Shown piece after piece: positions 1 through 64,000 of a stretch of DNA of 64,000 nt; the stretch's first letter is position 1; each line of letters opens with the position of its first letter. The translations under genes and the position numbers were made by a program. The stretch covers positions 1 to 64,000 of the forward strand of contig JASMKH010000004.1 of NCBI GenBank assembly GCA_030749435.1, written 5' to 3'. The notes below the pieces were generated by a model. It had not been told where the DNA came from. It saw only the letters and a program-made list of their open reading frames with translations, and made no database searches. The stretch comes from Phycisphaerales bacterium (lineage in GTDB: Bacteria > Planctomycetota > Phycisphaerae > Phycisphaerales > SM1A02).

Positions 1-1
1 G

Positions 2-526
2 CAGGTCGGTATCGCCGCCATCACGGTGCATGGGCGCACAACGGAGCAGTTCTTCAAGGGGCGCGTCCGTCTGGACGGCATTCGCGCGGTTGTGGAAGCG
101 GTCGCGTCCATTCCCGTCATCGGCAATGGCGACGTCCGCTGCGGCGAGGATGCGGCGAGGATGATGGCCGAAACCGGTTGCGACGCGGTCATGGTCGCGC
201 GGGGCGCGTTGGGGCGGCCGTGGATCTTTCGGGAGATTCACGCCCGGCTTGCCGGTGACGATCCACCGCCGCCGCCCGATCGAACCGAGTGGCTGCGGAT
301 CATCGAGCGGCATCTTGACCTCATCCTGGAGCATCAGGATGAGCGGGCCGCCCTGCACCGCCTCCGCAGTGGCATCAGTCGCTACGCCAAGGGCATGCAC
401 GGCGTGAAGCGGCTCAAGGAGCAGGTCCGCTCCGCGACATCCGCGGCAGAGATCAGGTCCACCCTCCGACAGCAACCCGATTCCCAGGAAGAACCCGCAC
501 CGGCGTCCCTCCGCAGCATGGCTTGA
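2..526 (+). CDS. dusB: tRNA-dihydrouridine synthase, C-terminal part (5' end outside window)
   Basis: This FMN-dependent enzyme reduces uridine to dihydrouridine in tRNA. The reading frame is open from base 2, so the N-terminal half lies outside the window; about 174 codons are visible. Seen directly are VHGRT, GNGDV and ARGALGRPWIF, which are the late (beta/alpha)8-barrel and phosphate-binding motifs of the Dus family, followed by the helical tRNA-binding C-terminal domain with RYAKGMHG. The proline-rich tail (SQEEPAPASL) is unremarkable. DusB is the most likely subfamily because of the GRPWIF motif, but assignment within Dus is an inference. The gene converges on the pilus operon with a gap of about 45 bases that contains a short 6-bp hairpin (557-572). 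Confidence 0.9.
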   Translation, partial: QVGIAAITVHGRTTEQFFKGRVRLDGIRAVVEAVASIPVIGNGDVRCGEDAARMMAETGCDAVMVARGALGRPWIFREIHARLAGDDPPPPPDRTEWLRIIERHLDLILEHQDERAALHRLRSGISRYAKGMHGVKRLKEQVRSATSAAEIRSTLRQQPDSQEEPAPASLRSMA

Positions 527-570
527 ACCATCCCGCCCGACCCCCCAACGCAGATCGAACGCCGGTGCGT

Positions 571-1830
571 TCAGCCGGCGACGACGCTGCTCATCTTGAA
601 GATCGGAAGCAGCAGCGCCATCGCAACGGCACCAACCAGGACGCCCATGAAGATGATGAGCATCGGCTCAATCATCGAGGTGGCCTTCTTGATGCCGACT
701 TCGAGTTCCTCGTCGCAGCGGGCCGCAATCTTCTCCATGACCTCCGGAAGCTGGCCACTCCGCTCGCCGGACGCCATCATCGAGGCCACACCGGCGGGAA
801 TCCACCGCGACTCAGCGACCGCCCCGGTCAACTCCTTGCCGTCCCGCACCCGATCCTCCATGTCCTGCCACATCCGGTCAAAGATCAGGTTGTTGGTGAC
901 GCCGCGGCAGATGCGGATGACATCGATCAACCCCACGCCGCCTGCCAGCAGCGTTCCCATCGTCCGGCTCGCCCGCGCGAGGTACAGCGTGACGGTCAAT
1001 CGTCCAACCACCGGCGAACTGAGCTTGCACCAATCGAGCGTCCTTCGGCCCGACCGCGTGCGCCTCCAGATGAAGAAGACCGCCACGGCAATGGTCATTG
1101 ACGGCACCCAGATCGGCCATCCGTATCGCAGTCCATCACCGATCGCCATCATCACCTGCGTCGCCGGAGGGAGACTCGACCCCTTCCGCTCGTAGATCGC
1201 GGCGAACTTCGGCAGAATCACGACGAGCATGAACGCTGTAATCAACACCGCACTTCCAAGCATGAACGCCGGATACGTCGCAGCCCCCTTGACTTGCCGC
1301 CGCGTGCGCTCTTCCTTCAGCAGGTACTCGCCCACCCGACCGAGCATGAGCGCCATGGTGCCGGATGCCTCGGAAGCGCGAACCAGGCTCACGACGATTG
1401 CCGGGAAGACCCTCGGAAACCTCGCCATGGATCGCGACAGCGGCGTACCGCCGCACACATCGCCGTGAATCTCACCGACGAGCGATGCAAACTCCTTCCG
1501 GCGGCTCTGCGAGCGGCACGACTCAAGCGCCTCGGGCAGTGGTACGCCCGTATCCAGCATGACGCCCAACTGCTGGCAGAACGTCGCCACGTCATCACGC
1601 TTGATTCGCCGAAAGGCCTCTCCGCGACGGACCGCCTCGGCATCGAAGTCGGGCAACGCTGCCCCGGCGGACCGAATCGCAGTGGGCATCAGTCCATCGG
1701 CGCGAAGGAGAGATGCGACGACGTCCGGCGTCTCGCCGGAGCGGGTCCCCGTGACAATCTCGCCGTCCTGCCCACGGGCCCGATACGAGTAGGTTCGCTC
1801 CGCCTTGTTTGGAGTCGCCGTCACCATCAC
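571..1830 (-). CDS. pilC: Type IV pilus/type II secretion inner-membrane platform protein
   Basis: This polytopic membrane protein couples the assembly ATPase to pseudopilin polymerisation. The 419 residues show the family's two repeated T2SSF helical domains (roughly 85-205 and 285-410), membrane segments near 190-210, 235-255 and 390-415, and the signature FCQQLGVMLDTGVPL at the start of the first domain. The N-terminal 60 residues form the small leading domain. The start is GTG at 1830, overlapping the upstream ATPase stop as GTGA; the next codon, ATG at 1827, also shares a base with that stop (TGATG) and is equally possible. It is the last gene of the operon, so it is translated by coupling. 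GspF is an alternative name if the system is secretory rather than a pilus. Confidence 0.93.
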   Translation of the reverse strand: MMVTATPNKAERTYSYRARGQDGEIVTGTRSGETPDVVASLLRADGLMPTAIRSAGAALPDFDAEAVRRGEAFRRIKRDDVATFCQQLGVMLDTGVPLPEALESCRSQSRRKEFASLVGEIHGDVCGGTPLSRSMARFPRVFPAIVVSLVRASEASGTMALMLGRVGEYLLKEERTRRQVKGAATYPAFMLGSAVLITAFMLVVILPKFAAIYERKGSSLPPATQVMMAIGDGLRYGWPIWVPSMTIAVAVFFIWRRTRSGRRTLDWCKLSSPVVGRLTVTLYLARASRTMGTLLAGGVGLIDVIRICRGVTNNLIFDRMWQDMEDRVRDGKELTGAVAESRWIPAGVASMMASGERSGQLPEVMEKIAARCDEELEVGIKKATSMIEPMLIIFMGVLVGAVAMALLLPIFKMSSVVAG

Positions 1831-3560
1831 TGACTCGTCGCCCCCAGGACTTCTTCGGGTGTCGTCAGCCCGGCAGCGACCTTGGTCCAGCCGTCCTCAC
1901 GCAGGGTATGGAAGGCGCTTCCAGCGAGTTTCGTTCGCAACGATTGAATGCTCTCGCCAGCGGCGACGGCTTCAAGGAAGTCGACGTCAGGCGCAAGCAG
2001 CTCGAAGATCCCGATTCGACCGGCGTACCCCGTGCCGCGGCATCGCCCGCACCCGGCGCCCTGCCACACTGCTTCGGGGTCCCCGCCGGCCGCCATGATC
2101 GTTGCGGCCATGCGCTCGTCCGGCTCCGCCTTCGCCTTGCAGTGCGGGCAGATCTTCCGGACGAGCCGCTGCGCAAGCACCCCGCGCAACGTGGCCGCCA
2201 CGAGATAGGACTCCACACCAAGATTCACGAGACGCGTCACGGCACTTGGCGCGTCGTTGGTGTGAAGCGTCGAAAATACCAGGTGTCCCGTCAGGGCCGC
2301 CTGTGTCACGATCCCGGCTGTCTCGTTGTCACGAACTTCACCGACCATCATGATGTCCGGATCCTGACGCAGCATGGACCGCAGGGCGCCAGCGAAGGTG
2401 AACCCTGCCTTCTTGTTGACCTGCGCTTGATTGACTCCGGGAAGCCTCGCTTCAACCGGGTCTTCAATCGTCGAGACGTTCTTGTCTTCAGAGTTGATCT
2501 CCGAGAGCACGGAGTACAGCGTGGTCGACTTGCCCGATCCCGTCGGACCTGTCACGAGCACAACGCCGTTCGGGCATGCCACGATCGATCGCCACGTCTC
2601 GAGCATCTTCGGCCCGAAGCCAAGCTGATCGAGCGTCAGGTTGTTGTTACGGCTGTCAATGATCCGGATGACCACCTTCTCGCCGTGCTTTCCCGGCATG
2701 GTGGACACACGGAGGTCGATCGGCCGACCTTCCATCATCACATTGAAGTCGCCGTCCTGCGGAACACGCCTCTCGGAGATGTCGAGACTTGACATGATCT
2801 TGATGCGGCTCGCGATGGCGGCGTGCATGCGATGCGGGGGGGACAGTTTCTCATACAGTCTGCCGTCGACGCGGTACCGCACCCGAAGCCTGTGGTCCTC
2901 CGGCTCAATGTGGATGTCGGACGCCCCCTCCTGCACTGCGGTGAAGATGAGGTAGTTGACGAGTTTGACGACGGGGCCGTGACCAGCGACCTCTTCGAGA
3001 TCCGCCAGCTCGGTCGCCTCGCGCTCGATGACCGAGAAATCCTCTTCGGCGATGTCTTCATAGATATCGTCGATGACGAATACATTCGCCGCAGGCAACC
3101 ACGAACGAATGGCCGCCTCGATCTCCGTCCGGGTCGCCGCAACGACCTGCACTTCGTGTCCGGTGATCCTCGCGATGTCCTCTGAGAGAATCAGATTGCT
3201 GGGCTCGACAACCACAACGGTGAGTACCCCGCGCACCAGAAACAGCGGCAGCACGCGATGCTCCTCGATGAACTCGCGGCTCAGGACCTCGATAACTGCC
3301 GGGTCCGCTGTCTTGGCAACCTGCGAAATGAACGGCACGCCGTAACTCTCGGCAAGGGTCTGCACCACCTCTTCTTCAGTCGCCAGTTCCAGGCGCTGGA
3401 TGACCTCGCCCAGCAGATGCTGATGCCCATGATCGCGCTGCCAATCCAGCGCCCGGTCCAGATCCGCCTCACTGAGGAGGCCGCGGGCAATAAGCAGACG
3501 GCCAAGCGGCATGTCGGTCATCAGTTCATGGTCTGACATGGTTCGCGTGCGTTCAATCAT
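1827..3560 (-). CDS. pilB: Type IV pilus/type II secretion assembly ATPase (PilB/GspE family)
   Basis: This cytoplasmic hexameric ATPase powers pseudopilin assembly. The 577 residues carry an N-terminal MshEN-type domain (about 15-165; in other members this domain can bind c-di-GMP) and a complete motor domain. Walker A is GPTGSGKS (338-345), the Asp box includes STIEDPVE (363-370), Walker B is around MMVGEVRD (404-411), and the His box is FSTLHTND (429-436). The zinc-binding tetracysteine is present as CPHC (471-474) and CGRC (504-507). The length is normal for the family. The start ATG overlaps the STAS gene stop (ATGA). An HD-GYP phosphodiesterase lies two genes upstream, so c-di-GMP control through the MshEN domain is plausible, but that is an inference. 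Confidence 0.95.
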   Translation of the reverse strand: MIERTRTMSDHELMTDMPLGRLLIARGLLSEADLDRALDWQRDHGHQHLLGEVIQRLELATEEEVVQTLAESYGVPFISQVAKTADPAVIEVLSREFIEEHRVLPLFLVRGVLTVVVVEPSNLILSEDIARITGHEVQVVAATRTEIEAAIRSWLPAANVFVIDDIYEDIAEEDFSVIEREATELADLEEVAGHGPVVKLVNYLIFTAVQEGASDIHIEPEDHRLRVRYRVDGRLYEKLSPPHRMHAAIASRIKIMSSLDISERRVPQDGDFNVMMEGRPIDLRVSTMPGKHGEKVVIRIIDSRNNNLTLDQLGFGPKMLETWRSIVACPNGVVLVTGPTGSGKSTTLYSVLSEINSEDKNVSTIEDPVEARLPGVNQAQVNKKAGFTFAGALRSMLRQDPDIMMVGEVRDNETAGIVTQAALTGHLVFSTLHTNDAPSAVTRLVNLGVESYLVAATLRGVLAQRLVRKICPHCKAKAEPDERMAATIMAAGGDPEAVWQGAGCGRCRGTGYAGRIGIFELLAPDVDFLEAVAAGESIQSLRTKLAGSAFHTLREDGWTKVAAGLTTPEEVLGATSQ

Positions 3561-3904
3561 GCGGCCTGCCCCCTCGCGAATGATCTCGCGGCAGATTCCA
3601 GAGTTGGGTGCGTGGACAACTGCCGATCGATTCGGGTCACGTGAAGCGCCGCGGCCACCTGTCCTTCACATCGCACCAGCCGAAGTTGCCCGGCCAGCCG
3701 ATGAAGGCACTCATGAAGCCACAGAAGCGACTCCAGCCCCGCTGAGTCGATCCGGTCGAGCTCACGCAAGTCGATGATCAGGCGAGTGCCCGTTTCGAGG
3801 CGGTCCTCGCACCGTCGCCGCAGCACGTCCGTGTCCTCCGACACAAGTTCACCCGAGATCGAGAGAACCGTTCCGCTGCGATGATGTTCCCATTGCATCT
3901 TCAT
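3557..3904 (-). CDS. STAS-domain protein (anti-sigma-factor-antagonist type)
   Basis: This is a single-domain protein of 115 residues. It has the SpoIIAA-like STAS core: LSISGELVSEDTDVL, then IIDLRELDRIDSAGLESL. The DSAGL segment contains the serine that is phosphorylated by partner kinases in this family. An upstream in-frame ATG at 3967 exists, but the ATG at 3904 forms an ATGA overlap with the preceding HD-GYP gene and begins exactly at the STAS fold, so it was chosen. No matching serine kinase (SpoIIAB/RsbW type) is visible nearby. The partner may be encoded elsewhere, or the domain may instead act as a scaffold with the neighbouring two-component proteins. The position between signalling genes and the pilus ATPase suggests a regulatory role in pilus or secretion activity. 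Confidence 0.85.
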   Translation of the reverse strand: MKMQWEHHRSGTVLSISGELVSEDTDVLRRRCEDRLETGTRLIIDLRELDRIDSAGLESLLWLHECLHRLAGQLRLVRCEGQVAAALHVTRIDRQLSTHPTLESAARSFARGQAA

Positions 3905-5535
3905 GCCGCGTCCTCCAGGCCCAGAGGCGCCTCGGTGCCGCGGTGAGACTCGATGAGCGACTCCCACTCGCGGAAATCCATCTTCAGGAAGATCGGAACA
4001 AGTTCGGGATCGAACTGAGTTCCCGCCCCCGCCGCCATCTCAGCGAGCACCTTCTCGCGAGCCATCGCCGCCCGGTAGGTGCGGGTCGAGCACATGGCAT
4101 CGAAAGTGTCTGCCAGCGCAATCAGCCTTGCCGGCAGCGGGATCTCCGAGCCAGCGATTCCAGATGGGTAACCGCCGCCGTCCCAACGTTCGTGGTGGTG
4201 GCGCACACCGTCGAGGATGTCGTTGAAGTTCGGAATGTCCTTCAGGATGTTCCAGCCGATCTCCGGATGCCGGCGCACTTCGGCGTACTCGGAATCGCTG
4301 AGTCCGCCCTGCTTGCACAGCACATGCTCTCGCACGCCGATCTTGCCGACGTCGTGAACGAGGCCTGCAATGTGCATCCGCTGAATCGTCGATGGGTCGA
4401 GCCCCATGGCTTCGGCGAGTTGCCGCGTCAACAACGCGACTCTCCGCGAGTGGCCGCATGTGTAGCGGTCCTTGGCATCGATCGATGCTGTAATCGCTTC
4501 CAGCATGCCGAGAAACATCGTATTCATGTCCTCGAACAGGCCCGCGTTCTCAAGATGGATGCCGATGTGCGCTGAAGCAGCGGCCAGCAGCTTGATGTCC
4601 ACAGAGGAAGGCACCTCATCCGGCCCTTCCTTGTCACCAGCGACCAGGAGACCGACGACACGCTCGTCCCGACCGATCGGATGGGCAATGCCAGCAACGC
4701 CAAGTGCGTCGAGTTCAGGGTCGTCGCCAGAGAGCGTGCCGGCCATCAACGGGCCATCCAGAGACTCTCGGCTCGCAATGGTGGCAAGTATCTCCCGGAG
4801 ACTTGAGCGATCCCGGGGCGCATCGCCGGAGACGATCAGACGCCCCTCGCCACTTCCCTCGCGATCGATGTATGCGGCCACCCATCGATACGGAAGCGTG
4901 TGCAACAGCTCACTACACGCCTGCGCGGCGAAGCGGTGTGGCCGCGCCTCCATGGTCATCTTGTCCGTGATCGAGTACAGGAGATTGATCTCCTCCCAGG
5001 TCTCGGCCAGTTCCCTCCCGACCTGTTCCAAGGTCTGTTCCCGGCCCTCTCGAGCCTGCCGGTCCGACCAGAGTCGCTCGAACATCGCTGAGAGCCTGGC
5101 GACCTCACTTTCGGACGGAACACCCATGCGCCGCATCCGCTCGCGACACACGCGGGCATCAAACTTGATTGCCTGGCACATCAACTCCAGGTGCTCGCTC
5201 TCAAGAAGCGATCGCGTCGGGATTCCAAGCAGCACGTACCCTGTCCGATCACGACGATGCCGCACCGGGACCGGGGCGCACCACAGGCCGGGCACAAGCT
5301 CGCAAACCTGCGGCCTGCAGTCGTCGCGCCATCGATCGGCCGCCTTCGCCAAGGCACTTTGGACGATGCGCGGCGACTTCACCAGGTCACTGAGCCAATC
5401 GCGCTGCCCTCGTGGACGTGACTCCATGAGACCCCCGTCCAGATCACATGCAAACAGCACGAGACCAAGCTCTCGGAGCATTGTCGCCAGATCCTCGCAA
5501 TGCATGCGAACTGATTGTCCGGTAGCAGCACTCAT
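3901..5535 (-). CDS. HD-GYP domain phosphodiesterase with GAF-like sensor region
   Basis: This protein probably hydrolyses cyclic di-GMP. The 544 residues contain an N-terminal region of unclear fold, a coiled stretch near 150-180, a GAF-like domain (about 185-330), and a complete HD-GYP domain (about 335-510). In the HD-GYP domain, GLVHDVGKIG holds the metal-binding HD pair, HHERWDGGGYP holds the HH and GYP signatures, and ALADTFDAM follows. All catalytic motifs are intact. No membrane segment is visible, so it is cytosolic. It overlaps the response-regulator gene upstream and the STAS gene downstream by ATGA in each case, which indicates tight co-expression. Its place inside the pilus operon suggests that it sets the local c-di-GMP level for the MshEN-containing ATPase; that link is an inference. 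Confidence 0.92.
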   Translation of the reverse strand: MSAATGQSVRMHCEDLATMLRELGLVLFACDLDGGLMESRPRGQRDWLSDLVKSPRIVQSALAKAADRWRDDCRPQVCELVPGLWCAPVPVRHRRDRTGYVLLGIPTRSLLESEHLELMCQAIKFDARVCRERMRRMGVPSESEVARLSAMFERLWSDRQAREGREQTLEQVGRELAETWEEINLLYSITDKMTMEARPHRFAAQACSELLHTLPYRWVAAYIDREGSGEGRLIVSGDAPRDRSSLREILATIASRESLDGPLMAGTLSGDDPELDALGVAGIAHPIGRDERVVGLLVAGDKEGPDEVPSSVDIKLLAAASAHIGIHLENAGLFEDMNTMFLGMLEAITASIDAKDRYTCGHSRRVALLTRQLAEAMGLDPSTIQRMHIAGLVHDVGKIGVREHVLCKQGGLSDSEYAEVRRHPEIGWNILKDIPNFNDILDGVRHHHERWDGGGYPSGIAGSEIPLPARLIALADTFDAMCSTRTYRAAMAREKVLAEMAAGAGTQFDPELVPIFLKMDFREWESLIESHRGTEAPLGLEDAA

Positions 5536-5927
5536 GCGGCGCGCTCGGCAACGTCGGCGCCGATCCCGAGGACGCGGTGCACTTGCTCGAGAATGGTTCG
5601 TGGGCTGAATGGCTTGTTGACCACCTGGCGCACATTCGTCAACCCTGCGGCCTCATCGCCCAGCGCGTAGCCGCGAGCTGTCAGGATGATTACCGGAATG
5701 TCTGCGGTCGACGCATCGTCGGTCAACCGCCTGCACAACTCGACCCCGTTGACGTAGGGCATCTGCAGATCGGTAATCACCAGATCCGGCGCCGATGCAG
5801 CAATCTGGTGCAGCGCGTCTTCGCCGTCCACCGCTGTGTCGACGCAGAAGCCACTGTTGCGCAGTTTCAAGGACAACACGTGCAGAATGTGGGACTCGTC
5901 ATCTACGACCAGGATTCGGCGAGACAT
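5532..5927 (-). CDS. Single-domain response regulator (CheY/Spo0F type)
   Basis: This is a receiver domain with no output domain, 131 residues. The acidic pair is in ILVVDDE (residues 9-10), the phospho-acceptor Asp is in LVITDLQMP (residue 53), the conserved Thr is in IILTAR, and the Lys is in VNKPFSP. A ribosome site GAGGAG lies 8 bases before the ATG. It follows the histidine kinase gene by 12 bases and its stop overlaps the HD-GYP gene (ATGA). Because it has no DNA-binding or enzymatic domain, it must act on a protein partner. The HD-GYP protein encoded next to it, or the pilus machine, are the obvious candidates, but the sequence does not show which. Confidence 0.93.
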   Translation of the reverse strand: MSRRILVVDDESHILHVLSLKLRNSGFCVDTAVDGEDALHQIAASAPDLVITDLQMPYVNGVELCRRLTDDASTADIPVIILTARGYALGDEAAGLTNVRQVVNKPFSPRTILEQVHRVLGIGADVAERAA

Positions 5928-5939
5928 TGTGTGAACTCC

Positions 5940-7370
5940 TCAGGCCGCCACGCGGGCAGGCTCAAGACCCATGGGAACCGAGAACCAGAACTTCGAACCC
6001 ATGCCGAGCGTGGATTCCAACCCGATCTGACCTCGGTGAACTGTTTCAATGATGTGGCGGCAGAGATTCAGGCCCAGCCCGGTTCCCTTGGCCACCCGCT
6101 TGTAGTTCTCAACCCGGAAGAACTTCTCGAACACATGCTCCGCATCCCTCGGCGAGATGCCCAGGCCGGTATCCGAGACCGCAACATGCACGCTCCGTGT
6201 CAATGTGTCGGAATCGACGGTCACCGTGACCCGACCTCCGTCGGGCGTGTACTTCACGGCATTCGAAAGCAGATTGATGATGACCTGCTGCAGCATGTCC
6301 GCGTCGCCCTCAACGGCTGTGCCGACCGGTGCGACTTCCGTATGAAGTGTGATGCCCTTCTCACGAGCCTGCGGTTCAAGCGTCTGCACAGCGCGATCAA
6401 CAAGATCATGCACGTCCACATTGACGCGGTCGACCTCGATGATGCCAGCTTCGATTCGACTGATGTTCAGCATGTTGTCCACGAGACGTGCAAGTCGCTG
6501 CGTCTCGGACTGGATGATTCCGTAGAACTCCTGACGGGTCGACTCGTCATCAGCTTCGCCGTCCACGAGCATCTCGACATACGCACGCATGCTGGAGAGC
6601 GGCGTTCGAAGTTCGTGACTGGCCTTGGAGACAAACTCACTCTTCATTTGGGAGATCTCGCGCTCCCGCGTCAGGTCATGAAGCACCGTCACAACGGCAC
6701 TGGTCCTTCCTCGTCGGTCGACTGCGCAGGCCGCCACGACTTCACAGGCCGATCCCGACTCGAACCGCACTTCGCCGCGGCGGGGCTCGGCACCAGTGCC
6801 GGACTCCAAAGTCTCACCAATGAGCCGCCGAAGGCTGGCGTTCTGGACGACCTCGGAAACCGGGCGCCCGATGGACTGATCCATATCAAACCCGAGGAGC
6901 CTGCTGGCCGCCTGGTTGGTCGACACAATCTCAAGCATGGTGTTGCAGACGAGCACCGCCTCGTCCATGACATCGAGCACCGCTTCGGATTGCAGCCGGG
7001 TCGACTCGGCTACATGGGCCCTGATTTCCAAATCCCGTTCCCGCGTGCGCCAGGCGGCCTCTGCCTGCTGGTGGCGGATGCGGTAGTCGGCCAGCGTTCG
7101 CAGAATCGGTCGCATCCACCGAGGGCCAACGAGATGCCAGCCACACTCGGCCCCTTCCAGATCGCGCCGCAGCGAACGCATCGCGCGGGACATCGTCAGG
7201 CCAGTCAGCGCACCAACGACGACGACGGCAATCGTGCCACCAGCGACGACCACCCACGGATCGGCGCCGAGTCCGAGCCAGGAGGCTCCGACCATCGCCG
7301 CCAACCCCGCTCCCAACGCGAGAGAGCCGAGGGCGATGCCGCCCAGTATTGATCGAATCACGGTCTGCAT
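5940..7370 (-). CDS. Membrane sensor histidine kinase with PAS domain
   Basis: The 476 residues begin with two closely spaced membrane helices (about 8-60) that leave almost no extracytoplasmic loop, so the signal is probably sensed in the membrane or cytoplasm. A short coiled region and a PAS domain (about 130-235) follow. The dimerisation/phospho-acceptor domain has FVSKASHELRTPLSS, where His is the phosphorylation site. The ATPase domain shows NLLSNAVKYTPDGG (N box), VSDTGLGIS (G1) and KGTGLGLNL (G2). ATG 7370 was chosen because GAGG lies 5 bases upstream, and because a longer frame to 7466 would overlap the upstream gene and has no typical N-terminus. It is probably the kinase for the response regulator that follows it. 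Confidence 0.93.
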   Translation of the reverse strand: MQTVIRSILGGIALGSLALGAGLAAMVGASWLGLGADPWVVVAGGTIAVVVVGALTGLTMSRAMRSLRRDLEGAECGWHLVGPRWMRPILRTLADYRIRHQQAEAAWRTRERDLEIRAHVAESTRLQSEAVLDVMDEAVLVCNTMLEIVSTNQAASRLLGFDMDQSIGRPVSEVVQNASLRRLIGETLESGTGAEPRRGEVRFESGSACEVVAACAVDRRGRTSAVVTVLHDLTREREISQMKSEFVSKASHELRTPLSSMRAYVEMLVDGEADDESTRQEFYGIIQSETQRLARLVDNMLNISRIEAGIIEVDRVNVDVHDLVDRAVQTLEPQAREKGITLHTEVAPVGTAVEGDADMLQQVIINLLSNAVKYTPDGGRVTVTVDSDTLTRSVHVAVSDTGLGISPRDAEHVFEKFFRVENYKRVAKGTGLGLNLCRHIIETVHRGQIGLESTLGMGSKFWFSVPMGLEPARVAA

Positions 7371-7402
7371 ACCGACCTCGCGTCGGTCAGGGGAGCGGTC
7401 CG

Positions 7403-8596
7403 TCAGGGACCTTGGGTGCCGTACACCCCTGACACGGCGGAGACATCGGCGTGATCCGGGGCCCACTTGACCGCGAGCTCAAGCGCCTCGGCACTTCCAT
7501 CCATGTCATTCAGTACAGACCGAACCCCAGCGAGTACGGCCCACACTTCCGGACGGTCCGGGAATCGCTCGGCGAGCGACTCCAGTTCGGTGGCTGCGGC
7601 CTGATAATCACCTCGAGATCGATTGAAGAGGGCCGTGAACAAGCCTTGCTCGCACGGGTATTCGCCAAGACCACTCAACCGCTTGCCCGCTTCCGCCACC
7701 GAGTTCCAGTCCGCGACGTCCCAGCCAAGCAATCCGAGCTCACGCCACAACGCAGCTTCGGAGGGTGTCCGGTTACAGAGCTGCCTGAGCACATCACGCG
7801 CCTCAACGCTCCGATCCATCGCCATGAGCGATCGAGCCTCAAGGCGCTGAAGTACTGGCGCTGTCTCACCTGTTCGGTGTCTGGCGTCGTCGATGGCAGC
7901 CAGTGTTCCAGCCCAGTCGGCCGAAGCGAATCGCATCACCGCGAGATCGTGCGCAATTCCCTCATCGTTCGGCGACAGAAGTCTGGCCGCCTCGCAGTGA
8001 CTGGCCGCAGACTCGGGATCGCCGGAGAGCAACTCGATCTGAGCAAGCAGGTGCCGAAGTCCCGCGTGATGTTCGAAGTGCTCCATCCGTGATTCGATCA
8101 ACACCCGGCTCTCTTCCAGGCTTCCCGAGGCGATGAGCGCCTCTGCCGCAGCGAGCACGTACTGCGGACGATCCGGGTCCTTCTCGACGGCGCCGGAGAA
8201 GTGGTCCGCCGCAGTCTCGTCATTCGACCATCGCTCGTGCACCACGCCGAGGTAGTAATTGCACTCTGAACTGGTGTCGTCGATCGTCAAGGCGTGCTCG
8301 AACATTCGCTTGGCGCTGTCAAGCCGATGCTGCTCCAGCAGTATCCGCCCCATCAGCACATACCAGGCAGCCTCCTTCGGATACCGTTCGATCGCTTCTT
8401 CCATAAGGGTCCTGGCGCGATCCAACTGTCCAGTTTCAAACGCCGTCACAGCCTGTTCATGCACAAGGCGGGCGTTCACGGCATCCATCCGTGTGTAGGC
8501 CTCCTTCCGCATCTGCTTGCCGCGGGTCGTTGGGCCGTTGCAGCCGACTACGGCGAGGGTCAACGCCATGCATACGGTAAGTCTCATGGCGCTCAC
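7403..8596 (-). CDS. TPR-repeat lipoprotein, pilus-secretin operon
   Basis: This 397-residue protein has a lipoprotein signal (hydrophobic segment ending in LAVVGC, with Cys as the lipidation site). Degenerate tetratricopeptide repeats follow across the rest, for example AVTAFETGQLDRARTLMEEA and MGRILLEQHRLDSAKRMF. In pilus systems a TPR lipoprotein (PilF/PilW type) helps the secretin reach and assemble in the outer membrane. The position directly after the secretin gene fits that role, but the protein is longer than typical PilF, so the assignment is an inference. The GTG start at 8596 overlaps the secretin stop as GTGA; the ATG at 8587 is an alternative. Confidence 0.85.
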   Translation of the reverse strand: MSAMRLTVCMALTLAVVGCNGPTTRGKQMRKEAYTRMDAVNARLVHEQAVTAFETGQLDRARTLMEEAIERYPKEAAWYVLMGRILLEQHRLDSAKRMFEHALTIDDTSSECNYYLGVVHERWSNDETAADHFSGAVEKDPDRPQYVLAAAEALIASGSLEESRVLIESRMEHFEHHAGLRHLLAQIELLSGDPESAASHCEAARLLSPNDEGIAHDLAVMRFASADWAGTLAAIDDARHRTGETAPVLQRLEARSLMAMDRSVEARDVLRQLCNRTPSEAALWRELGLLGWDVADWNSVAEAGKRLSGLGEYPCEQGLFTALFNRSRGDYQAAATELESLAERFPDRPEVWAVLAGVRSVLNDMDGSAEALELAVKWAPDHADVSAVSGVYGTQGP

Positions 8597-10554
8597 TCCT
8601 GCACCTCACCAAACCCCGTCGATGCCAGGCCGTCCGCCAGCGTGGTCAGACCGGGCTGAGGCGAAGCTCGGACCTCCTGCGACTCAGCCTCCGCCTCACC
8701 AGAGGGGATGGCCTGCGCAGGCTCGGCGCGAGGCTCCTGATCGGGCTGCGGTTCCGGCGCCGCCGGGTCGATCCGGTCTGCCGGAATCAAGTCCATCTCT
8801 CGAAGGAGGATGCGGCGACCGATGTCCTTCTCCCAGTGGCTCGAACGTGCTCCGGAGATCTGCTCGCGGAATCGGTGCATTTCGGGCTGGCCAAGATCCT
8901 GCCGCAGCGATGCATTGGCGTAGAAGAGTGCGAGATCGAGTTCTCCATTGCGATAGGCCTCAAGCGCGTCGTGGTTGTAGTTTGCGGTCATTTGATCCCG
9001 ACTCCATGGGAGGAGACCGCTGCGGACGCCGACCCTGACGGTGTCGATGATCTCAAGACTGTCCTGCCCCATCTCGTAGAGCTGCTCGTCCCGGATAATG
9101 CGCGGCGTGAGCAGGAAGATGATCTCGACGCGATCAATGTCGTCGTCCTGACCGCGGAATGCATTGCCGAGCAGGGGCACATCACCGAGCAGTGGAACCT
9201 GCTTTCGTGTGATGACGCTTTTTTCCTGATAGAACCCACCAAGCACAATCGTCTCGCCGTCTCGAACGCGGACATTCGTGATGATGTCGTTGGTCGATTT
9301 GTCATTGACGGTGACCTCATTGCCGTCGAATCCATTGACTTTCCGCTGCGTCACGTCGGACAGACTCGGGTTGAGTTCCATACGGATCATGTTGTTCGGG
9401 GCGATGAACGGCCTGAACTCCAACTCGATTCCCGACGGGAGAAACTCCTGTGTCTGGGTGGTCGATGTGTCGGTGACAGTCGACGTCAGGTAGCCGACAT
9501 CCCGCCCCACATGGATCTTCGCCCGCTGGCGATTCAGGCACATCACTTTCGGGCGGGCAAGCACCGTCGTATCGGTCACATCATCGAGCGCGCGGATGAA
9601 GATCGAGAACCCATCCTTGATGATTCCGAGTTTGAACGTGCCCTCGCCCCCACCTCCATTGTTGCCTTGTCCGGCGACAACGTTGTTCGTGGAAGTCAGG
9701 CCGTCGATGAGGTTGCCGACGATACCGACGGGACTGACCGGATCACTCGTTCCGGAACTCCCGCCACTCACGAAATCCGTGAAGTTCATGCTCGTGACGA
9801 ATGAGAAGTCGACACCGAACCCGTTCCGCTCCTTGACGGCTGCCTGCAGGATGGCCGACTCCACCTGCACTTGGGTAGGCGGAACATCGAGACCCCGCAG
9901 CGTCTCGGCGATGGAATCGAGTTGGTTTTCATAGTCGTTGACCACGAGCCGCGCCGAAAACGCCCACGAGTCTCCTCCACCAGAGTCAACTGACGAGGAG
10001 AACCCTTCCTCTACGGATCCGAGCGCCACGACCGTCCCGCCCTCGCTCAACAGGGGCGTAGCAATCTGCTCGGCGGACTCAGCCGACATATAGAAGAGCT
10101 CGAAGATCCTCGTTTCTCGCTTCCGTCTGGCGTCGAGCACCTGCTTGACGTATTCCTTGGGATGCACGTAAATAAAGTTGCCTTCTTCGATCGCGTCGCA
10201 ATCGCCCACCTCTAGAACGGCCGCGAGCGCTTCCTCGAAACTCACGTCATAGAGGTTGACGCTCACTGTCGCCGTCACATCGCGACCCGCGAGAATGTTT
10301 CGGTGGGACACTTCGGAGAGCATCTCGAGGATCTGCGTCAGCTCGATGTCCCGGGCATTGAGGTTGAAGGTCCCGTACTCGGTGGCGGCCACATCGGGCT
10401 CACCCTCCATGGGCATCGCCATCGTCGACGTGGCGACGGGCTCCTCTGCCTGAATATCGGACACATCACCGCCTGGCCCGTCTCCGAGCGAAGCGGCACA
10501 GCAGATCAACACGGCCAGCATCTGGGTGCGCATCGAGGGTGGATATCGGTCCAT
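8593..10554 (-). CDS. pilQ: Secretin of the type IV pilus/type II secretion system
   Basis: This outer-membrane ring protein forms the exit channel. The 653 residues begin with a cleavable signal (MLAVLICCAASL). An STN/N-type domain follows (about 60-130: LNARDIELTQILEMLSEVSH), then further N-domains, then the secretin barrel region (about 300-490) with VPLLGDVPLLGNAFRG and IIFLLTPRII, the classic C-terminal secretin signature. A proline/glutamate-rich tail of about 70 residues (for example AAPEPQPDQEPRAEPAQ) follows. A glycine/serine-rich loop sits between N-domains and barrel. The downstream TPR lipoprotein may act as its pilotin. Overall length is normal for PilQ/GspD relatives. The start ATG at 10554 has only a weak ribosome site; ATG 10533 is an alternative. 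Confidence 0.94.
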   Translation of the reverse strand: MDRYPPSMRTQMLAVLICCAASLGDGPGGDVSDIQAEEPVATSTMAMPMEGEPDVAATEYGTFNLNARDIELTQILEMLSEVSHRNILAGRDVTATVSVNLYDVSFEEALAAVLEVGDCDAIEEGNFIYVHPKEYVKQVLDARRKRETRIFELFYMSAESAEQIATPLLSEGGTVVALGSVEEGFSSSVDSGGGDSWAFSARLVVNDYENQLDSIAETLRGLDVPPTQVQVESAILQAAVKERNGFGVDFSFVTSMNFTDFVSGGSSGTSDPVSPVGIVGNLIDGLTSTNNVVAGQGNNGGGGEGTFKLGIIKDGFSIFIRALDDVTDTTVLARPKVMCLNRQRAKIHVGRDVGYLTSTVTDTSTTQTQEFLPSGIELEFRPFIAPNNMIRMELNPSLSDVTQRKVNGFDGNEVTVNDKSTNDIITNVRVRDGETIVLGGFYQEKSVITRKQVPLLGDVPLLGNAFRGQDDDIDRVEIIFLLTPRIIRDEQLYEMGQDSLEIIDTVRVGVRSGLLPWSRDQMTANYNHDALEAYRNGELDLALFYANASLRQDLGQPEMHRFREQISGARSSHWEKDIGRRILLREMDLIPADRIDPAAPEPQPDQEPRAEPAQAIPSGEAEAESQEVRASPQPGLTTLADGLASTGFGEVQE

Positions 10555-10598
10555 TGTTCACCACGCCTTCGTCCTTTGACCTTATCGGTCGCTTCGAT

Positions 10599-11141
10599 TC
10601 ATTCCATGCGAAGCACGTATCGGGCACCCGAGCGATCAAGTACGACGCTTCTTGGGTGAATCTCGAGAACCGTAAAGGCCAGTCCCTCTGATCCAACCAC
10701 AGTGTCCCCTCGGCGGCGAGTCGAGCCGTCAATCACGGCAATGGCTGGTGGCATGGATGCCTCCAGCCGCAGCCCACTCAACGCAGCCTTGGGGTCGGCG
10801 GCGTGCTTCGGGTCGGTTGGCACCACGCCGCCCGCGGGTGCGGCGGCCGCGAGCAGGGACGGGAAGATGTTGACGTCGATCGCGAAAGGATCACGCCTGG
10901 GTTGGCCTGGCAGAACGACCTCGACCGGTTCCCCGGGCGTGTCTGTTGATGCCAGCGCTTCACCAAGATCAGCATGCGCCTCAGGCTCGGCGAGCGCGGT
11001 GCGTGGAATCCGTTTCACTACGATGAGCCTGGTCCAGAACAGAAGCGCCACGGCGGAGAGTACGCACAACACGGCAAAGCGGCGTCTGTCGGCCGTGAGC
11101 CGGACACCAAAACGGCGCAGGTTCAGTAGGAATCGGTTCAT
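10599..11141 (-). CDS. PilP/GspC-like bitopic membrane protein
   Basis: This 180-residue protein has one N-terminal membrane helix (about 24-42, RFAVLCVLSAVALLFWTRLI) and a periplasmic remainder. The last 60 residues (LSGLRLEASMPPAIAVIDG to the end) read like the HR domain of GspC/PilP: beta strands with a gain-of-function-like pattern, IAVIDGSTRRRGDTV and FTVLEIHPRSVVL. In pilus systems PilP connects the PilNO inner-membrane complex to the secretin, and the gene sits exactly between pilO and pilQ. Family assignment rests on order, topology and the C-terminal pattern. The ATG overlaps the pilO stop (ATGA). Confidence 0.75.
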   Translation of the reverse strand: MNRFLLNLRRFGVRLTADRRRFAVLCVLSAVALLFWTRLIVVKRIPRTALAEPEAHADLGEALASTDTPGEPVEVVLPGQPRRDPFAIDVNIFPSLLAAAAPAGGVVPTDPKHAADPKAALSGLRLEASMPPAIAVIDGSTRRRGDTVVGSEGLAFTVLEIHPRSVVLDRSGARYVLRME

Positions 11142-11719
11142 CGGCTTCGATCTCCATGCTGAGCAGGCGCATACACGACATCCAGCGCCAGTGCTGCCCG
11201 GAGCATGCGCGGCTCATCGCCGCCAGGCTCCTCCTTGGAGTCGACCAGCGAGATCTCCAGGCCAGCGATTCGGAGCAGTCTGGGCAGCCGCTCGGATTGT
11301 TCCAGCACACGCCAGATGCGCTCGAAGTCGGCTTCCATTTCGATCTGCAGCGGCAGCACTTCAAAGCGGTTGGCTTCGGCCTCCGGCCGGTCCATGACCG
11401 TGAACGTCTGATCTCGCACACGCTGACCGTCGACCTCCAGTGACAAGGCCTGCATGAGCCCCGCGACGTCGGCCGTTGCGGGCACGCGGAGGCACTCCTG
11501 CTCCTGTCGATCCCGCGATGTCGCCAGCCTGCGCGTTTCACGCGCAAGATCGGCCTCAGCACGGTCCAGATCGCCGACCTTTCGTTGTAGTTCGGCGGCC
11601 ACTGTGAGGTTCTCCCGGGCCTGCATCCAATCGGGCCAGGTGGAGAGCCAGGTCAGCAGCACGGCGCCCCCGAGCGTCGCTGCAATCGCCAGTCGTTCGT
11701 TGCGTGCCACCTTGCTCAT
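11138..11719 (-). CDS. pilO: PilO-like inner-membrane assembly protein
   Basis: This 193-residue bitopic protein has a short cytoplasmic start, a membrane helix (about 9-28), a coiled-coil (about 35-75: LQRKVGDLDRAEADLARET) and a ferredoxin-like periplasmic domain. The layout matches PilO/GspM, which dimerises with PilN to form the inner-membrane ring support. Sequence similarity to any single family motif is weak, so the call is mainly from architecture and gene order (M-N-O-P-Q). ATGA overlaps link it to pilN upstream and to the PilP-like gene downstream. Confidence 0.78.
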   Translation of the reverse strand: MSKVARNERLAIAATLGGAVLLTWLSTWPDWMQARENLTVAAELQRKVGDLDRAEADLARETRRLATSRDRQEQECLRVPATADVAGLMQALSLEVDGQRVRDQTFTVMDRPEAEANRFEVLPLQIEMEADFERIWRVLEQSERLPRLLRIAGLEISLVDSKEEPGGDEPRMLRAALALDVVYAPAQHGDRSR

Positions 11720-12378
11720 CGCCCCTCCCCTTCCGCCCGGACAAGCGCTTCATCGTCACGCACTTCTTCGGGGCGCATCACGGTAAACGTCTTGTCCATA
11801 TCCACCATGAACAGGATGCTGAACCCTCTGGCCGAGCGGCCGCGAATGGTTCGAGAACGGCTTCCCTCAAGTCGCACATCCTGAAACGGGGCCAGCCCGG
11901 TCATGCGCCTGGCAAGGAGCGCCACGTCTTCATCGGTCGCGGCGAAGCCCTCGATCGTTCCCAGCAGTCGGCGAGCGCCATCTTCATCCGATCCAAGTCG
12001 CCTGCCAGCGTCGTAACTCAGTGTCAGCGATTCCAGCGTTCCGCCCTTTGGCAGTGACTCGGCAATGCCCGCAACAAGGGACGACACGCGCATCGGAAGC
12101 GCGACCGCGCGGTAGTCCCGCATGGCTGCTTCAATGTCATCTGCGGCCTTCCCGCACGCCTCGGCCTGCGACTCCAATTCCAGCGAGCGGCTGGCCATCG
12201 TCTCCAATCGCACGAGATCCGCTCCAGCGCGATCTGCGCGGACGGATGCCCAGGTTGCAGCACCTCCAGCGGTCGCGGCGATCATCATGCAGATTGCAAT
12301 CGTTCGCCTGACCCGTTGGCCTGCCTTTGCGCGAGCACGAATGCGCTCCGGCATGAGATCGATCTGGTGCATGGTCAT
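11716..12378 (-). CDS. pilN: PilN-like inner-membrane assembly protein
   Basis: The 220-residue protein begins with MTMHQIDLMPERIRARAK, which resembles the PilN cytoplasmic N-terminus (INLLP-type motif that binds the groove of PilM). A membrane helix follows (about 28-48), then a coiled-coil and a periplasmic ferredoxin-like domain. Start choice: the frame stays open to 12513, but ATG 12378 overlaps the pilM stop (ATGA) and puts the PilM-binding motif at the very N-terminus. It is expected to form the PilM-PilN-PilO scaffold with its neighbours. Confidence 0.82.
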   Translation of the reverse strand: MTMHQIDLMPERIRARAKAGQRVRRTIAICMMIAATAGGAATWASVRADRAGADLVRLETMASRSLELESQAEACGKAADDIEAAMRDYRAVALPMRVSSLVAGIAESLPKGGTLESLTLSYDAGRRLGSDEDGARRLLGTIEGFAATDEDVALLARRMTGLAPFQDVRLEGSRSRTIRGRSARGFSILFMVDMDKTFTVMRPEEVRDDEALVRAEGEGR

Positions 12379-13469
12379 GCTGCTCGCCTTCCGCTCGCCC
12401 GCCGAGGTTCGATGCCACGCATGCTGAGACCGGCGGCCGTCGCCCAACCACCAACTGCGCCAGCCGATCCTGGCAACGCTCGGGAAAGTCCGGCACTCAG
12501 ATCCGCCATGCAACCTGCGTCATCATCGAGGAGCACGGGAAGTCGACAGCCCGCCTCGATCAAGTCCGCCAGTCCTGGCTCCGAGGCGTTCTCGCCGCTG
12601 AGCAGAACGTGCTCAGGCCGCGCGCCTCGAACGGCGACGTTGTGGTGCCGAAGGCACAGCATCACCTCACGTGCCAACTCCGCCATGACGGGTCTGGCAG
12701 CATCGGTGACGGCGCCATTGGTCGCGGGGTCGAGCCCCGATTCGTCCACGAGCCGCACCTGCCGCAGTTCTGCTGCGGCATCCTGTTCAAGGTCGAGCCG
12801 CTCGGCGATGCGCGCATCGATGTGGCGCCCACCGATGGATACAGGTTTGCAGAATGAAATCTCGCGGCCCCGGAGCACCATCAACATCGACCCGCTTGCA
12901 CCCACGTCCAGAATTGCACGTGACTTGCCCGAGTCGGCGTCCCTTCGGAACCGCCGGCTGAAGAGCCGTGCCACGCCTGCAAAGCCCGTGTCAACTGCAA
13001 CAGGCCGCAGCCCGGCGGCCAGAACCGGGTCCAGCCGACGGGTCATTGACAGCGTATCGGCCGCGACAATCAACACCTCCTGCCGATCCTGGGCCACACC
13101 GGTGCGAATCCAGTCGCACTCGAGCGACTCGCGAGCCACGCCGAATCGATCCGCTGCCTCCCATGCGACAGCCTCGCCCAACTCGGTGTCTGGCATTTCG
13201 GGCAGGCGGGCTACCTGCATCCAGATCTCACTGCGGGGAATGCTCACCACACACTTGCGGCCGATGAATCCACCAGTGATAAACGCGGCACGAATGGCGT
13301 CGCTGAGCCCACCCGTGTCCGAGCCGAGGGGATTCGCGAGGCTGGCGGCCCCAGTCACATCGATCTGGCCGCGATGATCACGGACCTGCACCAGCCGAAT
13401 GTCGGTCTCGCCAAAGGCGATTCCGACATGACCGGTCGTGGCACGCAAGCGATGTGTAAGGAAGTTCAC
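12375..13469 (-). CDS. pilM: PilM-like actin-fold ATPase of the pilus assembly platform
   Basis: This is a cytoplasmic actin/FtsA-fold protein of 364 residues, the normal length for PilM. Nucleotide-fold motifs are visible: VGIAFGETDIRLVQV (phosphate 1 strand), SRAILDVGASGSMLMVL (phosphate 2) and HVLLSGENASEPGLADLI (adenosine region). It recruits PilN and links the membrane platform to the ATPase. The start is GTG 13469 with AGGAG 7 bases upstream. There is a 13-base gap to the minor pseudopilin gene before it and an ATGA overlap with pilN after it. Confidence 0.9.
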   Translation of the reverse strand: MNFLTHRLRATTGHVGIAFGETDIRLVQVRDHRGQIDVTGAASLANPLGSDTGGLSDAIRAAFITGGFIGRKCVVSIPRSEIWMQVARLPEMPDTELGEAVAWEAADRFGVARESLECDWIRTGVAQDRQEVLIVAADTLSMTRRLDPVLAAGLRPVAVDTGFAGVARLFSRRFRRDADSGKSRAILDVGASGSMLMVLRGREISFCKPVSIGGRHIDARIAERLDLEQDAAAELRQVRLVDESGLDPATNGAVTDAARPVMAELAREVMLCLRHHNVAVRGARPEHVLLSGENASEPGLADLIEAGCRLPVLLDDDAGCMADLSAGLSRALPGSAGAVGGWATAAGLSMRGIEPRRASGRRAA

Positions 13470-13482
13470 GGAGCTGCTCCTG

Positions 13483-14052
13483 TCACGGGACCCGCGCTAC
13501 GACAACACGACCGGTGACCGGCGCAATGTCGAGTTGCCACTCGTTCGATCCATCCGAGAGCGTCACCGAGGCAGCGCCCGCGCCGAGGCCGGGAGCAGAC
13601 ACTGTTCCGCCCAATCGATCGAAGGTGATGTCCCTGCCACCCTCAGCCACGGTGACGTCGCTGACCGCGACGGAGGAGAAACGGTCGTCAGAGTCGAAGT
13701 CGACGACGAAATCGCCGCCGCCTCGGCGCGTTCGCCATGGGTCCGTTGCGAAGTCCGCGGTGGCAGGGTCGAATGCATTGCTAAAGGTCGCATCTGTCAC
13801 GTTGATCAGGCACCACCCACGACCATCGTTGTAGAAGTGAAGGCGGCGATAGCCCTGACTTGCGACAGCGTCACACTGGGCCCACGAGATGTCCGCCACC
13901 AACTGTCTGGCCGCTGCCTGAATCTCGGTGTCACCGCGATCGGCGAGCCGGGGCACCAGCAGGACAGCGGCAACGCCCAGCACGACCATGAGAATCATGG
14001 CTTCAAGCAGGGTGTAGCCACTGCGATGCAGGATGGGCGGTCGATCGCTCAC
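13483..14052 (-). CDS. Minor pseudopilin (GspH/FimT-like)
   Basis: This 189-residue prepilin-like protein has a short basic leader ending in glycine, then the type IV N-methylation signature GYTLLEAMI and a hydrophobic helix (MVVLGVAAVLLVPRL) that forms the pilin spine. The globular part is beta-rich, with NDGRGWCLINV and FDRLGGTVSAPG, which fits the GspH/FimT family of minor pseudopilins that initiate assembly. Processing needs a prepilin peptidase, and none is encoded in this window. The start overlaps the preceding small gene's stop (ATGA), and pilM begins 13 bases after its stop. Confidence 0.85.
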   Translation of the reverse strand: MSDRPPILHRSGYTLLEAMILMVVLGVAAVLLVPRLADRGDTEIQAAARQLVADISWAQCDAVASQGYRRLHFYNDGRGWCLINVTDATFSNAFDPATADFATDPWRTRRGGGDFVVDFDSDDRFSSVAVSDVTVAEGGRDITFDRLGGTVSAPGLGAGAASVTLSDGSNEWQLDIAPVTGRVVVARVP

Positions 14053-14348
14053 TTGGACGGGAGCTCCTTGACTGAGACGGAGACGGCGCCGGCCTTGAGG
14101 TCACCGCGAAGGCGGGTCACTTCACTGCTGAGCTCCTTGAGGACTTTGATCATTTCCTTGCGTTGCTCGTAGGCCAGCGTTGAGGCTGAGCCAGCGCCCC
14201 GAGTTGGAGCCTTGCCCGCCTGGGCCATGGCGGCAGCGTCCATCAGCGGCGGATTGGCCGCGGCGCGGGTCCACAGGTCTGCGGTGAGCAGACAGGCCGT
14301 CAAGGTGAGCATCAGGGAGAGGTACGTGTCGCGGTTCATGAGTTTCAT
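14049..14348 (-). CDS. Small exported protein of unknown function in the pilus operon
   Basis: This 99-residue protein is not recognised. It has a signal-like N-terminus (MNRDTYLSLMLTLTACLLTADLW) and then a short amphipathic region (YEQRKEMIKVLKELSSEVTRL) that could form a coiled-coil. The start at 14348 was chosen because GGAGG lies 9 bases upstream; a longer frame to 14453 has no support. An ATGA overlap with the minor pseudopilin gene shows it is translated as part of the operon. A periplasmic accessory or scaffold role in pilus assembly is a guess from context only. Confidence 0.7.
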   Translation of the reverse strand: MKLMNRDTYLSLMLTLTACLLTADLWTRAAANPPLMDAAAMAQAGKAPTRGAGSASTLAYEQRKEMIKVLKELSSEVTRLRGDLKAGAVSVSVKELPSK

Positions 14349-14531
14349 CGGTGGGTGCCTCCGTGCTATCCCCAAGAGGGCATCGGTTCGCCCATGGGGG
14401 GGTCTGGAGCGGAACCACGCGACCGGATGAGAATCGGTCCGCAGCGGCTTCATTTCGGGCGCAGGCCCACTCCAGGGCCGCTTCTGGCGTCATTCGGGCC
14501 GTGCGGCCCGCATGACCGCCCTGCCCCTGGC

Positions 14532-14654
14532 GATTGCTGGACACCATCGATTGCTGGACACCCACCAACATCCGCGGCGATCGGTTGCCGATTGCTGGAC
14601 ACCCACCGACATCCGCCGCTTAGGCGGCCGCAAAGGCGGTTGTTGGACACCCAC
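14532..14654 (+). repeat. Upstream block of TGGACACCCACC repeats (four copies)
   Basis: Copies on the plus strand begin at about 14532, 14549, 14590 and 14639. The best-conserved form is GATTGCTGGACACCCACC; the first copy is cut short to TGGACACCATC and the last reads TTGTTGGACACCCACC. Spacing is irregular (17, 41 and about 49 bases). The repeats point toward the second block at 14801-15003, where the same core occurs on the opposite strand. Confidence 0.85.
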
Positions 14655-14800
14655 CAACAGCGGTCGTTTGGCCCGCCATCGATCCGTGCTTCGCGGTTAC
14701 CGGGCTCGCACCACGCTCCAACCGGGCCCATCGATCGGGACAGATGCCGTGGGGGTACCCCATACTCGGATGGCGAAAACGGCCCGTGAGCCCTGAAACG

Positions 14801-15003
14801 GGTGGGTGTCCAGTCCTCGGAAGCGGCCCTCGGGCCATGGCGATCGCGCAGGTGGGTGTCCAGTCTCTGTATGGCGATCGCGCAGGTGGGTGTCCAGTCT
14901 CTGTTGGTGTATGGCGATCGCGCAGGTGGGTGTCCAGTCTCTGTTGGTGGGTGTCCAGTCTCTGTTGGTGGGTGTCCAGTCTTTGGTGGTGGGTGTCCAG
15001 TCT
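14801..15003 (-). repeat. Downstream block of the same repeat in inverted orientation (seven copies)
   Basis: The core GGTGGGTGTCCAGTC begins at 14801, 14851, 14885, 14925, 14946, 14967 and 14988 (only the last copies may be incomplete at their 3' base). The last four are a tandem array with an exact 21-base period. Three copies (14851, 14885, 14925) are preceded by the 14-base element ATGGCGATCGCGCA, which contains the palindrome GCGATCGC. On the minus strand this is the same CTGGACACCCACC core as in the upstream block, so the two blocks face each other across about 140 bases. Confidence 0.9.
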
Positions 15004-15045
15004 TTGGTGTTGTGTTGGTTTGAGTGTCTGCGGGCGTCACGAGAG

Positions 15046-15077
15046 CAGGGCATCGGCCCCCTCCGGCCGATGCCCTG
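15046..15077 (-). terminator. Perfect 13-bp hairpin downstream of the major pseudopilin
   Basis: The arms CAGGGCATCGGCC (15046-15058) and GGCCGATGCCCTG (15065-15077) pair perfectly around a 6-base loop. On the minus strand it lies about 60 bases after the pseudopilin stop. No T-run follows, so it is not a standard Rho-independent terminator; RNA processing or stabilisation of the pseudopilin message is the alternative. Confidence 0.55.
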
Positions 15078-15105
15078 TCTCATGGAATCGATCTGTGGAT
15101 CGCCT

Positions 15106-15130
15106 CGTGGTGGCTCATACTGCCACCACG
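15106..15130 (-). terminator. Perfect 9-bp hairpin just after the pseudopilin stop
   Basis: CGTGGTGGC (15106-15114) pairs with GCCACCACG (15122-15130) across a 7-base loop. It starts 7 bases after the pseudopilin stop codon on the minus strand. No T-run follows. Together with the next hairpin it could cap the 3' end of a pseudopilin mRNA. Confidence 0.5.
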
Positions 15131-15137
15131 GGACGCA

Positions 15138-15551
15138 TCACCAGCCTTCCACCGCCGTGGTGTCGGCAGCGTCAACGTCGCCGTCTCCGTCAATGTCGTA
15201 GGAGTGGCCAGCATCGAGCGTCAGGGTCAAGTCACCCGACACGGCTGCATACACCTCGGAGAAGTTGTTCGGCCACGTCGGCGCGGCGCGGATGTAGTCC
15301 GCAGCCGTCAGATCCGACCAATCCACGCCAGTTCCGGCGGCAGCGGGGTAGTTGCCCTGCTGCGAACGGTACAGCTCGATCTGGCTTCGCATGGTCTGAA
15401 GCTGGGTCCTGGCGCTGCTCACGCTGGCATCGTCCGCCGCGTTGGTGAACTGCGGAATGATGACCGCGGCCAGAATGCCGAGGATCACGACCACGATGAG
15501 AATTTCGATGAGGGTAAAGCCGCGCGGGGCACGTCGGGTGCGATGGGTCAT
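15138..15551 (-). CDS. Major pseudopilin (GspG/PilA-like) with calcium-loop C-terminus
   Basis: This 137-residue prepilin has the basic leader MTHRTRRAPRG and the cleavage/methylation site GFTLIEILIVVVILGILAA, a near-perfect type II pseudopilin signature. A helical segment (SARTQLQTMRSQIELYRSQQGNYP) and a GspG-like tail follow. The C-terminus contains DIDGDGDVDAAD, an EF-hand/dockerin-like calcium loop. Calcium binding near the C-terminus is known for GspG, but there through scattered aspartates and not a compact loop like this. GGGAG lies 10 bases before the ATG. It is probably transcribed from its own promoter and is the first gene of the minus-strand pilus operon. Confidence 0.92.
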   Translation of the reverse strand: MTHRTRRAPRGFTLIEILIVVVILGILAAVIIPQFTNAADDASVSSARTQLQTMRSQIELYRSQQGNYPAAAGTGVDWSDLTAADYIRAAPTWPNNFSEVYAAVSGDLTLTLDAGHSYDIDGDGDVDAADTTAVEGW

Positions 15552-15614
15552 TGCCTGAATACTCCCTGCCGGAGTTGTCCAACAAACCCACGCGGTCGTC
15601 GGGAATCACCGGGC

Positions 15615-15641
15615 TGAATACGTTTTGGTCCGCCCTCACAA
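15615..15641 (-). promoter_or_regulatory. Possible promoter of the pseudopilin gene
   Basis: On the minus strand TTGTGA (15641-15636) is separated by 15 bases from TATTCA (15620-15615), about 64 bases before the pseudopilin ATG. The spacing is short for a sigma-70 promoter, so this is only a candidate. Nothing else in 15552-15800 looks stronger on this strand. Confidence 0.25.
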
Positions 15642-15765
15642 TCGTCCTGGACAGTGCCCCACTTCAGCCTGCTGACCGACTTGCTGTGATTCATGACGTG
15701 GCGCAACGACGTGCCACCCGACCAGACCGCACAACCGGATTCGCCTGCTCCCAACGCCGCACTGG

Positions 15766-15771
15766 TAGAAT
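15766..15771 (+). promoter_or_regulatory. Candidate -10 box of the DUF1015-serA-serC operon
   Basis: TAGAAT lies 29 bases before the DUF1015 start codon, and a ribosome site AGGAG lies between the two. No convincing -35 element is visible at the expected distance. Confidence 0.35.
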
Positions 15772-15800
15772 CCCCGATCCACGGATCAGGAGATTCCAGG

Positions 15801-17078
15801 ATGGTTCACATCAAGGCCTTCAAGGCGCTCCGACCGCCCGCACCGATGGCGCCACGCGTCGCTTCTCCCCCCTATGACGTTGTATCAACCGACGAAGCTG
15901 CAGCGTTGGCGGCCGATAATCCGCTGTCGTTTCTCAGAGTCATCAGACCCGAAATCGACTTACCGCCCGGCACCGACCCGCACTCGAACATCGCCTATCA
16001 GACCGCACGAACAAGCCTGAGCCAGCTCATCGCCGAAGGAGCGCTCAGCCGTGATGCATCGCCTTCGATCTACCTGTATCGCCAGGCATGGAATGGCAGG
16101 CTGCAAACCGGCATCGTGTGCTGTTGCCATGTCTCCGAGTATGAGTCCAACGCAATCCGAAAGCACGAGAAGACGCGGCAGGACAAGGAAGATGATCGCA
16201 CCCGCCACGTTCTGGCGCTCGACGCCAATGCCGGCCCCGTCTTCCTGACGTTTCGCAATGACGAGAACATTGCCGCGCAGGTCCATGAAGACTGCGCGCA
16301 TCGACCGGTCAACCACTTCGTCAGCGCGGACGGCGTCACGCACACCGTCTGGAAGGTCACCACCCCGGACAACTACACTCAGCTGTTTCAGCAGATCCCG
16401 GCGGTGTATGTGGCAGACGGGCACCACCGCACCGCCAGCGCAGCCCGCGCCGCCGAGACGCTTGCCGCAGCCAACCCCGATCACACCGGCGATGAAGAGT
16501 ACAACTGGTTTCTGTCCGTCCTCTTCCCCGCCAGCGAGTTGACCATACTGCCCTACAATCGCGTGGTTTCCGACCTCAACGGCCTGTCCGCAGAGGCCTT
16601 TCTTGATGCCCTTCGATCGCAGGGCGAACTCGTGCAGACCGACCATCCACAGCCTGATCGACCCGGCACCTTCGGCGTCTACGTCGGCGGAACATGGTGG
16701 TCTCTCGCAATCGACGAGGGCTCCATCGATTGGTCGGACCACATCGAGTCTCTCGACGTTTCGATGCTTCAGAACCGCATCCTCGCGCCGATTCTCAACA
16801 TTGGAGACCCTCGCACCGATGCTCGAATTGGGTTCGTCGGAGGCATCAGGGGCATGGAAGACCTCGCCTCCCGCGTCGACTCCGGAGACGCGGCCGCCGC
16901 CTTCGCACTTCACCCCACCAGCATCGAGCAACTCCTCGCCGTGTCAGACGCCGGCAAGTGCATGCCTCCGAAGTCAACGTGGTTTGAACCCAAACTTCGA
17001 AGCGGCCTTTTTGTTCACACCTTCGATTCAACCGAGTCGGCTACCCCGGCCACCTGCAGCGGCCAGGAGACATCATGA
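15801..17078 (+). CDS. DUF1015 family protein, first gene of a serine-biosynthesis operon
   Basis: This 425-residue protein belongs to the DUF1015 family, whose biochemical function I cannot state with certainty. Visible motifs are IKAFKALRPP and ASPPYDVVS at the N-terminus, YLYRQ, IRKHEKTRQDKEDDRTRH, and the central VADGHHRTASA. The DGHHR motif resembles the catalytic loop of ParB/Srx-fold free-serine kinases (SerK type). The start ATG 15801 has AGGAG upstream and begins at the conserved IKAF motif; an upstream frame to 15693 lacks support. It overlaps serA by ATGA. A role in serine or phosphoserine metabolism is an inference from motif and operon; no serB is present nearby. Confidence 0.9.
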   Translation: MVHIKAFKALRPPAPMAPRVASPPYDVVSTDEAAALAADNPLSFLRVIRPEIDLPPGTDPHSNIAYQTARTSLSQLIAEGALSRDASPSIYLYRQAWNGRLQTGIVCCCHVSEYESNAIRKHEKTRQDKEDDRTRHVLALDANAGPVFLTFRNDENIAAQVHEDCAHRPVNHFVSADGVTHTVWKVTTPDNYTQLFQQIPAVYVADGHHRTASAARAAETLAAANPDHTGDEEYNWFLSVLFPASELTILPYNRVVSDLNGLSAEAFLDALRSQGELVQTDHPQPDRPGTFGVYVGGTWWSLAIDEGSIDWSDHIESLDVSMLQNRILAPILNIGDPRTDARIGFVGGIRGMEDLASRVDSGDAAAAFALHPTSIEQLLAVSDAGKCMPPKSTWFEPKLRSGLFVHTFDSTESATPATCSGQETS

Positions 17079-18334
17079 CCGCCCACACCCTCGCCAGCCC
17101 ATCCACCAACGTGCAGTCCCACCCGCGCGGCACCAGCATCCTGATCGCAGATGCGTTCGACGAGTCGGGCATCACCATGCTGAAGCATGCGGGATGTGAC
17201 GTCCACGTCGATCCTGCACTGTCCGGCGAAGCGCTAGCGGAAGCTGTCCGGAGCCGACAGCCGCAGGCCATCGTCGTCCGAAGTACCAAGGTCCCTGAGG
17301 CCGTCATTGCTGCGGGAGACAGGCTCGGGCTGATCGTCCGTGCGGGCGCTGGCTATGACACCATCGACGTGGCCGCAGCCTCTTCCAGGGGTATCGCCGT
17401 CGCCAACTGCCCCGGCATGAACTCGATTGCTGTTGCCGAACTGACATGGGGTCTCATCCTCGCATGCGATCGCCGCATTCCCGACCAATGCGCCGACCTG
17501 CGGCAAGGCGTGTGGAGCAAGAAGGAGTATGGGAAGGCGGCTGGCCTTCACGGCCGCACACTCGGCATCATTGGACTTGGCAGGATCGGCCGTGAAGTGG
17601 CAATCCGAGGCAATGCGTTCGGCATGAAGGTGATCGCGTGGAGCCGCAATCTCACCGAAACTGAGGCCGAGAACAACGGTGTCGGCTACTGCGAAGATCT
17701 CCTCAACCTCGTCCGCATGTCGGATGTCGTTTCGATTCACGTTCCCGCGACCCCGGATACCCAGCACCTTGTCAATGCCGCTTTCTGTGACGCCATGAAG
17801 CCGGGCGCCATCCTGGTCAACACGACCCGCGGCAGCATTGTTGACGAGGCGGCGCTGGCCGCCGCCGTCGAACAGAAAGGCATTCGCGCGGGATTGGACG
17901 TGTATGCCAATGAGCCCGGATCGGGAGCGCAGACATTTGACGCCACGATCACAAGGTGCCCCGGTGTCTACGGAACCCACCATGTCGGCGCCTCGACATC
18001 CCAGGCGCAGGAGGCAATCGCGAGCGAGGCCGTCCGCATTGTGCGGCACTGGATCGAATCGGGTGAGGTGCTGAACTGCGTCAATCTGGCCACCTCCACG
18101 GCTGCTTCGACAATTCTGACCGTCCGGCACCTCAATCGGCCCGGCGTGCTCGCCCACGTGTTCGAAGTCCTCGGCCGGAGCGCGCAGAATGTGGAGGAAA
18201 TGGAGAACGTCGTCTATGAGGGCGGAGAAGCCGCAGTCGCCATGATTCAGGTCGATGGCACCATCTCACCCGAGGATCTTGACTGCATCACCCGACATGA
18301 GCATGTTCTCGGTACCTCTGTCGCTCCCCTCTGA
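17075..18334 (+). CDS. serA: D-3-phosphoglycerate dehydrogenase
   Basis: The enzyme oxidises 3-phosphoglycerate to 3-phosphohydroxypyruvate with NAD, the first step of serine synthesis. The 419 residues hold a D-2-hydroxyacid dehydrogenase domain: RAGAGYDTIDV, the nucleotide-binding GIIGLGRIGREVA, then VNTTRGSIVDEAAL with the catalytic Arg region, and GTHHVGASTSQAQ with the catalytic His. A C-terminal ACT-like domain (about 335-419: LNRPGVLAHVFEVLG) gives a likely serine-feedback site. The first 20 residues (THTLASPSTN-like) are variable. It is coupled to DUF1015 by ATGA, and serC follows 28 bases downstream. Confidence 0.95.
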   Translation: MTAHTLASPSTNVQSHPRGTSILIADAFDESGITMLKHAGCDVHVDPALSGEALAEAVRSRQPQAIVVRSTKVPEAVIAAGDRLGLIVRAGAGYDTIDVAAASSRGIAVANCPGMNSIAVAELTWGLILACDRRIPDQCADLRQGVWSKKEYGKAAGLHGRTLGIIGLGRIGREVAIRGNAFGMKVIAWSRNLTETEAENNGVGYCEDLLNLVRMSDVVSIHVPATPDTQHLVNAAFCDAMKPGAILVNTTRGSIVDEAALAAAVEQKGIRAGLDVYANEPGSGAQTFDATITRCPGVYGTHHVGASTSQAQEAIASEAVRIVRHWIESGEVLNCVNLATSTAASTILTVRHLNRPGVLAHVFEVLGRSAQNVEEMENVVYEGGEAAVAMIQVDGTISPEDLDCITRHEHVLGTSVAPL

Positions 18335-18362
18335 TCGCGTTGAACCAAGCAAGGGCACTCCC

Positions 18363-19472
18363 ATGACCGCACCGTCCGTCACGTCACACCGCCAGACACT
18401 CAACTTCTCGGCCGGACCGGCGGTCCTTCCCGAGTGTGTCCTCGAGCAAGCCGCCCGGGACATCATCGATCTTGACAACACGGGCATCGGCGTTCTTGAA
18501 CACAGCCACCGCGGCCCGAGTATCGACCGCATCTTCGAAGAAGCCGTCTCGGACTGCCGCGAACTCGGACAGATTCCCGATGACTTTGAAATCCTCTTTC
18601 TTCAGGGCGGCGCTTCCGGCCAGTTCGGAATGATCCCCATGAACTTCCTCGGGGAAGGCCGGGGAGCAGACTATGTCGATACCGGATCCTGGACGACCAA
18701 GGCGGTCAAGGACGCGGCCACCATCGGTACCGCCAGAGTGGCGTGGTCGGGCGCCGAGTCGCAGTATCGGAGCATTCCACACGCCGCCGACATCATGTGG
18801 AGCGGCGAGGCGGCCTATGGGTATTACTGCACCAACAACACGATCTACGGAACGCAGTGGAGCGAGGTTCCTCAGTGCCCTGCGCCGCTCATTGCGGACA
18901 TGAGCAGCGACATCTTCAGCAGGCCCATCGACTGGTCCCGCCTCTCGATGGTCTTTGCTGGCGCGCAGAAGAACATCGGGCCGGCGGGTGCTACGCTCGT
19001 CATCGTACGAAAGGACCTGCTCGAGCAAGCGCGATCTGATCTCCCCGCGATGTTCCGCTACGACGTCCACGCCAAGAAAGGCTCGCGCTACAACACGCCT
19101 CCGGTATTCGCGGTGTACTGCGCCGGGCTCGTCTTCAAGTGGATCCTTGATCTTGGCGGACTCGATGCCGTGGCGTTGATGAATCAGCGCAAGGCGGCAC
19201 TGGTGTACCAGGCGATCGACGAGTCAGATGGCTTCTATTCCGGCCATGCCGACTCGGACGCCCGTAGCCTCATGAACATCCCGTTCACGACGCCCACTCC
19301 GGAACTGGATGCCGCCTTCATTTCAGAAGCAGCATCACACGGAATGACAACCCTGAAGGGCCATCGGAGCGTTGGAGGTATCCGCGCCTCGATCTACAAC
19401 GCGTTCCCAGAAGAGGGATGCTCCAGGCTTGCGGAGTTCATGAGAGAGTTTGCCGCCGCCAATCGCGGATAG
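18363..19472 (+). CDS. serC: Phosphoserine aminotransferase
   Basis: This PLP enzyme converts 3-phosphohydroxypyruvate and glutamate into phosphoserine. The 369 residues start at the conserved LNFSAGPAVLP. FLQGGASGQF (phosphate binding), DMSSDIFSRP and FAGAQKNIGPAG follow, the last with the PLP-binding lysine. The C-terminal SVGGIRASIYNAFP is typical of the family. ATG 18363 was chosen because AAGGG lies 7 bases upstream and the conserved N-terminus follows; a frame extending back to 18255 overlaps serA. The gene ends 4 bases before the oppositely oriented kinase-like gene, with no clear terminator between them. Confidence 0.96.
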   Translation: MTAPSVTSHRQTLNFSAGPAVLPECVLEQAARDIIDLDNTGIGVLEHSHRGPSIDRIFEEAVSDCRELGQIPDDFEILFLQGGASGQFGMIPMNFLGEGRGADYVDTGSWTTKAVKDAATIGTARVAWSGAESQYRSIPHAADIMWSGEAAYGYYCTNNTIYGTQWSEVPQCPAPLIADMSSDIFSRPIDWSRLSMVFAGAQKNIGPAGATLVIVRKDLLEQARSDLPAMFRYDVHAKKGSRYNTPPVFAVYCAGLVFKWILDLGGLDAVALMNQRKAALVYQAIDESDGFYSGHADSDARSLMNIPFTTPTPELDAAFISEAASHGMTTLKGHRSVGGIRASIYNAFPEEGCSRLAEFMREFAAANRG

Positions 19473-19476
19473 GCGA

Positions 19477-20340
19477 TCACGACAGATTCGAGACGACGCC
19501 CATCAGTTGAGAAACGTAGGCAGCGCCGAACATGCGAACATGATTGAGAAGATGCATCGCCTGCCCGACGGCGATTCGTTCGGCGCACTGCTCGTGATCG
19601 CCCCACTGGTCCCTCCATGCGTCGAGAAACTCGGCCGGAACGCCTCCGAAGAGCAGCGTCATGGCAGGGTCCATCCATGCATCTCCGATGAAACAGGCTG
19701 GATCGAGAAACGCGACCTGCCCATCTGCGCAGACGTGCACGTTGCCGGACCAGAGGTCGCCGTGAAGCAGCGACGGCTGAGGGCGGCTGGGGACGAGTGC
19801 GTGAATGCGGCCACACAGGCGTTCCACGGCCGCCACCTCCCCGGCACCCATGGCACCGGCGTCGGCTGCTGATCGCAGAAGCGGCCTCAACCTGCGCTCG
19901 GCTATCCACGCAGCCCAATCGTCGAACCATCCACCTGGGAAGCACGTCGTCCCGAGCCAGACCTCATGCTCGCTTCCATATCGCCCTCCTGCCTGCTGCT
20001 CGTGAATCGTCGCCAGCGACCACCCCGCGGCACTCCAATCCGGATCGGTACCCGGCGGCAGATACTCCAACAGTAGCACCGCTGCGGCGTCTTCACGGAG
20101 GCCTCCGAGGACCTGCGGCACCGTGCCTGCGCCGCTCGCTCTCAGAAGCGCCAGGCTCCGCTGCTCAGATTCAAGCATGCGATACCCGTCCGCCCCGCTC
20201 GCGACCTTGCACACGATCTGCGCACCGCTCGCCAGAACCGCCAACTGGACGTTGTGAATGCTTCCGCCGGAGAGTGATGTCAACGAAGTGACGTCATCGA
20301 GCCTGGCCGCCCGCAGTGCCCGTCGGATGAGGTCAATCAT
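19477..20340 (-). CDS. Fructosamine kinase/phosphotransferase family protein
   Basis: The 287-residue protein has the APH/fructosamine-kinase fold. SLSGGSIHNVQLAVL is the nucleotide-loop region with the characteristic SGG start, LLLEYLPPG is the hinge, LLHGDLWSGNV is the catalytic loop with its Asp, and AFLDPACFIGDAWMD is the metal-binding region. Bacterial relatives phosphorylate glycated amines for deglycation. The substrate here is unknown. The start overlaps the upstream phosphatase stop (ATGA), so it is the last gene of the polysaccharide locus operon. Its biochemical link to that locus is unclear. Confidence 0.88.
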   Translation of the reverse strand: MIDLIRRALRAARLDDVTSLTSLSGGSIHNVQLAVLASGAQIVCKVASGADGYRMLESEQRSLALLRASGAGTVPQVLGGLREDAAAVLLLEYLPPGTDPDWSAAGWSLATIHEQQAGGRYGSEHEVWLGTTCFPGGWFDDWAAWIAERRLRPLLRSAADAGAMGAGEVAAVERLCGRIHALVPSRPQPSLLHGDLWSGNVHVCADGQVAFLDPACFIGDAWMDPAMTLLFGGVPAEFLDAWRDQWGDHEQCAERIAVGQAMHLLNHVRMFGAAYVSQLMGVVSNLS

Positions 20341-20831
20341 CGCAGATCGTGTCGATCGCGAAGCGCATCCAACAGTCCGCGGCAGGCTTCGTCGAGCAGA
20401 TCGAACACCAGTTTGAATCCGTCGCCGCTGCCGTAGTACGGATCCGGAACCTCATCGTGGTCTTGCGATCGGTGATAATCGAGCATTCGTTCAACGCTCG
20501 CCGCACCGGGGCCCAACGCAAGCACACCGCGCACATTCTCCGAGTCCATGCAGAGGATGTAATCAAAGGCATCAAGATCGCCAGGCCGAATCTCCCTGGC
20601 TCGCCCGGCCATCGGAACACCCTCGGCTTCCGCCCGCGCTCGCATCCGACTGTCGGGAGGCTCCCCCTCATGCCACCCTCCGGTCCCTGCCGAATCAACC
20701 CGGAACCGGTCGAGCACGCCCGCTCCGCAGGCGTGATGTTTGAATATGGCCTCGGCCATGGGGCTTCGGCAGATATTCCCCATGCACACGAAGAGAACAC
20801 CGATCCTTTCGTCACTGGTCACACTGGCCAC
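20337..20831 (-). CDS. Low-molecular-weight protein-tyrosine phosphatase
   Basis: The P-loop VCMGNICRSP matches the CX5RS signature, and the general-acid loop is DPYYG near the C-terminus. The protein has 164 residues when started at GTG 20831, which has GGAGG 9 bases upstream; GTG 20822 is a weaker option, and an ATG at 20918 would overlap the preceding gene and adds residues unlike the family. In polysaccharide loci such enzymes (Wzb type) dephosphorylate the tyrosine-rich tail of the chain-length kinase. A Wzc-like protein is encoded three genes upstream, so that pairing is the likely role. Confidence 0.9.
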   Translation of the reverse strand: MASVTSDERIGVLFVCMGNICRSPMAEAIFKHHACGAGVLDRFRVDSAGTGGWHEGEPPDSRMRARAEAEGVPMAGRAREIRPGDLDAFDYILCMDSENVRGVLALGPGAASVERMLDYHRSQDHDEVPDPYYGSGDGFKLVFDLLDEACRGLLDALRDRHDLR

Positions 20832-20868
20832 CTTGCACACCCTCCAGCACCTGGCCACGATCGGGCGC

Positions 20869-22266
20869 TCACTCGCGGTCCCTCCGCAGGGCACGCCGTC
20901 CCATGAAGACTCCGGCAACTGCGAAACTGCCGAAAATCGCCAGGAAGATGATGTAGGTCACCATCACCCGAGCCTCGCCGACAATCGAAACTGCAACGAT
21001 GAATACACCGACCACGGCGAAGACCGTCTCGATCGCCCACATCCCGAGCACCGCCTGCTTCACGGTCCCCAGGGCCCGCATCAGAATGTGATGCAGGTGA
21101 TTGGCATCCGCTTCCGATGCGCTTCTGCCCTGGGCCTTTCTTCGGAAGATCGCCAGAATCGTATCTGCAATGGGAAGCCCGAACACGATCAGACCAGCCA
21201 ACACAAAGTGCGTGTGCCCCAGTTCCCCAAGCGTCAGGATGATGACAATGCAGAAGTACCCGATGAGCAGGCTTCCCGCATCACCCAGAAAGATGATGGC
21301 AGGATTGAAGTTGTAGGCCAGGAAGCCGAGCATGGCTCCGATGAGCGCCATACACAGGATGATCCGGGCTCCGGCGAGTGTGACGCCTTGCTCTACTGGG
21401 ACGTCGGCCGCCTGCGCGAGCAACTCAAGATCTGCATTGGTCAGGTGCAGCGCCATGAGAAGCGAGATCACCAGCAAACCCCCACCCATGATCGCGGCCG
21501 TACCACTGAGAAGCCCGTCCAACCCGTCGATGAGATTCGCCGAGTTGCACCCTCCGAGCACGAGGGCCGCCACAATGACCACGCCAATCCAGTACGTCAC
21601 ATCAACAGCCATGATGTGGGAAGGCCCTTCAAGAACGCTCAGCAGGATGTCGGCGGCGATGAGCACAACCACGCCCCCAACGATCCATGCAACCGCCTGT
21701 AAACGGCGCCCGCGGACCATCCGAAGCAACTCCGGCACGCCGAACCACCAGATTACCAACGCGCAGAGCACGAATCCAAGCACCATCACAACTCGAACGT
21801 CCATTGTGATCGCGCGCGATCCGAAGTAGTACTCCATGAATGCGCCAGCCGTCTGAGTCCCGATCGCCGACATGGACAGCGCAGCTGCAGCGATCAACTG
21901 CCCCATCACTTTGAATCGAGGGTCCCAAGACCACACGTCATCGCCGGCGCCAGTCACCATGATGACGACCATGCCAATGACGATGGAGCCCGGAACCTCC
22001 ATGAACGCCAGGGGAACGTCCAGGATGTAACTGACCCCAATGCCCGCGAGCAGGCCGATACAAACCGCCACGCCGCCCATGTATGCGATCGGCCGCGAGT
22101 GCAGTTTCCTTGGCTCGTTCGGGTGGTCGATGATCCCGCCGTGGATCGCCATCGTGCGCACGAGTGGTGTGAAGATGAGGGTCGCCAGCCAACTCACGAT
22201 GAGCACGGGAAGAAACAGCGACAGCAGGGACCACAAACTGTGATCGCCGATCGCCACCGAGGCCAT
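20869..22266 (-). CDS. WecA/MraY-family undecaprenyl-phosphate sugar-1-phosphate transferase
   Basis: This polytopic enzyme loads the first sugar phosphate onto the lipid carrier. The 465 residues contain about eleven hydrophobic segments. Motifs are DHPNEPRKLHSRPIAYMGG (N-terminal, carrier/metal region), NLIDGLDGLLSGTAAI with catalytic acidic residues, NPAIIFLGDAGSLLIGYF, and an HIP-like loop around NHLHHILMRALG. The central section (190-250) is longer than in WecA. Its ATG shares one base with the epimerase stop (TGATG). It should start synthesis of the repeating unit exported through the neighbouring Wza-like protein. The exact sugar cannot be told. Confidence 0.9.
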   Translation of the reverse strand: MASVAIGDHSLWSLLSLFLPVLIVSWLATLIFTPLVRTMAIHGGIIDHPNEPRKLHSRPIAYMGGVAVCIGLLAGIGVSYILDVPLAFMEVPGSIVIGMVVIMVTGAGDDVWSWDPRFKVMGQLIAAAALSMSAIGTQTAGAFMEYYFGSRAITMDVRVVMVLGFVLCALVIWWFGVPELLRMVRGRRLQAVAWIVGGVVVLIAADILLSVLEGPSHIMAVDVTYWIGVVIVAALVLGGCNSANLIDGLDGLLSGTAAIMGGGLLVISLLMALHLTNADLELLAQAADVPVEQGVTLAGARIILCMALIGAMLGFLAYNFNPAIIFLGDAGSLLIGYFCIVIILTLGELGHTHFVLAGLIVFGLPIADTILAIFRRKAQGRSASEADANHLHHILMRALGTVKQAVLGMWAIETVFAVVGVFIVAVSIVGEARVMVTYIIFLAIFGSFAVAGVFMGRRALRRDRE

Positions 22267-23243
22267 CAGGCCTGCCCACCAGCTTGAAGAGCAGCCGCCG
22301 TATCCGCGATCGTCTGGTCGAGTCCGAACTTCGGCCGAAAGTCCGTCAGTGCACGCAACCGCGTCAAGTCTGGGACCCTGCGACGCAGGTCCTCGATCTC
22401 ACGCCCGTAGTCCTCAGCAATGGAAACTTGCCTGATTGTGGATCGGCTGCCTAACACAGCGACCACCCGCTCAGCGAGGGCCTGGATGGAGATCGTCTCA
22501 TCGTGTCCAACATTGACGACCTGGCCGGCCGCCTCCGGAGCACTCAACAGGTCAGGCAAAACGGGCGCGACGTCTCGCACATCCACGAAGCAGCGTTCCT
22601 GCAGCCCGTCTCCATGCACGTGAAGCGGTTCGTCTCGGAGGGCGGCCCCGATGAACCGGGGCAGCACCATGCCCCACCGCCCTCGCTGCCGCGGCCCAAC
22701 GGTATTGAAGAACCGGGCAACGACAACGTGCAGCCCCTCGTCACGATGCCACGCCAGCCCAAGATGCTCATCGATGGCCTTCGAGTAGGCGTAGGACCAG
22801 CGGGGCTCCGAGGTGGGCCCGTACGAGACATCGTCGCCTTCTGAAAACGGAATCTGATCTGACTTCCCATAGACCTCCGAGGTCGAAGCCAGCAGAATCG
22901 GACATCGATGCGTATGGGCCGTCCTGAGTACGATGGACGTCTCGTGCACATTGTTCTCGATGCACCGAATCGGCGAATCCACGACCAGTTTGACGCCCAC
23001 CGCCGCCGCAAGGTGGTAGATCCGACCCGGCTTCAAGTCACTCCCGTTCCCGAGGTGTTCCGCAACGGTGCCCTCACGGAACTCCAACCTGCCCGGTGGC
23101 AGGCCGTCCAGGTTCTCAATTCGACCGGTCGAGAGATCGTCAACCACAACAACGCGTTCGCCGCGCTCGAGCAGCACCCCTACCAGGTGGCTCCCGATGA
23201 ACCCCGCTCCTCCAGTGACCAAGGCGGGCCTCGGTGTGGCCAT
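22266..23243 (-). CDS. NAD-dependent nucleotide-sugar epimerase/dehydratase
   Basis: This is an extended short-chain dehydrogenase fold of 325 residues. LVTGGAGFIGSHLV is the NAD-binding start, DDLSTGR is the second strand region, the catalytic Tyr-Lys is in YAYSKAIDEHLG, and VARFFNTVGPRQRG and DGLQERCFVDVRDVA follow as in UDP-glucose epimerase and UDP-glucuronate decarboxylase relatives. Which sugar is made is not resolved. ATG 23243 was chosen because GGAG lies 9 bases before it; the in-frame ATG 23258 has poor spacing. It provides a sugar precursor for the locus. Confidence 0.9.
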   Translation of the reverse strand: MATPRPALVTGGAGFIGSHLVGVLLERGERVVVVDDLSTGRIENLDGLPPGRLEFREGTVAEHLGNGSDLKPGRIYHLAAAVGVKLVVDSPIRCIENNVHETSIVLRTAHTHRCPILLASTSEVYGKSDQIPFSEGDDVSYGPTSEPRWSYAYSKAIDEHLGLAWHRDEGLHVVVARFFNTVGPRQRGRWGMVLPRFIGAALRDEPLHVHGDGLQERCFVDVRDVAPVLPDLLSAPEAAGQVVNVGHDETISIQALAERVVAVLGSRSTIRQVSIAEDYGREIEDLRRRVPDLTRLRALTDFRPKFGLDQTIADTAAALQAGGQA

Positions 23244-23273
23244 CGACCTACGCTCCATTCACCCCCTGGAAAA

Positions 23274-25502
23274 TCAGGACTCGTCCTGATCCTCGTCAGA
23301 CTGGCCATATGTCGCCATCATCTCGTAATTTCGCTGGAAGTACCCGCCAACCGATTGGCGTGGGCGATTCAGGACAGCACCCAGGAAGTTGGCGGAGGCC
23401 TCCGACAACTCCCTCGCAATCCTCGCCACGAGCCCTCGCTGCTCGATGCCGGCACGAATGACCAATGCAGTCGCATCACATCGATCGGCAACATGAATCG
23501 CGTCAGTCGCCGCCACCGCGGGTGGCACGTCGATGAACAGGTAGTCAAAGCGGTTGCGGAGCGCAGCCAACACGGCGCCGAATCGCTCGTCTCCAAGCCG
23601 CTCGGCCAGCCTGCTCGACTCGCTCCCTGCCGGGATGACGAAGACGCCCGGAGCCGACTCGTGCACACAGGCATCCAGCCTGTTGATGTCCGCGAGAACA
23701 TCGCCCAGCCCAGTCAAGGCGTTGTCCAGACCAAACGTCCTGGCCAGCCGCGGCCGTCTGAAGTTTCCGTCCATGACACACACGGAGTGCCCCGCAGCCG
23801 TAAATGCGCACGCAAGATTCCCGACCACCGTCGTCGTGCCCGCTCCCGGCATGCCTCCTGCGACCATCAGACTCGAATGCCCCTGCCTCGCCATGGCCCG
23901 CTGCAGCGTCGCAGCAACCTGCCGGCAGGACTCCGCAGTGACGCTGTCGGGTTCTTCACGCAGAATCAGTTCTGCATCCTCGGGCTCGGTCGGATCATCG
24001 TCGATGTCGGCAATGGCCCCGAGAACCGTCACACCAGGAATCACGGCCAAGTCCGCAAGCGACCGCACTCGCTGCTCAGTGAGTTCCCGCAGGAAAATCC
24101 AACCGAGAAACAGGCCGAAGCACACGATCACGCCGCCGGGGAGCACATACTCAATACGCGGGAAGCTGGGCTCCCGGGGCAGGTCTGCAGGACCAACCTG
24201 GCGAACCCGGGTGGCATCCGACCTGAGCTTCATGAGCCGGATGGCGTTGAGCAGTTGCTGGGCGTCATCCCGTTGCTTCTCGTAGTTCTCCTGCTGCGTC
24301 CTCATCGCCTGATACCTGGAGGTATCCGCTGCGAGATCACGCAGAAGCGAGTCCTTCGCCTCAAGTTCACTGTCAATCCGTTCCATGACCTGCGTCAGTC
24401 GCTCCCGTTCACTCGAGAGCCTCTTGAGACGCGCGTTGAGATTCCGATTCAGAATCTCATCCTCCTTCACGCGGATCTGCTCCTCGACACTCCGCACCTG
24501 CCGCTCGATCTGGCGCACCTGCGGGGTGTCCTCGTTGTACTGCTCCCGGACCGATCGCTCTTCGGACTTGAGGATCTCCAGTCGATTGAGCTGCTGCACG
24601 ATCGTTGGATCCTGCTCTGCCTCAACGATGTCCTCATGCGATGGCTCGACCGTTCCCTCCAACTTGAGCGCCGTCTGCTGATACTGCGTTTCGGCAGACG
24701 TCATCTGCTCCTGCAGTATGGTCAGATTCTTGGACAGGGCCTCTACTTCAATTGCGGCCTGCGAATACCGTGGATCGTCAAGCGTCGTGATTCCCTTCGC
24801 CACAATGAACGAGTGAATCTCATCACTGATGTCCTGCAGACTCATCTGCACGAATCGCAACTGGTCGTCAAACAGATCCTCGTTTGAACTGAACTGCTGA
24901 TCGTCCAGCTGCTTGATCTTCCGCGTATACGACGAAGCAATGGAGTTGAGCACCTTCGGGACATCCGTAGCGACATGCCACGACCATCGGATGGCGAACA
25001 GGTTCGTTCCACGAAGGACCGGCGTCTTCAGATAGTCCTCCAGGTCATCCACCGCCTGCGCCACCAGAGGTTGCTGGGTCTGCTCGTCGAAGAACCAAGT
25101 CTTCATCCAGTTGGTATCGCGTACCTGAGGGTTCTCAACAGCTCTGACCAGCACGTCTCGCTGCATCAGCAGCTGCACCTGCGTTCGGCCGATTCGTTCG
25201 ACTTCGTCGTCGTCGAGCGCCTCGGCGGTGCCGATCTCGGTCGACTCGGCAAGGCCGGGACGCACTTCGAAGAGAATCTCTGACGTGTACAGGGGGTAGA
25301 ACCTGCTGAAGAGGAGGAAGGCGGCGGCACCCATGACCGCACCGATGATGACCGAGGCGAGCAGACCGATGATGTGCTGACGCAGCACTCGCACCGGGTC
25401 AATGGTCGGCCGGCGAAGTGACGGTGTCTGCTGGCGAGCGCGGCTTGGATGTTGCTGTGTGCTCATTCTGTAACTCTCATCGGTGCGGACTGTCCCATGC
25501 AT
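23274..25502 (-). CDS. Wzc-like polysaccharide chain-length regulator/tyrosine-kinase-like protein
   Basis: This 742-residue fusion has an N-terminal Wzz-type domain with a membrane helix (about 42-65), a long periplasmic coiled-coil region (about 190-430), a second membrane helix (about 455-478) and a BY-kinase-like domain. The P-loop region reads GGMPGAGTTTV; the canonical lysine of Walker A is replaced by threonine. Walker A' is VCVMDGNFRRPRLAR, Walker B is YLFIDVPPAV, and the C-terminus has a tyrosine cluster (GGYFQRNYEMMATYG). Kinase activity is therefore uncertain. The start ATG 25502 touches the upstream stop (TGATG); ATG 25466 is an alternative. It would control chain length together with the Wza-like exporter. 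Confidence 0.88.
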   Translation of the reverse strand: MHGTVRTDESYRMSTQQHPSRARQQTPSLRRPTIDPVRVLRQHIIGLLASVIIGAVMGAAAFLLFSRFYPLYTSEILFEVRPGLAESTEIGTAEALDDDEVERIGRTQVQLLMQRDVLVRAVENPQVRDTNWMKTWFFDEQTQQPLVAQAVDDLEDYLKTPVLRGTNLFAIRWSWHVATDVPKVLNSIASSYTRKIKQLDDQQFSSNEDLFDDQLRFVQMSLQDISDEIHSFIVAKGITTLDDPRYSQAAIEVEALSKNLTILQEQMTSAETQYQQTALKLEGTVEPSHEDIVEAEQDPTIVQQLNRLEILKSEERSVREQYNEDTPQVRQIERQVRSVEEQIRVKEDEILNRNLNARLKRLSSERERLTQVMERIDSELEAKDSLLRDLAADTSRYQAMRTQQENYEKQRDDAQQLLNAIRLMKLRSDATRVRQVGPADLPREPSFPRIEYVLPGGVIVCFGLFLGWIFLRELTEQRVRSLADLAVIPGVTVLGAIADIDDDPTEPEDAELILREEPDSVTAESCRQVAATLQRAMARQGHSSLMVAGGMPGAGTTTVVGNLACAFTAAGHSVCVMDGNFRRPRLARTFGLDNALTGLGDVLADINRLDACVHESAPGVFVIPAGSESSRLAERLGDERFGAVLAALRNRFDYLFIDVPPAVAATDAIHVADRCDATALVIRAGIEQRGLVARIARELSEASANFLGAVLNRPRQSVGGYFQRNYEMMATYGQSDEDQDES

Positions 25503-28500
25503 CAGCCCTCGGCGTCAAGATGAGCCCTCATGGCCTCGACCCTGTCTCGCGTGGAATCGTCCGTTGCAAGGTGATCCGCCTGCTGCAGATGCTCCCGAGC
25601 GGCGGTCCGGTCACCGCCAGAGTGCAGCATTTGAGCCATGTGCAGATGCGCCAACGCCGTCGGCTGCCGCCGCAGGGACTGGCCGACGAGGTCACGCCCC
25701 TTCGACTGATCTCCTGCCCGCCAAGCGACCCACCCAGCCGAATCCAATGCCGCTGCTCCTCGTGGATCCAGCGACAAGGCCTGCGTCACATAGGGGACAG
25801 CCTCGGCCGGTCGATCGAGGTCCTCGGACAGGATCATGGCGATCCTGCGCAGCAACGGGCCGTTGTTCGGTTCGATGGCGAGCCTCGCCAGACAACTTGA
25901 CAGGGCCGCCTCGTGCTTGCCGAGGGCCTGTTGAATCGTCGTCATGGTGTCGAGAATCACCGACTGACGTGGTGCCATCGCTATGGCCCGGAGCGCGTAA
26001 GACTCGGCCGCGGCAGCGTCATTCTCGACTGTCGCCAGAAGATATGCGTAGTTGTTGAGCGCAATCGGATCGTCGGGTTGCAACTCGACGAGTCTCTTGA
26101 AGGTGTCTCTCGCCTTCGCATTCATTCCCGCTTGCAGTTGGATGCCCCCAAGTTGACGAAGGTCCGCAACAACGAACTCGGGATCGGACTCGGCGGTCAC
26201 TTCCCGCTGAATCTCCTCGGCCACAGCCAACTCGTCACCCCCGCGGAGAACATGGAACTGTGCCAGACCGCGCTTGTCCCAGGTCGTCGGCTCACCCTTC
26301 GTGACGGCTTCAACCATCGCCAGAGGCTCCGACACATCCCCCTCCGGGAACAGCACATACAGGTCTCGATACCAACCAGCAAGGTGCATCGGCGGCATCA
26401 GACCGCGGTCAATGGCACTGCGATACACATGGTAGGCGTCTCGAAGTGTCTCTTTCGATCGAGCTTCCAGTCCGAGACCATGCTCGGCCCTCGCAAGAAG
26501 GCCGGAAGCGCGAGGGTCATCTTGGAGCTGTTTCGGATGCAACTTGACGGCCTCCAGAAAGGCCTCGTAGTCCCACGGATCCGACGTCACCGTCGCATCT
26601 GCCAGCGCCGTCAATCTCCGCCGCGTCGGCTCGATCTTCCACGCTTCGACGTAGTTCCGCGTAGCGCCCGCCAAATCGTCTCCGGACTGGGCGTAGTAGT
26701 CGCCAAGCAAGCCATACCAGTACGGGTCACGAGGTTCCAAGGTGATGGCTTGCTGCAATGTGTCGATTGCGCGAGTCGGCGTCCCGGCCGTCACATAGGC
26801 GCTGGCCAGTCGACTGCGGACCCTCCGGGCGTCCGGTGAGCGACGCAGGAAGGCCTCCAGATCGAGTACTGCCCGCCTCGGATCGCCAAGTGCCTCACTG
26901 ACATCGGCACGCTGAATGACGAGCTCTTCGGACGACTCTCCGATCTCAGCCGCGGCATCCAGATACCGCATCGCCTGCTCAAGCTTCACGCGATCCAGCG
27001 TGCGATGGTATTCCAGCACGAGGCTCTTGACGAGATCCACGTACGGCCCCGGGCGTGTTGGATCCAGGCTGGACGCTCGCTCCAACGAACCGCGGAATGC
27101 ATCTCTCGCCGCCAACGCAGCCGCCGTGTCTCCCGCAGCTTCAGCCACCGATCCCCGGGTGCTGTGGAGCCCGGCTTCCAACAATGCCAGTTGATATTCA
27201 TCCGGGTTCGTCTGAAGCAGTTGCTGTATCGCTGCTTCCGCCTCGTCCAGACGCTGCAGTTGCAGCAGGCAATCGATTTCGCGCATTCGAAGTCCCAGCG
27301 CTCCGGTCACTTCGCTGGCCGTCGTCAGGTACCGCAGCGCATCTTCCCACAGCCCCGCTCGGTGCATCATCTGACCGAGGGCACTGTCGATCTCCATCGC
27401 CACGGGACTCTGAACCTCCCGGTACTCCTCCAGCAACTGGCTGGCTTCCCAGAAGCGATCCGAGTCAAGAAGAAAGCGGCCTACCTGAAGCGCCTGCTGC
27501 AGAATCGTATCTTCATCACGCTGGGCCGCCAGATACTCTCTCAACACAACCATCATCGCGTCACGTTGCCCGATCTCGCGCAGAATGGTCGCGTGCTGAA
27601 TTGCTTCACGCAGCGTCGCGTCGGGTTGGGTACGAAGTTGTTCGGCGATCACCCCAATCCTCTTGAGCCAAGAGTCCTTCAGCTGCGTCAACCGCTGCTG
27701 CTGCTGCTCGCCGGTCATCCCCAGCCACTGCCGGCCCGAGACTCTCGGATTGCCGTTGTCGTCAAGGTCGTAGCCATACTCCGCTGGCAGGGCCGCCAGC
27801 ATCCCCGCATACCAGAGCGCGGCATTGCGGTCGTTGGGGTTTCGCTTCCATTCCAGCAGCCGCTCCCGAAGCGCCAGCCCCGGCGTGCCGTGAAGCGCCT
27901 CAAGTTGCAACCAGGACTCTCGCAACTCGCGATTGCCCGGCCTGCGGTTGGCCGCATCGGCCAGCACCGCGACCGCTCGAGTCGGATCGCCTCCCTCCAA
28001 CAGGTGCAGCCTCGCCAGTTCGGTGACGCCTCTCGTGTCAGACGGGTTCCTTCGAACCAGTTCCTCGTATGCAAGCCGCGCCTCGTCCCACTCCTCCAGT
28101 TCACGCATGGCCTGGCCCAGCGTTTCCCATGTCATGTTCCGCCAGGGAGAGACGTCCGTCGCCCGCCGGGCTGTAGCGGCGGCGCGCTTCAGAAGCTCAG
28201 TACGGGCCTCGGTGCCTGACTCCGCGGCCGACCCCATTGCCAGCAGAAGCCGAGCCTCAGCGAGATTGCCTCCAGCGGAGTCGAAGTCGCCGTCTCTGGC
28301 CGCAGGCAGCATCGCCTCCGCTTGGGCAAATGCACCGCGCTGCAGCAGCTGCTCGAAGTGGTAGGCAAACGCTTCAGCGCTGCTTTCAACGGAATCCTGC
28401 ACAAGTTGTGCCAGTGGCGCTGCCTCCTCACGAGCACGTGATGCCGTTTCCAGCAGTTTCGCCGAACGCTCGGGGTTCCTCTCCGCCAGAGACTCCGCCT

Positions 28501-30592
28501 GCGACTCACTTCGACTCGCCAGACTCTCCAGACTGATGAACAGGGCAATGTCGTGGGTATCTCCAGGAGGGTATTGCTCGGCCACTGCAGCCTTGGCCAG
28601 ATCTACCGGGTCGGCATTGGCCATGACCATCGCCAATTGTCGCAGCCTCTGATTGTCGGGCTGCAAGGCCAGCGCCCGATCCATGGTGACCTGCGCCGAC
28701 TCGGTGTCGCCCAGTCTCGCGTCCACCTGCGCGATCGCCACGAGGAGCCGAACGTCGTCCGGGAAGTCGCCCATCAACCCCGCCAGCAGATCCTTCGCTT
28801 CCGACAGTTTCCCGTCCACCTCAAGTTGGTCCGCCTTGGAGATCGCCTGTAGTACAGCGTCGCTGTCGCCAGCGAGCTGCGTCTCGCGGTCCTGAGCCGA
28901 CAATGACGTCAGTCGAAGCCCCTCTTCAAACTTGGCAATGTCCGGATTCTTGGCCCTCACGCCCGCGGGGATCGTGGCGAGAAGTTCGGCTGCGGCCTCA
29001 TAGTTGCGGAGCCTCGCATGCAACTGTGCCAGGAGCATGCGGTTCCTGACGCTTCGAGGCTCATCCCTGACTGCCTGTTCAAGTCGTTGGACTGCAAGCC
29101 CGGCCTGACCGATCCGCTCAAGCGATTGGGCGCTCTTTCGCAGGCTCTCGGCATCCAGGGTGCCTCCGAGATCCAACGATCGCTCAAATGCCTTGACTGC
29201 ATGGGCATGCCTTCCCTCAGCGTGGGCGATTCGGCCATCCAGTCGCAGTACCAGTGGACTGTCTGACGATCCCCCAAGCAAGTCCCGCACCCTGTCTCTG
29301 AGTTCCTCCGCCCGCGCGGTGGCTTCGGCGGCATCGAGGGATTCTCGCAGTTGCTCGTTGATCTCGAACCGGGTTACCGCGGCGGCCAACTGGTCACCGC
29401 GTTGCCGCTGTGATGCGATCGAGACCGGCAGTTGTGGCGAGTTCAGCACCTCGGCAAGCAGCGTGTCCGCCTCCTCATAGCGCTTCGTCTCGACCAGTTC
29501 GGCCGCCAGCAGCACCTTGGCATTGAGGTCGTCCGGGTGTTTCTCCAACCACTTCTTGAACATCGCTGCAGCCCGCTCGTGCCCGGTCTCCAGATCGATC
29601 AGCGCCAGGTACCGCGCCAACTCCAGAACCTGGTGCCGTTGAACACCGACTCCACTTGCGATTCTCGCCTCTGTCCGGGTCAGTTGCGCCTCCAACTCGT
29701 CGAGTTTCGAGCCAACTACGTCCTCGTCCAGTTCGCCTCGCAGTTCGGCAACGAGTTCATGAACATACATGTGACGAACGACGGCCAGAAGGGTCTCAAT
29801 ACCCTCGGGGTTCGCCGCGATCGCCTCGTCGTACGTCCCCTGAGCCATTGCGAGGTTGTGCGCCTCCTGCTGGACTCGCCCCTCAAGGCCCAGCCGCCGC
29901 GCCACTGCCATGCGGCCGAAGGCCAGCCTGGCCAACCCTTCGTCAGAGCCTGGTTCCAACTCCACGTACTCGCTCAGTTCGGCCTCGCCCGGAAACCGCA
30001 CGTGTCCGGTCGCATCCACGTCCCCGAGAAAGTTGGCCTGCCCCAGACGCATCTTCGCCATTCCGAGCAGTAACGTGGCACGGTTGTACACGGGCGTGCC
30101 CGATTGGAATCGCTTCCGCTGCTCTTCCGCCTGAGACTCCAGCAGTGCCCAATAGGCGTCGCTGTCGGTGTTCATGGCGGCCTCCCAACACTCGTCCAGC
30201 GATCGAAACGCGAGTTCCTCGTTGCCACTGGTGAACTGCGCGTGCTGCGCCAAGGCGACCACATAGTCCCGGTACAGGGACCGCGCCCGCTCCGGCGTCT
30301 CAGGAATCATGTCTCTGTAGATCTTGATTCGCAGATTGTGCGCGTCCTGGTTGCCCGTCTCCCGATAGAGCACCTTGCCGATTGCCCGGAGCGCCTTCTC
30401 GTGCTTTCCTTCATCGAGAAGCGCCTGCCCGGCGGCCAGGTTTCTGCCGACGCTCCCCTTGATCTTGAGGTACAGGAGCCCGGCTCCGACCCCGCCAACC
30501 ATCACAAGACTGAGTCCGACGATGGCGAGCAGCCGCGTGTTGAGTTTCTTCTTGCCCTTGCGGCCCCGCGTCTTTTTTCGCTTCGTCGCCAT
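25502..30592 (-). CDS. Giant membrane-anchored TPR-repeat protein of the exosortase locus
   Basis: This protein of about 1,696 residues starts with a lysine/arginine-rich cytoplasmic tail (ATKRKKTRGRKGKKK) and one membrane helix (about 20-45). Dozens of tetratricopeptide-like repeats then fill the rest (for example GQALLDEGKHEKALRAIGKV near the start and ARDTFKRLVELQPDDPIALN near 1530). It lacks a visible enzymatic domain. Large TPR proteins accompany exosortase/polysaccharide loci, where they are thought to be scaffolds. The ATG at 30592 has GGAG 9 bases upstream; ATG 30601 is only one base from that site and less likely. Its last codons touch the Wzc-like start. A scaffold between secretion, polymerisation and sorting is inferred. 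Confidence 0.85.
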   Translation of the reverse strand: MATKRKKTRGRKGKKKLNTRLLAIVGLSLVMVGGVGAGLLYLKIKGSVGRNLAAGQALLDEGKHEKALRAIGKVLYRETGNQDAHNLRIKIYRDMIPETPERARSLYRDYVVALAQHAQFTSGNEELAFRSLDECWEAAMNTDSDAYWALLESQAEEQRKRFQSGTPVYNRATLLLGMAKMRLGQANFLGDVDATGHVRFPGEAELSEYVELEPGSDEGLARLAFGRMAVARRLGLEGRVQQEAHNLAMAQGTYDEAIAANPEGIETLLAVVRHMYVHELVAELRGELDEDVVGSKLDELEAQLTRTEARIASGVGVQRHQVLELARYLALIDLETGHERAAAMFKKWLEKHPDDLNAKVLLAAELVETKRYEEADTLLAEVLNSPQLPVSIASQRQRGDQLAAAVTRFEINEQLRESLDAAEATARAEELRDRVRDLLGGSSDSPLVLRLDGRIAHAEGRHAHAVKAFERSLDLGGTLDAESLRKSAQSLERIGQAGLAVQRLEQAVRDEPRSVRNRMLLAQLHARLRNYEAAAELLATIPAGVRAKNPDIAKFEEGLRLTSLSAQDRETQLAGDSDAVLQAISKADQLEVDGKLSEAKDLLAGLMGDFPDDVRLLVAIAQVDARLGDTESAQVTMDRALALQPDNQRLRQLAMVMANADPVDLAKAAVAEQYPPGDTHDIALFISLESLASRSESQAESLAERNPERSAKLLETASRAREEAAPLAQLVQDSVESSAEAFAYHFEQLLQRGAFAQAEAMLPAARDGDFDSAGGNLAEARLLLAMGSAAESGTEARTELLKRAAATARRATDVSPWRNMTWETLGQAMRELEEWDEARLAYEELVRRNPSDTRGVTELARLHLLEGGDPTRAVAVLADAANRRPGNRELRESWLQLEALHGTPGLALRERLLEWKRNPNDRNAALWYAGMLAALPAEYGYDLDDNGNPRVSGRQWLGMTGEQQQQRLTQLKDSWLKRIGVIAEQLRTQPDATLREAIQHATILREIGQRDAMMVVLREYLAAQRDEDTILQQALQVGRFLLDSDRFWEASQLLEEYREVQSPVAMEIDSALGQMMHRAGLWEDALRYLTTASEVTGALGLRMREIDCLLQLQRLDEAEAAIQQLLQTNPDEYQLALLEAGLHSTRGSVAEAAGDTAAALAARDAFRGSLERASSLDPTRPGPYVDLVKSLVLEYHRTLDRVKLEQAMRYLDAAAEIGESSEELVIQRADVSEALGDPRRAVLDLEAFLRRSPDARRVRSRLASAYVTAGTPTRAIDTLQQAITLEPRDPYWYGLLGDYYAQSGDDLAGATRNYVEAWKIEPTRRRLTALADATVTSDPWDYEAFLEAVKLHPKQLQDDPRASGLLARAEHGLGLEARSKETLRDAYHVYRSAIDRGLMPPMHLAGWYRDLYVLFPEGDVSEPLAMVEAVTKGEPTTWDKRGLAQFHVLRGGDELAVAEEIQREVTAESDPEFVVADLRQLGGIQLQAGMNAKARDTFKRLVELQPDDPIALNNYAYLLATVENDAAAAESYALRAIAMAPRQSVILDTMTTIQQALGKHEAALSSCLARLAIEPNNGPLLRRIAMILSEDLDRPAEAVPYVTQALSLDPRGAAALDSAGWVAWRAGDQSKGRDLVGQSLRRQPTALAHLHMAQMLHSGGDRTAAREHLQQADHLATDDSTRDRVEAMRAHLDAEG

Positions 30593-30593
30593 T

Positions 30594-32375
30594 TCAGTCA
30601 TTCTCCGAGTTGTCGATCACTTCGCTCCAATCGGGAAGCGACCGCATGACCTCAGGCAGCGCGTGCGAGAGGAAGGACTCGGACTCCGAGAGAAACGCGT
30701 CTCGGTCGAATCCCGCATCGCCTTCTGCAACCACCTGCACTTTGCAGTAATACGCATGTTTGTCACCCCCGGTGAACGCCGCCATCTTGACCCCTGACGG
30801 AGTCGCCTTCCACCTGCCGTTGGCGATGAAGAAGTACCCGGCGTGAATCCGCCGCTGTGGATGACGCGGGTCGTGGAACTCCATGTACCGCATCAGCCGA
30901 TCACCCACCGGCATTCGCACGATCACCTCTTCGCCGGTCGACGCGTCGATGCTGCGTGCCAGCGGGTACGGACTGCCATCCAGCACACCGGCGGGATCGT
31001 CCGGCCAGTCACTCCCGAAACTCCCCAAGGCAACGTTCTCAGGCGAGGCAGATCGCTGCACCATGCCGCCAGCGGTCATGCAACGATCCGGTACGTGCGG
31101 CACCGCGTCGATCTGATCCGTGTAGTAGGCGACATGGAACTGCAGCGCCGACCGGCCACGGCCGCCCTGATCGACATAGGTCCGTGAGATGTAACTGTTT
31201 GTCCCCAACTGCTCGACCGAAGCCGCGTCGTACTGGGTGTCACTGACCGCTCGCCATGTCCCGACCGAGGATGGAATGAGCGACAACGATCTCCGAAGCG
31301 GTACGGGTTCTGTCTGGAGATGGACTTGCATGGCCTGAGCGCCATAGGAGAAACTCACTTTCGCGACAGCCAGAACCGCGATGCTCGCAAGAAACACTCC
31401 GATGATGCCGCGATCGAACCGCAGCCCGATCGACTTCGCATCTGGTTCAGCCTCGTCGGCATCATCACCATCGAGCACCAGCAGTTTGAGTACCCACATG
31501 ATGCCGAGGTAGATGAAGAATGCCGGAACAAGCCACAGCAATCCCACCATCGAGTGAAAGTCTCCGGCGGCAAAGTTGGTGTCCATCGTCGACAGGATGC
31601 CGAGCGTCATGACCCGAAGGATGTTCACGAAGATCGCCGTCGGGATCGCCATGAACACGAGCACACATCGTTGCCATACCGTGTCAAGGCCGCGATACGC
31701 CATGGCAACACCGAGCGCAAGAAACGCCACGAGCATCCGCATCCCTGAACATGCCTCGGCGATGTTGAGCGGAACGATGCGATCCTCGTGGTAGATGTCG
31801 ATCACATGCCCCTCACGGGCTACGTCGTATCCGAGAATGGACAGTCCGATCTCCGCACCGACCGTCGCAATGCCCTGCAGTTGAAAGGTCACGATTTCAA
31901 GCAGGCGATCGGACACCGTCTGGCTGAAGACGATGAGGTACAACACAGGGAACCACATCCACCGCATCGCCCTCCACCCGCAGAACGCAAGTGCCAGACC
32001 GAAAATGGTCAACCCGACGCCCATTCCCATCAGGTTGTGATGACGAAACACCACGGGCCCAATCGATGCGAAACTGAACCACGCGACGCCGAAGACCACG
32101 AGCAGCAGTCCAGTAATGCTTGGCTTGAGCGGCGACTCCAGTATGCGATCCCTGTTGAGCCAGACGAACCAGCCAGCGATGAAGGGTATGACCAGCGTGT
32201 GCCCCCAGTCGGCCTGAAACTCGATTGCAAACCGGACTTGCCGCGAGAGGAACGACCAGAACATCCAGACGAAGATGATGAGCACAGTGGCAACCGCCAA
32301 TGCAACGTCGGATGGCGACGGGCGGTAGACCCGACCGATCTTGGTCGCCGGGGATGTTGACTTGCTCATACTCAT
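30594..32375 (-). CDS. Exosortase fused to an EpsI-type domain
   Basis: This is a membrane transpeptidase-like protein of 593 residues. Residues 1-300 have about eight membrane helices with the exosortase catalytic triad: Cys209 in EACSGMRML, Arg254 in NILRVM and His274 in DFHSMVGLL. After a helix near 325-345 comes the EpsI-type domain (about 360-593: VPLRRSLSLIPSSVGTW, YYTDQ, PDRCMTAGGM), which in other bacteria is a separate exosortase-associated protein. Exosortases cleave PEP-CTERM-type tails and anchor the proteins to the envelope or polysaccharide. No protein with such a tail is seen in this window. It lies 42 bases after the Wza-like gene. ATG 32369 has a better-spaced GGAAG than ATG 32375. 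Confidence 0.93.
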   Translation of the reverse strand: MSMSKSTSPATKIGRVYRPSPSDVALAVATVLIIFVWMFWSFLSRQVRFAIEFQADWGHTLVIPFIAGWFVWLNRDRILESPLKPSITGLLLVVFGVAWFSFASIGPVVFRHHNLMGMGVGLTIFGLALAFCGWRAMRWMWFPVLYLIVFSQTVSDRLLEIVTFQLQGIATVGAEIGLSILGYDVAREGHVIDIYHEDRIVPLNIAEACSGMRMLVAFLALGVAMAYRGLDTVWQRCVLVFMAIPTAIFVNILRVMTLGILSTMDTNFAAGDFHSMVGLLWLVPAFFIYLGIMWVLKLLVLDGDDADEAEPDAKSIGLRFDRGIIGVFLASIAVLAVAKVSFSYGAQAMQVHLQTEPVPLRRSLSLIPSSVGTWRAVSDTQYDAASVEQLGTNSYISRTYVDQGGRGRSALQFHVAYYTDQIDAVPHVPDRCMTAGGMVQRSASPENVALGSFGSDWPDDPAGVLDGSPYPLARSIDASTGEEVIVRMPVGDRLMRYMEFHDPRHPQRRIHAGYFFIANGRWKATPSGVKMAAFTGGDKHAYYCKVQVVAEGDAGFDRDAFLSESESFLSHALPEVMRSLPDWSEVIDNSEND

Positions 32376-32417
32376 ACTTCCAGGAACAGATCGGGGGTGG
32401 CCTGCCTCGCCATGAGG

Positions 32418-33926
32418 TCAGCGGAAATTCGTCGGAGGCGGCCCAAAGACGTCGTTCCCGAAGTTGCGATCAAGCAGGAATCCGAATCCATAGTTCATCC
32501 GAAGGCCGTTTCGTAGGACTGCCAGGGGGTAGGCGAACCAGTTGGTGCCAACCAGCACGTGATCGTTGGGCTTGATCACCACATCGGGTTCGGTGCGTCT
32601 GCGGATGGCTCCCAGATCGAGTCGAATGGTTGCCTCACGACCCTCATCAACCTGACGAACCAGATCCACGCGATCGGGAATGGCCAGAGCGCCCAGGCCT
32701 CCGGCCATGGCGATCAACCGGCTCAGCGTCAGCGGATCCGCCGCGGGAAGTGGATAGGCATTCGGTGCCTGCACCTCACCGCTGACGTACACGTACCCGA
32801 CCGGTGGTCCGTCCACATACAACTGATCGCCAGGGCGAATGACGAGGTTGAGGCTCGACTCGCCGTGCGACAGACGCTGGTAGGGAACCTCGATCACGCG
32901 CTCGACGACCAGATCGGGCTCGGTCGCTTTGCCGTCCTGTCCTGCCGCTGCCGAAGCCGCATTGCCACCTCGAGCACGAACCCACTGCTTCTTGTCGGGC
33001 AGATACACGAATGGTTCGGTGCCCGCAGTGGCGTCACCCCCCGCTTCGACCCTCGGGAGTGTGACCGGTGAGGGTGATATGTCCTCGACATCGATCGGCG
33101 GATCGCCAGCGGAGGCCCACACGCCCGGGCTCGGCGGCGTCGCCGGACTGGTGCCTTCGTCCTTCAACTTCTCAATGAGCGATTCAATGTCAACCGGCGG
33201 CTGAGACGCAGCGTCGTCCGCCGGTTTCGATCGGGACTGCGGCGACTCCGGATGCCAGGCCGCCTGAAGGTGCGGCGCGACCGCGACCTGCCGAATCACA
33301 TAGACGCGACGAGTCGAAAGGGGAACCCCGCCCGCCATGGTGAGCGCATCGAGCAGCCGCAACGTCGGATCCTGCAGGTTGAAGCGGCCGGGCTGGTTGA
33401 CGTGCCCGTGGATGATGTACGTCAACGCCCCGCCCTCGACCAGGTTGACGGTGACCGTCGGATTCTTCATGATCTTCTTCGAGAGCCGGTGAATCAACGC
33501 CTGCTGCAACTCGGGCACCGTCAATCCGGCGGCCATGACACCCCCAAGCACGGGCACATGGATGACGCCCGCCTGATCAACCCGAAGGGTGACCGGGAAG
33601 AACTGGCCCGGGGTGTACAACTCGAAGATCTGCAACTCAATCACATCACCTGGGTGCAGGCGGTAGGCCAGATCGTTCGGCATCAGGTCCTCGGGCGTCA
33701 CAGAGGAAGTCTCGCCCCACAGATCAGTGCTGGGCTCGATCGCGGCGATCCGATCAAGGACGGGCATCGTGACCGGCGTCGAGCCGAAGTAGCCCGTCTT
33801 CGAGGGGTCGAAAAAGCTGTTGACTTCGCACCCACCCGCGCACGCAACCATCGCCGTGAGCAGCATCAACACCCAGCCAGCAGGGCGATTCCTGCAGGAT
33901 GTCAACTCAACCAGACTGTTGCTCAC
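32418..33926 (-). CDS. Wza-like polysaccharide export lipoprotein
   Basis: This outer-membrane polysaccharide channel protein has about 502 residues. The N-terminus has a basic stretch, a hydrophobic segment and the lipobox ACAGGC. A poly-export domain follows (about 85-180: YRLHPGDVIELQIFE, DQAGVIHVPVLG), with two SLBB segments (HGHVNQPGRFNLQDP and VSGEVQAPNAYPLPAADP). A proline/serine-rich insert (about 240-320) lies between the SLBB domains. The GTG start at 33926 has GGAG 9 bases upstream; the ATG at 33983 would lie before an atypical N-terminus. It is the first gene of the minus-strand locus and should act with the Wzc-like protein. Confidence 0.88.
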   Translation of the reverse strand: MSNSLVELTSCRNRPAGWVLMLLTAMVACAGGCEVNSFFDPSKTGYFGSTPVTMPVLDRIAAIEPSTDLWGETSSVTPEDLMPNDLAYRLHPGDVIELQIFELYTPGQFFPVTLRVDQAGVIHVPVLGGVMAAGLTVPELQQALIHRLSKKIMKNPTVTVNLVEGGALTYIIHGHVNQPGRFNLQDPTLRLLDALTMAGGVPLSTRRVYVIRQVAVAPHLQAAWHPESPQSRSKPADDAASQPPVDIESLIEKLKDEGTSPATPPSPGVWASAGDPPIDVEDISPSPVTLPRVEAGGDATAGTEPFVYLPDKKQWVRARGGNAASAAAGQDGKATEPDLVVERVIEVPYQRLSHGESSLNLVIRPGDQLYVDGPPVGYVYVSGEVQAPNAYPLPAADPLTLSRLIAMAGGLGALAIPDRVDLVRQVDEGREATIRLDLGAIRRRTEPDVVIKPNDHVLVGTNWFAYPLAVLRNGLRMNYGFGFLLDRNFGNDVFGPPPTNFR

Positions 33927-34155
33927 ACCATGGCTCTCCAGGGGCCCCAATGGGATCTCAGAAGGGGGAACTGTACCCGACAAGATGGTGCCGGGCCTCC
34001 AATCATCGACTCTGAACCTTGCCGTGGTTCAACTTCAATCGCGGATTGGGGCGTGTTTCGGTGGTTTGAGGGCGGGCCGGGATCGCCGCGGACACCGGCT
34101 CCGGATGACGGCGAACCGCGGCCCCCCCGGGGGGCGAATCGTCGCTGTCCCGAGA

Positions 34156-34161
34156 TATCAT
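34156..34161 (+). promoter_or_regulatory. Candidate -10 box of lipA
   Basis: TATCAT overlaps the first possible start codon and ends 7 bases before the in-frame ATG 34169. This fits a leaderless transcript starting at the second ATG. No clear -35 box was found. Confidence 0.35.
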
Positions 34162-35164
34162 GCCGCGGATGCCGCACCCCCCCGCCGCCATCGACCGCCA
34201 TCCCCGCCCGCTCGGTGGCGATACCGCCCGTTTCGGGGCGGGAGAGGTGGTCCTGAGCTTGAGCGATCGGGTCCTCGACAACGTGGAGACTCGGACGCTG
34301 GCAGTGCCCCGCAAGCCCTCTTGGATTCGAGCCCGCGTCCCAGGAGGCGAGTCCTATGGAACACTCAAGAAACGACTGAGCGACCTCGGCCTCAACACCG
34401 TGTGCCAGGAGGCCTCGTGCCCCAATATTGGCGAGTGCTGGGGACGTGGCGTGGCCACCATCATGATTCTGGGTGATACCTGCACCCGCGCCTGCGGATT
34501 CTGCAACGTCAAGACCGGACGCCCCCCCGTCACCGATCTCGAAGAGCCCGACCGAGTCGCCCGGATGCTGGCCGAGTCCGGGCTGCGGCACGTGGTCGTG
34601 ACCTCGGTCGATCGCGATGACCTTCCCGATGGGGGCGCCGCCATCTGGGCCGACACGATCTCCCGATCGCGGGCCTCGTGCCCCGGCATGTCGATCGAAG
34701 CCCTGGTTGGAGACTTCAAGGGAAACCGCGTGGACATGCAAGTGGTCATCGACGCCGCCCCCGACATCCTGGCCCACAACGTGGAGACTGTCGAGCGGAT
34801 GCACCCCGCGGTGCGGCCGCAGGCTGACTACGAGCGTTCCATTGAAGTGCTGGCCCACATCAAGCAGGCCGGACTGACGTCCAAGACGAGTTTGATGGTC
34901 GGCATCGGCGAGCGTGACGATGAAGTCGTCTCCACCATGAACGACATCAGGCAACGGGCCGGGACCGACATTCTCACGATCGGCCAGTACCTCCAGCCGA
35001 CCAGAAATCACCTCCCGGTGGACCGCTGGATTCCACCTGCCACCTTCACGGCATGGAAGGACGCCGGTCTGCAGATGGGCTTCCGGGTTGTTGAGTCCGG
35101 CCCGCTCGTGAGAAGCTCCTATCACGCCGACGCACAGGCCACTGCAGCGGCCTGCAATCGGTAG
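34160..35164 (+). CDS. lipA: Lipoyl synthase
   Basis: This radical-SAM enzyme inserts two sulfurs into octanoyl groups to make lipoate. The auxiliary iron-sulfur cluster ligands appear as CQEASCPNIGEC, and the radical-SAM cluster as CTRACGFCNV (CX3CX2C). Other family motifs are TSVDRDDLPDGGA, HNVETVERMHP, TSLMVGIGE, and the C-terminal GPLVRSSYHAD with the conserved Arg-Ser-Ser-Tyr. Length 334 is normal. A TATCAT box overlaps the first ATG (34160), and the in-frame ATG 34169 lies 7 bases past it, so the true start may be 34169 on a leaderless transcript. No lipB is in the window. Confidence 0.96.
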   Translation: MPRMPHPPAAIDRHPRPLGGDTARFGAGEVVLSLSDRVLDNVETRTLAVPRKPSWIRARVPGGESYGTLKKRLSDLGLNTVCQEASCPNIGECWGRGVATIMILGDTCTRACGFCNVKTGRPPVTDLEEPDRVARMLAESGLRHVVVTSVDRDDLPDGGAAIWADTISRSRASCPGMSIEALVGDFKGNRVDMQVVIDAAPDILAHNVETVERMHPAVRPQADYERSIEVLAHIKQAGLTSKTSLMVGIGERDDEVVSTMNDIRQRAGTDILTIGQYLQPTRNHLPVDRWIPPATFTAWKDAGLQMGFRVVESGPLVRSSYHADAQATAAACNR

Positions 35165-35211
35165 GGGCATTCCCCCCCGCCCCACGCCCCACACACACGC
35201 ACCTCAAACAA

Positions 35212-35241
35212 CTGGACGGCCCCACGGGTGGGGCCGTCCAG
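35212..35241. repeat. Hairpin repeat copy 1 (perfect 12-bp stem)
   Basis: CTGGACGGCCCC (35212-35223) pairs with GGGGCCGTCCAG (35230-35241), loop ACGGGT. The plus-strand sequence after it is TCGGAGAGAGAG, then GGGACGTGA and CACATCCG, all of which recur in copy 2. On the minus strand a TTGTTTG run follows the stem, so a terminator function would act on minus-strand transcripts. It lies 47 bases after the lipA stop. Confidence 0.75.
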
Positions 35242-35449
35242 TCGGAGAGAGAGAGGAGAGGCGTGTTGAGAGGGACGTGAAGTCACATCCGAACCGGACA
35301 ACGCCGCTGGCACCGATCCCTTTCACCGGGAGCCCGATTCGGGTGAGAATCCTCGTCCATGCCCCTGGAGAGGGCCCCAGGCCCCCTTGAAGTGCCTCCC
35401 GGGGACCTCCGGGGCCAAACCCGGGCGTGGACGGCAGATCCAGCAACAA

Positions 35450-35478
35450 CTGGACGGCCCCATTTCGGAGCCGTCCAG
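35450..35478. repeat. Hairpin repeat copy 2 (12-bp stem with one mismatch)
   Basis: CTGGACGGCCCC (35450-35461) pairs with GGAGCCGTCCAG (35467-35478) around a 5-base loop; one position is a C/A mismatch. The sequence before (CAACAA) and after (TCGGAGAGAGAGGAGAG) matches copy 1, and so does the later GGGACGCGAT and CGCATCCGG. The copies have therefore diverged while the hairpin arms have kept pairing. Confidence 0.75.
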
Positions 35479-35611
35479 TCGGAGAGAGAGGAGAGAGTTT
35501 CGTATGGGACGCGATTCCTTCGCATCCGGCAAAGACAACCCCCACAACGAGCAGCCCTTTCAGCTTCGAGGTCAGTATTCGTCGATCCGGTAGAGTCCCC
35601 CACCAGACGCC

Positions 35612-37249
35612 ATGCCACGCATCCGCACCCCCCCAACCACCGGCCCCCCCCGCAGCGACCCCTGTCCCACGGGCACCGCGCCGGCCGAGACGTGGCGGGC
35701 CCGGTTTTTCTCGCGGCGGGCACTGCTGACCCAACTCGTCCTCGCGCTGGCAGCGGCGCTCACGGGTGCCACCGCGCTCTACTTCCGGCAGGCGGACATG
35801 TACGGGGCCGATATCTTCGTGCGGCTCAGCAAGTTGGAGGATCTCTGGGGTCTCACGCTGCCTGGCGGATTGGGAATCTGGCTCGCCGCTGCCTGGGTGA
35901 TTGTGGCGATGGTCCTCATACTGTGGCTCCGGGATCGCTTCTTCCCTGGAACGGAGGGCACCGGGATCCCGCAGGCCATTGCGTGCCTCAAGGTCAAGGA
36001 CAGCCCCTTTCGGCGCTACATGCTGTCGGTCCGCATTGCGATCGGGAAGGTCCTGCTGCTCACCATCGGCTTGTTTGGTGGGATGACCATCGGCCGCGAG
36101 GGGCCATCGGTCCACGTGGGGGCCTGCCTGATGTACCTGGCGACTAGGATCCGACGGTTTCCGGATCATCTGGTGCAGCGAGGTCTCATCCTCGCTGGCG
36201 GAGGTGCCGGGATCGCCGCGGCATTCAACGCGCCGATCGCTGGCATGATCTTCGCCTTCGAGGAAATCGGACGGTCCTTCGAGAAAAACAACGCAAGCAC
36301 GATCGTCCGCACGGTTCTGATCGCCTCCGCGGTCGTGATCGCAAGTCTGGGCTGGGACTACCTCTTCTATGGGCAGGTGTCGCACGAGTTCGGGTTTGAC
36401 GCCGTTCATTGGCTGGCCGTTCTTGTCATTGCCGTCATCGGCGGCTTCCTCGGAGGCCTGTTCGCCAGAGCCGTCGTTTGGGGAACGCCGATCGTGACCC
36501 GGTCGCTCGCACGCCACAGGTGGCTCACGGCCGGGGGCCTCGGGTTGGCACTGGCCATCACGGGCCTGCTCTCGGAGGGGCAGAGTTACGGCAGCGGATA
36601 TCCGCAAGCCCGGGCGATCCTGATGTATCGCGACACGGACTTCTACGCCACGCTTGGCGTGGCTCAGGACGCCTCGGCAGAGGAGGTCCACGAGGCCTAC
36701 GCGCGGCAGGCACATACCCAGACCCTTCTCGGGAGAACCGGCGAGCCACTGGAAGCGGCGATGCTGCTTGAGCAAGCGTACCGCACGCTTGCGAATCCGA
36801 TGGAGCGCCAGTTCTACGACGACTGGGTCGTACCGGGGCCGTCGCCGTGGTGGTATGCACCCGCCAAAGCGACCGGTTCGTTCTTCAGTTTGATCAGCGG
36901 GATCCCGGGAGGCCTGTTCGACCCGAGCCTGTCCGTTGGCGCTGGCCTGGGCAACGCCTTCGCAGACGTCTTCCACTCCATCTTCAACGGAATCAGACCG
37001 CAGTTCGTCATCATGCTGTTCATGGTGGCCTACTTCGCAGGCGTCGTACAGAGCCCCATCACGGTCTTCGTCATCATGATCGAGATGACCGATGCGCGCT
37101 TCGTGACGATTCCACTCATGCTCGCGGCAATCATCGCTTACGAGTGCTCATCGCTCGTCTGCACGAAGTCGATCTACGAGGCGCTTGCTGAGTTGTTCCT
37201 GGGCAACATTGAGCGGCGGAGCGGCGAAACCCCGAAGCTCGCCTCCTGA
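35612..37249 (+). CDS. ClC chloride channel/transporter with an inserted J-domain-like segment
   Basis: This 545-residue ClC family protein has the signature segments GTEGTGIP (113-120, with Thr in place of the usual central Ser), GREGPSVHVG (161-170, gating Glu163), FAFEEIG (214-220, the likely proton-path glutamate) and SGIPGGLFDPS (429-439). These suggest a chloride/proton exchanger. Between the helix ending near 323 and the last motif, residues 343-405 resemble a DnaJ J-domain: DFYATLGVAQDASAEEV, AYARQAH, LLEQAYRTLANPMERQFYDDW-like ending. The HPD tripeptide that activates Hsp70 is absent. No CBS domains are present. The start has no strong ribosome site but follows a TAGAGT box. Confidence 0.92.
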   Translation: MPRIRTPPTTGPPRSDPCPTGTAPAETWRARFFSRRALLTQLVLALAAALTGATALYFRQADMYGADIFVRLSKLEDLWGLTLPGGLGIWLAAAWVIVAMVLILWLRDRFFPGTEGTGIPQAIACLKVKDSPFRRYMLSVRIAIGKVLLLTIGLFGGMTIGREGPSVHVGACLMYLATRIRRFPDHLVQRGLILAGGGAGIAAAFNAPIAGMIFAFEEIGRSFEKNNASTIVRTVLIASAVVIASLGWDYLFYGQVSHEFGFDAVHWLAVLVIAVIGGFLGGLFARAVVWGTPIVTRSLARHRWLTAGGLGLALAITGLLSEGQSYGSGYPQARAILMYRDTDFYATLGVAQDASAEEVHEAYARQAHTQTLLGRTGEPLEAAMLLEQAYRTLANPMERQFYDDWVVPGPSPWWYAPAKATGSFFSLISGIPGGLFDPSLSVGAGLGNAFADVFHSIFNGIRPQFVIMLFMVAYFAGVVQSPITVFVIMIEMTDARFVTIPLMLAAIIAYECSSLVCTKSIYEALAELFLGNIERRSGETPKLAS

Positions 37250-37406
37250 GAAGGCCCCTTCGGCTGACATCCATTCACTGCAACTCAGCGCGTACGGGTT
37301 GTAGGGGGGCTTTGTTCGCCACCCCACATGACTCTCTTTTTTTGCGAACCACCGCCCCGGCATTGGGCGTAGGTGGATCGTCGCCTTCATTGGCACCCCC
37401 TCACCC

Positions 37407-38240
37407 ATGAGTACCTCAATGCCATCCGATCTTGACGCCTACTTCCGCGACATCGCCCGCGTCGACCTGCTCGATCCCCGCGAAGAGCGGCAACTTGCCT
37501 GGCGCGTCATCAACGACTCCTGCGGCGACGCCAAGTCGAAGATGATCCAGGCGAATCTGCGGCTCGTGGTGAGTATCGCAAAGCGGTATGCCTCGCGAGG
37601 CGTCCCGTTGGCCGACCTGATCAACGAGGGAAACGTCGGGCTCATTCGTGCAGTGGAACGGTTTGACCCCGCACTCGGGCACCGGTTTTCGACCTATGCA
37701 ACCTGGTGGATCCGCAAGACCGTCAAGCAACTCGTCGAAGACGCCGGGCATCCGATGCACGTCCCCACCTACATGCGGCATCGCATGGCTCGATGGGCCG
37801 AGACGCTCATGGGTCTGCAGGACAAGCTTGGTCGCGCCCCAACCCCAGCCGAGATGGCCAGAGCGATGAATGTGCCGAAGTGCAAACTGGACCTCATCCA
37901 CCGCACCATGGCAGCGACCCGCGCCGTCTCCACCGGCCATGCGACCGGCTCAGAGGGCCCCACGCCGGTCGACCTTCATCCCGATGACCCGACCGCCGAG
38001 GCAGCGCACCTCGCCGAACGGCGGGACGACTACGACAAGGTCCGCACACTGCTCATGGAAATGGATGTTCTGGACGCCCAAGTTGTATGCCTTCGATTCG
38101 GTCTGGACGGCGGACTGCCTCGAACGCTCAAGGAGACCGGCCGAAGCGTCGGTCTGACCCGCGAGCGTGTGCGACAGATCGAGCAGCGTGCGCTGACGCT
38201 GATCAGAAACGCCTTTGAAGACCGACGTCTCGCGGGCTGA
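37407..38240 (+). CDS. Sigma-70 family RNA polymerase sigma factor
   Basis: This 277-residue factor has regions 1.2, 2, 3 and 4 of the RpoD family but lacks region 1.1, which places it among non-primary (group 2/3) factors. Region 1.2 is [15 protein letters not shown]; region 2 is [36 protein letters not shown] and [16 protein letters not shown]; region 4 ends with [15 protein letters not shown]. The RpoH-box sequence is not seen. It is next to, and convergent with, the HdeD and Hsp20 genes, so control of a stress regulon is possible but inferred. No ribosome site precedes the ATG. Confidence 0.92.
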
Positions 38241-38831
38241 CTACGCCCGCACCTCCGTGGCGGGCGGATTCGCCTCAGGCCCACGGACAGCACTCCAGAG
38301 CGAGAGCAACATCATCCCGAAGAAGATGAGTTGAATGCCGAAGAGCAGGCCGGGAGCCCACAACGCATCGGATGGATACCAGAGGATCAGCAGCACGGCG
38401 ACGACGATGCCGGCGATTCCACTGATGACCTGCAGGCCTGGCGCGGTCATCGAGCGAGCGGGAAATCCGCTGACATCCGAGATCCCCCGAATCATCACTC
38501 CTGCCGCCAACAGAAGTGTGATCGCCTTCAATCCCTCGAAGGGCCACACGAGCAGCATCACGCCGATGGCCCCGATGAGCACGGCGAAGGCGGCGGTTGA
38601 TCCGAGGTGTTCTGCGCCTCCGACAACACATCGGATGAAGCCGAGAATCGCGAGCATGATCGCAACCACGCCGAGAAAAAGCTCCAGGCCTTCGCTCGCT
38701 GATACCGGATAGATGATGGCCCCGAACCCGCCGAGGAGGCATACGATCGCCTCGAACAGCAGCACGCCCCTGCCTTGTCGAAGGACCGCTCGAATCTGTG
38801 AAGGCGTCGCCTCGGCCGTCGGTTGACTCAT
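38241..38831 (-). CDS. HdeD-like membrane protein (DUF308)
   Basis: This 196-residue protein has six predicted membrane helices in three pairs, as in the HdeD family: VLLFEAIVCLLGGFGAIIYP, FLGVVAIMLAILGFIRCVV, and the later TGIAGIVVAVLLILWYPS-like pair. HdeD is linked to acid-stress resistance in enteric bacteria; in this organism its function is not known. AGGAG lies 8 bases before the ATG. It ends exactly at the base after the sigma-factor stop on the opposite strand (38240/38241). It is the last gene of the small heat-shock island, after a gap of 143 bases with two hairpins. Confidence 0.85.
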   Translation of the reverse strand: MSQPTAEATPSQIRAVLRQGRGVLLFEAIVCLLGGFGAIIYPVSASEGLELFLGVVAIMLAILGFIRCVVGGAEHLGSTAAFAVLIGAIGVMLLVWPFEGLKAITLLLAAGVMIRGISDVSGFPARSMTAPGLQVISGIAGIVVAVLLILWYPSDALWAPGLLFGIQLIFFGMMLLSLWSAVRGPEANPPATEVRA

Positions 38832-38890
38832 GTCGCCTGCTCCTGAAACCGCTCATGCTATCGCAGCGGACCCGGGCACGAAGTGCAACA

Positions 38891-38916
38891 CGGGACCCGG
38901 CTCAGGCCGAGTCCCG
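38891..38916 (-). terminator. Hairpin between hsp20 and the HdeD-like gene
   Basis: CGGGAC (38891-38896) pairs with GTCCCG (38911-38916), with an inner CGGC/GCCG pairing and one mismatch. On the minus strand it is followed by TGTTGCACTT, a weak T-rich end. It could end or attenuate transcription before the HdeD-like gene. Confidence 0.4.
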
Positions 38917-38946
38917 CGAAGCGGAGGAAGAAGATGGGGAGGCTCC

Positions 38947-38964
38947 GGCCCTCGGATGAGGGCC
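38947..38964 (-). terminator. Hairpin just after the last hsp20 stop
   Basis: GGCCCTC (38947-38953) pairs perfectly with GAGGGCC (38958-38964) around a 4-base loop, 10 bases after the Hsp20 stop on the minus strand. A pyrimidine-rich stretch (CCCCATCTTCTTCC) follows on that strand, which makes it the more terminator-like of the two hairpins here. Confidence 0.45.
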
Positions 38965-38974
38965 AGTGAACGCG

Positions 38975-39400
38975 TCAGTTCGTGCGAATGTCGATCTTCC
39001 GGGGCACGACCGCCTCGGCCTTGGGAAGGGTCACTTCCAGAACACCGTTGCGGTAGGCGGCCTCGATTCCTTCGGCGTTGATACCGTCGCCGATCCTGAA
39101 GGACCGGTGGAAGTCTCCCACGCCGTACTCTTCATGCCGCAAGGTGCCCAGGGTGTCGTAGCGGGGCCGCACCTCGGCATCAATTGTCAGCATGTTGTTC
39201 TCAACGGAGATGGAGATGCAGTCCGAGCACGTGCCGGGCATGTCAGCGATGACCGTGAATGTCGAGTCGGTCTCGTACACATCTACCGGTGCCCTGTAGT
39301 TCTGAGTGCGCTTCACGGTGTCGGTGCCGCAGGACTGGTCCCGCGTCGCACCACAGCAGGTCATGTCATTGTTCACGTCGGTGTTGGTGAGGTTGTTCAT
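38975..39400 (-). CDS. Small heat-shock protein (Hsp20 family), copy 3
   Basis: This 141-residue holdase chaperone carries an alpha-crystallin domain (about 40-130), with DVYETDSTFTVIADMPG at its start, and GVLEVTLPKAE at the end of the domain. The C-terminal tail has IDI, the I-x-I motif used for oligomer assembly. The N-terminal arm is short and has two cysteines near CCGATRDQSCG. AAGGA lies 7 bases before the ATG. It follows the second Hsp20 gene by 44 bases. The three Hsp20 genes differ strongly from each other, so they are old paralogs and not recent duplicates. Confidence 0.93.
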   Translation of the reverse strand: MNNLTNTDVNNDMTCCGATRDQSCGTDTVKRTQNYRAPVDVYETDSTFTVIADMPGTCSDCISISVENNMLTIDAEVRPRYDTLGTLRHEEYGVGDFHRSFRIGDGINAEGIEAAYRNGVLEVTLPKAEAVVPRKIDIRTN

Positions 39401-39444
39401 CGTTCGTTCCTTTCATCGTTGTTGAATCAGAGGAATTGGTGTAC

Positions 39445-39906
39445 TCAGGCCTCCCGAACCGCGATCCGGCGAGTACGCGCGGGTCGGACCTTGGGAAGCG
39501 TGATGGTCAGGATGCCGCCCTCAAGGCGAGCATCGATGGCGTCCGGCTCGATGGCGACGGGCAGTCGCATGGTTCTCTCGAATGTGACGGTGGAGCGTTC
39601 GCGGCGAAGCGTGGTCGCCTCGTCAGGGATGTCCAGCGTGCGAGTGCCCGAAACGTTCAGCGAGTGATCGGAGGCATTGACGTCGAGATTCTCAGGCGCC
39701 ACGCCCGGCAATTCCGCCTCGAAGTACAGGTTGTCGTCGTCTTCGAGCAGGTTGGCGGCCGGGTGAGGTCGCATTGAATCGAAGAGCCGCGTCGGCCAGG
39801 CTGACGCAAGGCCCGGCGTTGTCACCCGATCGAAGAGCCGATCGAATTCGTGCCGGAGGGAGTCCATCGCGGTGGTGGCCGGTGTCAGAATCGTGCGTGT
39901 GTTCAT
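39445..39906 (-). CDS. Small heat-shock protein (Hsp20 family), copy 2
   Basis: This 153-residue Hsp20 has an N-terminal arm (MDSLRHEFDRLFDRV, typical of class A bacterial Hsp20), an alpha-crystallin domain with DNLYFEAELPGVAPENLDV, RSTVTFERTMRLPV and GGILTITLPKVRP, and a C-terminal IAV tail that serves as the I-x-I/V motif. ATG 39906 has GGAGG 7 bases upstream; the frame extends further to 40149 without a plausible N-terminus. It lies after a 259-base gap that contains a strong hairpin. Confidence 0.94.
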   Translation of the reverse strand: MNTRTILTPATTAMDSLRHEFDRLFDRVTTPGLASAWPTRLFDSMRPHPAANLLEDDDNLYFEAELPGVAPENLDVNASDHSLNVSGTRTLDIPDEATTLRRERSTVTFERTMRLPVAIEPDAIDARLEGGILTITLPKVRPARTRRIAVREA

Positions 39907-40104
39907 GGCAGTTCCTCCACATGGAACAGGGAGCATGTCGCTCCGGGGTTCTTGATTGCGCCAGCCCGTGCTGGCGTCCATTCCCAGAGTTGGCAAGTGG
40001 CGTGCCACTCGGGCGTGCATCCCGCAGTCTGTACCGCTCCAGGGCCACCGGACGAACCTGCCAATCAGGCAAACCGCTGCCAACCTGACACCACGCACGA
40101 TGCG

Positions 40105-40140
40105 GCAACGCCGGGGCGGTTGGTGCCGCCCCGGCGTTGC
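40105..40140 (-). terminator. Perfect 15-bp hairpin after the long Hsp20 gene
   Basis: GCAACGCCGGGGCGG (40105-40119) pairs without mismatch with CCGCCCCGGCGTTGC (40126-40140) around a 6-base loop. It starts 25 bases after the stop of the long Hsp20 gene on the minus strand. No T-run follows on either strand. The rest of 39907-40165 shows a smaller hairpin (39961-39974, CCAGC/GCTGG) and nothing else recognisable. Confidence 0.5.
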
Positions 40141-40165
40141 GATACGCAAAGCAGTTCATGGTCGA

Positions 40166-41155
40166 TCAGCAGGCGAGACTGACCTCGCGGTTCAGAACCT
40201 GCTCGACGGTGCCGACCTTTCTCGGCAGAACGATGCTGAGTACGCCGTGATCGACTCTGGCGGTGATGCCGCTCAGGTCGATGTCGTTTCCGAGCACGAA
40301 CTCGCGGCGAAGCATTCGTGGCGCCTGCCTTTCACGGATGATCGGTGTCACTCCGTTCTTCAGCGAGGCAGCCCCGCCGGCGGTCACCTCAAGCATCAGA
40401 CGGCCGTTGGTGGCGGTCAGTTCGATGTTCTCGAGCGAGATGCCAGGAACGTCCGCTTCGATGATGCAGGTGTTGGCGTCTTCGGCGATGTCCACTGGAA
40501 TCGTGGCGTACTGGCCGAAGGAGTTCAGGGACGTGTCGTTGCGGATGCCCATGCCGGGGTCGTACATCGGAACACTCCATGTCAGGGTCTCCAGTTGACG
40601 CATCGCCTGAATGGGGCTCACCTCAGCGGTCGCTGCAATCGCCATCGCCTGGCTCGGGTTGATCCGGGCGAGACCAATGAGCTGCCGGGCGAGGGACAGG
40701 TCGATATTGGCGACCTTGGTGAGTTTGGCAGCGGTCCATGGGCAGCCGTCGGCGATCTTGGAGAGATTCGCAATGAAGCGTGGGTCGATGCTCGTCAGGC
40801 GAATGGCCAACTGCGCCGCCGCCGGATCGATCATCGCGATTCGGTTCACGATTGCACGGGGTCCGAACGAAGTTTCGAGGTCCGTCATTCCGGTCTGGAC
40901 GAAGGGCACGCGCTGAAGGTGCGGCATCGTCTGGAAGGCGGAGTCGGGCATCATGCCGACATTGATCGGGCAGGCGTCCGAACCGAACTCGACGCCGGTG
41001 GCCACGGGAGCCACGCCCATGCCTGGAGCGGCGGCGTGCGGGGTCTGGCCCCATGTGGTGCTGCCGAAGCGATCTGTGAAGTAGCCGTTGCTGGTGCGGC
41101 CGGTGAAGGTGCTTTCGCAACCACGATTGTCTTTGACCTGTACGTTGATAGCCAT
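40166..41155 (-). CDS. Long Hsp20-family protein with a repeat-containing N-terminal half
   Basis: This 329-residue protein is more than twice the normal Hsp20 length. The C-terminal part (about 220-320) is an alpha-crystallin domain: DANTCIIEADVPGISLENIEL, RMLRREFVLGNDIDL, GVLSIVLPRKVG. The N-terminal half is unrelated to known Hsp20 arms. Residues 109-192 contain about six repeats of 13-15 residues, such as IDPAAAQLAIRLTS, IDLSLARQLIGLAR, INPSQAMAIAATAE and VSPIQAMRQLETLT. Residues 20-60 are glycine/alanine-rich. The ATG has AAGGAG 7 bases upstream; a frame to 41314 has no support. The tail lacks a clear I-x-I motif (it ends EVSLAC). Confidence 0.88.
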   Translation of the reverse strand: MAINVQVKDNRGCESTFTGRTSNGYFTDRFGSTTWGQTPHAAAPGMGVAPVATGVEFGSDACPINVGMMPDSAFQTMPHLQRVPFVQTGMTDLETSFGPRAIVNRIAMIDPAAAQLAIRLTSIDPRFIANLSKIADGCPWTAAKLTKVANIDLSLARQLIGLARINPSQAMAIAATAEVSPIQAMRQLETLTWSVPMYDPGMGIRNDTSLNSFGQYATIPVDIAEDANTCIIEADVPGISLENIELTATNGRLMLEVTAGGAASLKNGVTPIIRERQAPRMLRREFVLGNDIDLSGITARVDHGVLSIVLPRKVGTVEQVLNREVSLAC

Positions 41156-41180
41156 TTTCGAGCTCCTTGAGTTGAAGGCC

Positions 41181-41618
41181 TCAGGAAGCCGATACGCCCC
41201 CGCAACGCTGCGGGAAGACACCGGGTTCCTGTGAAACATGACGCGACGCGTGAGCACCCGCACGGCGGTCAATCCCCCCGCCGATCGGAATGCGCACGCG
41301 AATCTGATCTCCACGGTCCCGCGACACCAGAATCGGAGCCCTCGGGGGTCGCCGGAACACGACGTGCGTCGTGACCCGCTGAATCCCTGGGACCTCGTCC
41401 TGATCTGGTACCGCGCGAACTGCGTCGATTGAGAGGACGCGACCTCGCAGACGAGCGCCGGTGCGGGGCAATGCAGCAGCCGGGAGGTCAGCCGTCATCT
41501 CAATCCACTGGTTGGGTACGACCTGTATCGCCAGATTGGCGGTCATGGTGGCGGGTTGGGTTCCCGCCGAGGTGTCCCGAGTGGCCGTCTTCGCGTCGGT
41601 ATGCGTGTGGCGGATCAT
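41181..41618 (-). CDS. Unrecognised protein at the head of the Hsp20 cluster
   Basis: This is a 145-residue protein of unknown family. ATG 41618 has GGGAG 7 bases upstream. The first 25 residues are threonine/alanine-rich and look disordered (RHTHTDAKTATRDTSAGT). The middle is a beta-pattern segment (LAIQVVPNQWIEMTADLP, ARLRGRVLSIDAV, RVTTHVVFRRPPRAPILVS). No signal peptide or membrane helix is visible. It ends 25 bases before the start of the long Hsp20 gene, so they are probably co-transcribed. A gene in this place may encode a partner of the chaperones, but nothing in the sequence proves it. An in-frame ATG at 41546 is a later alternative start. Confidence 0.6.
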   Translation of the reverse strand: MIRHTHTDAKTATRDTSAGTQPATMTANLAIQVVPNQWIEMTADLPAAALPRTGARLRGRVLSIDAVRAVPDQDEVPGIQRVTTHVVFRRPPRAPILVSRDRGDQIRVRIPIGGGIDRRAGAHASRHVSQEPGVFPQRCGGVSAS

Positions 41619-41949
41619 GGCTGAACTCCCGGGCTGCTTGCCCTGCGCCCCGCTCCATGCGAGGTCGGGAGTCACCTCACAATCCGCGTGCCCGACCAGA
41701 TCAAACACGCAGTTGCCAAGACGGATGATCCTGATCTGCCTTGAAAGGGCCCCGAACGCGGGTATCCCCCCGAACCGGACCCTCCCCCGGCGAGGGAGGC
41801 GCAGCCCATCGCAGGGCAAATCGGACCGCCCCGTCCATCAATCAAGGCCTCGCCATGGCGGGTTGGACTGCTGCCGCGGGGGCTGCAATCCACCGCCCAG
41901 CTGCGGCAAACGCCGGTGCTGCCACGCTGACATCCCATTGCCCGATTCG

Positions 41950-42891
41950 TCAGGAGCCGCCGAGCACCACTGGCAACCTGAGGCCCGCTCCGGAACGTCC
42001 AGCGGGGTGATGGCGCTCAAGCAGCCGCCGAAGCGCCTTCGCCCCGAGCACGCAACCAGCCGAGGCGAGCGCATCGGCCTCTCCGGCCGAATCGGCCACG
42101 ACGGTCACGTCCGGGTGAGGCCCGACCCACTGGCCGGTGCGTGGGTCAACGATGTGCGAGACGAAATCGACCCCGCTGCCGATGTGCTGTTCCCCGGCAC
42201 CTGAAGTCGCTATCCCACAGTTCGCGCGTACCAGCGGCGGCGCGTCTGCGCGTCCGGAGATCCGAATCGTCCATCCAGCCTTCCCCGGTGGAGGATCTCC
42301 AACGGCCAGATCTCCGCCCAACTCCACCAGCGCCGCGGTGACACCCCGCGTCCGCATCGCCTCAAGCGCCGCATCCGCTGCGAGCCCCTTGCCAATCCCG
42401 CCGAAGTCCAACCACGGCACCGGATCGGCGAACCGGAGGCTGTCTCCGCGTCGCATGAGCCGCTCGACTCCCCTTCCTGTCCAGCAGAATGGGGCCGTCT
42501 TCGGAATCTCGCCTGATGATCGATGCCTGCGCCACGCATCCGTCATGCGACCGCAGGTTGGATCGAAGGCCCCGCCCGTCCACCCGTGTATCTCAAGCGA
42601 GCGGTCAATCGCATCGGCAAGCGGTGGCGAGATTGCGATCCATACGCCGGGAGCCGCGCCGCGAAGCATCATGACCTCGCTGTCAAGTCGCCAATCGCTC
42701 AGGATCTGCTCCAGCGATGCCATGCTGGCGAACGCGGCCTGCGCGGCATCCGACGCTCGCGCCGCGTTTGGGGCGTACAACACCACGCGAGCGGGCGAAC
42801 CCATTCGGATGGCCTGAAACTCGTGTCTCTCGAGACCTGCATGACACCCGAGCTGAAGCATCATGATTGGCAGTAGTATGGAGAACCGCAT
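41950..42891 (-). CDS. apbE: FAD:protein FMN transferase (ApbE), predicted lipoprotein
   Basis: This enzyme attaches FMN to target proteins outside the cytoplasm. The protein has 313 residues, a hydrophobic start (MRFSILLPIMMLQLGC) with the Cys of a lipobox, then MGSPARVVLYAP, LDFGGIGKGLAAD, ALVELGGDLAVG and a C-terminal SHIVDPRTGQWVG, TVVADSAGEADALASAG, all ApbE landmarks with the Asp/Ala metal and FAD sites. ATG 42891 has no ribosome site. It lies in a palindrome that also contains the start of the divergent gene. ATG 42909 is an alternative. No Rnf/Nqr-type flavoprotein substrate is in the window. Confidence 0.9.
   Translation of the reverse strand: MRFSILLPIMMLQLGCHAGLERHEFQAIRMGSPARVVLYAPNAARASDAAQAAFASMASLEQILSDWRLDSEVMMLRGAAPGVWIAISPPLADAIDRSLEIHGWTGGAFDPTCGRMTDAWRRHRSSGEIPKTAPFCWTGRGVERLMRRGDSLRFADPVPWLDFGGIGKGLAADAALEAMRTRGVTAALVELGGDLAVGDPPPGKAGWTIRISGRADAPPLVRANCGIATSGAGEQHIGSGVDFVSHIVDPRTGQWVGPHPDVTVVADSAGEADALASAGCVLGAKALRRLLERHHPAGRSGAGLRLPVVLGGS
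42874..42879 (+). promoter_or_regulatory. Candidate -10 box of the SUMF1-like gene
   Basis: TAGTAT ends 10 bases before ATG 42890. The short distance leaves a leader of only a few bases, in which GGAG may still serve as ribosome site. No -35 element is recognisable. Confidence 0.3.
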
Positions 42892-43708
42892 GCAAACACT
42901 CGTGTACATCGTTGGAGCCGCATTGTCCAGCCCCGCGTCACTCCCCAGTGAGCGCGGTGATGCGGTCCGTTGTACCCAGCCGGTCGCGGGAACGGCACTG
43001 TCCATCGAACTGATTCGGATGCCCGCGCCGCCTGATTCACCCCCACTCTGGATCTCGCGGGACGAGATCTCGTGGGACCTCTACGACGCGTTGGTCTATC
43101 AACTCGATGTCCCCAAGGGGGGCGACGAACCCGCCGAGGCCGTGACACGGCCGACCAAGCCGTACCTGATGGCTGATCGGGGCTGGGGGCATGCCGGGTA
43201 TCCGGCGCTGAGCGTCTCTCATCGCGGCGCGACCGCATTTTGTGAGTGGATGAGCCGCAAGACCGGGAAGCGGTGGCGTCTCCCCACCGTTGAGGAGTGG
43301 AAGCGATTGTGCGCCGCTTCGGGCGTCACCAGCAGCAACCAGTTGGACCATGCCTGGCAATCGGGAAACGCCGAAAACAAGACGCACGCGATCGGCACGC
43401 GAGCTCCCGACGCGAACGGGCTGAACGACCTCTGTGGCAATGTCTCTGAGTGGTGCGTCGATGGACCGGACCAGTGGGTCCTCATGGGCACCTGCTACAA
43501 GGACGCCACCGGCGACCCGTGCGCCGTCCGCAAAGAACCGGGGCCCGAGTGGAATGACACTGATCCACAGATTCCAAAGAGCATCTGGTGGCTCTCGGAT
43601 GCGCCCTTTGCCGGATTCCGGGTGGTCTGCGAAGAAGTCGCCTCCGACACCGGACTACCGCAGCAGAAGAACGAGGAAGCGTCTCATGTTGAACGACCTG
43701 CCGAATGA
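42890..43708 (+). CDS. Exported formylglycine-generating-enzyme-like (SUMF1-domain) protein
   Basis: This 272-residue protein has a weak signal-like start (MQTLVYIVGAALSSPASL) and a SUMF1/FGE-sulfatase domain: ISRDEISWDLYDALV, HRGATAFCEWMSRKTGKRW, RLPTVEEWKRLCAA, GLNDLCGNVSEWCVDG and PFAGFRVVCEE. These are the conserved fold landmarks, but the cysteine pair needed for true formylglycine formation cannot be assigned with confidence, and no sulfatase is nearby, so it may be a non-catalytic family member. ATG 42890 has GGAG 6 bases upstream; ATG 42863 and 42878 are also in frame. Its stop lies inside the next gene (23-base overlap), which shows co-transcription with the Tat-exported oxidoreductases. 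Confidence 0.85.
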   Translation: MQTLVYIVGAALSSPASLPSERGDAVRCTQPVAGTALSIELIRMPAPPDSPPLWISRDEISWDLYDALVYQLDVPKGGDEPAEAVTRPTKPYLMADRGWGHAGYPALSVSHRGATAFCEWMSRKTGKRWRLPTVEEWKRLCAASGVTSSNQLDHAWQSGNAENKTHAIGTRAPDANGLNDLCGNVSEWCVDGPDQWVLMGTCYKDATGDPCAVRKEPGPEWNDTDPQIPKSIWWLSDAPFAGFRVVCEEVASDTGLPQQKNEEASHVERPAE

Positions 43709-45020
43709 CATCTGGACGCGGCGCAGCTTCGTGCAGGGCGCCGGTCTGACCGTTGGTGCGTTGGCGACAGGCTGCACGACGGCCCCCCGCGGATCCATGG
43801 CCGTCACCATCCCTGCGGACCGCCCGGTGCGGGTCGGGCTCATCGGGTGCGGTGGACGCGGATCCGGCGCCGCGTCTCAGTCCCTCCGAGCCGACCCGGG
43901 CGTCGTGCTGCACTCCATGGGCGATACCTTCCCTGATCGGCTCACATCGAGCCGAGGGCATCTGGAAGGGCAGTTCCCAGGCCGCGTCGATGTTCCCGAG
44001 TCGCGGCAGCACACCGGCTTCGACGCCTACCAGAAGGTGATCGATGACGGTGTCGACGTGGTGATCCTGACGACCCCACCGCACTTTCGACCTGAACACT
44101 TCAAGGCTGCGGTCGCCGCAGACAAGCATGTGTTCATGGAGAAACCCATGGCCGTCGACGGCACCGGCGTCCGATCGGTGCTTGAAGATGCCAAGGTTGC
44201 CAGACAGAAGAAGCTCAACGTCATGGGCGGCTTCTGCTGGCGATACAACCTGCCGAATCGCGCCTGCTACGAGCGGATTCACAACGGCGCGATCGGCGAT
44301 GTGACGTGCGTCCACTCAACCTATCTCACCGCACCGCTCGGAACCAAACCTCGACAGGATGGTTGGAGCGACATGGAGTGGCAACTTCGCAACTGGCAGC
44401 ACTTCACATGGCTCAGCGGGGACCACATCGCCGAGCAGGCCTGCCACGCCATCGACAAGATCAACTGGGCCAAGGGCGATGTCCCTCCTGCCAGAGCCAT
44501 TGCACTGGGCGGCCGGCAAATGAGAGAGGTGCCGGAATCGGGGAACATCTATGACCACTTCTCGGTCATGTACGTCTACGAGGACGGATCCCGGTGCTTC
44601 CACGACTGTCGCCAGATGCCAAACTGCTGGAATGACAACACCGAGTACCTGATTGGCACACACGGGACCTGCTACGTGAATTCGTGGGGCCCCGAACAGC
44701 GAATCAAGGGCCGGTATCCATGGAAGTACGAGGGTCCCAACCCGAACATGTATCAGGTTGAGCATGACGAACTCTTCGAAGCGATACGCGGCAAGCGAGC
44801 ACGCATCGACGATGTCGATCAGATGATGGCCAGTACCCTCATGTCGATCATGGGGCGTATGAGCGCGTATTCAGGGCGGCCGGTCGAGTGGGACGAAGCA
44901 CTCGAGAGCGAAGAGCGACTCGGCCCGGTCGAGTATGCACTTGGCGATCTCCCGACCATGCCGGTATCCGTCCCCGGGTCGGTCGCATCCTGGAACCAGC
45001 TTCGCACGGCTGGCGCCTGA
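43686..45020 (+). CDS. Tat-exported Gfo/Idh/MocA oxidoreductase, copy 1
   Basis: This 444-residue protein starts with a twin-arginine signal (RRSFVQGAGLTVGALATGC, also ending in a possible lipidated Cys). A Rossmann domain follows (RVGLIGCGGRGSGAA) with VVILTTPPHFRPEHF and the family EKP motif in VFMEKPMAVDG. The C-terminal substrate domain holds WSDMEWQLRNWQHFTWLSGDH, shared with copy 2. NAD(P)-dependent oxidation of a sugar or polyol is the known chemistry; the substrate is unknown. Such exported oxidoreductases with tightly bound cofactor are common in planctomycetes. ATG 43686 is preceded by GAGGAAG. It overlaps the SUMF1-like gene and is followed one base later by copy 2. Confidence 0.93.
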   Translation: MLNDLPNDIWTRRSFVQGAGLTVGALATGCTTAPRGSMAVTIPADRPVRVGLIGCGGRGSGAASQSLRADPGVVLHSMGDTFPDRLTSSRGHLEGQFPGRVDVPESRQHTGFDAYQKVIDDGVDVVILTTPPHFRPEHFKAAVAADKHVFMEKPMAVDGTGVRSVLEDAKVARQKKLNVMGGFCWRYNLPNRACYERIHNGAIGDVTCVHSTYLTAPLGTKPRQDGWSDMEWQLRNWQHFTWLSGDHIAEQACHAIDKINWAKGDVPPARAIALGGRQMREVPESGNIYDHFSVMYVYEDGSRCFHDCRQMPNCWNDNTEYLIGTHGTCYVNSWGPEQRIKGRYPWKYEGPNPNMYQVEHDELFEAIRGKRARIDDVDQMMASTLMSIMGRMSAYSGRPVEWDEALESEERLGPVEYALGDLPTMPVSVPGSVASWNQLRTAGA

Positions 45021-45021
45021 G

Positions 45022-46305
45022 GTGGACCGCAGAGCATTCATCGGATCCTCCATCGCGGGGGTTGCCGCAGGCTCGATGCTTCAGCGAGCCGCATGGGCTG
45101 CTGGCGTCGACCGGCTGACCGTCGGACTGGTCGGATGCGGCGGGCGCGGCACCGGCGCGCTCTTCAACGCCATCGAGGCTTCGGCAGAGGCACAGGTCGG
45201 GGCGTTGGCGGATCTGTTCCCGGATCGGCTCTCGAACTGCAGAACACACCTTGAGCAGTTGGGTGAACGGGTCATCGCCACCGATGCCGACTGTTACACC
45301 GGCTGGGACGCGTATCGCAGACTGCTCAGCCGCCCCGATATTGACATCGTCGTGTTGGCGACACCCCCGCACTTCCGACCGATGATGGTTGCGGAGGCTG
45401 TTCGACAGAACAAGCACGTGTTCATGGAGAAACCGGTGGCCGTCGATCCGGCAGGCGTGCGGCTTGTCATGGCAGCCGCAGACGTCGCCGACAAGAAGCA
45501 ACTGTCGATCGTGGCGGGCACGCAGCGGCGACACGAGACCTGCTATCTCGACGCAGTCCAGCGGATCCGAGACGGTGCGATTGGCGAGCCTGTCGCAGCG
45601 CGGTGCTACTGGAATCAAGGGGGGCTGTGGAACCACGGCCGGGAGGACCACTGGTCCGACATGGAGTGGCAACTTCGCAACTGGTTGTACTTCACCTGGC
45701 TCAGCGGCGACCACATCACCGAGCAACATGTTCACAATCTGGATGCCGTCAATTGGATCCTTGGAGGCCACCCTGTTCGATGCATGGGCATGGGAGGGCG
45801 GCAGAGTCGAACCAGCAAGGCATACGGCCACTGCTTCGACCACTTCGCCGTGGACTACGAGTATCCGGGAGGGATCCATGCCACGAGCATGTGCCGCCAG
45901 ACAGACGGCGCCTCGGGCCGGGTCGAAGAGGTTGTGCAAGGGACACTCGGTCGCGCCGTGCTCTCCAGCGGCCGCGCGCGGTTCGAGGGCGGACCGAGTT
46001 GGACCTTCTCGACCGAGAATGTGAATCCATACGTGCAGGAACACCGCAACCTCCATGCCAGTATTCGCGGGGAAGTACCGCGGCTCAATGAGGCCAGAAG
46101 GATCGCAGAGTCGACGCTTACTGCGATCATGGGTCGGATGAGCGCCTACAGTGGCAAGGCGATCTCATGGGATGAAGCGATGAACTCGTCACTCGATCTG
46201 ACGCCGCCCGCATATGTCTTCGGAGACCTCGAAGTACCGGCTGTACCGATTCCGGGGCACCACAGCCCCCACGACTCACTCTGGATGACGGAGACCAACA
46301 CATGA
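45022..46305 (+). CDS. Tat-exported Gfo/Idh/MocA oxidoreductase, copy 2
   Basis: This 427-residue paralog of the preceding gene has a Tat signal (DRRAFIGSSIAGVAAGSML), a Rossmann motif (TVGLVGCGGRGTGALF), LATPPHFRPMMV, HVFMEKPVAVDP and the same WSDMEWQLRNWLYFTWLSGDH core as copy 1. The GTG start at 45022 lies one base after the stop of copy 1; no upstream ATG gives a plausible N-terminus. The two copies share sequence along their whole length, so they arose by tandem duplication, but they have diverged enough to have different substrates or to form a heterodimer. The stop overlaps the next gene by ATGA. Confidence 0.93.
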   Translation: MDRRAFIGSSIAGVAAGSMLQRAAWAAGVDRLTVGLVGCGGRGTGALFNAIEASAEAQVGALADLFPDRLSNCRTHLEQLGERVIATDADCYTGWDAYRRLLSRPDIDIVVLATPPHFRPMMVAEAVRQNKHVFMEKPVAVDPAGVRLVMAAADVADKKQLSIVAGTQRRHETCYLDAVQRIRDGAIGEPVAARCYWNQGGLWNHGREDHWSDMEWQLRNWLYFTWLSGDHITEQHVHNLDAVNWILGGHPVRCMGMGGRQSRTSKAYGHCFDHFAVDYEYPGGIHATSMCRQTDGASGRVEEVVQGTLGRAVLSSGRARFEGGPSWTFSTENVNPYVQEHRNLHASIRGEVPRLNEARRIAESTLTAIMGRMSAYSGKAISWDEAMNSSLDLTPPAYVFGDLEVPAVPIPGHHSPHDSLWMTETNT

Positions 46306-47261
46306 AGAGACGCACATTCGTCGCGGCGGGGCTGGCAGGAGTCGCTGGCCCTGCGATTGGCATGCCGGGGCGACCATTCGAACTTCCGCCCGAGTATCCG
46401 CCCGGACACGAGCCCTGGCCCAGGAAGACCTCCCCTCACGCTGGCACCTTCACACTCGACTACGCCCCTCACTTCGGCATGTTTCGCCACCACGCAGGCG
46501 GGGACCTCGTTGACCAGATTGACTTCATGGCCGAAGCCGGCTTTCGATCACTCGAAGACAACGGCATGCGGGACCGAGAGGAGCTGGAACAGCGTCGCAT
46601 CGCCCGTGCCCTGGAACGGCACAACATGCGAATGGGCGTCTTTGTCATGAACATGGACGGCGCCTGGCGTCCAAGCCTGACCACCGGGACCCCAGACGAA
46701 CGCGATCGCTTTGTCCAGAATGCTCGTGACGCTGTCGAGATCGCTCAACGCGTGAATGCAACCTGGATGACTGTCGTGCCAGGAATGGTCGCAGAGGGGA
46801 TCCCTGAGGCAGTTCAGACGGCCAATGTCGTTGAGGCCCTCAAACAAGCTGCGGATGTGTTGGAACCCCATGGTCTGGTGATGGTCTGTGAACCGCTCAA
46901 CTGGCGAGATCACCATGGACAGTTCCTGCAGTACACGCCGCAGTCGATCAAGATCATGGACGCCGTGGACTCGCCCTCGTGCAAGATCCTGCAGGATCTC
47001 TACCACCAGCAGGCGAGCGAGGGCAATCTGATTGAGCACATGAATGCGGCCTGGCACCACATTCCCTACTTCCAAGTGGGTGACAATCCGGGGCGCAAGG
47101 AACCTGGGACGGGCGAGATCAACTACACCAACGTCTTCAAGCACATGCACGAGAAGGGCTGCGATGCCATCATCGGCATGGAACACGGCAAGAGCATCAG
47201 CGGCAAAGACGGCGAAGTGGCCCTCATCGAGGCCTACCGCAGCGTCGATCCAGTGGGCTGA
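46302..47261 (+). CDS. Tat-exported hydroxypyruvate-isomerase-like TIM-barrel protein
   Basis: This 319-residue protein has a Tat signal (KRRTFVAAGLAGVAGPAIG) and a xylose-isomerase-like TIM barrel: HFGMFRHHAGGDLVDQIDFM, FRSLEDNGM, VVPGMV, MVCEPLNWRDHHGQ and IIGMEHGKSISG. The acidic residue in VCEPLN and the later IGMEHG supply the metal-site glutamates. The hydroxypyruvate isomerase/sugar isomerase family is clear; the substrate is not. The ATG overlaps the upstream oxidoreductase (ATGA). Its stop is one base from the convergent permease gene. It should act on the product of the oxidoreductase pair outside the cytoplasm. Confidence 0.92.
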   Translation: MKRRTFVAAGLAGVAGPAIGMPGRPFELPPEYPPGHEPWPRKTSPHAGTFTLDYAPHFGMFRHHAGGDLVDQIDFMAEAGFRSLEDNGMRDREELEQRRIARALERHNMRMGVFVMNMDGAWRPSLTTGTPDERDRFVQNARDAVEIAQRVNATWMTVVPGMVAEGIPEAVQTANVVEALKQAADVLEPHGLVMVCEPLNWRDHHGQFLQYTPQSIKIMDAVDSPSCKILQDLYHQQASEGNLIEHMNAAWHHIPYFQVGDNPGRKEPGTGEINYTNVFKHMHEKGCDAIIGMEHGKSISGKDGEVALIEAYRSVDPVG

Positions 47262-47262
47262 G

Positions 47263-48582
47263 TCACGCAGCCGTCGCTGCGCCGCGTCCCTTGGATGGGT
47301 AGAAGATCAGCAGCAGCACAAAGCAGGCGATGGCCATCCACATCGGAACTGAGAAGAGCCGTACAAAGTCCATTCCCGACTCCGATGATGCCCAGCCGCC
47401 GACCACACCGGTCGCAAACCAACTCCCGACAATGATGCCGATGCCGACAATCACCAGATTGAAGAGATTCTGCGCCGAGGCGCGGACATCCCTGGTGGTG
47501 TTCTCGTCCACCACCATGAACGCCACGAAGATGAAGCAGCCGAAGCAGAGGCCATGGAGGGCGACGCCGACGAGTACGGGCACGAGGCCCGGGGCGTAGG
47601 CGAAGATCGCCATTCTCGCGGCGTACGCAACGAGCCCGATGCCAAGCAGCGTCTTCCGGGACAGGCTCTTGGCGAGCAGGGGCATGAGCGCCAGCACGGC
47701 GATCTCGCTCCACTGGCCGAGCGTCATCAAGCCGCCACCTCCCACGCCCAGTACCTGATTGACGCCGCTGGCGAACGAGTCGGCGGCGTTGCTTCCGGCC
47801 GCGTTCTGGATGCCGGTCACGAACTCGCTGGTGAACACAAAGTAGAACTGGTGAATCATGCTCACCGGCACTGCGATCAGGAAGAGTGTGATCAACGGCT
47901 GGACGCTGATTTCCCCGATCGCCTCGGCCCAGGCGAGCTTCTGCCCTTCATTCCTCGCTGGCGGCGTGTGCGGCAGCGTGAAGCAGAAGAATCCCATGAA
48001 GAGGCCGATCACGGCGCTCAGATTGAAAGCAAAGACCCGACCGGCGTCCTGCGCAGCTTTGATCTCTTCGAGCGTTCCATCCGCCGGCGTCGCCGCCCGA
48101 AGCAGATACTGCCCGACGATGATCCCGGCGACAATCCACCCGACCGTCCCCCAGAGCCGGACAAACCCGAAATCCCGGTCGCGGTCCGGCATGTGGTGAA
48201 ACGCCAACGAGTTCGTCAGGGCAATCGTCGGCGCATAGACGAAACCGTAGATTGCGGACAGGATCAGGAAGGCGGTGAATGAGTCCTCCATGCCCATCAG
48301 GAACACCAGCACGCCCCCGATGAGATGGCTGATTCCAAGCAGCTTCTCCGTTGACATCATGCGGTCGGCAAGTTGCCCGGCGATGAACGGGCCGAAGATC
48401 GCGCCAACGGCCCCCGCCGAGAAACACAGACCTGTTTGCGTCAGCGAGAAGCCTCGATACCCAAGCAGGAACGGATAGAGGATCGGCAGCCACGCCCCCC
48501 AGATCGCGTACTGCAGAAACATCATGAACGAGAGGCGGCTGCCTAGTCCAAATCCCATTCGCGGCGCGTAGGTAGTCTTCAT
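47263..48582 (-). CDS. Major-facilitator permease (nucleoside/sugar symporter-like)
   Basis: This 439-residue protein has twelve hydrophobic segments and an MFS layout resembling the NupG-type nucleoside:proton symporter family: [21 protein letters not shown] at the start, [20 protein letters not shown], and the later [35 protein letters not shown]. The start ATG 48582 lies 8 bases after a TATACC box, so it may be leaderless; ATG 48558 is a second option. It faces the oxidoreductase/isomerase operon and could import the product made outside the cell, a contextual inference. Confidence 0.9.
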
Positions 48583-48590
48583 ACGTGAGA

Positions 48591-48596
48591 GGTATA
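48591..48596 (-). promoter_or_regulatory. Candidate -10 box of the permease gene
   Basis: On the minus strand TATACC ends 8 bases before ATG 48582, the spacing expected for a leaderless transcript. It lies back to back with the promoter of the threonine aldolase gene in a 52-base divergent region. Confidence 0.35.
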
Positions 48597-48620
48597 CCAG
48601 AACCAGCCCGCGGCTCGCAC

Positions 48621-48626
48621 TACCAT
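48621..48626 (+). promoter_or_regulatory. Candidate -10 box of the threonine aldolase gene
   Basis: TACCAT ends 8 bases before ATG 48635, again suggesting transcription start at or next to the start codon. No -35 box is visible; a TTG at 48626 is the only other in-frame start. Confidence 0.35.
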
Positions 48627-48634
48627 TGTCAGCC

Positions 48635-49663
48635 ATGGCACTCCCGATTGACCTCCGAAGCGACACCGTGACCCAGCCCACCCTCGCCATGAAACAAGCC
48701 ATGATGGAGGCGCCGCTGGGTGATGACGTGTTGGGCGACGATCCCACCGTCAACCTGCTCCAGAAGCGTTGCGCCGAACTCTTCGGAAAGGAAGCGGCCT
48801 GCTTCGTGCCGACCGGATCGATGGCGAATCAGGCCGCCATCAAGAGCCTCACGTCGCCCGGTGACGAAATCATCTGCCACGAGCACAGTCACATCTACCT
48901 CTATGAGGCTGGCGCCTGGGCCGCGATTTCCGGGTGCTCGATCGCGCTGTTGCGTGGACCTCGGGGGCAGTTCGACGCTGCCGATGTCACGGCCGCCATT
49001 CGCATGAACGACCACCACTTCGCTCGCTCGCGGCTGCTGTCGGTCGAGAACACCCAGAACCGTGGCGGCGGCGCCGTCTGGTCGGTCGATCGCCTGCAAT
49101 CGATCACAGACGAAGCCAGACAACACGGCCTGCGATGCCACCTCGACGGCGCTCGCATCTGGAATGCATGCGCTGCGACGGGTGTTTCGCCGGCGGACTA
49201 CGCCCAGCACTTTGACACCGTTTCTGCATGCTTCTCAAAGGGCCTCGGGTGCCCCGTGGGATCGATCGTCTGTGGTGATCGGGCCACGATCGACCGCGCG
49301 AGCCGGGCGAGGAAGATGTTGGGTGGAACCATGCGTCAGAGTGGGATGCTCGCCGCAGCAGCGCTCCATGCCATCGATCACCATCGTGATCGTCTCAGCG
49401 ATGACCACGCACACGCGAAGATGCTCGCTGAAACGCTCGCCACCTGCTCCGAGTGTGACATTGACCCAGATGGCGTTGAGACAAATATCGTGTACTTCGA
49501 CGTCAACGCCGATGCCGATGCGGTGGTCGCAGCACTTGCGGAAGCCGGCGTGAGGTGCCTGGACACCGGGCCGCGAACAGTTCGGCTGGTGACCAGTCTG
49601 GCCGCCGATCGAAGCGACATTGAGCAAGCGTGCGGTGTCCTGACCAGAGTGCTTGATTCCTGA
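48635..49663 (+). CDS. Low-specificity L-threonine aldolase
   Basis: This PLP enzyme cleaves threonine to glycine and acetaldehyde. The 342 residues begin with [61 protein letters not shown] (with the active-site region) and [15 protein letters not shown] follow, the last with the PLP lysine. Length and motifs are normal for the family. ATG 48635 lacks a ribosome site but follows a -10-like box. It is the first gene on this strand after the divergent permease, and the pyrophosphatase follows 70 bases later. Confidence 0.95.
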
Positions 49664-49733
49664 TGTTGTATGGACCATCATCCGCCCTGCGGCACGATCC
49701 CACGAGGCGATCCATTGGACGAAGGGACCAACA

Positions 49734-50252
49734 ATGACCGTCAACTTCCTGACGCTTCCCGTCGGACCGGAGCCCCCCAGCGTCATCAACGCCGTCATCG
49801 AGATTCCGCCGGGGAGCTCCAACAAGTACGAGTACGACAAGGCGCTCAACGTCTTCAAACTCGACCGCACCCTGTTCAGCCCCGTCCACTATCCAGGCGC
49901 CTATGGGTTCATTCCTCGCACCCTGGCCGAGGACGGCGATCCGCTGGACATTCTGGTATTGCTCGACGGCCACTGTTTCACCGGCGCCCTCATCGAGGTC
50001 CGTCCACTCGGGGTCCTTGAGATGAAGGACGACAAGGGGCTGGACCACAAGATACTGGCGGTCCCGACGACGGACCCGCGGAAAGAGGAGTTCCACGGGC
50101 TGCAGAACGTCCCCCGTCACACGCTTCGAGAGATCGACTACTTCTTCCACATCTACAAGGAGTTGGAAGGCAAGTTTGCAGACACCTACGGCTGGCACGA
50201 CCGAGTCGATGCATACAGGATCATCGAAGAATCGGTCAAACGCTACGGCTGA
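49734..50252 (+). CDS. ppa: Inorganic pyrophosphatase
   Basis: This soluble family I pyrophosphatase splits pyrophosphate to phosphate and drives biosynthesis. The 172 residues include VIEIPPGSSNKYEYDK, HYPGAYGFIPRTLAEDGDPLDILVL (the signature with metal-binding aspartates, DGDPLD) and FFHIYKELEGK. Length is right for the bacterial hexameric form. ATG 49734 has AAGGGA upstream; the longer frame from 49653 is unlikely. It overlaps the last codons of the calcium-repeat protein on the other strand by 10 bases. Confidence 0.95.
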   Translation: MTVNFLTLPVGPEPPSVINAVIEIPPGSSNKYEYDKALNVFKLDRTLFSPVHYPGAYGFIPRTLAEDGDPLDILVLLDGHCFTGALIEVRPLGVLEMKDDKGLDHKILAVPTTDPRKEEFHGLQNVPRHTLREIDYFFHIYKELEGKFADTYGWHDRVDAYRIIEESVKRYG

Positions 50253-53200
50253 CCGTCGCAGCCCGAGTGCATCTCTGCGATCACCTCCATCAGGTCGAAC
50301 AGATCGACTCGGAAGTCTCCCTTCCCGGGACCGAAGTCGCATCGTCGGTTCTGGCCCTGCGGCTTGACGTCGCCCCAGGCCATGAGGACGGCCAACAGGT
50401 CTCGCACATCCACCAAACCGTCGCCGGTGACCTCGGTAGCGCACGCGCCCGTCAGAGCCCCGATGGAGCCCTGACAGATGTCGAGGATTCCATCGCCCTC
50501 GTAGTCGTACTCGCATCCGAGTGCAATCTGTATGCCGTCGTGGACGCCGTCTCCGTCACAGTCATTGAATGGCTGCACCAGTTGGCATGACGACCCCGTC
50601 GCCGACAGGTCGGTCTCGGCAAAGCCGCTCGGTACGTACATGCCGTCCGAGAGGCCAACCAGGCACTCGGGGGGGGTGATGTTGAGCCAGGCCATCTCGA
50701 TCTGCCCGGATTGGTGCAGGACAATCTGGAAGTCAGCATCGCCGATGTCCGGCTCCCAGAACGGCACATCCTCCCACGTCACGACAAAGAGACCTAGCGT
50801 TGGCCAGTCGACGGTGACCGCTCCTGCCAGGTCGGGTCGGAGATCCGAGAACAACCCGCTGATCCGGCTGTGAATGAAGTGCGACCAAGGTGTGAATCCG
50901 TACGAATAGTCGGCGGTCCCGAAGGTCAGGTTGCCGTTGCTGTTGACAAAAACGTCGTTCCAGACGCTCCCGCCGAACGAGAAGGAGAACCCGAGCGGCA
51001 CCAGTTGTGCGTCGTCATCGCCCAGCGGAACAACCTGGCCGCCGATCGTGTCGTACGGCAGCCCCGACACGGGCTGGGAGCACACCTGCCACACAGGCGG
51101 CTCGGAACCGCCGGACGGTGTGAATGACACCTGTTGGTAGCCGAGATCGAAGTCACCCAGGTAGTGCTCCGTGGCCCAGAACGGATCGCCCACCGGAACT
51201 GCCTCGCACACATCCGGAACGCCGTTGTTGTTGCAGTCACCGATCGGTGCGACCGGCCGCGCCACGCAGTCAAAGGCGTTCGAGAGGTCGGTTTGTGCAA
51301 AGGGCTCTGGAATGCCGCCACCGAATGAAGGCCCTGCGATGCCTGAGTGCGCTGTCAGTGACGGCCACGACATCTCAATGACACCGTCGGGGTGCAGCAC
51401 CAACTGCAGCGTGTTTGATGACCCGGTCACCTGGTACTCGGGGACGTCGACCCACGAGACCACGAAGGACCCAGCAGGTCCGGTGCCGTGCAGGACTGAC
51501 CCGCCGACACTCGGATCGAGATCATCGAACAGGGCGCTGACTCGAGGAAGACTGAACTGGGCCGCCAGCGATTCGGCGTAGGTCGTGTCGTCGATGCCGA
51601 ATGTCACGTAGCCGTTGCTGCCGACCGAGGCCTGTTGATACGCATTCCCACCGAATGGAAACGGATACGGCATGGCGATGCTCGCCGCGTCGTCGTCACC
51701 CAGGGCAATTTGGGTGTGGTCAGTAGGATCGAGCCACACGCTTCCGGCGCCCACCGTGCACAGATCCCAGTGTGGGGGACCATTGGCACGTGGCACGAGC
51801 CGTACACCCAGACCAATGACGTCCACGCCATTGAGGAACTGCTGGACCATCCAATCGGATCCTTCCGTGGCACCGGAAGGAATCTGGCATACGTCGAGTA
51901 CGCCGTTGCCATCGCAGTCAGCTTCCGGGTCGTTGGCCAGTTGGCACACGTCAAGTTGACCATCCGCGTCGCAATCGAGCAGTTCGGGGTCGCTCTCAAG
52001 TTGGCACGCGTCCAACGCGCCGTTCATGTCGCAGTCCAGGGACGGCGTCTCCAGAATGTCGCAGACGTCCGGGGTTCCATTGCCATCGCAGTCGTCTTGC
52101 GTGCCACCTTGGCACACGTCAAGCACACCGTCTCCGTCGCAGTCGGTGCCGGCGTTCAACTGGCATACGTCAAGCACACCGTCCCCGTCGCAGTCGGTGC
52201 CGGCGTTCAACTGGCATACGTCAAGCACACCGTCTCCGTCGCAGTCGGTGCCGGCGTTCAACTGGCATGCGTCAAGCACACCGTCCCCGTCGCAATCCAG
52301 CCACGGATCCCAGTTGAGTTGGCAGGCATCATGCTGCCCATCGGCGTCGCAGTCATGTTGCCCCGGCTCAAGCAGCAGTTCCATGGCATCGAATCGGCCG
52401 TTGCCATCGCAATCCAGATCGTCGCCGAGCGGAATGTCAATCAACGTGACGCCGCCGGCCCCCGTATCTCGAATCGGGTCGCCGACAATGACCGTGGCCA
52501 CCTCGAACCCCCAGACCGGGACGATCGAAACACTGACATCAAGCGAAGCCCCCATGCCGCCGGCGACAGGTGGCAGGTCGAGCCGTTCGACCTCAACGCC
52601 ATTCTCCGAGTCGTCCGTCGTGATCAGAATGGCTCCGCTCGCTTCGCCGTCGCTTGGCGCGGTCCAACCCGGCGACCCGAACACCAGACCACCTCCTCCA
52701 CCCTCATCACCGTCCCCGTCCGCCCCGCCGTGGCCGACAATGTCAACCAGCACGCCGCCGACACTGGCGCCTGCGCGATGCCATGGGCCACCGCTTGAGG
52801 AAAGCGCTTTCGTCGCGCTCATGAGATCTGCTGACCCGTCCGGAAGTAACTCGTAGGTCCAGACAGCACCGGCCAGAGCGCCGAGTTCGCCATCTCCGGG
52901 CGCCCCGACGGCCATGCCGAGCAGAGGGTGCGTCTCGAACGTCTCGGCCAACCCAACGGCTGCGCCGAATTCGTCGCCATCCTCGCCCTCCGGGTTGGCG
53001 ACCTGCTGCGCAAGATGCCACCCGCCCATATCGGCCTGGAAGAGATACGCCGCTCCTCCCCCGGACCTGTCGGGTTCACCGACGACGATCAGACCTCCCG
53101 AGGCGCACACCGCGGATCCGAATCTCGCGCCCGACTCCACATGGGGCCCGGCAGTCAGTTTCGCCTGCTCCTCGTAGGACCCATCGGGTTGCCTTGCAAA

Positions 53201-53791
53201 GACCCACGCCGCGCCTGCGTGGTCATCGAGACTCTCGATGTCGGCCCCCCATCCGCCAACGACGATGACATCACCGTCCGCCGCCACATCCCAGCCGAAG
53301 TAGTCGCCTTCCAGATGCCCGGCGGGCGAGAGCAGCACATCTGATGTCACCACACCTGCAGGGTTCGATGGAATCTCAAAGACCCACGCCGCGCCAGCGT
53401 TGATCCCCGATCGATCATCACTCCAGGCGCCGACCACGATGGTTGATCCGTCGATATCGATCGCGCTGCCAAAGCGGCTCCCCAACGCGGGCGTCGCGGG
53501 CGCCAAACGGCACAGGAAACTCCATGACCAGGGAAGCTCATCGAGACTGGCTTCGCCAGCAACCCGTTCGAAGACATCAACAGCCCCTCCAACGGGTCCG
53601 CCCGCGTCAACCGGTCGTCCCACCGCCGCCAGATTGCCTGAAACGGCAACCGATGCGCCATGCGCCATGCCCGCTGCGGAGCCGGCCAGATCCTGCATCC
53701 GGAAGATGTCCGGAAACGTCACCGGGTCGGCGCAGAGTGCCCCGGCCGCCACAAACACTCCAAGCCCCGCCATTGATGATGCAATCGTCAT
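50243..53791 (-). CDS. Large secreted protein with FG-GAP-like repeats and calcium-loop arrays
   Basis: This protein of about 1,182 residues has a signal peptide (MTIASSMAGLGVFVAAGALC). Residues 25-430 are beta-propeller-like FG-GAP repeats (GSRFGSAIDIDGSTIVVGAW, GDYFGWDVAADGDVIVVGGW). Residues 470-640 are an array of DCDGDGVLDVCQ-type calcium loops, three of which are exact 17-residue repeats. Two paired beta domains follow (each with LGDDDA, NSNGNLTFG or GSNGYVTFG, and FVVTWEDVP or FVVSWVDVP). The C-terminus is a dockerin-like pair (GDGLVDVRDLLAVLMAWG and a second DLFDLMEVIAEM). No PEP-CTERM tail. ATG 53791 follows a purine-rich site. It is probably a surface or matrix protein; function unknown. 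Confidence 0.85.
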   Translation of the reverse strand: MTIASSMAGLGVFVAAGALCADPVTFPDIFRMQDLAGSAAGMAHGASVAVSGNLAAVGRPVDAGGPVGGAVDVFERVAGEASLDELPWSWSFLCRLAPATPALGSRFGSAIDIDGSTIVVGAWSDDRSGINAGAAWVFEIPSNPAGVVTSDVLLSPAGHLEGDYFGWDVAADGDVIVVGGWGADIESLDDHAGAAWVFARQPDGSYEEQAKLTAGPHVESGARFGSAVCASGGLIVVGEPDRSGGGAAYLFQADMGGWHLAQQVANPEGEDGDEFGAAVGLAETFETHPLLGMAVGAPGDGELGALAGAVWTYELLPDGSADLMSATKALSSSGGPWHRAGASVGGVLVDIVGHGGADGDGDEGGGGGLVFGSPGWTAPSDGEASGAILITTDDSENGVEVERLDLPPVAGGMGASLDVSVSIVPVWGFEVATVIVGDPIRDTGAGGVTLIDIPLGDDLDCDGNGRFDAMELLLEPGQHDCDADGQHDACQLNWDPWLDCDGDGVLDACQLNAGTDCDGDGVLDVCQLNAGTDCDGDGVLDVCQLNAGTDCDGDGVLDVCQGGTQDDCDGNGTPDVCDILETPSLDCDMNGALDACQLESDPELLDCDADGQLDVCQLANDPEADCDGNGVLDVCQIPSGATEGSDWMVQQFLNGVDVIGLGVRLVPRANGPPHWDLCTVGAGSVWLDPTDHTQIALGDDDAASIAMPYPFPFGGNAYQQASVGSNGYVTFGIDDTTYAESLAAQFSLPRVSALFDDLDPSVGGSVLHGTGPAGSFVVSWVDVPEYQVTGSSNTLQLVLHPDGVIEMSWPSLTAHSGIAGPSFGGGIPEPFAQTDLSNAFDCVARPVAPIGDCNNNGVPDVCEAVPVGDPFWATEHYLGDFDLGYQQVSFTPSGGSEPPVWQVCSQPVSGLPYDTIGGQVVPLGDDDAQLVPLGFSFSFGGSVWNDVFVNSNGNLTFGTADYSYGFTPWSHFIHSRISGLFSDLRPDLAGAVTVDWPTLGLFVVTWEDVPFWEPDIGDADFQIVLHQSGQIEMAWLNITPPECLVGLSDGMYVPSGFAETDLSATGSSCQLVQPFNDCDGDGVHDGIQIALGCEYDYEGDGILDICQGSIGALTGACATEVTGDGLVDVRDLLAVLMAWGDVKPQGQNRRCDFGPGKGDFRVDLFDLMEVIAEMHSGCDGQP
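52116..52310 (-). repeat. 51-base tandem repeats encoding calcium loops
   Basis: Units start at 52116, 52167 and 52218, with a partial fourth from 52269. Each 51-base unit encodes DCDGDGVLDVCQLNAGT. Copies differ mainly at third codon positions (TCTCCG/TCCCCG), so the array is recent or kept similar by recombination. Confidence 0.9.
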
Positions 53792-53899
53792 GTGCAGTCC
53801 GTTCCCTCTATCCACCGAGTATGCGGGCGATCGCTCTGGTGTGCAACTGAGCTTGAGAATCCATTCAAAACAACCTGCGAATCGAGCATCCGGCCGCCA

Positions 53900-54331
53900 T
53901 CATCGCTCGCGATCCCAGGACCAGCCACGAACCTGCTTCTTCTGGCCCTGACGGCCCTTGGCCTCAAGACGTCGCCGCTTGCTCGCCCTGGTTGGTTGCG
54001 TCGAACGGCGGGCCCTGGTGGGGGCCAGCCCACCTCGAATCAACGCCGCCAGCCGCTCGCAGGCCTCCGCAATGTTGTCCCGCTGGCTTCGGTGCCGGCC
54101 ACACACAACTCGAATCGTTCCGTCGCTCCCGACCCTGCGAGCCAGCCTGCTCCGAAGAAGGCGTCGCCGCGGCTCCCCCATCGCATCGCAGGCTTCGATG
54201 TCCAGCACAATGGTCACCCGAGTCTGGACCCGATTGACCCGCTGCCCGCCTGGACCGCTGGCAGTTGAGGTCATCATGCGGAGGTCCTTCCCCGGAATCG
54301 TCAACCGCTTGTTGATGAACAGATCGTCCAT
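53900..54331 (-). CDS. arfB: Alternative ribosome-rescue peptidyl-tRNA hydrolase (ArfB family)
   Basis: This 143-residue release-factor-like protein has the GGQ catalytic motif in ASGPGGQRVNRV, the start LFINKRLTIPGKDL, and a long basic C-terminal tail (RASKRRRLEAKGRQGQKKQ) that in ArfB enters the empty mRNA channel of stalled ribosomes. It releases peptides from ribosomes without a stop codon. Length and tail distinguish it from RF1/RF2. It is divergent from the methyltransferase gene, with 127 bases between the starts. Confidence 0.93.
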   Translation of the reverse strand: MDDLFINKRLTIPGKDLRMMTSTASGPGGQRVNRVQTRVTIVLDIEACDAMGEPRRRLLRSRLARRVGSDGTIRVVCGRHRSQRDNIAEACERLAALIRGGLAPTRARRSTQPTRASKRRRLEAKGRQGQKKQVRGWSWDRER

Positions 54332-54458
54332 TCGTCGCCCTGCCGCTGGCTACCTGCGATACTCCCTGCTGCCCCCGGAATCGCTCCGAGCCTTCATCGA
54401 CTCGACCGGCCCCTCGTCATCAAAGGCGCAGCGGCTGGCGAACCCAGAGCCACCGCAC

Positions 54459-55640
54459 ATGGACCCTGCCAGAACAACGACGCTGCGACTGACCTGTGCC
54501 CACGGGCAACACGAGATGCTCGCAATGGAACTCGAAGGGCTCGGTCGCTCGATCGCAGCGAGCGACCGCACCGGCGTGGAAGTGCAAGGCAATCTGCACG
54601 AGGCGGTTCGGCTCAACCTGCTGTCCCGCGTGGCCATGCGCGTGTTGTACCTCATCGATGCATTCCCCTGCAATCACCCCGATCAACTTGCGAAGTCGGC
54701 AGGCGCGATCCCGTGGGAGACGATCATCCCGAGCAATGGCTACCTGAGCGTCACGTCCACGATCAACCACCCGACCATCGACAACACGATGTTCGCCAAC
54801 CTGAGGCTCAAGGACGCCATCGTTGACCGGATCCGGGCTGTTCATGGTCGCCGTCCGGACTCGGGCCCGCTCCGGACAGGCGTCGTGGTTCATCTGCATT
54901 GGCATGGCCAGACCGCGCAGCTCTGGATCGACACCTCGGGCGAGAAGCTCTCGGATCGCAGTTACCGCAAGATGCCGCACCACGCCCCGCTCCGGGAGAC
55001 CCTTGCAGCGGCCATTCTGATGCGAGCGGGTTACACCGGAGAGGCGCCAATCGTCATTCCGATGTGTGGAAGCGGAACACTCGCGATCGAAGCTGCGTTG
55101 ATGGCGACGCACCGTCCACCCGGTCTGCTTCGCAATCGGTTCGGGTTTCAACACCTGCTTGGCTTCGATCGTGGTCTCTACGACTCGATCAGGCGAGAAG
55201 TCGCTCCACGCCGACCCCGGCGCAGCGAGGGCCCGAAGCCAACCATCATCGCCACCGACATCGACCCCGCAGCGATCGAGGCCACCAGGAAGAACGCCGA
55301 GACGGCGGGCGTTGGGCATCTCATTGAGTCAAGCGTGTGCGACTTCGCCGACACACCGCTCCCGGAAGAGCCCGGGATCGTCATCCTGCATCCGGAATAC
55401 GGTCTGCGGCTGGGGGATGGGGACGCACTCCGCGAAACCTACGCCCGCATGGGCGATTTCTTCAAGCAGCGATGCGGAGGATGGGCCGGGTGGATCTTCA
55501 CGGGCAATCTCGAGCTCGCCAAGGTCGTCGGTCTGCGGACGAGTTGCCGAGTACCCTTCAAGCACGCGAGCGTCGATGCGCGGCTCCTTGGGTATGAACT
55601 GTGGAAGGGATCTCGAAAACGCAAAGTGACCGACGCATGA
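54459..55640 (+). CDS. RlmL/Trm-like THUMP-domain RNA methyltransferase
   Basis: This 393-residue protein has an N-terminal THUMP-like region (about 1-165) and a Rossmann methyltransferase domain: VIPMCGSGTLAIEAAL (SAM motif I), IATDIDPAAIEATRKNA (motif II), and the catalytic motif, which reads ILHPEYGLRLGDGDAL. Relatives such as RlmL, which methylates 23S rRNA G2445, have NPPY at this place. Asn and the second Pro are replaced here by His and Glu. The fold clearly matches, but activity is uncertain. The ATG 54459 begins the conserved domain; upstream in-frame ATGs overlap arfB. The gene overlaps the next by ATGA. Confidence 0.85.
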   Translation: MDPARTTTLRLTCAHGQHEMLAMELEGLGRSIAASDRTGVEVQGNLHEAVRLNLLSRVAMRVLYLIDAFPCNHPDQLAKSAGAIPWETIIPSNGYLSVTSTINHPTIDNTMFANLRLKDAIVDRIRAVHGRRPDSGPLRTGVVVHLHWHGQTAQLWIDTSGEKLSDRSYRKMPHHAPLRETLAAAILMRAGYTGEAPIVIPMCGSGTLAIEAALMATHRPPGLLRNRFGFQHLLGFDRGLYDSIRREVAPRRPRRSEGPKPTIIATDIDPAAIEATRKNAETAGVGHLIESSVCDFADTPLPEEPGIVILHPEYGLRLGDGDALRETYARMGDFFKQRCGGWAGWIFTGNLELAKVVGLRTSCRVPFKHASVDARLLGYELWKGSRKRKVTDA

Positions 55641-56470
55641 ACAACTTCGCGCTCCTGCTCCTGATCGCGTCCCCATCCTCGACGCCGCCGGTGGACATTG
55701 CCGTCATTGGCGCCAGCGCCTCTGCGGGCTGGGGTGTCGTCGTCGAGAGGCCCCCCACTGCAGCGCGCATACCGATTCACCACCGCCACCTCGACCTGGC
55801 CGCTGCCATCGGCGCATCTCTGGGCAGCGAGCATGCCGACGTATCGCGGTATGTCGACGCCTTGTTTTTCATCCAGCCGTTGACAACGGGCGCCGCCGAA
55901 GTCACCGCTGCAATCCAAGGAGATCCGGACGTCGTCGTCGGAATCGACTTTCTGTTCTGGTATGCCTACGGGCACGTCCCGGCGCCTCAGGCGTCCCGGG
56001 GAGAAGTCACCACGCGGCTCGCCCTGCTTCAACACGGGCTGCGGGAACTGGAGCGATTCGATGTGCCACTGCTGATCGGTGATCTGCCAGACATGTCCAG
56101 TGCCGCCGACATCAAACCGATCGCGATGCTGACCGCCTCGCAGGTGCCATCGAGTCAGGCGTTGGCGGCGCTCAATGATCAGATCGCCGCGTGGGCCTCC
56201 GAGCGGGACAACGTCACGCTGCTCCCGTTGGCCGCAACCATGGAGTCGCTCCGCGGGGGCGGCGGCCTTGCCGTTGACGAGACACCCTGGCCCATCGATG
56301 CCTCCTACATCCAGTTCGACCAGTTGCACCCATCGGTTGAAGGCCTGTTGTTCCTGGCCGCCATGGTCGCCGCGAGGCTTGACGACGGCATGGAAGGCGT
56401 CACCGCGGAAGTTTCACCGGAGCAACTCAGGCAGCGGGTCAATGGCATGACGAGCGATCCCGCACCATGA
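55637..56470 (+). CDS. Exported SGNH/GDSL-hydrolase-like protein
   Basis: This 277-residue protein has a signal peptide (MNNFALLLLIASPSSTPP). The fold landmarks are IAVIGASASAGWG (block I, with Ser in GAS), VVVGIDFLFWYAYG (block III-like) and DQLHPSVEG (block V, Asp-x-x-His pair). The usual GDS motif is degenerate, so the enzymatic role is inferred. The ATG overlaps the methyltransferase stop (ATGA), and its stop overlaps the membrane-protein gene by ATGA. What it hydrolyses, if anything, is unknown. Confidence 0.72.
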   Translation: MNNFALLLLIASPSSTPPVDIAVIGASASAGWGVVVERPPTAARIPIHHRHLDLAAAIGASLGSEHADVSRYVDALFFIQPLTTGAAEVTAAIQGDPDVVVGIDFLFWYAYGHVPAPQASRGEVTTRLALLQHGLRELERFDVPLLIGDLPDMSSAADIKPIAMLTASQVPSSQALAALNDQIAAWASERDNVTLLPLAATMESLRGGGGLAVDETPWPIDASYIQFDQLHPSVEGLLFLAAMVAARLDDGMEGVTAEVSPEQLRQRVNGMTSDPAP

Positions 56471-57195
56471 CCGATCCCGACACCAGGCGAGCGGACCTCC
56501 GCGATCTCGGCCCCGCGGGCGCTCTGGCGGCCCTCTGGCTCATCTGTCCGGCCCTGCTCGGGTTTCTCCTCCTGGCCAAGCTGAGTGTGGCCTCGGAATG
56601 GCTGATGTCGATGGGAACGTTGGCGCCGGTCGTGTTCGCCGTTCTCTTCGCGGTCACCAGTGGGCTCGGTCTGCTCCCGACCTATGCGCAAGCGGTCGTC
56701 GGTGGATGGGTCTTCGGCCTCGGCGTGGGCCTGACCGCGGCGCTTGGCGGTTTCGTCGGCGGCGCCTTGATCGGGTGGCTCACGGCGCGTCTCGTAGCGC
56801 GGCAGCGGGTCGAACACGCGATTGAGCGGCACCCGCACGCGAGCGTCATCCGAAAAGCCCTCATCGGCCGAGGTTGGTGGCGCACCTTCGGCATCGTGAC
56901 CTTGATCCGGATTCCCCCCAATTCACCATTCGCCCTGACCAACCTCGTACTCGCTGCGTGCGGCGTCCGTTTGAGCGTCCACCTCCTCGGAGCCGCCGTG
57001 GGAATGACGCCACGCACCGCGGTCATCGTCGGGCTCGCGGCAGCAGGCGCAGCCTCGGGCGCGGAGGACCTTCAGTCATTCGTCACGGACGGTCCGGGCC
57101 CCTGGGTACTCGTCGGCGGCATCATCACATTGCTCATCGCCCTGGCCATCATCGCATCGATCGCCCAGAGCGCCGTCACGCGGCTCGCCGACTGA
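56467..57195 (+). CDS. VTT-domain (TVP38/TMEM64-type) membrane protein
   Basis: This 242-residue protein has about six hydrophobic segments. The family signature appears as GLLPTYAQAVVGGWVFG, FVGGALIGWLTARLVARQRV and IRIPPNSPFALTNLVLAA, the latter with the conserved R-x-P-x-x-P core of the SNARE-associated/VTT family. Some relatives are thought to move lipids between membrane leaflets; the role in bacteria is mostly unknown. It is coupled to the SGNH-like gene upstream by ATGA, and its stop is 24 bases from a convergent protease gene. Confidence 0.85.
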   Translation: MTDPDTRRADLRDLGPAGALAALWLICPALLGFLLLAKLSVASEWLMSMGTLAPVVFAVLFAVTSGLGLLPTYAQAVVGGWVFGLGVGLTAALGGFVGGALIGWLTARLVARQRVEHAIERHPHASVIRKALIGRGWWRTFGIVTLIRIPPNSPFALTNLVLAACGVRLSVHLLGAAVGMTPRTAVIVGLAAAGAASGAEDLQSFVTDGPGPWVLVGGIITLLIALAIIASIAQSAVTRLAD

Positions 57196-57219
57196 CGCTG
57201 CTGGATCTCGAACAACGAG

Positions 57220-59346
57220 TCAGCAGACCTGATTCCACCGCGCGATCACTGCCAGCAGATCATCCGCGCCAACGCTCCCCGAGCCGTCGACATCGGCGGA
57301 GCAGTTGTCGCAGTCGCCCCATGAGTCGATGACCGCCAGAAGGTCGCCGACGTCGACGACTCCGTCACCGTTGACATCCTCGGGGCAGGGTTCCGCAGCC
57401 TCGCCATGGAACCACACCCAACTGGGAATAGTCTGCCGCTGAATACCGGGGCCCTGGAATCGTGCGATCAGTCCGGCGTTTCCGCCATTCTCGAAGAAGT
57501 CGATTCTGATCTCGTGCATTCCTGCCATCAGCCCGATCGTCCCGAATCGCTCCACCATGCCGTGCAGTCCATCATTGTCGATCACCAGCGAGCCGCCGAT
57601 GGAGAGCCGGGATCCGTCATCGGACTCGATCGACAAGGTGTACAGGCCGGTCTCCGGGATTGAAAGGTAGCCCGTGACCACGGCGCCCACCTCATCGAAG
57701 CGGCCGCTGGTCGCGAACGGACCGTCGGTGCTCACAATGCCGATCTGTGGCAGCACGTCGTCGTAGTACGGTGACAGCGCATCGAAATCCGGAAGTACCT
57801 GGGGCGACTCCAGCGCGAAGTACTCGATCGCCGCGCCGGGACTCAAACCGTCGACATCGTCAGGGGGACGAAGCCAGTCCACACTCACGATGACCTCGGC
57901 CGTTCCGCCTTCCACAAGCGTATAGGTGAAACTGTCCTGCCCACTGAACCCCGCAGCAGGTGTGTATGCCAACTCGGTCCAGAATCCAACGCCCCCCACG
58001 AGCTTCACAACACCACCTTCGGCCGAAACCTCGTCAAACGACTCGATCACTGGTTCGAAGTTGCCATCGCAATCCGAGGCCGCGTCATTGAGCAGGACGT
58101 CGATGACCACCCGTTGATCCGCAAGCGTATGGGCCCAGTCGTCAATTGCGCCACCACCCACGGCGATGAGGTCACACCCAGGCTCAATCGAGTCCAGGTA
58201 GCCGAGGATGACCCCCTGCACACGGTCGTGGAACCCCAGGCGGATGTTCGCAATTCCACCGTCACAGATGTGGCAGTACGACATGATTGTCCCGTCGGCT
58301 GCGCCGGAGCAGTCACCGTTGCCGCAATTGTCGATCGGTGGCGAGTATCCGTCGTGTGTATGCATCGTCCCGAAGTTGTGACCGAGTTCGTGAGCCATCA
58401 CGACCAGATCCCAGTTGTCTGAATGATTGTCCTGAAGCGGGTGCGGGAAGAACCCGTTGAGATACCCGGACACTCCGTAGCCGTAACTGGAATTGCACAG
58501 CACACTCAACCATGCAACGCCGCCGTAGGGGAGGTCCGTGCGGCCGGAGAGGATGTGCGCCACGGTCCGATTGACCGAGCCCATATTGGCTGTCCACTCG
58601 TTTCGAAACTGATCGAGCATGTCGATTCCACTCGAAGGGTCATACGGATCATCGTCCTCGGACCACACGCGAACGAATGGCACCTCCAGCCGGACGTTGA
58701 CGTTCTCCTCGAAGATTTCGCTCACCCCTGCCGCGAGGGTCAGGGCGTAGGCTGCCGCCGCACCAGCGTCGCCATCGAAGAGCCGGTCGGTGAACTCCCA
58801 ATCGGAGTCGATCGCAAGGGTGGCGACTCTGCACGGCGCATCGCCCCGGTCGGCGACTGCAGATTCAACGTAGGGATCGGCACCTTCCACACGCCTCACT
58901 TCACATGAAGGTGTGGTGCGGGTACCGGACACCAACGCGGCGCCCCACATCGGGGGCAGGCCGGGGCGTCCCGAAATCACGCTCACATCAGAACCCACGC
59001 GCACGAACCCGTCGATGCCATATCTCGACACACCAACGAACACGCTGCTCGCATCCTCCCCAGCGACATGGCCCCGCCACAAACGGAGGTCGCCGAGGTC
59101 AACTGCCTCACCGGGCCGGCGTCCGTCCACAATGTCGGCCGCCGCGGTCAGCACCTCGAATCGTTCCAAATCGAGTATCTGGCCCGAGTCCAGGGCGCAG
59201 CGGAGCGTTTGATCATCGGACTCCATCAGCGCATGGCGAAGCAACTCCGCGGTCAGTCCGGGTTGCGCTCCGAGGGTCCGGGGTGTGTCACCGGTTGAGC
59301 TGGCGCCACACAGGGATGCCACCACCAGTACTGTCAAACGCGTCAT
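57220..59346 (-). CDS. Secreted metzincin protease with PA14 and dockerin-like domains
   Basis: This 708-residue protein has a signal peptide (TRLTVLVVASLCGAS), a pro-region, and a catalytic domain with HELGHNFGTMH (three zinc ligands of the HExxHxxGxxH motif) and TIMSYCH as Met-turn. Cysteines around NCGNGDCSGAADG suggest disulfides. A beta domain follows, then a PA14 domain (about 540-640: VTGYLSIPETGLYTLSIESD), and two dockerin-like calcium loops (VNGDGVVDVGDLLAVIDSWG and VDGSGSVGADDLLAVIARW). GAGGGAG precedes the ATG 59346. It resembles reprolysin-type M12B peptidases. It probably digests extracellular protein. Confidence 0.9.
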   Translation of the reverse strand: MTRLTVLVVASLCGASSTGDTPRTLGAQPGLTAELLRHALMESDDQTLRCALDSGQILDLERFEVLTAAADIVDGRRPGEAVDLGDLRLWRGHVAGEDASSVFVGVSRYGIDGFVRVGSDVSVISGRPGLPPMWGAALVSGTRTTPSCEVRRVEGADPYVESAVADRGDAPCRVATLAIDSDWEFTDRLFDGDAGAAAAYALTLAAGVSEIFEENVNVRLEVPFVRVWSEDDDPYDPSSGIDMLDQFRNEWTANMGSVNRTVAHILSGRTDLPYGGVAWLSVLCNSSYGYGVSGYLNGFFPHPLQDNHSDNWDLVVMAHELGHNFGTMHTHDGYSPPIDNCGNGDCSGAADGTIMSYCHICDGGIANIRLGFHDRVQGVILGYLDSIEPGCDLIAVGGGAIDDWAHTLADQRVVIDVLLNDAASDCDGNFEPVIESFDEVSAEGGVVKLVGGVGFWTELAYTPAAGFSGQDSFTYTLVEGGTAEVIVSVDWLRPPDDVDGLSPGAAIEYFALESPQVLPDFDALSPYYDDVLPQIGIVSTDGPFATSGRFDEVGAVVTGYLSIPETGLYTLSIESDDGSRLSIGGSLVIDNDGLHGMVERFGTIGLMAGMHEIRIDFFENGGNAGLIARFQGPGIQRQTIPSWVWFHGEAAEPCPEDVNGDGVVDVGDLLAVIDSWGDCDNCSADVDGSGSVGADDLLAVIARWNQVC

Positions 59347-59483
59347 TTGGCACTCCCTCGATTCCACCCCACACAGACTCCCGCTCCGCATTGGAGCACA
59401 ATCCTGACCGATTGCAAGACGGATGGAGTCAAGGAAGGCTCACAAGGGGCTCGAAGTGCCCTGCGCGGGTCCGGATCGACCCC

Positions 59484-60803
59484 CTATCCCCACTCGTTGA
59501 GCAGTTGCAGCAGGTCCCACACATCCACCTCGCCCGATCCGTCCGCATCTGCGGTGCAATCGCAGGCGAGGCAGGTGCCAAACTGACCGATGAGCAGCAT
59601 CAGGTCGGTGAGGTCCACGGTGCCGCTCCCGTCGACATCCGTCGAGATGGTCACCGTGAAGTCGCAACTCACACCCTCGACGGCGCTCAGGTGCGTGAGG
59701 ATGTCCGATCGAACCCGGGGGTGAAACTCCATGGAGATGTTGCTGTAGTAGTTGGGGGCACACGTGTGGCAGTAGGACATGATGGATCCGCCCCAGGCAT
59801 TAGCACAGTTGCCCAGTCCACATCCGTCAATGGGCGGGTTCATCTCATGCGTATGCATTGCCCCCAGGTTGTGCCCCACTTCATGAGAGACGACAAGAAG
59901 GTCCCAGATGTTCCAGGAATGTGCTGGTGGCGGGTTGGCGAAGCTTCCATCGATTCCGGATGAGTAGGAATAGCCATGCGACTGGCATGTGGAACTCCGC
60001 CACGCCAGGCCCGAACTGGCGGGCGCGTGGGACCCCGACATCAGGTGCGCCACATGCCGGTCCGATTCCGGCGCGTTCGCTATCCACTCGGCCCTGAACT
60101 GATCGAGCAGGTCGTCGTCGACCTCGGTCGGATCGTACGGATCAGACGGGTCCGACCACGTTCGAATGTAGGAGATCTGGAGCGTGACGTCGAGATCCGC
60201 TGCGTAGATCACGGACACTGCAGCCGCCAATTCAAGCACGTAGGCTGCAGCGGCATCGGGATCGCCTCCGAACACGTCGTTGGTGAACTCCCAGTCCGTA
60301 TCGAAAGCGATTCGGATCTGTCGGCATGCGCGTTGCGGCTGGCCCCGCTCCGTTCGACGCTCCGTAGCCGTGCGTGGTGCGGGCACTTCACGTGGTGGTC
60401 GCCCTCCGCACGGCCTGCGGTCCTCCACGGCCGTCGCCTGGGCGCCCTGCAGCAACCGATCCCCGCCGGCGACAACGCTGTGGAAGCGGCCCTGCCGTCG
60501 CACCCATCCACGCACGCCCTCGGGCGAACTCACGAGAAAGAGCAGTCCATCGTTGACATCACCCCGCCAGAATCGGCGTGGGGAGAATTGAGCAGGCCGC
60601 GGGGGGCCTTCACCGGCCACCTCGATCGTCAACCCATCCTGGATGGACGAGATCTGATCAAGGGTGACTTCCTGCTCGAGGTCCCCCTCGCGAAAAACCA
60701 CGGTCACCGGCGTCACCGCTTGCTGGAGCGATGCCGAGAGCGTCGGCGCCCCGTGGAGAGACGTCGTCAGCGCAACTGCGAGTGACCACATTGCTTCAAC
60801 CAT
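59484..60803 (-). CDS. Secreted metzincin protease, shorter paralog
   Basis: This 439-residue protein shares the catalytic core of the preceding gene: DTDWEFTNDVFGGD, SYIRTWSDPSDPYDP, HEVGHNLGAMH and SIMSYCH. It has a signal peptide (MWSLAVALTTSLHG), a short proregion ending in a basic segment (about 125-165, rich in Arg), no PA14 domain, and two dockerin-like loops at the C-terminus (DVDGSGTVDLTDLMLLIGQFG and DADGSGEVDVWDLLQLLNEWG). The basic proregion may be a processing site. The ATG at 60803 was chosen over a TTG at 60827. It is transcribed in the same direction as the longer paralog, 137 bases before it. Confidence 0.88.
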   Translation of the reverse strand: MVEAMWSLAVALTTSLHGAPTLSASLQQAVTPVTVVFREGDLEQEVTLDQISSIQDGLTIEVAGEGPPRPAQFSPRRFWRGDVNDGLLFLVSSPEGVRGWVRRQGRFHSVVAGGDRLLQGAQATAVEDRRPCGGRPPREVPAPRTATERRTERGQPQRACRQIRIAFDTDWEFTNDVFGGDPDAAAAYVLELAAAVSVIYAADLDVTLQISYIRTWSDPSDPYDPTEVDDDLLDQFRAEWIANAPESDRHVAHLMSGSHAPASSGLAWRSSTCQSHGYSYSSGIDGSFANPPPAHSWNIWDLLVVSHEVGHNLGAMHTHEMNPPIDGCGLGNCANAWGGSIMSYCHTCAPNYYSNISMEFHPRVRSDILTHLSAVEGVSCDFTVTISTDVDGSGTVDLTDLMLLIGQFGTCLACDCTADADGSGEVDVWDLLQLLNEWG

Positions 60804-60869
60804 ACGGTTGATTCCATGGGGCGCCAAACAGCGGTGGCATGACAGGAGGTCCCCGCCTGAGCGAGCGTG

Positions 60870-62672
60870 CTACCCGTTCGGACCCGGCCTGTCACCGCCT
60901 CCACGGGGCGGACCGCCCCCATGAGCGCCGAAGCCGCCTTCGTACCGCATCTCACGGAAGAAGTTCCGGATCTTGTCTCGCTCCGCTTCGTCAATCTCAC
61001 CGTCACCGTTTTCATCAAATCGCTGCATGAACTCGGCTCGGCGGGCCTCGCGATCTTCGCCACCCGGGCCACCTCGGCCCCAGCCCCCGCGGTCACCTCT
61101 GCGGTCGCGCCGCACAGCCCCCGGCAACGCGTTGAACTGCGTTTCGCCGAGGAGTTCCTTGAGTCGATCGAGGTACTCCTGCTCAAGCGCACCACGCTTC
61201 TCGAACGCGGCGCCGATGGGGTCCTGATCCTCCCGACTCGTCTCCACGCCGGTTTCTCGTTCGAGCATTCTTCGAACGAATCGCATCTCCCGAGGCTCCT
61301 CGTGGGTCCTGACGATGTTCAGAATCTCTTCATTCAACTCGCCACATGCAACTGTGCAATCTTCGAGCAGAACAGCGATGGCTGTCAGCGTTTCTTCGTC
61401 GAGGCCCTCCAGTTCAAGGGCCGCCTTGATCACACGCACAGCCCGATTGGATCGGTAGATCCGGTCGTATCCGGCAGCCAGCGCCCGCTTCCGGAAGTCC
61501 GCCCCAAGTTCACCCTCCAACTGCAGGGTGATCGAGTCGATCGCCAGGTCCGTCACATCGCGAGCGGTCTCGTTCCGGACCTTGCGTTGCTCGGCGATCT
61601 TGAGCAGGGCCTCAAAGTCCGACGTCTGCATCGCTTCGATGGAGGCAATCATTGCGGTCTGGTCGAAGTCCACACGTCGCCGAAGGGCATCATCCAGATC
61701 GAGTTCCCACGAACTCATCACGTCGAGCACGGCTTGATGATGCGTCTCGTCGACGGCTGGCAACGTCGCCTCGACGATGGGCCACAGGTCGGTTCGCTCC
61801 CCCTGAAGACTTCCACGCGGCAGCTCTCTGAGTCTGCGAAGGCGTCGCTCGAGCGTCGGCCAATGAACCAACTGTGCTTCGGTCAGCACACTCTGCGCCG
61901 CATCAACGACCTCGCTGGACATGCTGGATCGGGCCCGAGCAAACCGTTTGAGCAGTTCAAGTTGAGCATCCAGGAGGTCCTGCATTGCAGGCGACTGCAG
62001 TTGGGCGCGGCGGATCTCACGGAACGCGTTGCGGATTTCGCTCATCCGCTCGCCGAACTCGCTGCGAATCGCCTCCCGGCGAGCAGCTCGCGCTTCCTCG
62101 CGGACGCGACGTTCATCCTCGTTGGCGGCTTCTGATTCATCCTCACTGGCCTCTGATCGAGCGGCCTCTCGCGCAGCTCGCATCTCTGATCGCATCTCGT
62201 CCATACGCGATCGCAGGTCGTCGACGCGTTCGGCCTCAAGGTCTGCGACACCCGAGGAATCGCCCAGATCCGCCATTACCGCTCGCGTTTCCTCGACCGC
62301 CATCCTGAAGGTCTCGTCGTAGTCCTCAAGCAGCATTTCGATGATGTCGTACTGCTCGCCATCGAGCTCGAGGATCTCGTTCACAACGAGCACATCTCTC
62401 GTGAGGAAGTCCGGCCGGAAGATCAAATCCGAAACCCGCCCCATCGGACCACCAAGCAGGCCCTGCTCCGGGGCGCCCCAGCGGCCTCCAGGGCCTCGTC
62501 GGCCTCGGCCCTCACGGCCGTCTCGGTGCCCGCGACCTCCTCGATCTTTTTCACCCTGCGCCGAGTCGCCACCATCCGGGCGAGGCTGCGGGCCCGGCTG
62601 TGCCAGCACGCCACCGTCGATCATCAGCATTGCGGCCAGGGCCGCACCAAAGACTGATCCTGCTCGCCACAT
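60870..62672 (-). CDS. Exported helical protein with a C-terminal EF-hand
   Basis: This 600-residue protein is not assigned to a family. It has a signal peptide (MWRAGSVFGAALAAMLMIDG), a Gly/Arg-rich low-complexity stretch (about 35-65), a long alpha-helical, charged region (about 130-230, EAARSEASEDESEAANEDER) and a calcium-binding EF-hand near the end (FDENGDGEIDEAERDKI). A Gly/Pro/Arg tail closes it. Segments such as VLTEAQLVHWPTL and LLGETQFNALPG recall the LTxxQ helices of Spy/CpxP chaperones, but this is a weak resemblance. ATG 62672 has GGAGG 10 bases upstream. It is divergent from the ECF operon, so it may be its target. Confidence 0.72.
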   Translation of the reverse strand: MWRAGSVFGAALAAMLMIDGGVLAQPGPQPRPDGGDSAQGEKDRGGRGHRDGREGRGRRGPGGRWGAPEQGLLGGPMGRVSDLIFRPDFLTRDVLVVNEILELDGEQYDIIEMLLEDYDETFRMAVEETRAVMADLGDSSGVADLEAERVDDLRSRMDEMRSEMRAAREAARSEASEDESEAANEDERRVREEARAARREAIRSEFGERMSEIRNAFREIRRAQLQSPAMQDLLDAQLELLKRFARARSSMSSEVVDAAQSVLTEAQLVHWPTLERRLRRLRELPRGSLQGERTDLWPIVEATLPAVDETHHQAVLDVMSSWELDLDDALRRRVDFDQTAMIASIEAMQTSDFEALLKIAEQRKVRNETARDVTDLAIDSITLQLEGELGADFRKRALAAGYDRIYRSNRAVRVIKAALELEGLDEETLTAIAVLLEDCTVACGELNEEILNIVRTHEEPREMRFVRRMLERETGVETSREDQDPIGAAFEKRGALEQEYLDRLKELLGETQFNALPGAVRRDRRGDRGGWGRGGPGGEDREARRAEFMQRFDENGDGEIDEAERDKIRNFFREMRYEGGFGAHGGGPPRGGGDRPGPNG

Positions 62673-62838
62673 GTCCGATACTCCTCCGCTGGGGACTGGG
62701 GCGGCTCGATTCCGCCCGCCATCCGATACGAAACGGTTGATTGCAACATCCCCGAATCCGTGAAGGATATGGTGCCTCCGGGCAACGTAGGGCCTGGTAG
62801 CCGATCCCGCCTGCAACGCCTCAGATAAGGACCCCCGC

Positions 62839-63420
62839 GTGGATCTCGACTTCGACGCCTGTGTCCGGGGGGACGCCGACGCCTGGCGGGCCTTCTGTGA
62901 TCAGACGGTACGGCTGGTGGTCGCGTCGATCCGCAGGGTGTGCCCCTCCGGCCGAACGCCGGCGGGCGAAGAGGTGGATGATCTCGTTCAGGCCGTCTAC
63001 ATCAAGATCCTCCGCAACGACCGGCGGCTGCTGCGGCGATACGACCCGAGTCGATCGAGCGTTTCGACCTGGATCACGCTCATTGCACGCAGCGTGGCCA
63101 TCGACGCCCTGCGGCGGAAAGGCCACGATCTGAGGCCTCTTGACGAGGCGCATGGGGCGGTTCAGGACACGGATCGGGCCGCCCCGACCGGGCCGGTCAT
63201 CCCCACCCATCTCCTCACCGCCCGCCAGCGGCTCATCCTGACCATGCTCTTTGAGGATGGAATGGAGGTATCCGAAGTGGCTGCCGCCCTGGGCGTCAAG
63301 GCGCAGACCATTCGGAGCAGCAAACACAAGGCAATGGAACGGCTGAGACGCCACTTCAGCGAGCACGGGGTGGGGGATGGCTCCCCCAGAGACAACGTAG
63401 AACTGGACGACCGCCCATGA
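62839..63420 (+). CDS. ECF-family RNA polymerase sigma factor
   Basis: This 193-residue factor has sigma region 2 (DDLVQAVYIKILRNDRRLL, then STWITLIARSVAIDALRRK) and region 4 (LTARQRLILTMLFEDGMEVSEVAAALGVKAQTIRSSKHKAMERL), the latter a helix-turn-helix. Regions 1 and 3 are missing, as expected of ECF. The GTG start has AAGGA 7 bases upstream. The stop overlaps the anti-sigma-like gene (ATGA). Its regulator is that membrane protein, and the divergent EF-hand gene is a likely target; both are inferences from context. Confidence 0.9.
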   Translation: MDLDFDACVRGDADAWRAFCDQTVRLVVASIRRVCPSGRTPAGEEVDDLVQAVYIKILRNDRRLLRRYDPSRSSVSTWITLIARSVAIDALRRKGHDLRPLDEAHGAVQDTDRAAPTGPVIPTHLLTARQRLILTMLFEDGMEVSEVAAALGVKAQTIRSSKHKAMERLRRHFSEHGVGDGSPRDNVELDDRP

Positions 63421-63899
63421 ACGAGCAGGACCCCAATCTGACCGATCTGGAACAGACCCTCCGCAGCGGGGGCTGGCAATGGTCTGACCCGCCTGAGACC
63501 CCCTCGAGGGCAGATCTTGCGGCGTGGGTCGAGTCGCCTACCGAGCACGAGGAGGTTGAGTCGCTGCTGGCGGCTGACCCGGCATGGCGACACGCAGTGG
63601 TCGACATGCGGGTCGGCGGGCTGGAACTGGACGCAGACCTGGACCCCGACCTGATGGTCCGCCTCACCGGCCTGATGCCCGATCCACCGACCGTACTGGC
63701 CAGGATCGGTGGTTGGGCGCTGGCCGCAGCGGCCTGCATCCTGCTGGCCATCGCCGGATGGCAACTCGGCAGCGAGACCGCATCCGAGCGATCGATGGAG
63801 CAAGCCCTCGCGATCGCCACGTTTGGACTCAGCGAGGATGAGAGTGGTGACGGCTCGTTTCTGGCCGTCACCTTTGGCGAGGGGGAGGACGATCGATGA
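63417..63899 (+). CDS. Predicted membrane anti-sigma factor
   Basis: This 160-residue protein has a cytoplasmic N-terminal part (about 1-95) with no zinc-binding His-Cys-Cys motif, one membrane helix (about 98-117, WALAAAACILLAIAGW), and a short extracytoplasmic tail of about 40 residues. Size, topology and position immediately after the ECF gene (ATGA overlap) point to its anti-sigma factor, although no specific family could be named. The next gene overlaps by ATGA. Confidence 0.72.
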   Translation: MNEQDPNLTDLEQTLRSGGWQWSDPPETPSRADLAAWVESPTEHEEVESLLAADPAWRHAVVDMRVGGLELDADLDPDLMVRLTGLMPDPPTVLARIGGWALAAAACILLAIAGWQLGSETASERSMEQALAIATFGLSEDESGDGSFLAVTFGEGEDDR

Positions 63900-64000
63900 A
63901 GTCCCGCCTGTTGCTCGTCCTGCTCATTCTGTCACTCATATTCAACGTGTTCTTTCTGATCGGTGCGCTCCGGCAACCGGCCAAGCGAAACGCCATGGCG
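63896..64000 (+). CDS. Membrane-anchored protein, N-terminal fragment (cut by window end)
   Basis: Only 35 codons are visible: a basic start, one hydrophobic helix (LLLVLLILSLIFNVFFLIG) and a polar continuation. The start overlaps the anti-sigma stop (ATGA). Similar beginnings belong to periplasmic metal-sensor/Spy-CpxP-like proteins encoded after ECF/anti-sigma pairs, but this cannot be confirmed without the rest. Confidence 0.6.
   Translation, partial: MKSRLLLVLLILSLIFNVFFLIGALRQPAKRNAMA

Follow-up and report, generated by a model that had tools for sequence, protein, structure and literature searches.

We found that the ClC protein encoded at 35612–37249 of the window (the whole stretch of DNA that was analysed, 64,000 nucleotides) contains a full-length J domain at residues 343–405, inserted within the transmembrane core between ClC helices L and M; both the domain and its position are well supported by sequence and structure prediction. 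The domain lacks the His-Pro-Asp (HPD) motif, and it appears on balance probable that, instead of serving as a co-chaperone, it has been reused on the exoplasmic side, as a cap or docking module by which the exchanger is stabilised or tuned. The gene, the insert and the two flanking helices are located as follows.

35612–37249, + strand: ClC-type Cl−/H+ exchanger gene with inserted J-like domain, 545 amino acids (Pfam Voltage_CLC, E 3.9e-74; model pLDDT 82, pTM 0.84; VIA)
36599–36628, + strand: ClC helix L, residues 330–339, immediately before the insert (model, alignment)
36638–36826, + strand: J-like domain, residues 343–405 (Pfam DnaJ, insert profile, hhalign, AlphaFold, Foldseek, VIA)
36854–36895, + strand: ClC helix M, residues 415–428, immediately after the insert (model, alignment)

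Translation of 36638–36826 on the forward strand gives DFYATLGVAQDASAEEVHEAYARQAHTQTLLGRTGEPLEAAMLLEQAYRTLANPMERQFYDDW, which is exactly residues 343–405 of the open reading frame. A J-domain-like segment had been proposed here from the letters of the DNA (hereafter the sequence-only reading); its coordinates proved exact, and the Pfam DnaJ profile (PF00226) covers the segment at profile positions 1–63 of 63, i.e., as a whole domain. The same reading had suggested a Pfam check of the region around residues 320–425, and residues 319–425 searched alone indeed match DnaJ with E 3.5e-7 and 30.7 bits, exceeding the gathering score of 27.8. With the full-length protein, the match (E 1.8e-5, 25.2 bits) lies slightly under this score, which speaks for the view that the segment is no J domain but part of the usual ClC architecture (a loop or a helix pair). 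That view is, however, practically untenable, the profile, fold and comparative results all being opposed to it. Thus, the insert segment matches Thermus DnaJ among solved structures at 1.7e-6, a profile of 17 homologous inserts finds DnaJ2, a solved J domain, in the PDB with E 4.6e-15, and hhalign aligns the insert with a profile of the relatives' canonical J domains over 64 columns at a probability of 99.2. Moreover, the DnaJ match is not due to chance, because Pfam DnaJ is matched by all 17 homologous inserts and by all 15 full proteins with the insert, in contrast to none of the five orthologues without it.

The predicted structure points in the same direction. An AlphaFold model of the ClC protein, built with 20 sequences (pLDDT 82, pTM 0.84), has the complete ClC set of 18 helices, A–R, plus J helices I–IV (residues 344–348, 356–369, 381–394 and 396–405) between L and M, so that the proposed insertion inside the transmembrane core holds by both model and alignment. 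When the insert is modelled by itself, these four helices are predicted again (pLDDT 75.8), in answer to the suggestion that a structure prediction be examined for a J fold. With the insert as query, the Foldseek matches listed were J domains, the best with E 2.0e-3 and probability 1.00 (modest E-values, the chain being so short), and the VIA matches listed were J-domain proteins with Z up to 10.9 and an rmsd of 2.2 over 66 residues. Segment 343–405 is not a ClC helix pair, because all 18 ClC helices lie outside it and orthologues exist without it; an ordinary ClC loop or helix pair was thus ruled out by the profile, fold and comparative tests, the insert profile, Foldseek and hhalign results refuting it.

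The remainder of the product belongs to the ClC family by profile (Voltage_CLC, E 3.9e-74) and by fold (VIA Z of 44–45 against CLC-ec1 and a cyanobacterial ClC, and about 44 for the ClC part of the model against CLC-ec1). Its functional motifs, aligned with CLC-ec1, are the following.

35957–35971, + strand: GTGIP, counterpart of CLC-ec1 GSGIP (Ser107 replaced by Thr117); invariant in 20 sequences
36092–36106, + strand: GREGP with the gating Glu163 (CLC-ec1 Glu148); invariant in 20 sequences
36260–36265, + strand: Glu217-Glu218 (CLC-ec1 Glu202-Glu203; internal proton glutamate); invariant
36911–36925, + strand: GLFDP at the start of helix N (CLC-ec1 GIFAP); invariant
37175–37177, + strand: Tyr522 (CLC-ec1 Tyr445); invariant

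In the 20-sequence alignment, the anion-path set of GTGIP, GREGP, GLFDP and Tyr522 is invariant throughout, with Thr at the Ser107 site, and the external and internal exchanger glutamates (Glu148 and Glu203) are present as Glu163 and Glu218. The claim that the ClC motifs are intact (GREGP Glu163, the Glu pair, GLFDP and the pore Tyr) was therefore confirmed by both the CLC-ec1 and the 20-sequence alignments, and, with the pore Tyr and the glutamates for gating and for protons preserved, the product is expected to be a working Cl−/H+ exchanger. With CLC-ec1 and other bacterial ClC Cl−/H+ exchangers it shares the complete helices A–R, GREGP, the internal Glu pair, GxFxP and the pore Tyr; it differs from CLC-ec1 in the J-like domain between L and M, in Thr for Ser107 and in GLFDP for GIFAP. 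These last two substitutions (Ser107 to Thr at 35957–35971, and GIFAP to GLFDP) characterise this ClC subfamily, and anion selectivity is possibly altered. Rfam, promoter and terminator scans around the ClC gene gave no matches.

The insert resembles DnaJ/Hsp40 J domains (PF00226) in the full length of its profile match, in its four-helix fold and in its core residues, but departs from them in the parts that contact Hsp70, of which the first is located as follows.

36719–36727, + strand: QTL, residues 370–372, in the HPD position (alignments; third position Leu in 18 of 18)

The absence of HPD, already remarked on in the sequence-only reading, holds for all 18 distinct insert-bearing sequences in the alignment. 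The position of the HPD Asp is occupied by Leu372, invariant in 18/18, and is placed identically by both alignment methods, with the His position uncertain by one residue; the Pro is retained in six of the 18, one of which (L043) also retains His. The replacement follows the pattern x-(T/P/K)-Leu, and the invariant Leu at the Asp site indicates that HPD is replaced and not merely lost, a point going beyond the sequence-only reading. Judged from these residues, descent of the insert from an HPD-bearing ancestor, with the Hsp70 contact replaced, would fit, because Pro is kept in 6/18 and in one case together with His. The second part is helix II, which in J domains is positively charged and binds DnaK (PMC5519331). 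Its mean net charge is −0.9 in the inserts vs +2.75 in the relatives' canonical J domains (n = 16), a single insert of the 18 reaching +3. A predicted exoplasmic site inside a membrane protein is a further difference from DnaJ/Hsp40.

As we read the ClC fold, its F–G loop is cytoplasmic. Mean K/R numbers per loop are 3.1 for the cytoplasmic J–K loop, 2.4 for the cytoplasmic D–E loop and 0 for K–L, and the L–M region with the insert is net acidic (6.8 K/R vs 13.8 D/E); this charge pattern agrees with the periplasmic side that we infer for the insert from the topology of the ClC family. ClC-6 is N-glycosylated at Asn410, Asn422 and Asn432, between K and M (PMC1868598), the K–M loop of bClC-K is extracellular and lies at the chloride entrance (PMC5362633), and the K–L linker of CLC-7 contacts the luminal domain of OSTM1 (PMC7440919). 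Since the K–M region is exoplasmic in the family, the L–M loop should be exoplasmic too, which would place the J fold on the periplasmic side, next to the entrance for anions and beyond the reach of DnaK; the sequence-only reading had not considered the side of the membrane. The lost HPD and the altered helix II charge fit a periplasmic J fold unable to meet DnaK. A J domain would thus be kept where DnaK should not reach, though J domains are defined by Hsp70.

By sequence and fold, the segment is a J domain, as would befit a true co-chaperone through which DnaK would be drawn to the transporter or to clients close by. Nevertheless, this role is highly improbable and was rejected as a likely one: HPD is absent in 18/18, helix II, by which J domains bind DnaK (PMC5519331), is neutral or acidic in most members, and the loop is exoplasmic by ClC family topology.

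A J fold without HPD is known from Pam16 and NdhU, and the insert shares with the HPD-less J-like proteins (Pam16/Tim16, CJD1 and NdhU) both this feature and a link to membrane proteins; NdhU and a Tetrahymena complex I J protein were indeed among the structural matches listed for the insert (Foldseek/VIA). These proteins, however, are separate or terminal domains facing a matrix or stroma that contains Hsp70, whereas the insert lies within a transporter core. With the J fold present and HPD absent, the insert falls under the definition of HPD-less J-like domains in PMC3196505. CJD1 was unable to replace DnaJ and bound ARC6 via the J-like domains of both proteins (PMC3196505). In the same manner, the insert might dock onto a second J or J-like domain, or onto some partner in the periplasm, as in Tim16/Pam16–Tim14/Pam18 and CJD1–ARC6; HPD-less J-like domains do work in this way in organelles (PMC3196505), and the Hsp70 face is remodelled instead of simply eroded. 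We regard such partner binding as decidedly unlikely, no partner having been found: the sole other J protein detected in the genome (84% complete) is of the DnaJ/CbpA type, has an intact HPD and is expected to be cytoplasmic.

The same architecture, for which a search of other Phycisphaerae had been advised, occurs in three genera, namely, in all nine genomes of the source genus, in six that belong to genus g52 and in two from g35. Of the other genera in the family, nine have a closest match that is interrupted at the insertion point or whose frame is too short for the insert, and the 16 insert-free sequences examined have a short loop at the site. Among 400 genomes sampled from the order, many of the same family, no additional insert was found, and 392 genomes sampled from the phylum yielded one (G492). 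Longer open reading frames (in genus g33 and others), considered as candidates for other domains in the same loop, have their extra length at the N- or C-terminal end instead.

In a tree built without the insert columns and rooted at the midpoint, the 18 insert sequences form one side of a branch with support of 100/100, corresponding to a single state change. Because insert-free lineages branch below the insert clade under this rooting, the insert state is most likely a gain, and the insert most likely arose once, in the ancestor of the three Phycisphaerales genera. Two sister genera have an insert-free ClC gene in the same surroundings (lipA, sigma factor, HdeD-like, Hsp20s and ApbE). The comparison with planctomycete ClC proteins lacking the insert thus gave, besides the short loop, syntenic orthologues, which indicate that the insertion occurred at an established locus; that the insert is most likely a later gain is again an addition to the sequence-only reading. 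A swap of paralogues in place of an insertion was ruled out for the two sister genera, lipA, the sigma factor, HdeD and Hsp20 flanking both forms. Orthologues with and without the insert at the same locus provide a natural before-and-after pair for the effects of an inserted domain on a transporter.

The additional copy in G492 (L066/L105) belongs to a distant planctomycete family, in which none of five relatives carries the gene and the island neighbours are absent. It was probably acquired by horizontal transfer, which is likelier than misbinning because the closest relatives of a flanking gene lie in that family.

Median dN/dS of the insert was 0.22 (g1) and 0.28 (g52), as compared with 0.05–0.09 for the transmembrane core and 0.40–0.43 for the N-terminal tail, all values being rough with dS near saturation in most pairs. 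No insert sequence in the alignment has an indel within residues 343–405, the length being kept, and Asp343, Tyr345, Ala354, Ala362, Tyr363, Leu372, Ala389, Leu393, Glu398, Arg399, Tyr402, Asp403 and Trp405 are invariant. By these substitution patterns, the insert is under purifying selection, although it evolves about 3–5 times faster than the transmembrane core and its surface may be weakly constrained.

The faster evolution, together with the poor conservation of the K–M region among mammalian ClC proteins (PMC1868598) and the fact that the sister orthologues manage without the insert, favours the main rival of a functional domain: a tolerated passenger, functionless in itself, that landed in a permissive loop on the exoplasmic side and still folds so that the transporter is not disturbed. 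We consider a passenger rather unlikely, as the insert is retained by 9/9 genomes of the genus and by two more genera, with no indels and no broken copies. Furthermore, the positions of Leu372, Trp405, Arg340 and Thr342 never vary, although the J consensus either has another residue there or does not extend to them; this argues for a positive role of the insert.

Returning to the cap or docking module that we favour, a functional ClC Cl−/H+ exchanger would have acquired a whole J domain once, in the loop between helices L and M, which presumably lies on the periplasmic side, where the anion path opens outwards, and would hold the domain beyond cytoplasmic DnaK. Selection would then have kept the fold while the Hsp70-contacting parts were replaced (HPD by x-T/P-Leu, and the basic helix II by a neutral or acidic one), and the J-like domain may now act as a built-in exoplasmic module, much as OSTM1-type accessory subunits cover the luminal face of CLC-7. 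The guess in the sequence-only reading of a structural or sensing module in place of a co-chaperone fits the HPD, helix II charge and predicted exoplasmic loop data. In CLC-7/OSTM1, too, the exoplasmic face of a ClC protein lies under a helical domain, which contacts the K–L linker (PMC7440919). OSTM1, however, is a separate disulfide-rich subunit, whereas the J-like domain is built into the ClC chain. We know of no relation of OSTM1 to J domains. More tentatively, the periplasmic J-like fold with its remodelled former Hsp70 face could possibly be a built-in gate or sensor at the anion entrance; if so, a J fold would operate outside the cytoplasm with no Hsp70 involved, as a one-lineage gain at a stress-response locus.

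CBS and similar added domains of ClC proteins are known from the cytoplasmic end, unlike the present whole fold, which would be embedded in the membrane core and face outwards. In the literature searched, a scope without most subscription papers and the main bacterial J-protein survey, there was no described case of a ClC protein with a DnaJ or J domain, and an earlier mention is possible.

The neighbours of the ClC gene are as follows.

34160–35164, + strand: lipoyl synthase (lipA), conserved neighbour (Pfam Radical_SAM, LIAS_N; synteny)
37407–38240, + strand: sigma-70 family factor, group 2, RpoD/RpoS-like, conserved neighbour (profile matches; synteny)
38241–38831, − strand: HdeD-like membrane protein (DUF308), conserved neighbour (profile matches; synteny)
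39445–40149, − strand: Hsp20 small heat-shock protein, conserved neighbour, true start probably further in (profile; synteny)
40166–41314, − strand: Hsp20-domain protein with a long N-terminal extension, neighbour (Pfam HSP20 at residues 275–369)

The HdeD match is weak (35.9 bits, far under the equivalog cut-off of 189). The sigma factor/HdeD-like/Hsp20 island (37407–41314; L033–L046, L107 and L108) is kept across several genera, with or without the J insert, and resembles, in gene content, a stress regulon that includes a sigma factor of its own. A probable role of the transporter in acid or protein-damage stress is suggested by these neighbours (the RpoD/RpoS-like sigma factor, the HdeD-like protein and the Hsp20s), which predate the insert. 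In the Hsp20-domain protein at 40166–41314 (−), the N-terminal extension comprises about 270 residues without a Pfam match of its own. On the other side of lipA, a large TPR protein of 1699 amino acids (25502–33983, −) adjoins an exosortase (EpsH/DUF3485) and a polysaccharide export protein, forming an exosortase/exopolysaccharide locus.
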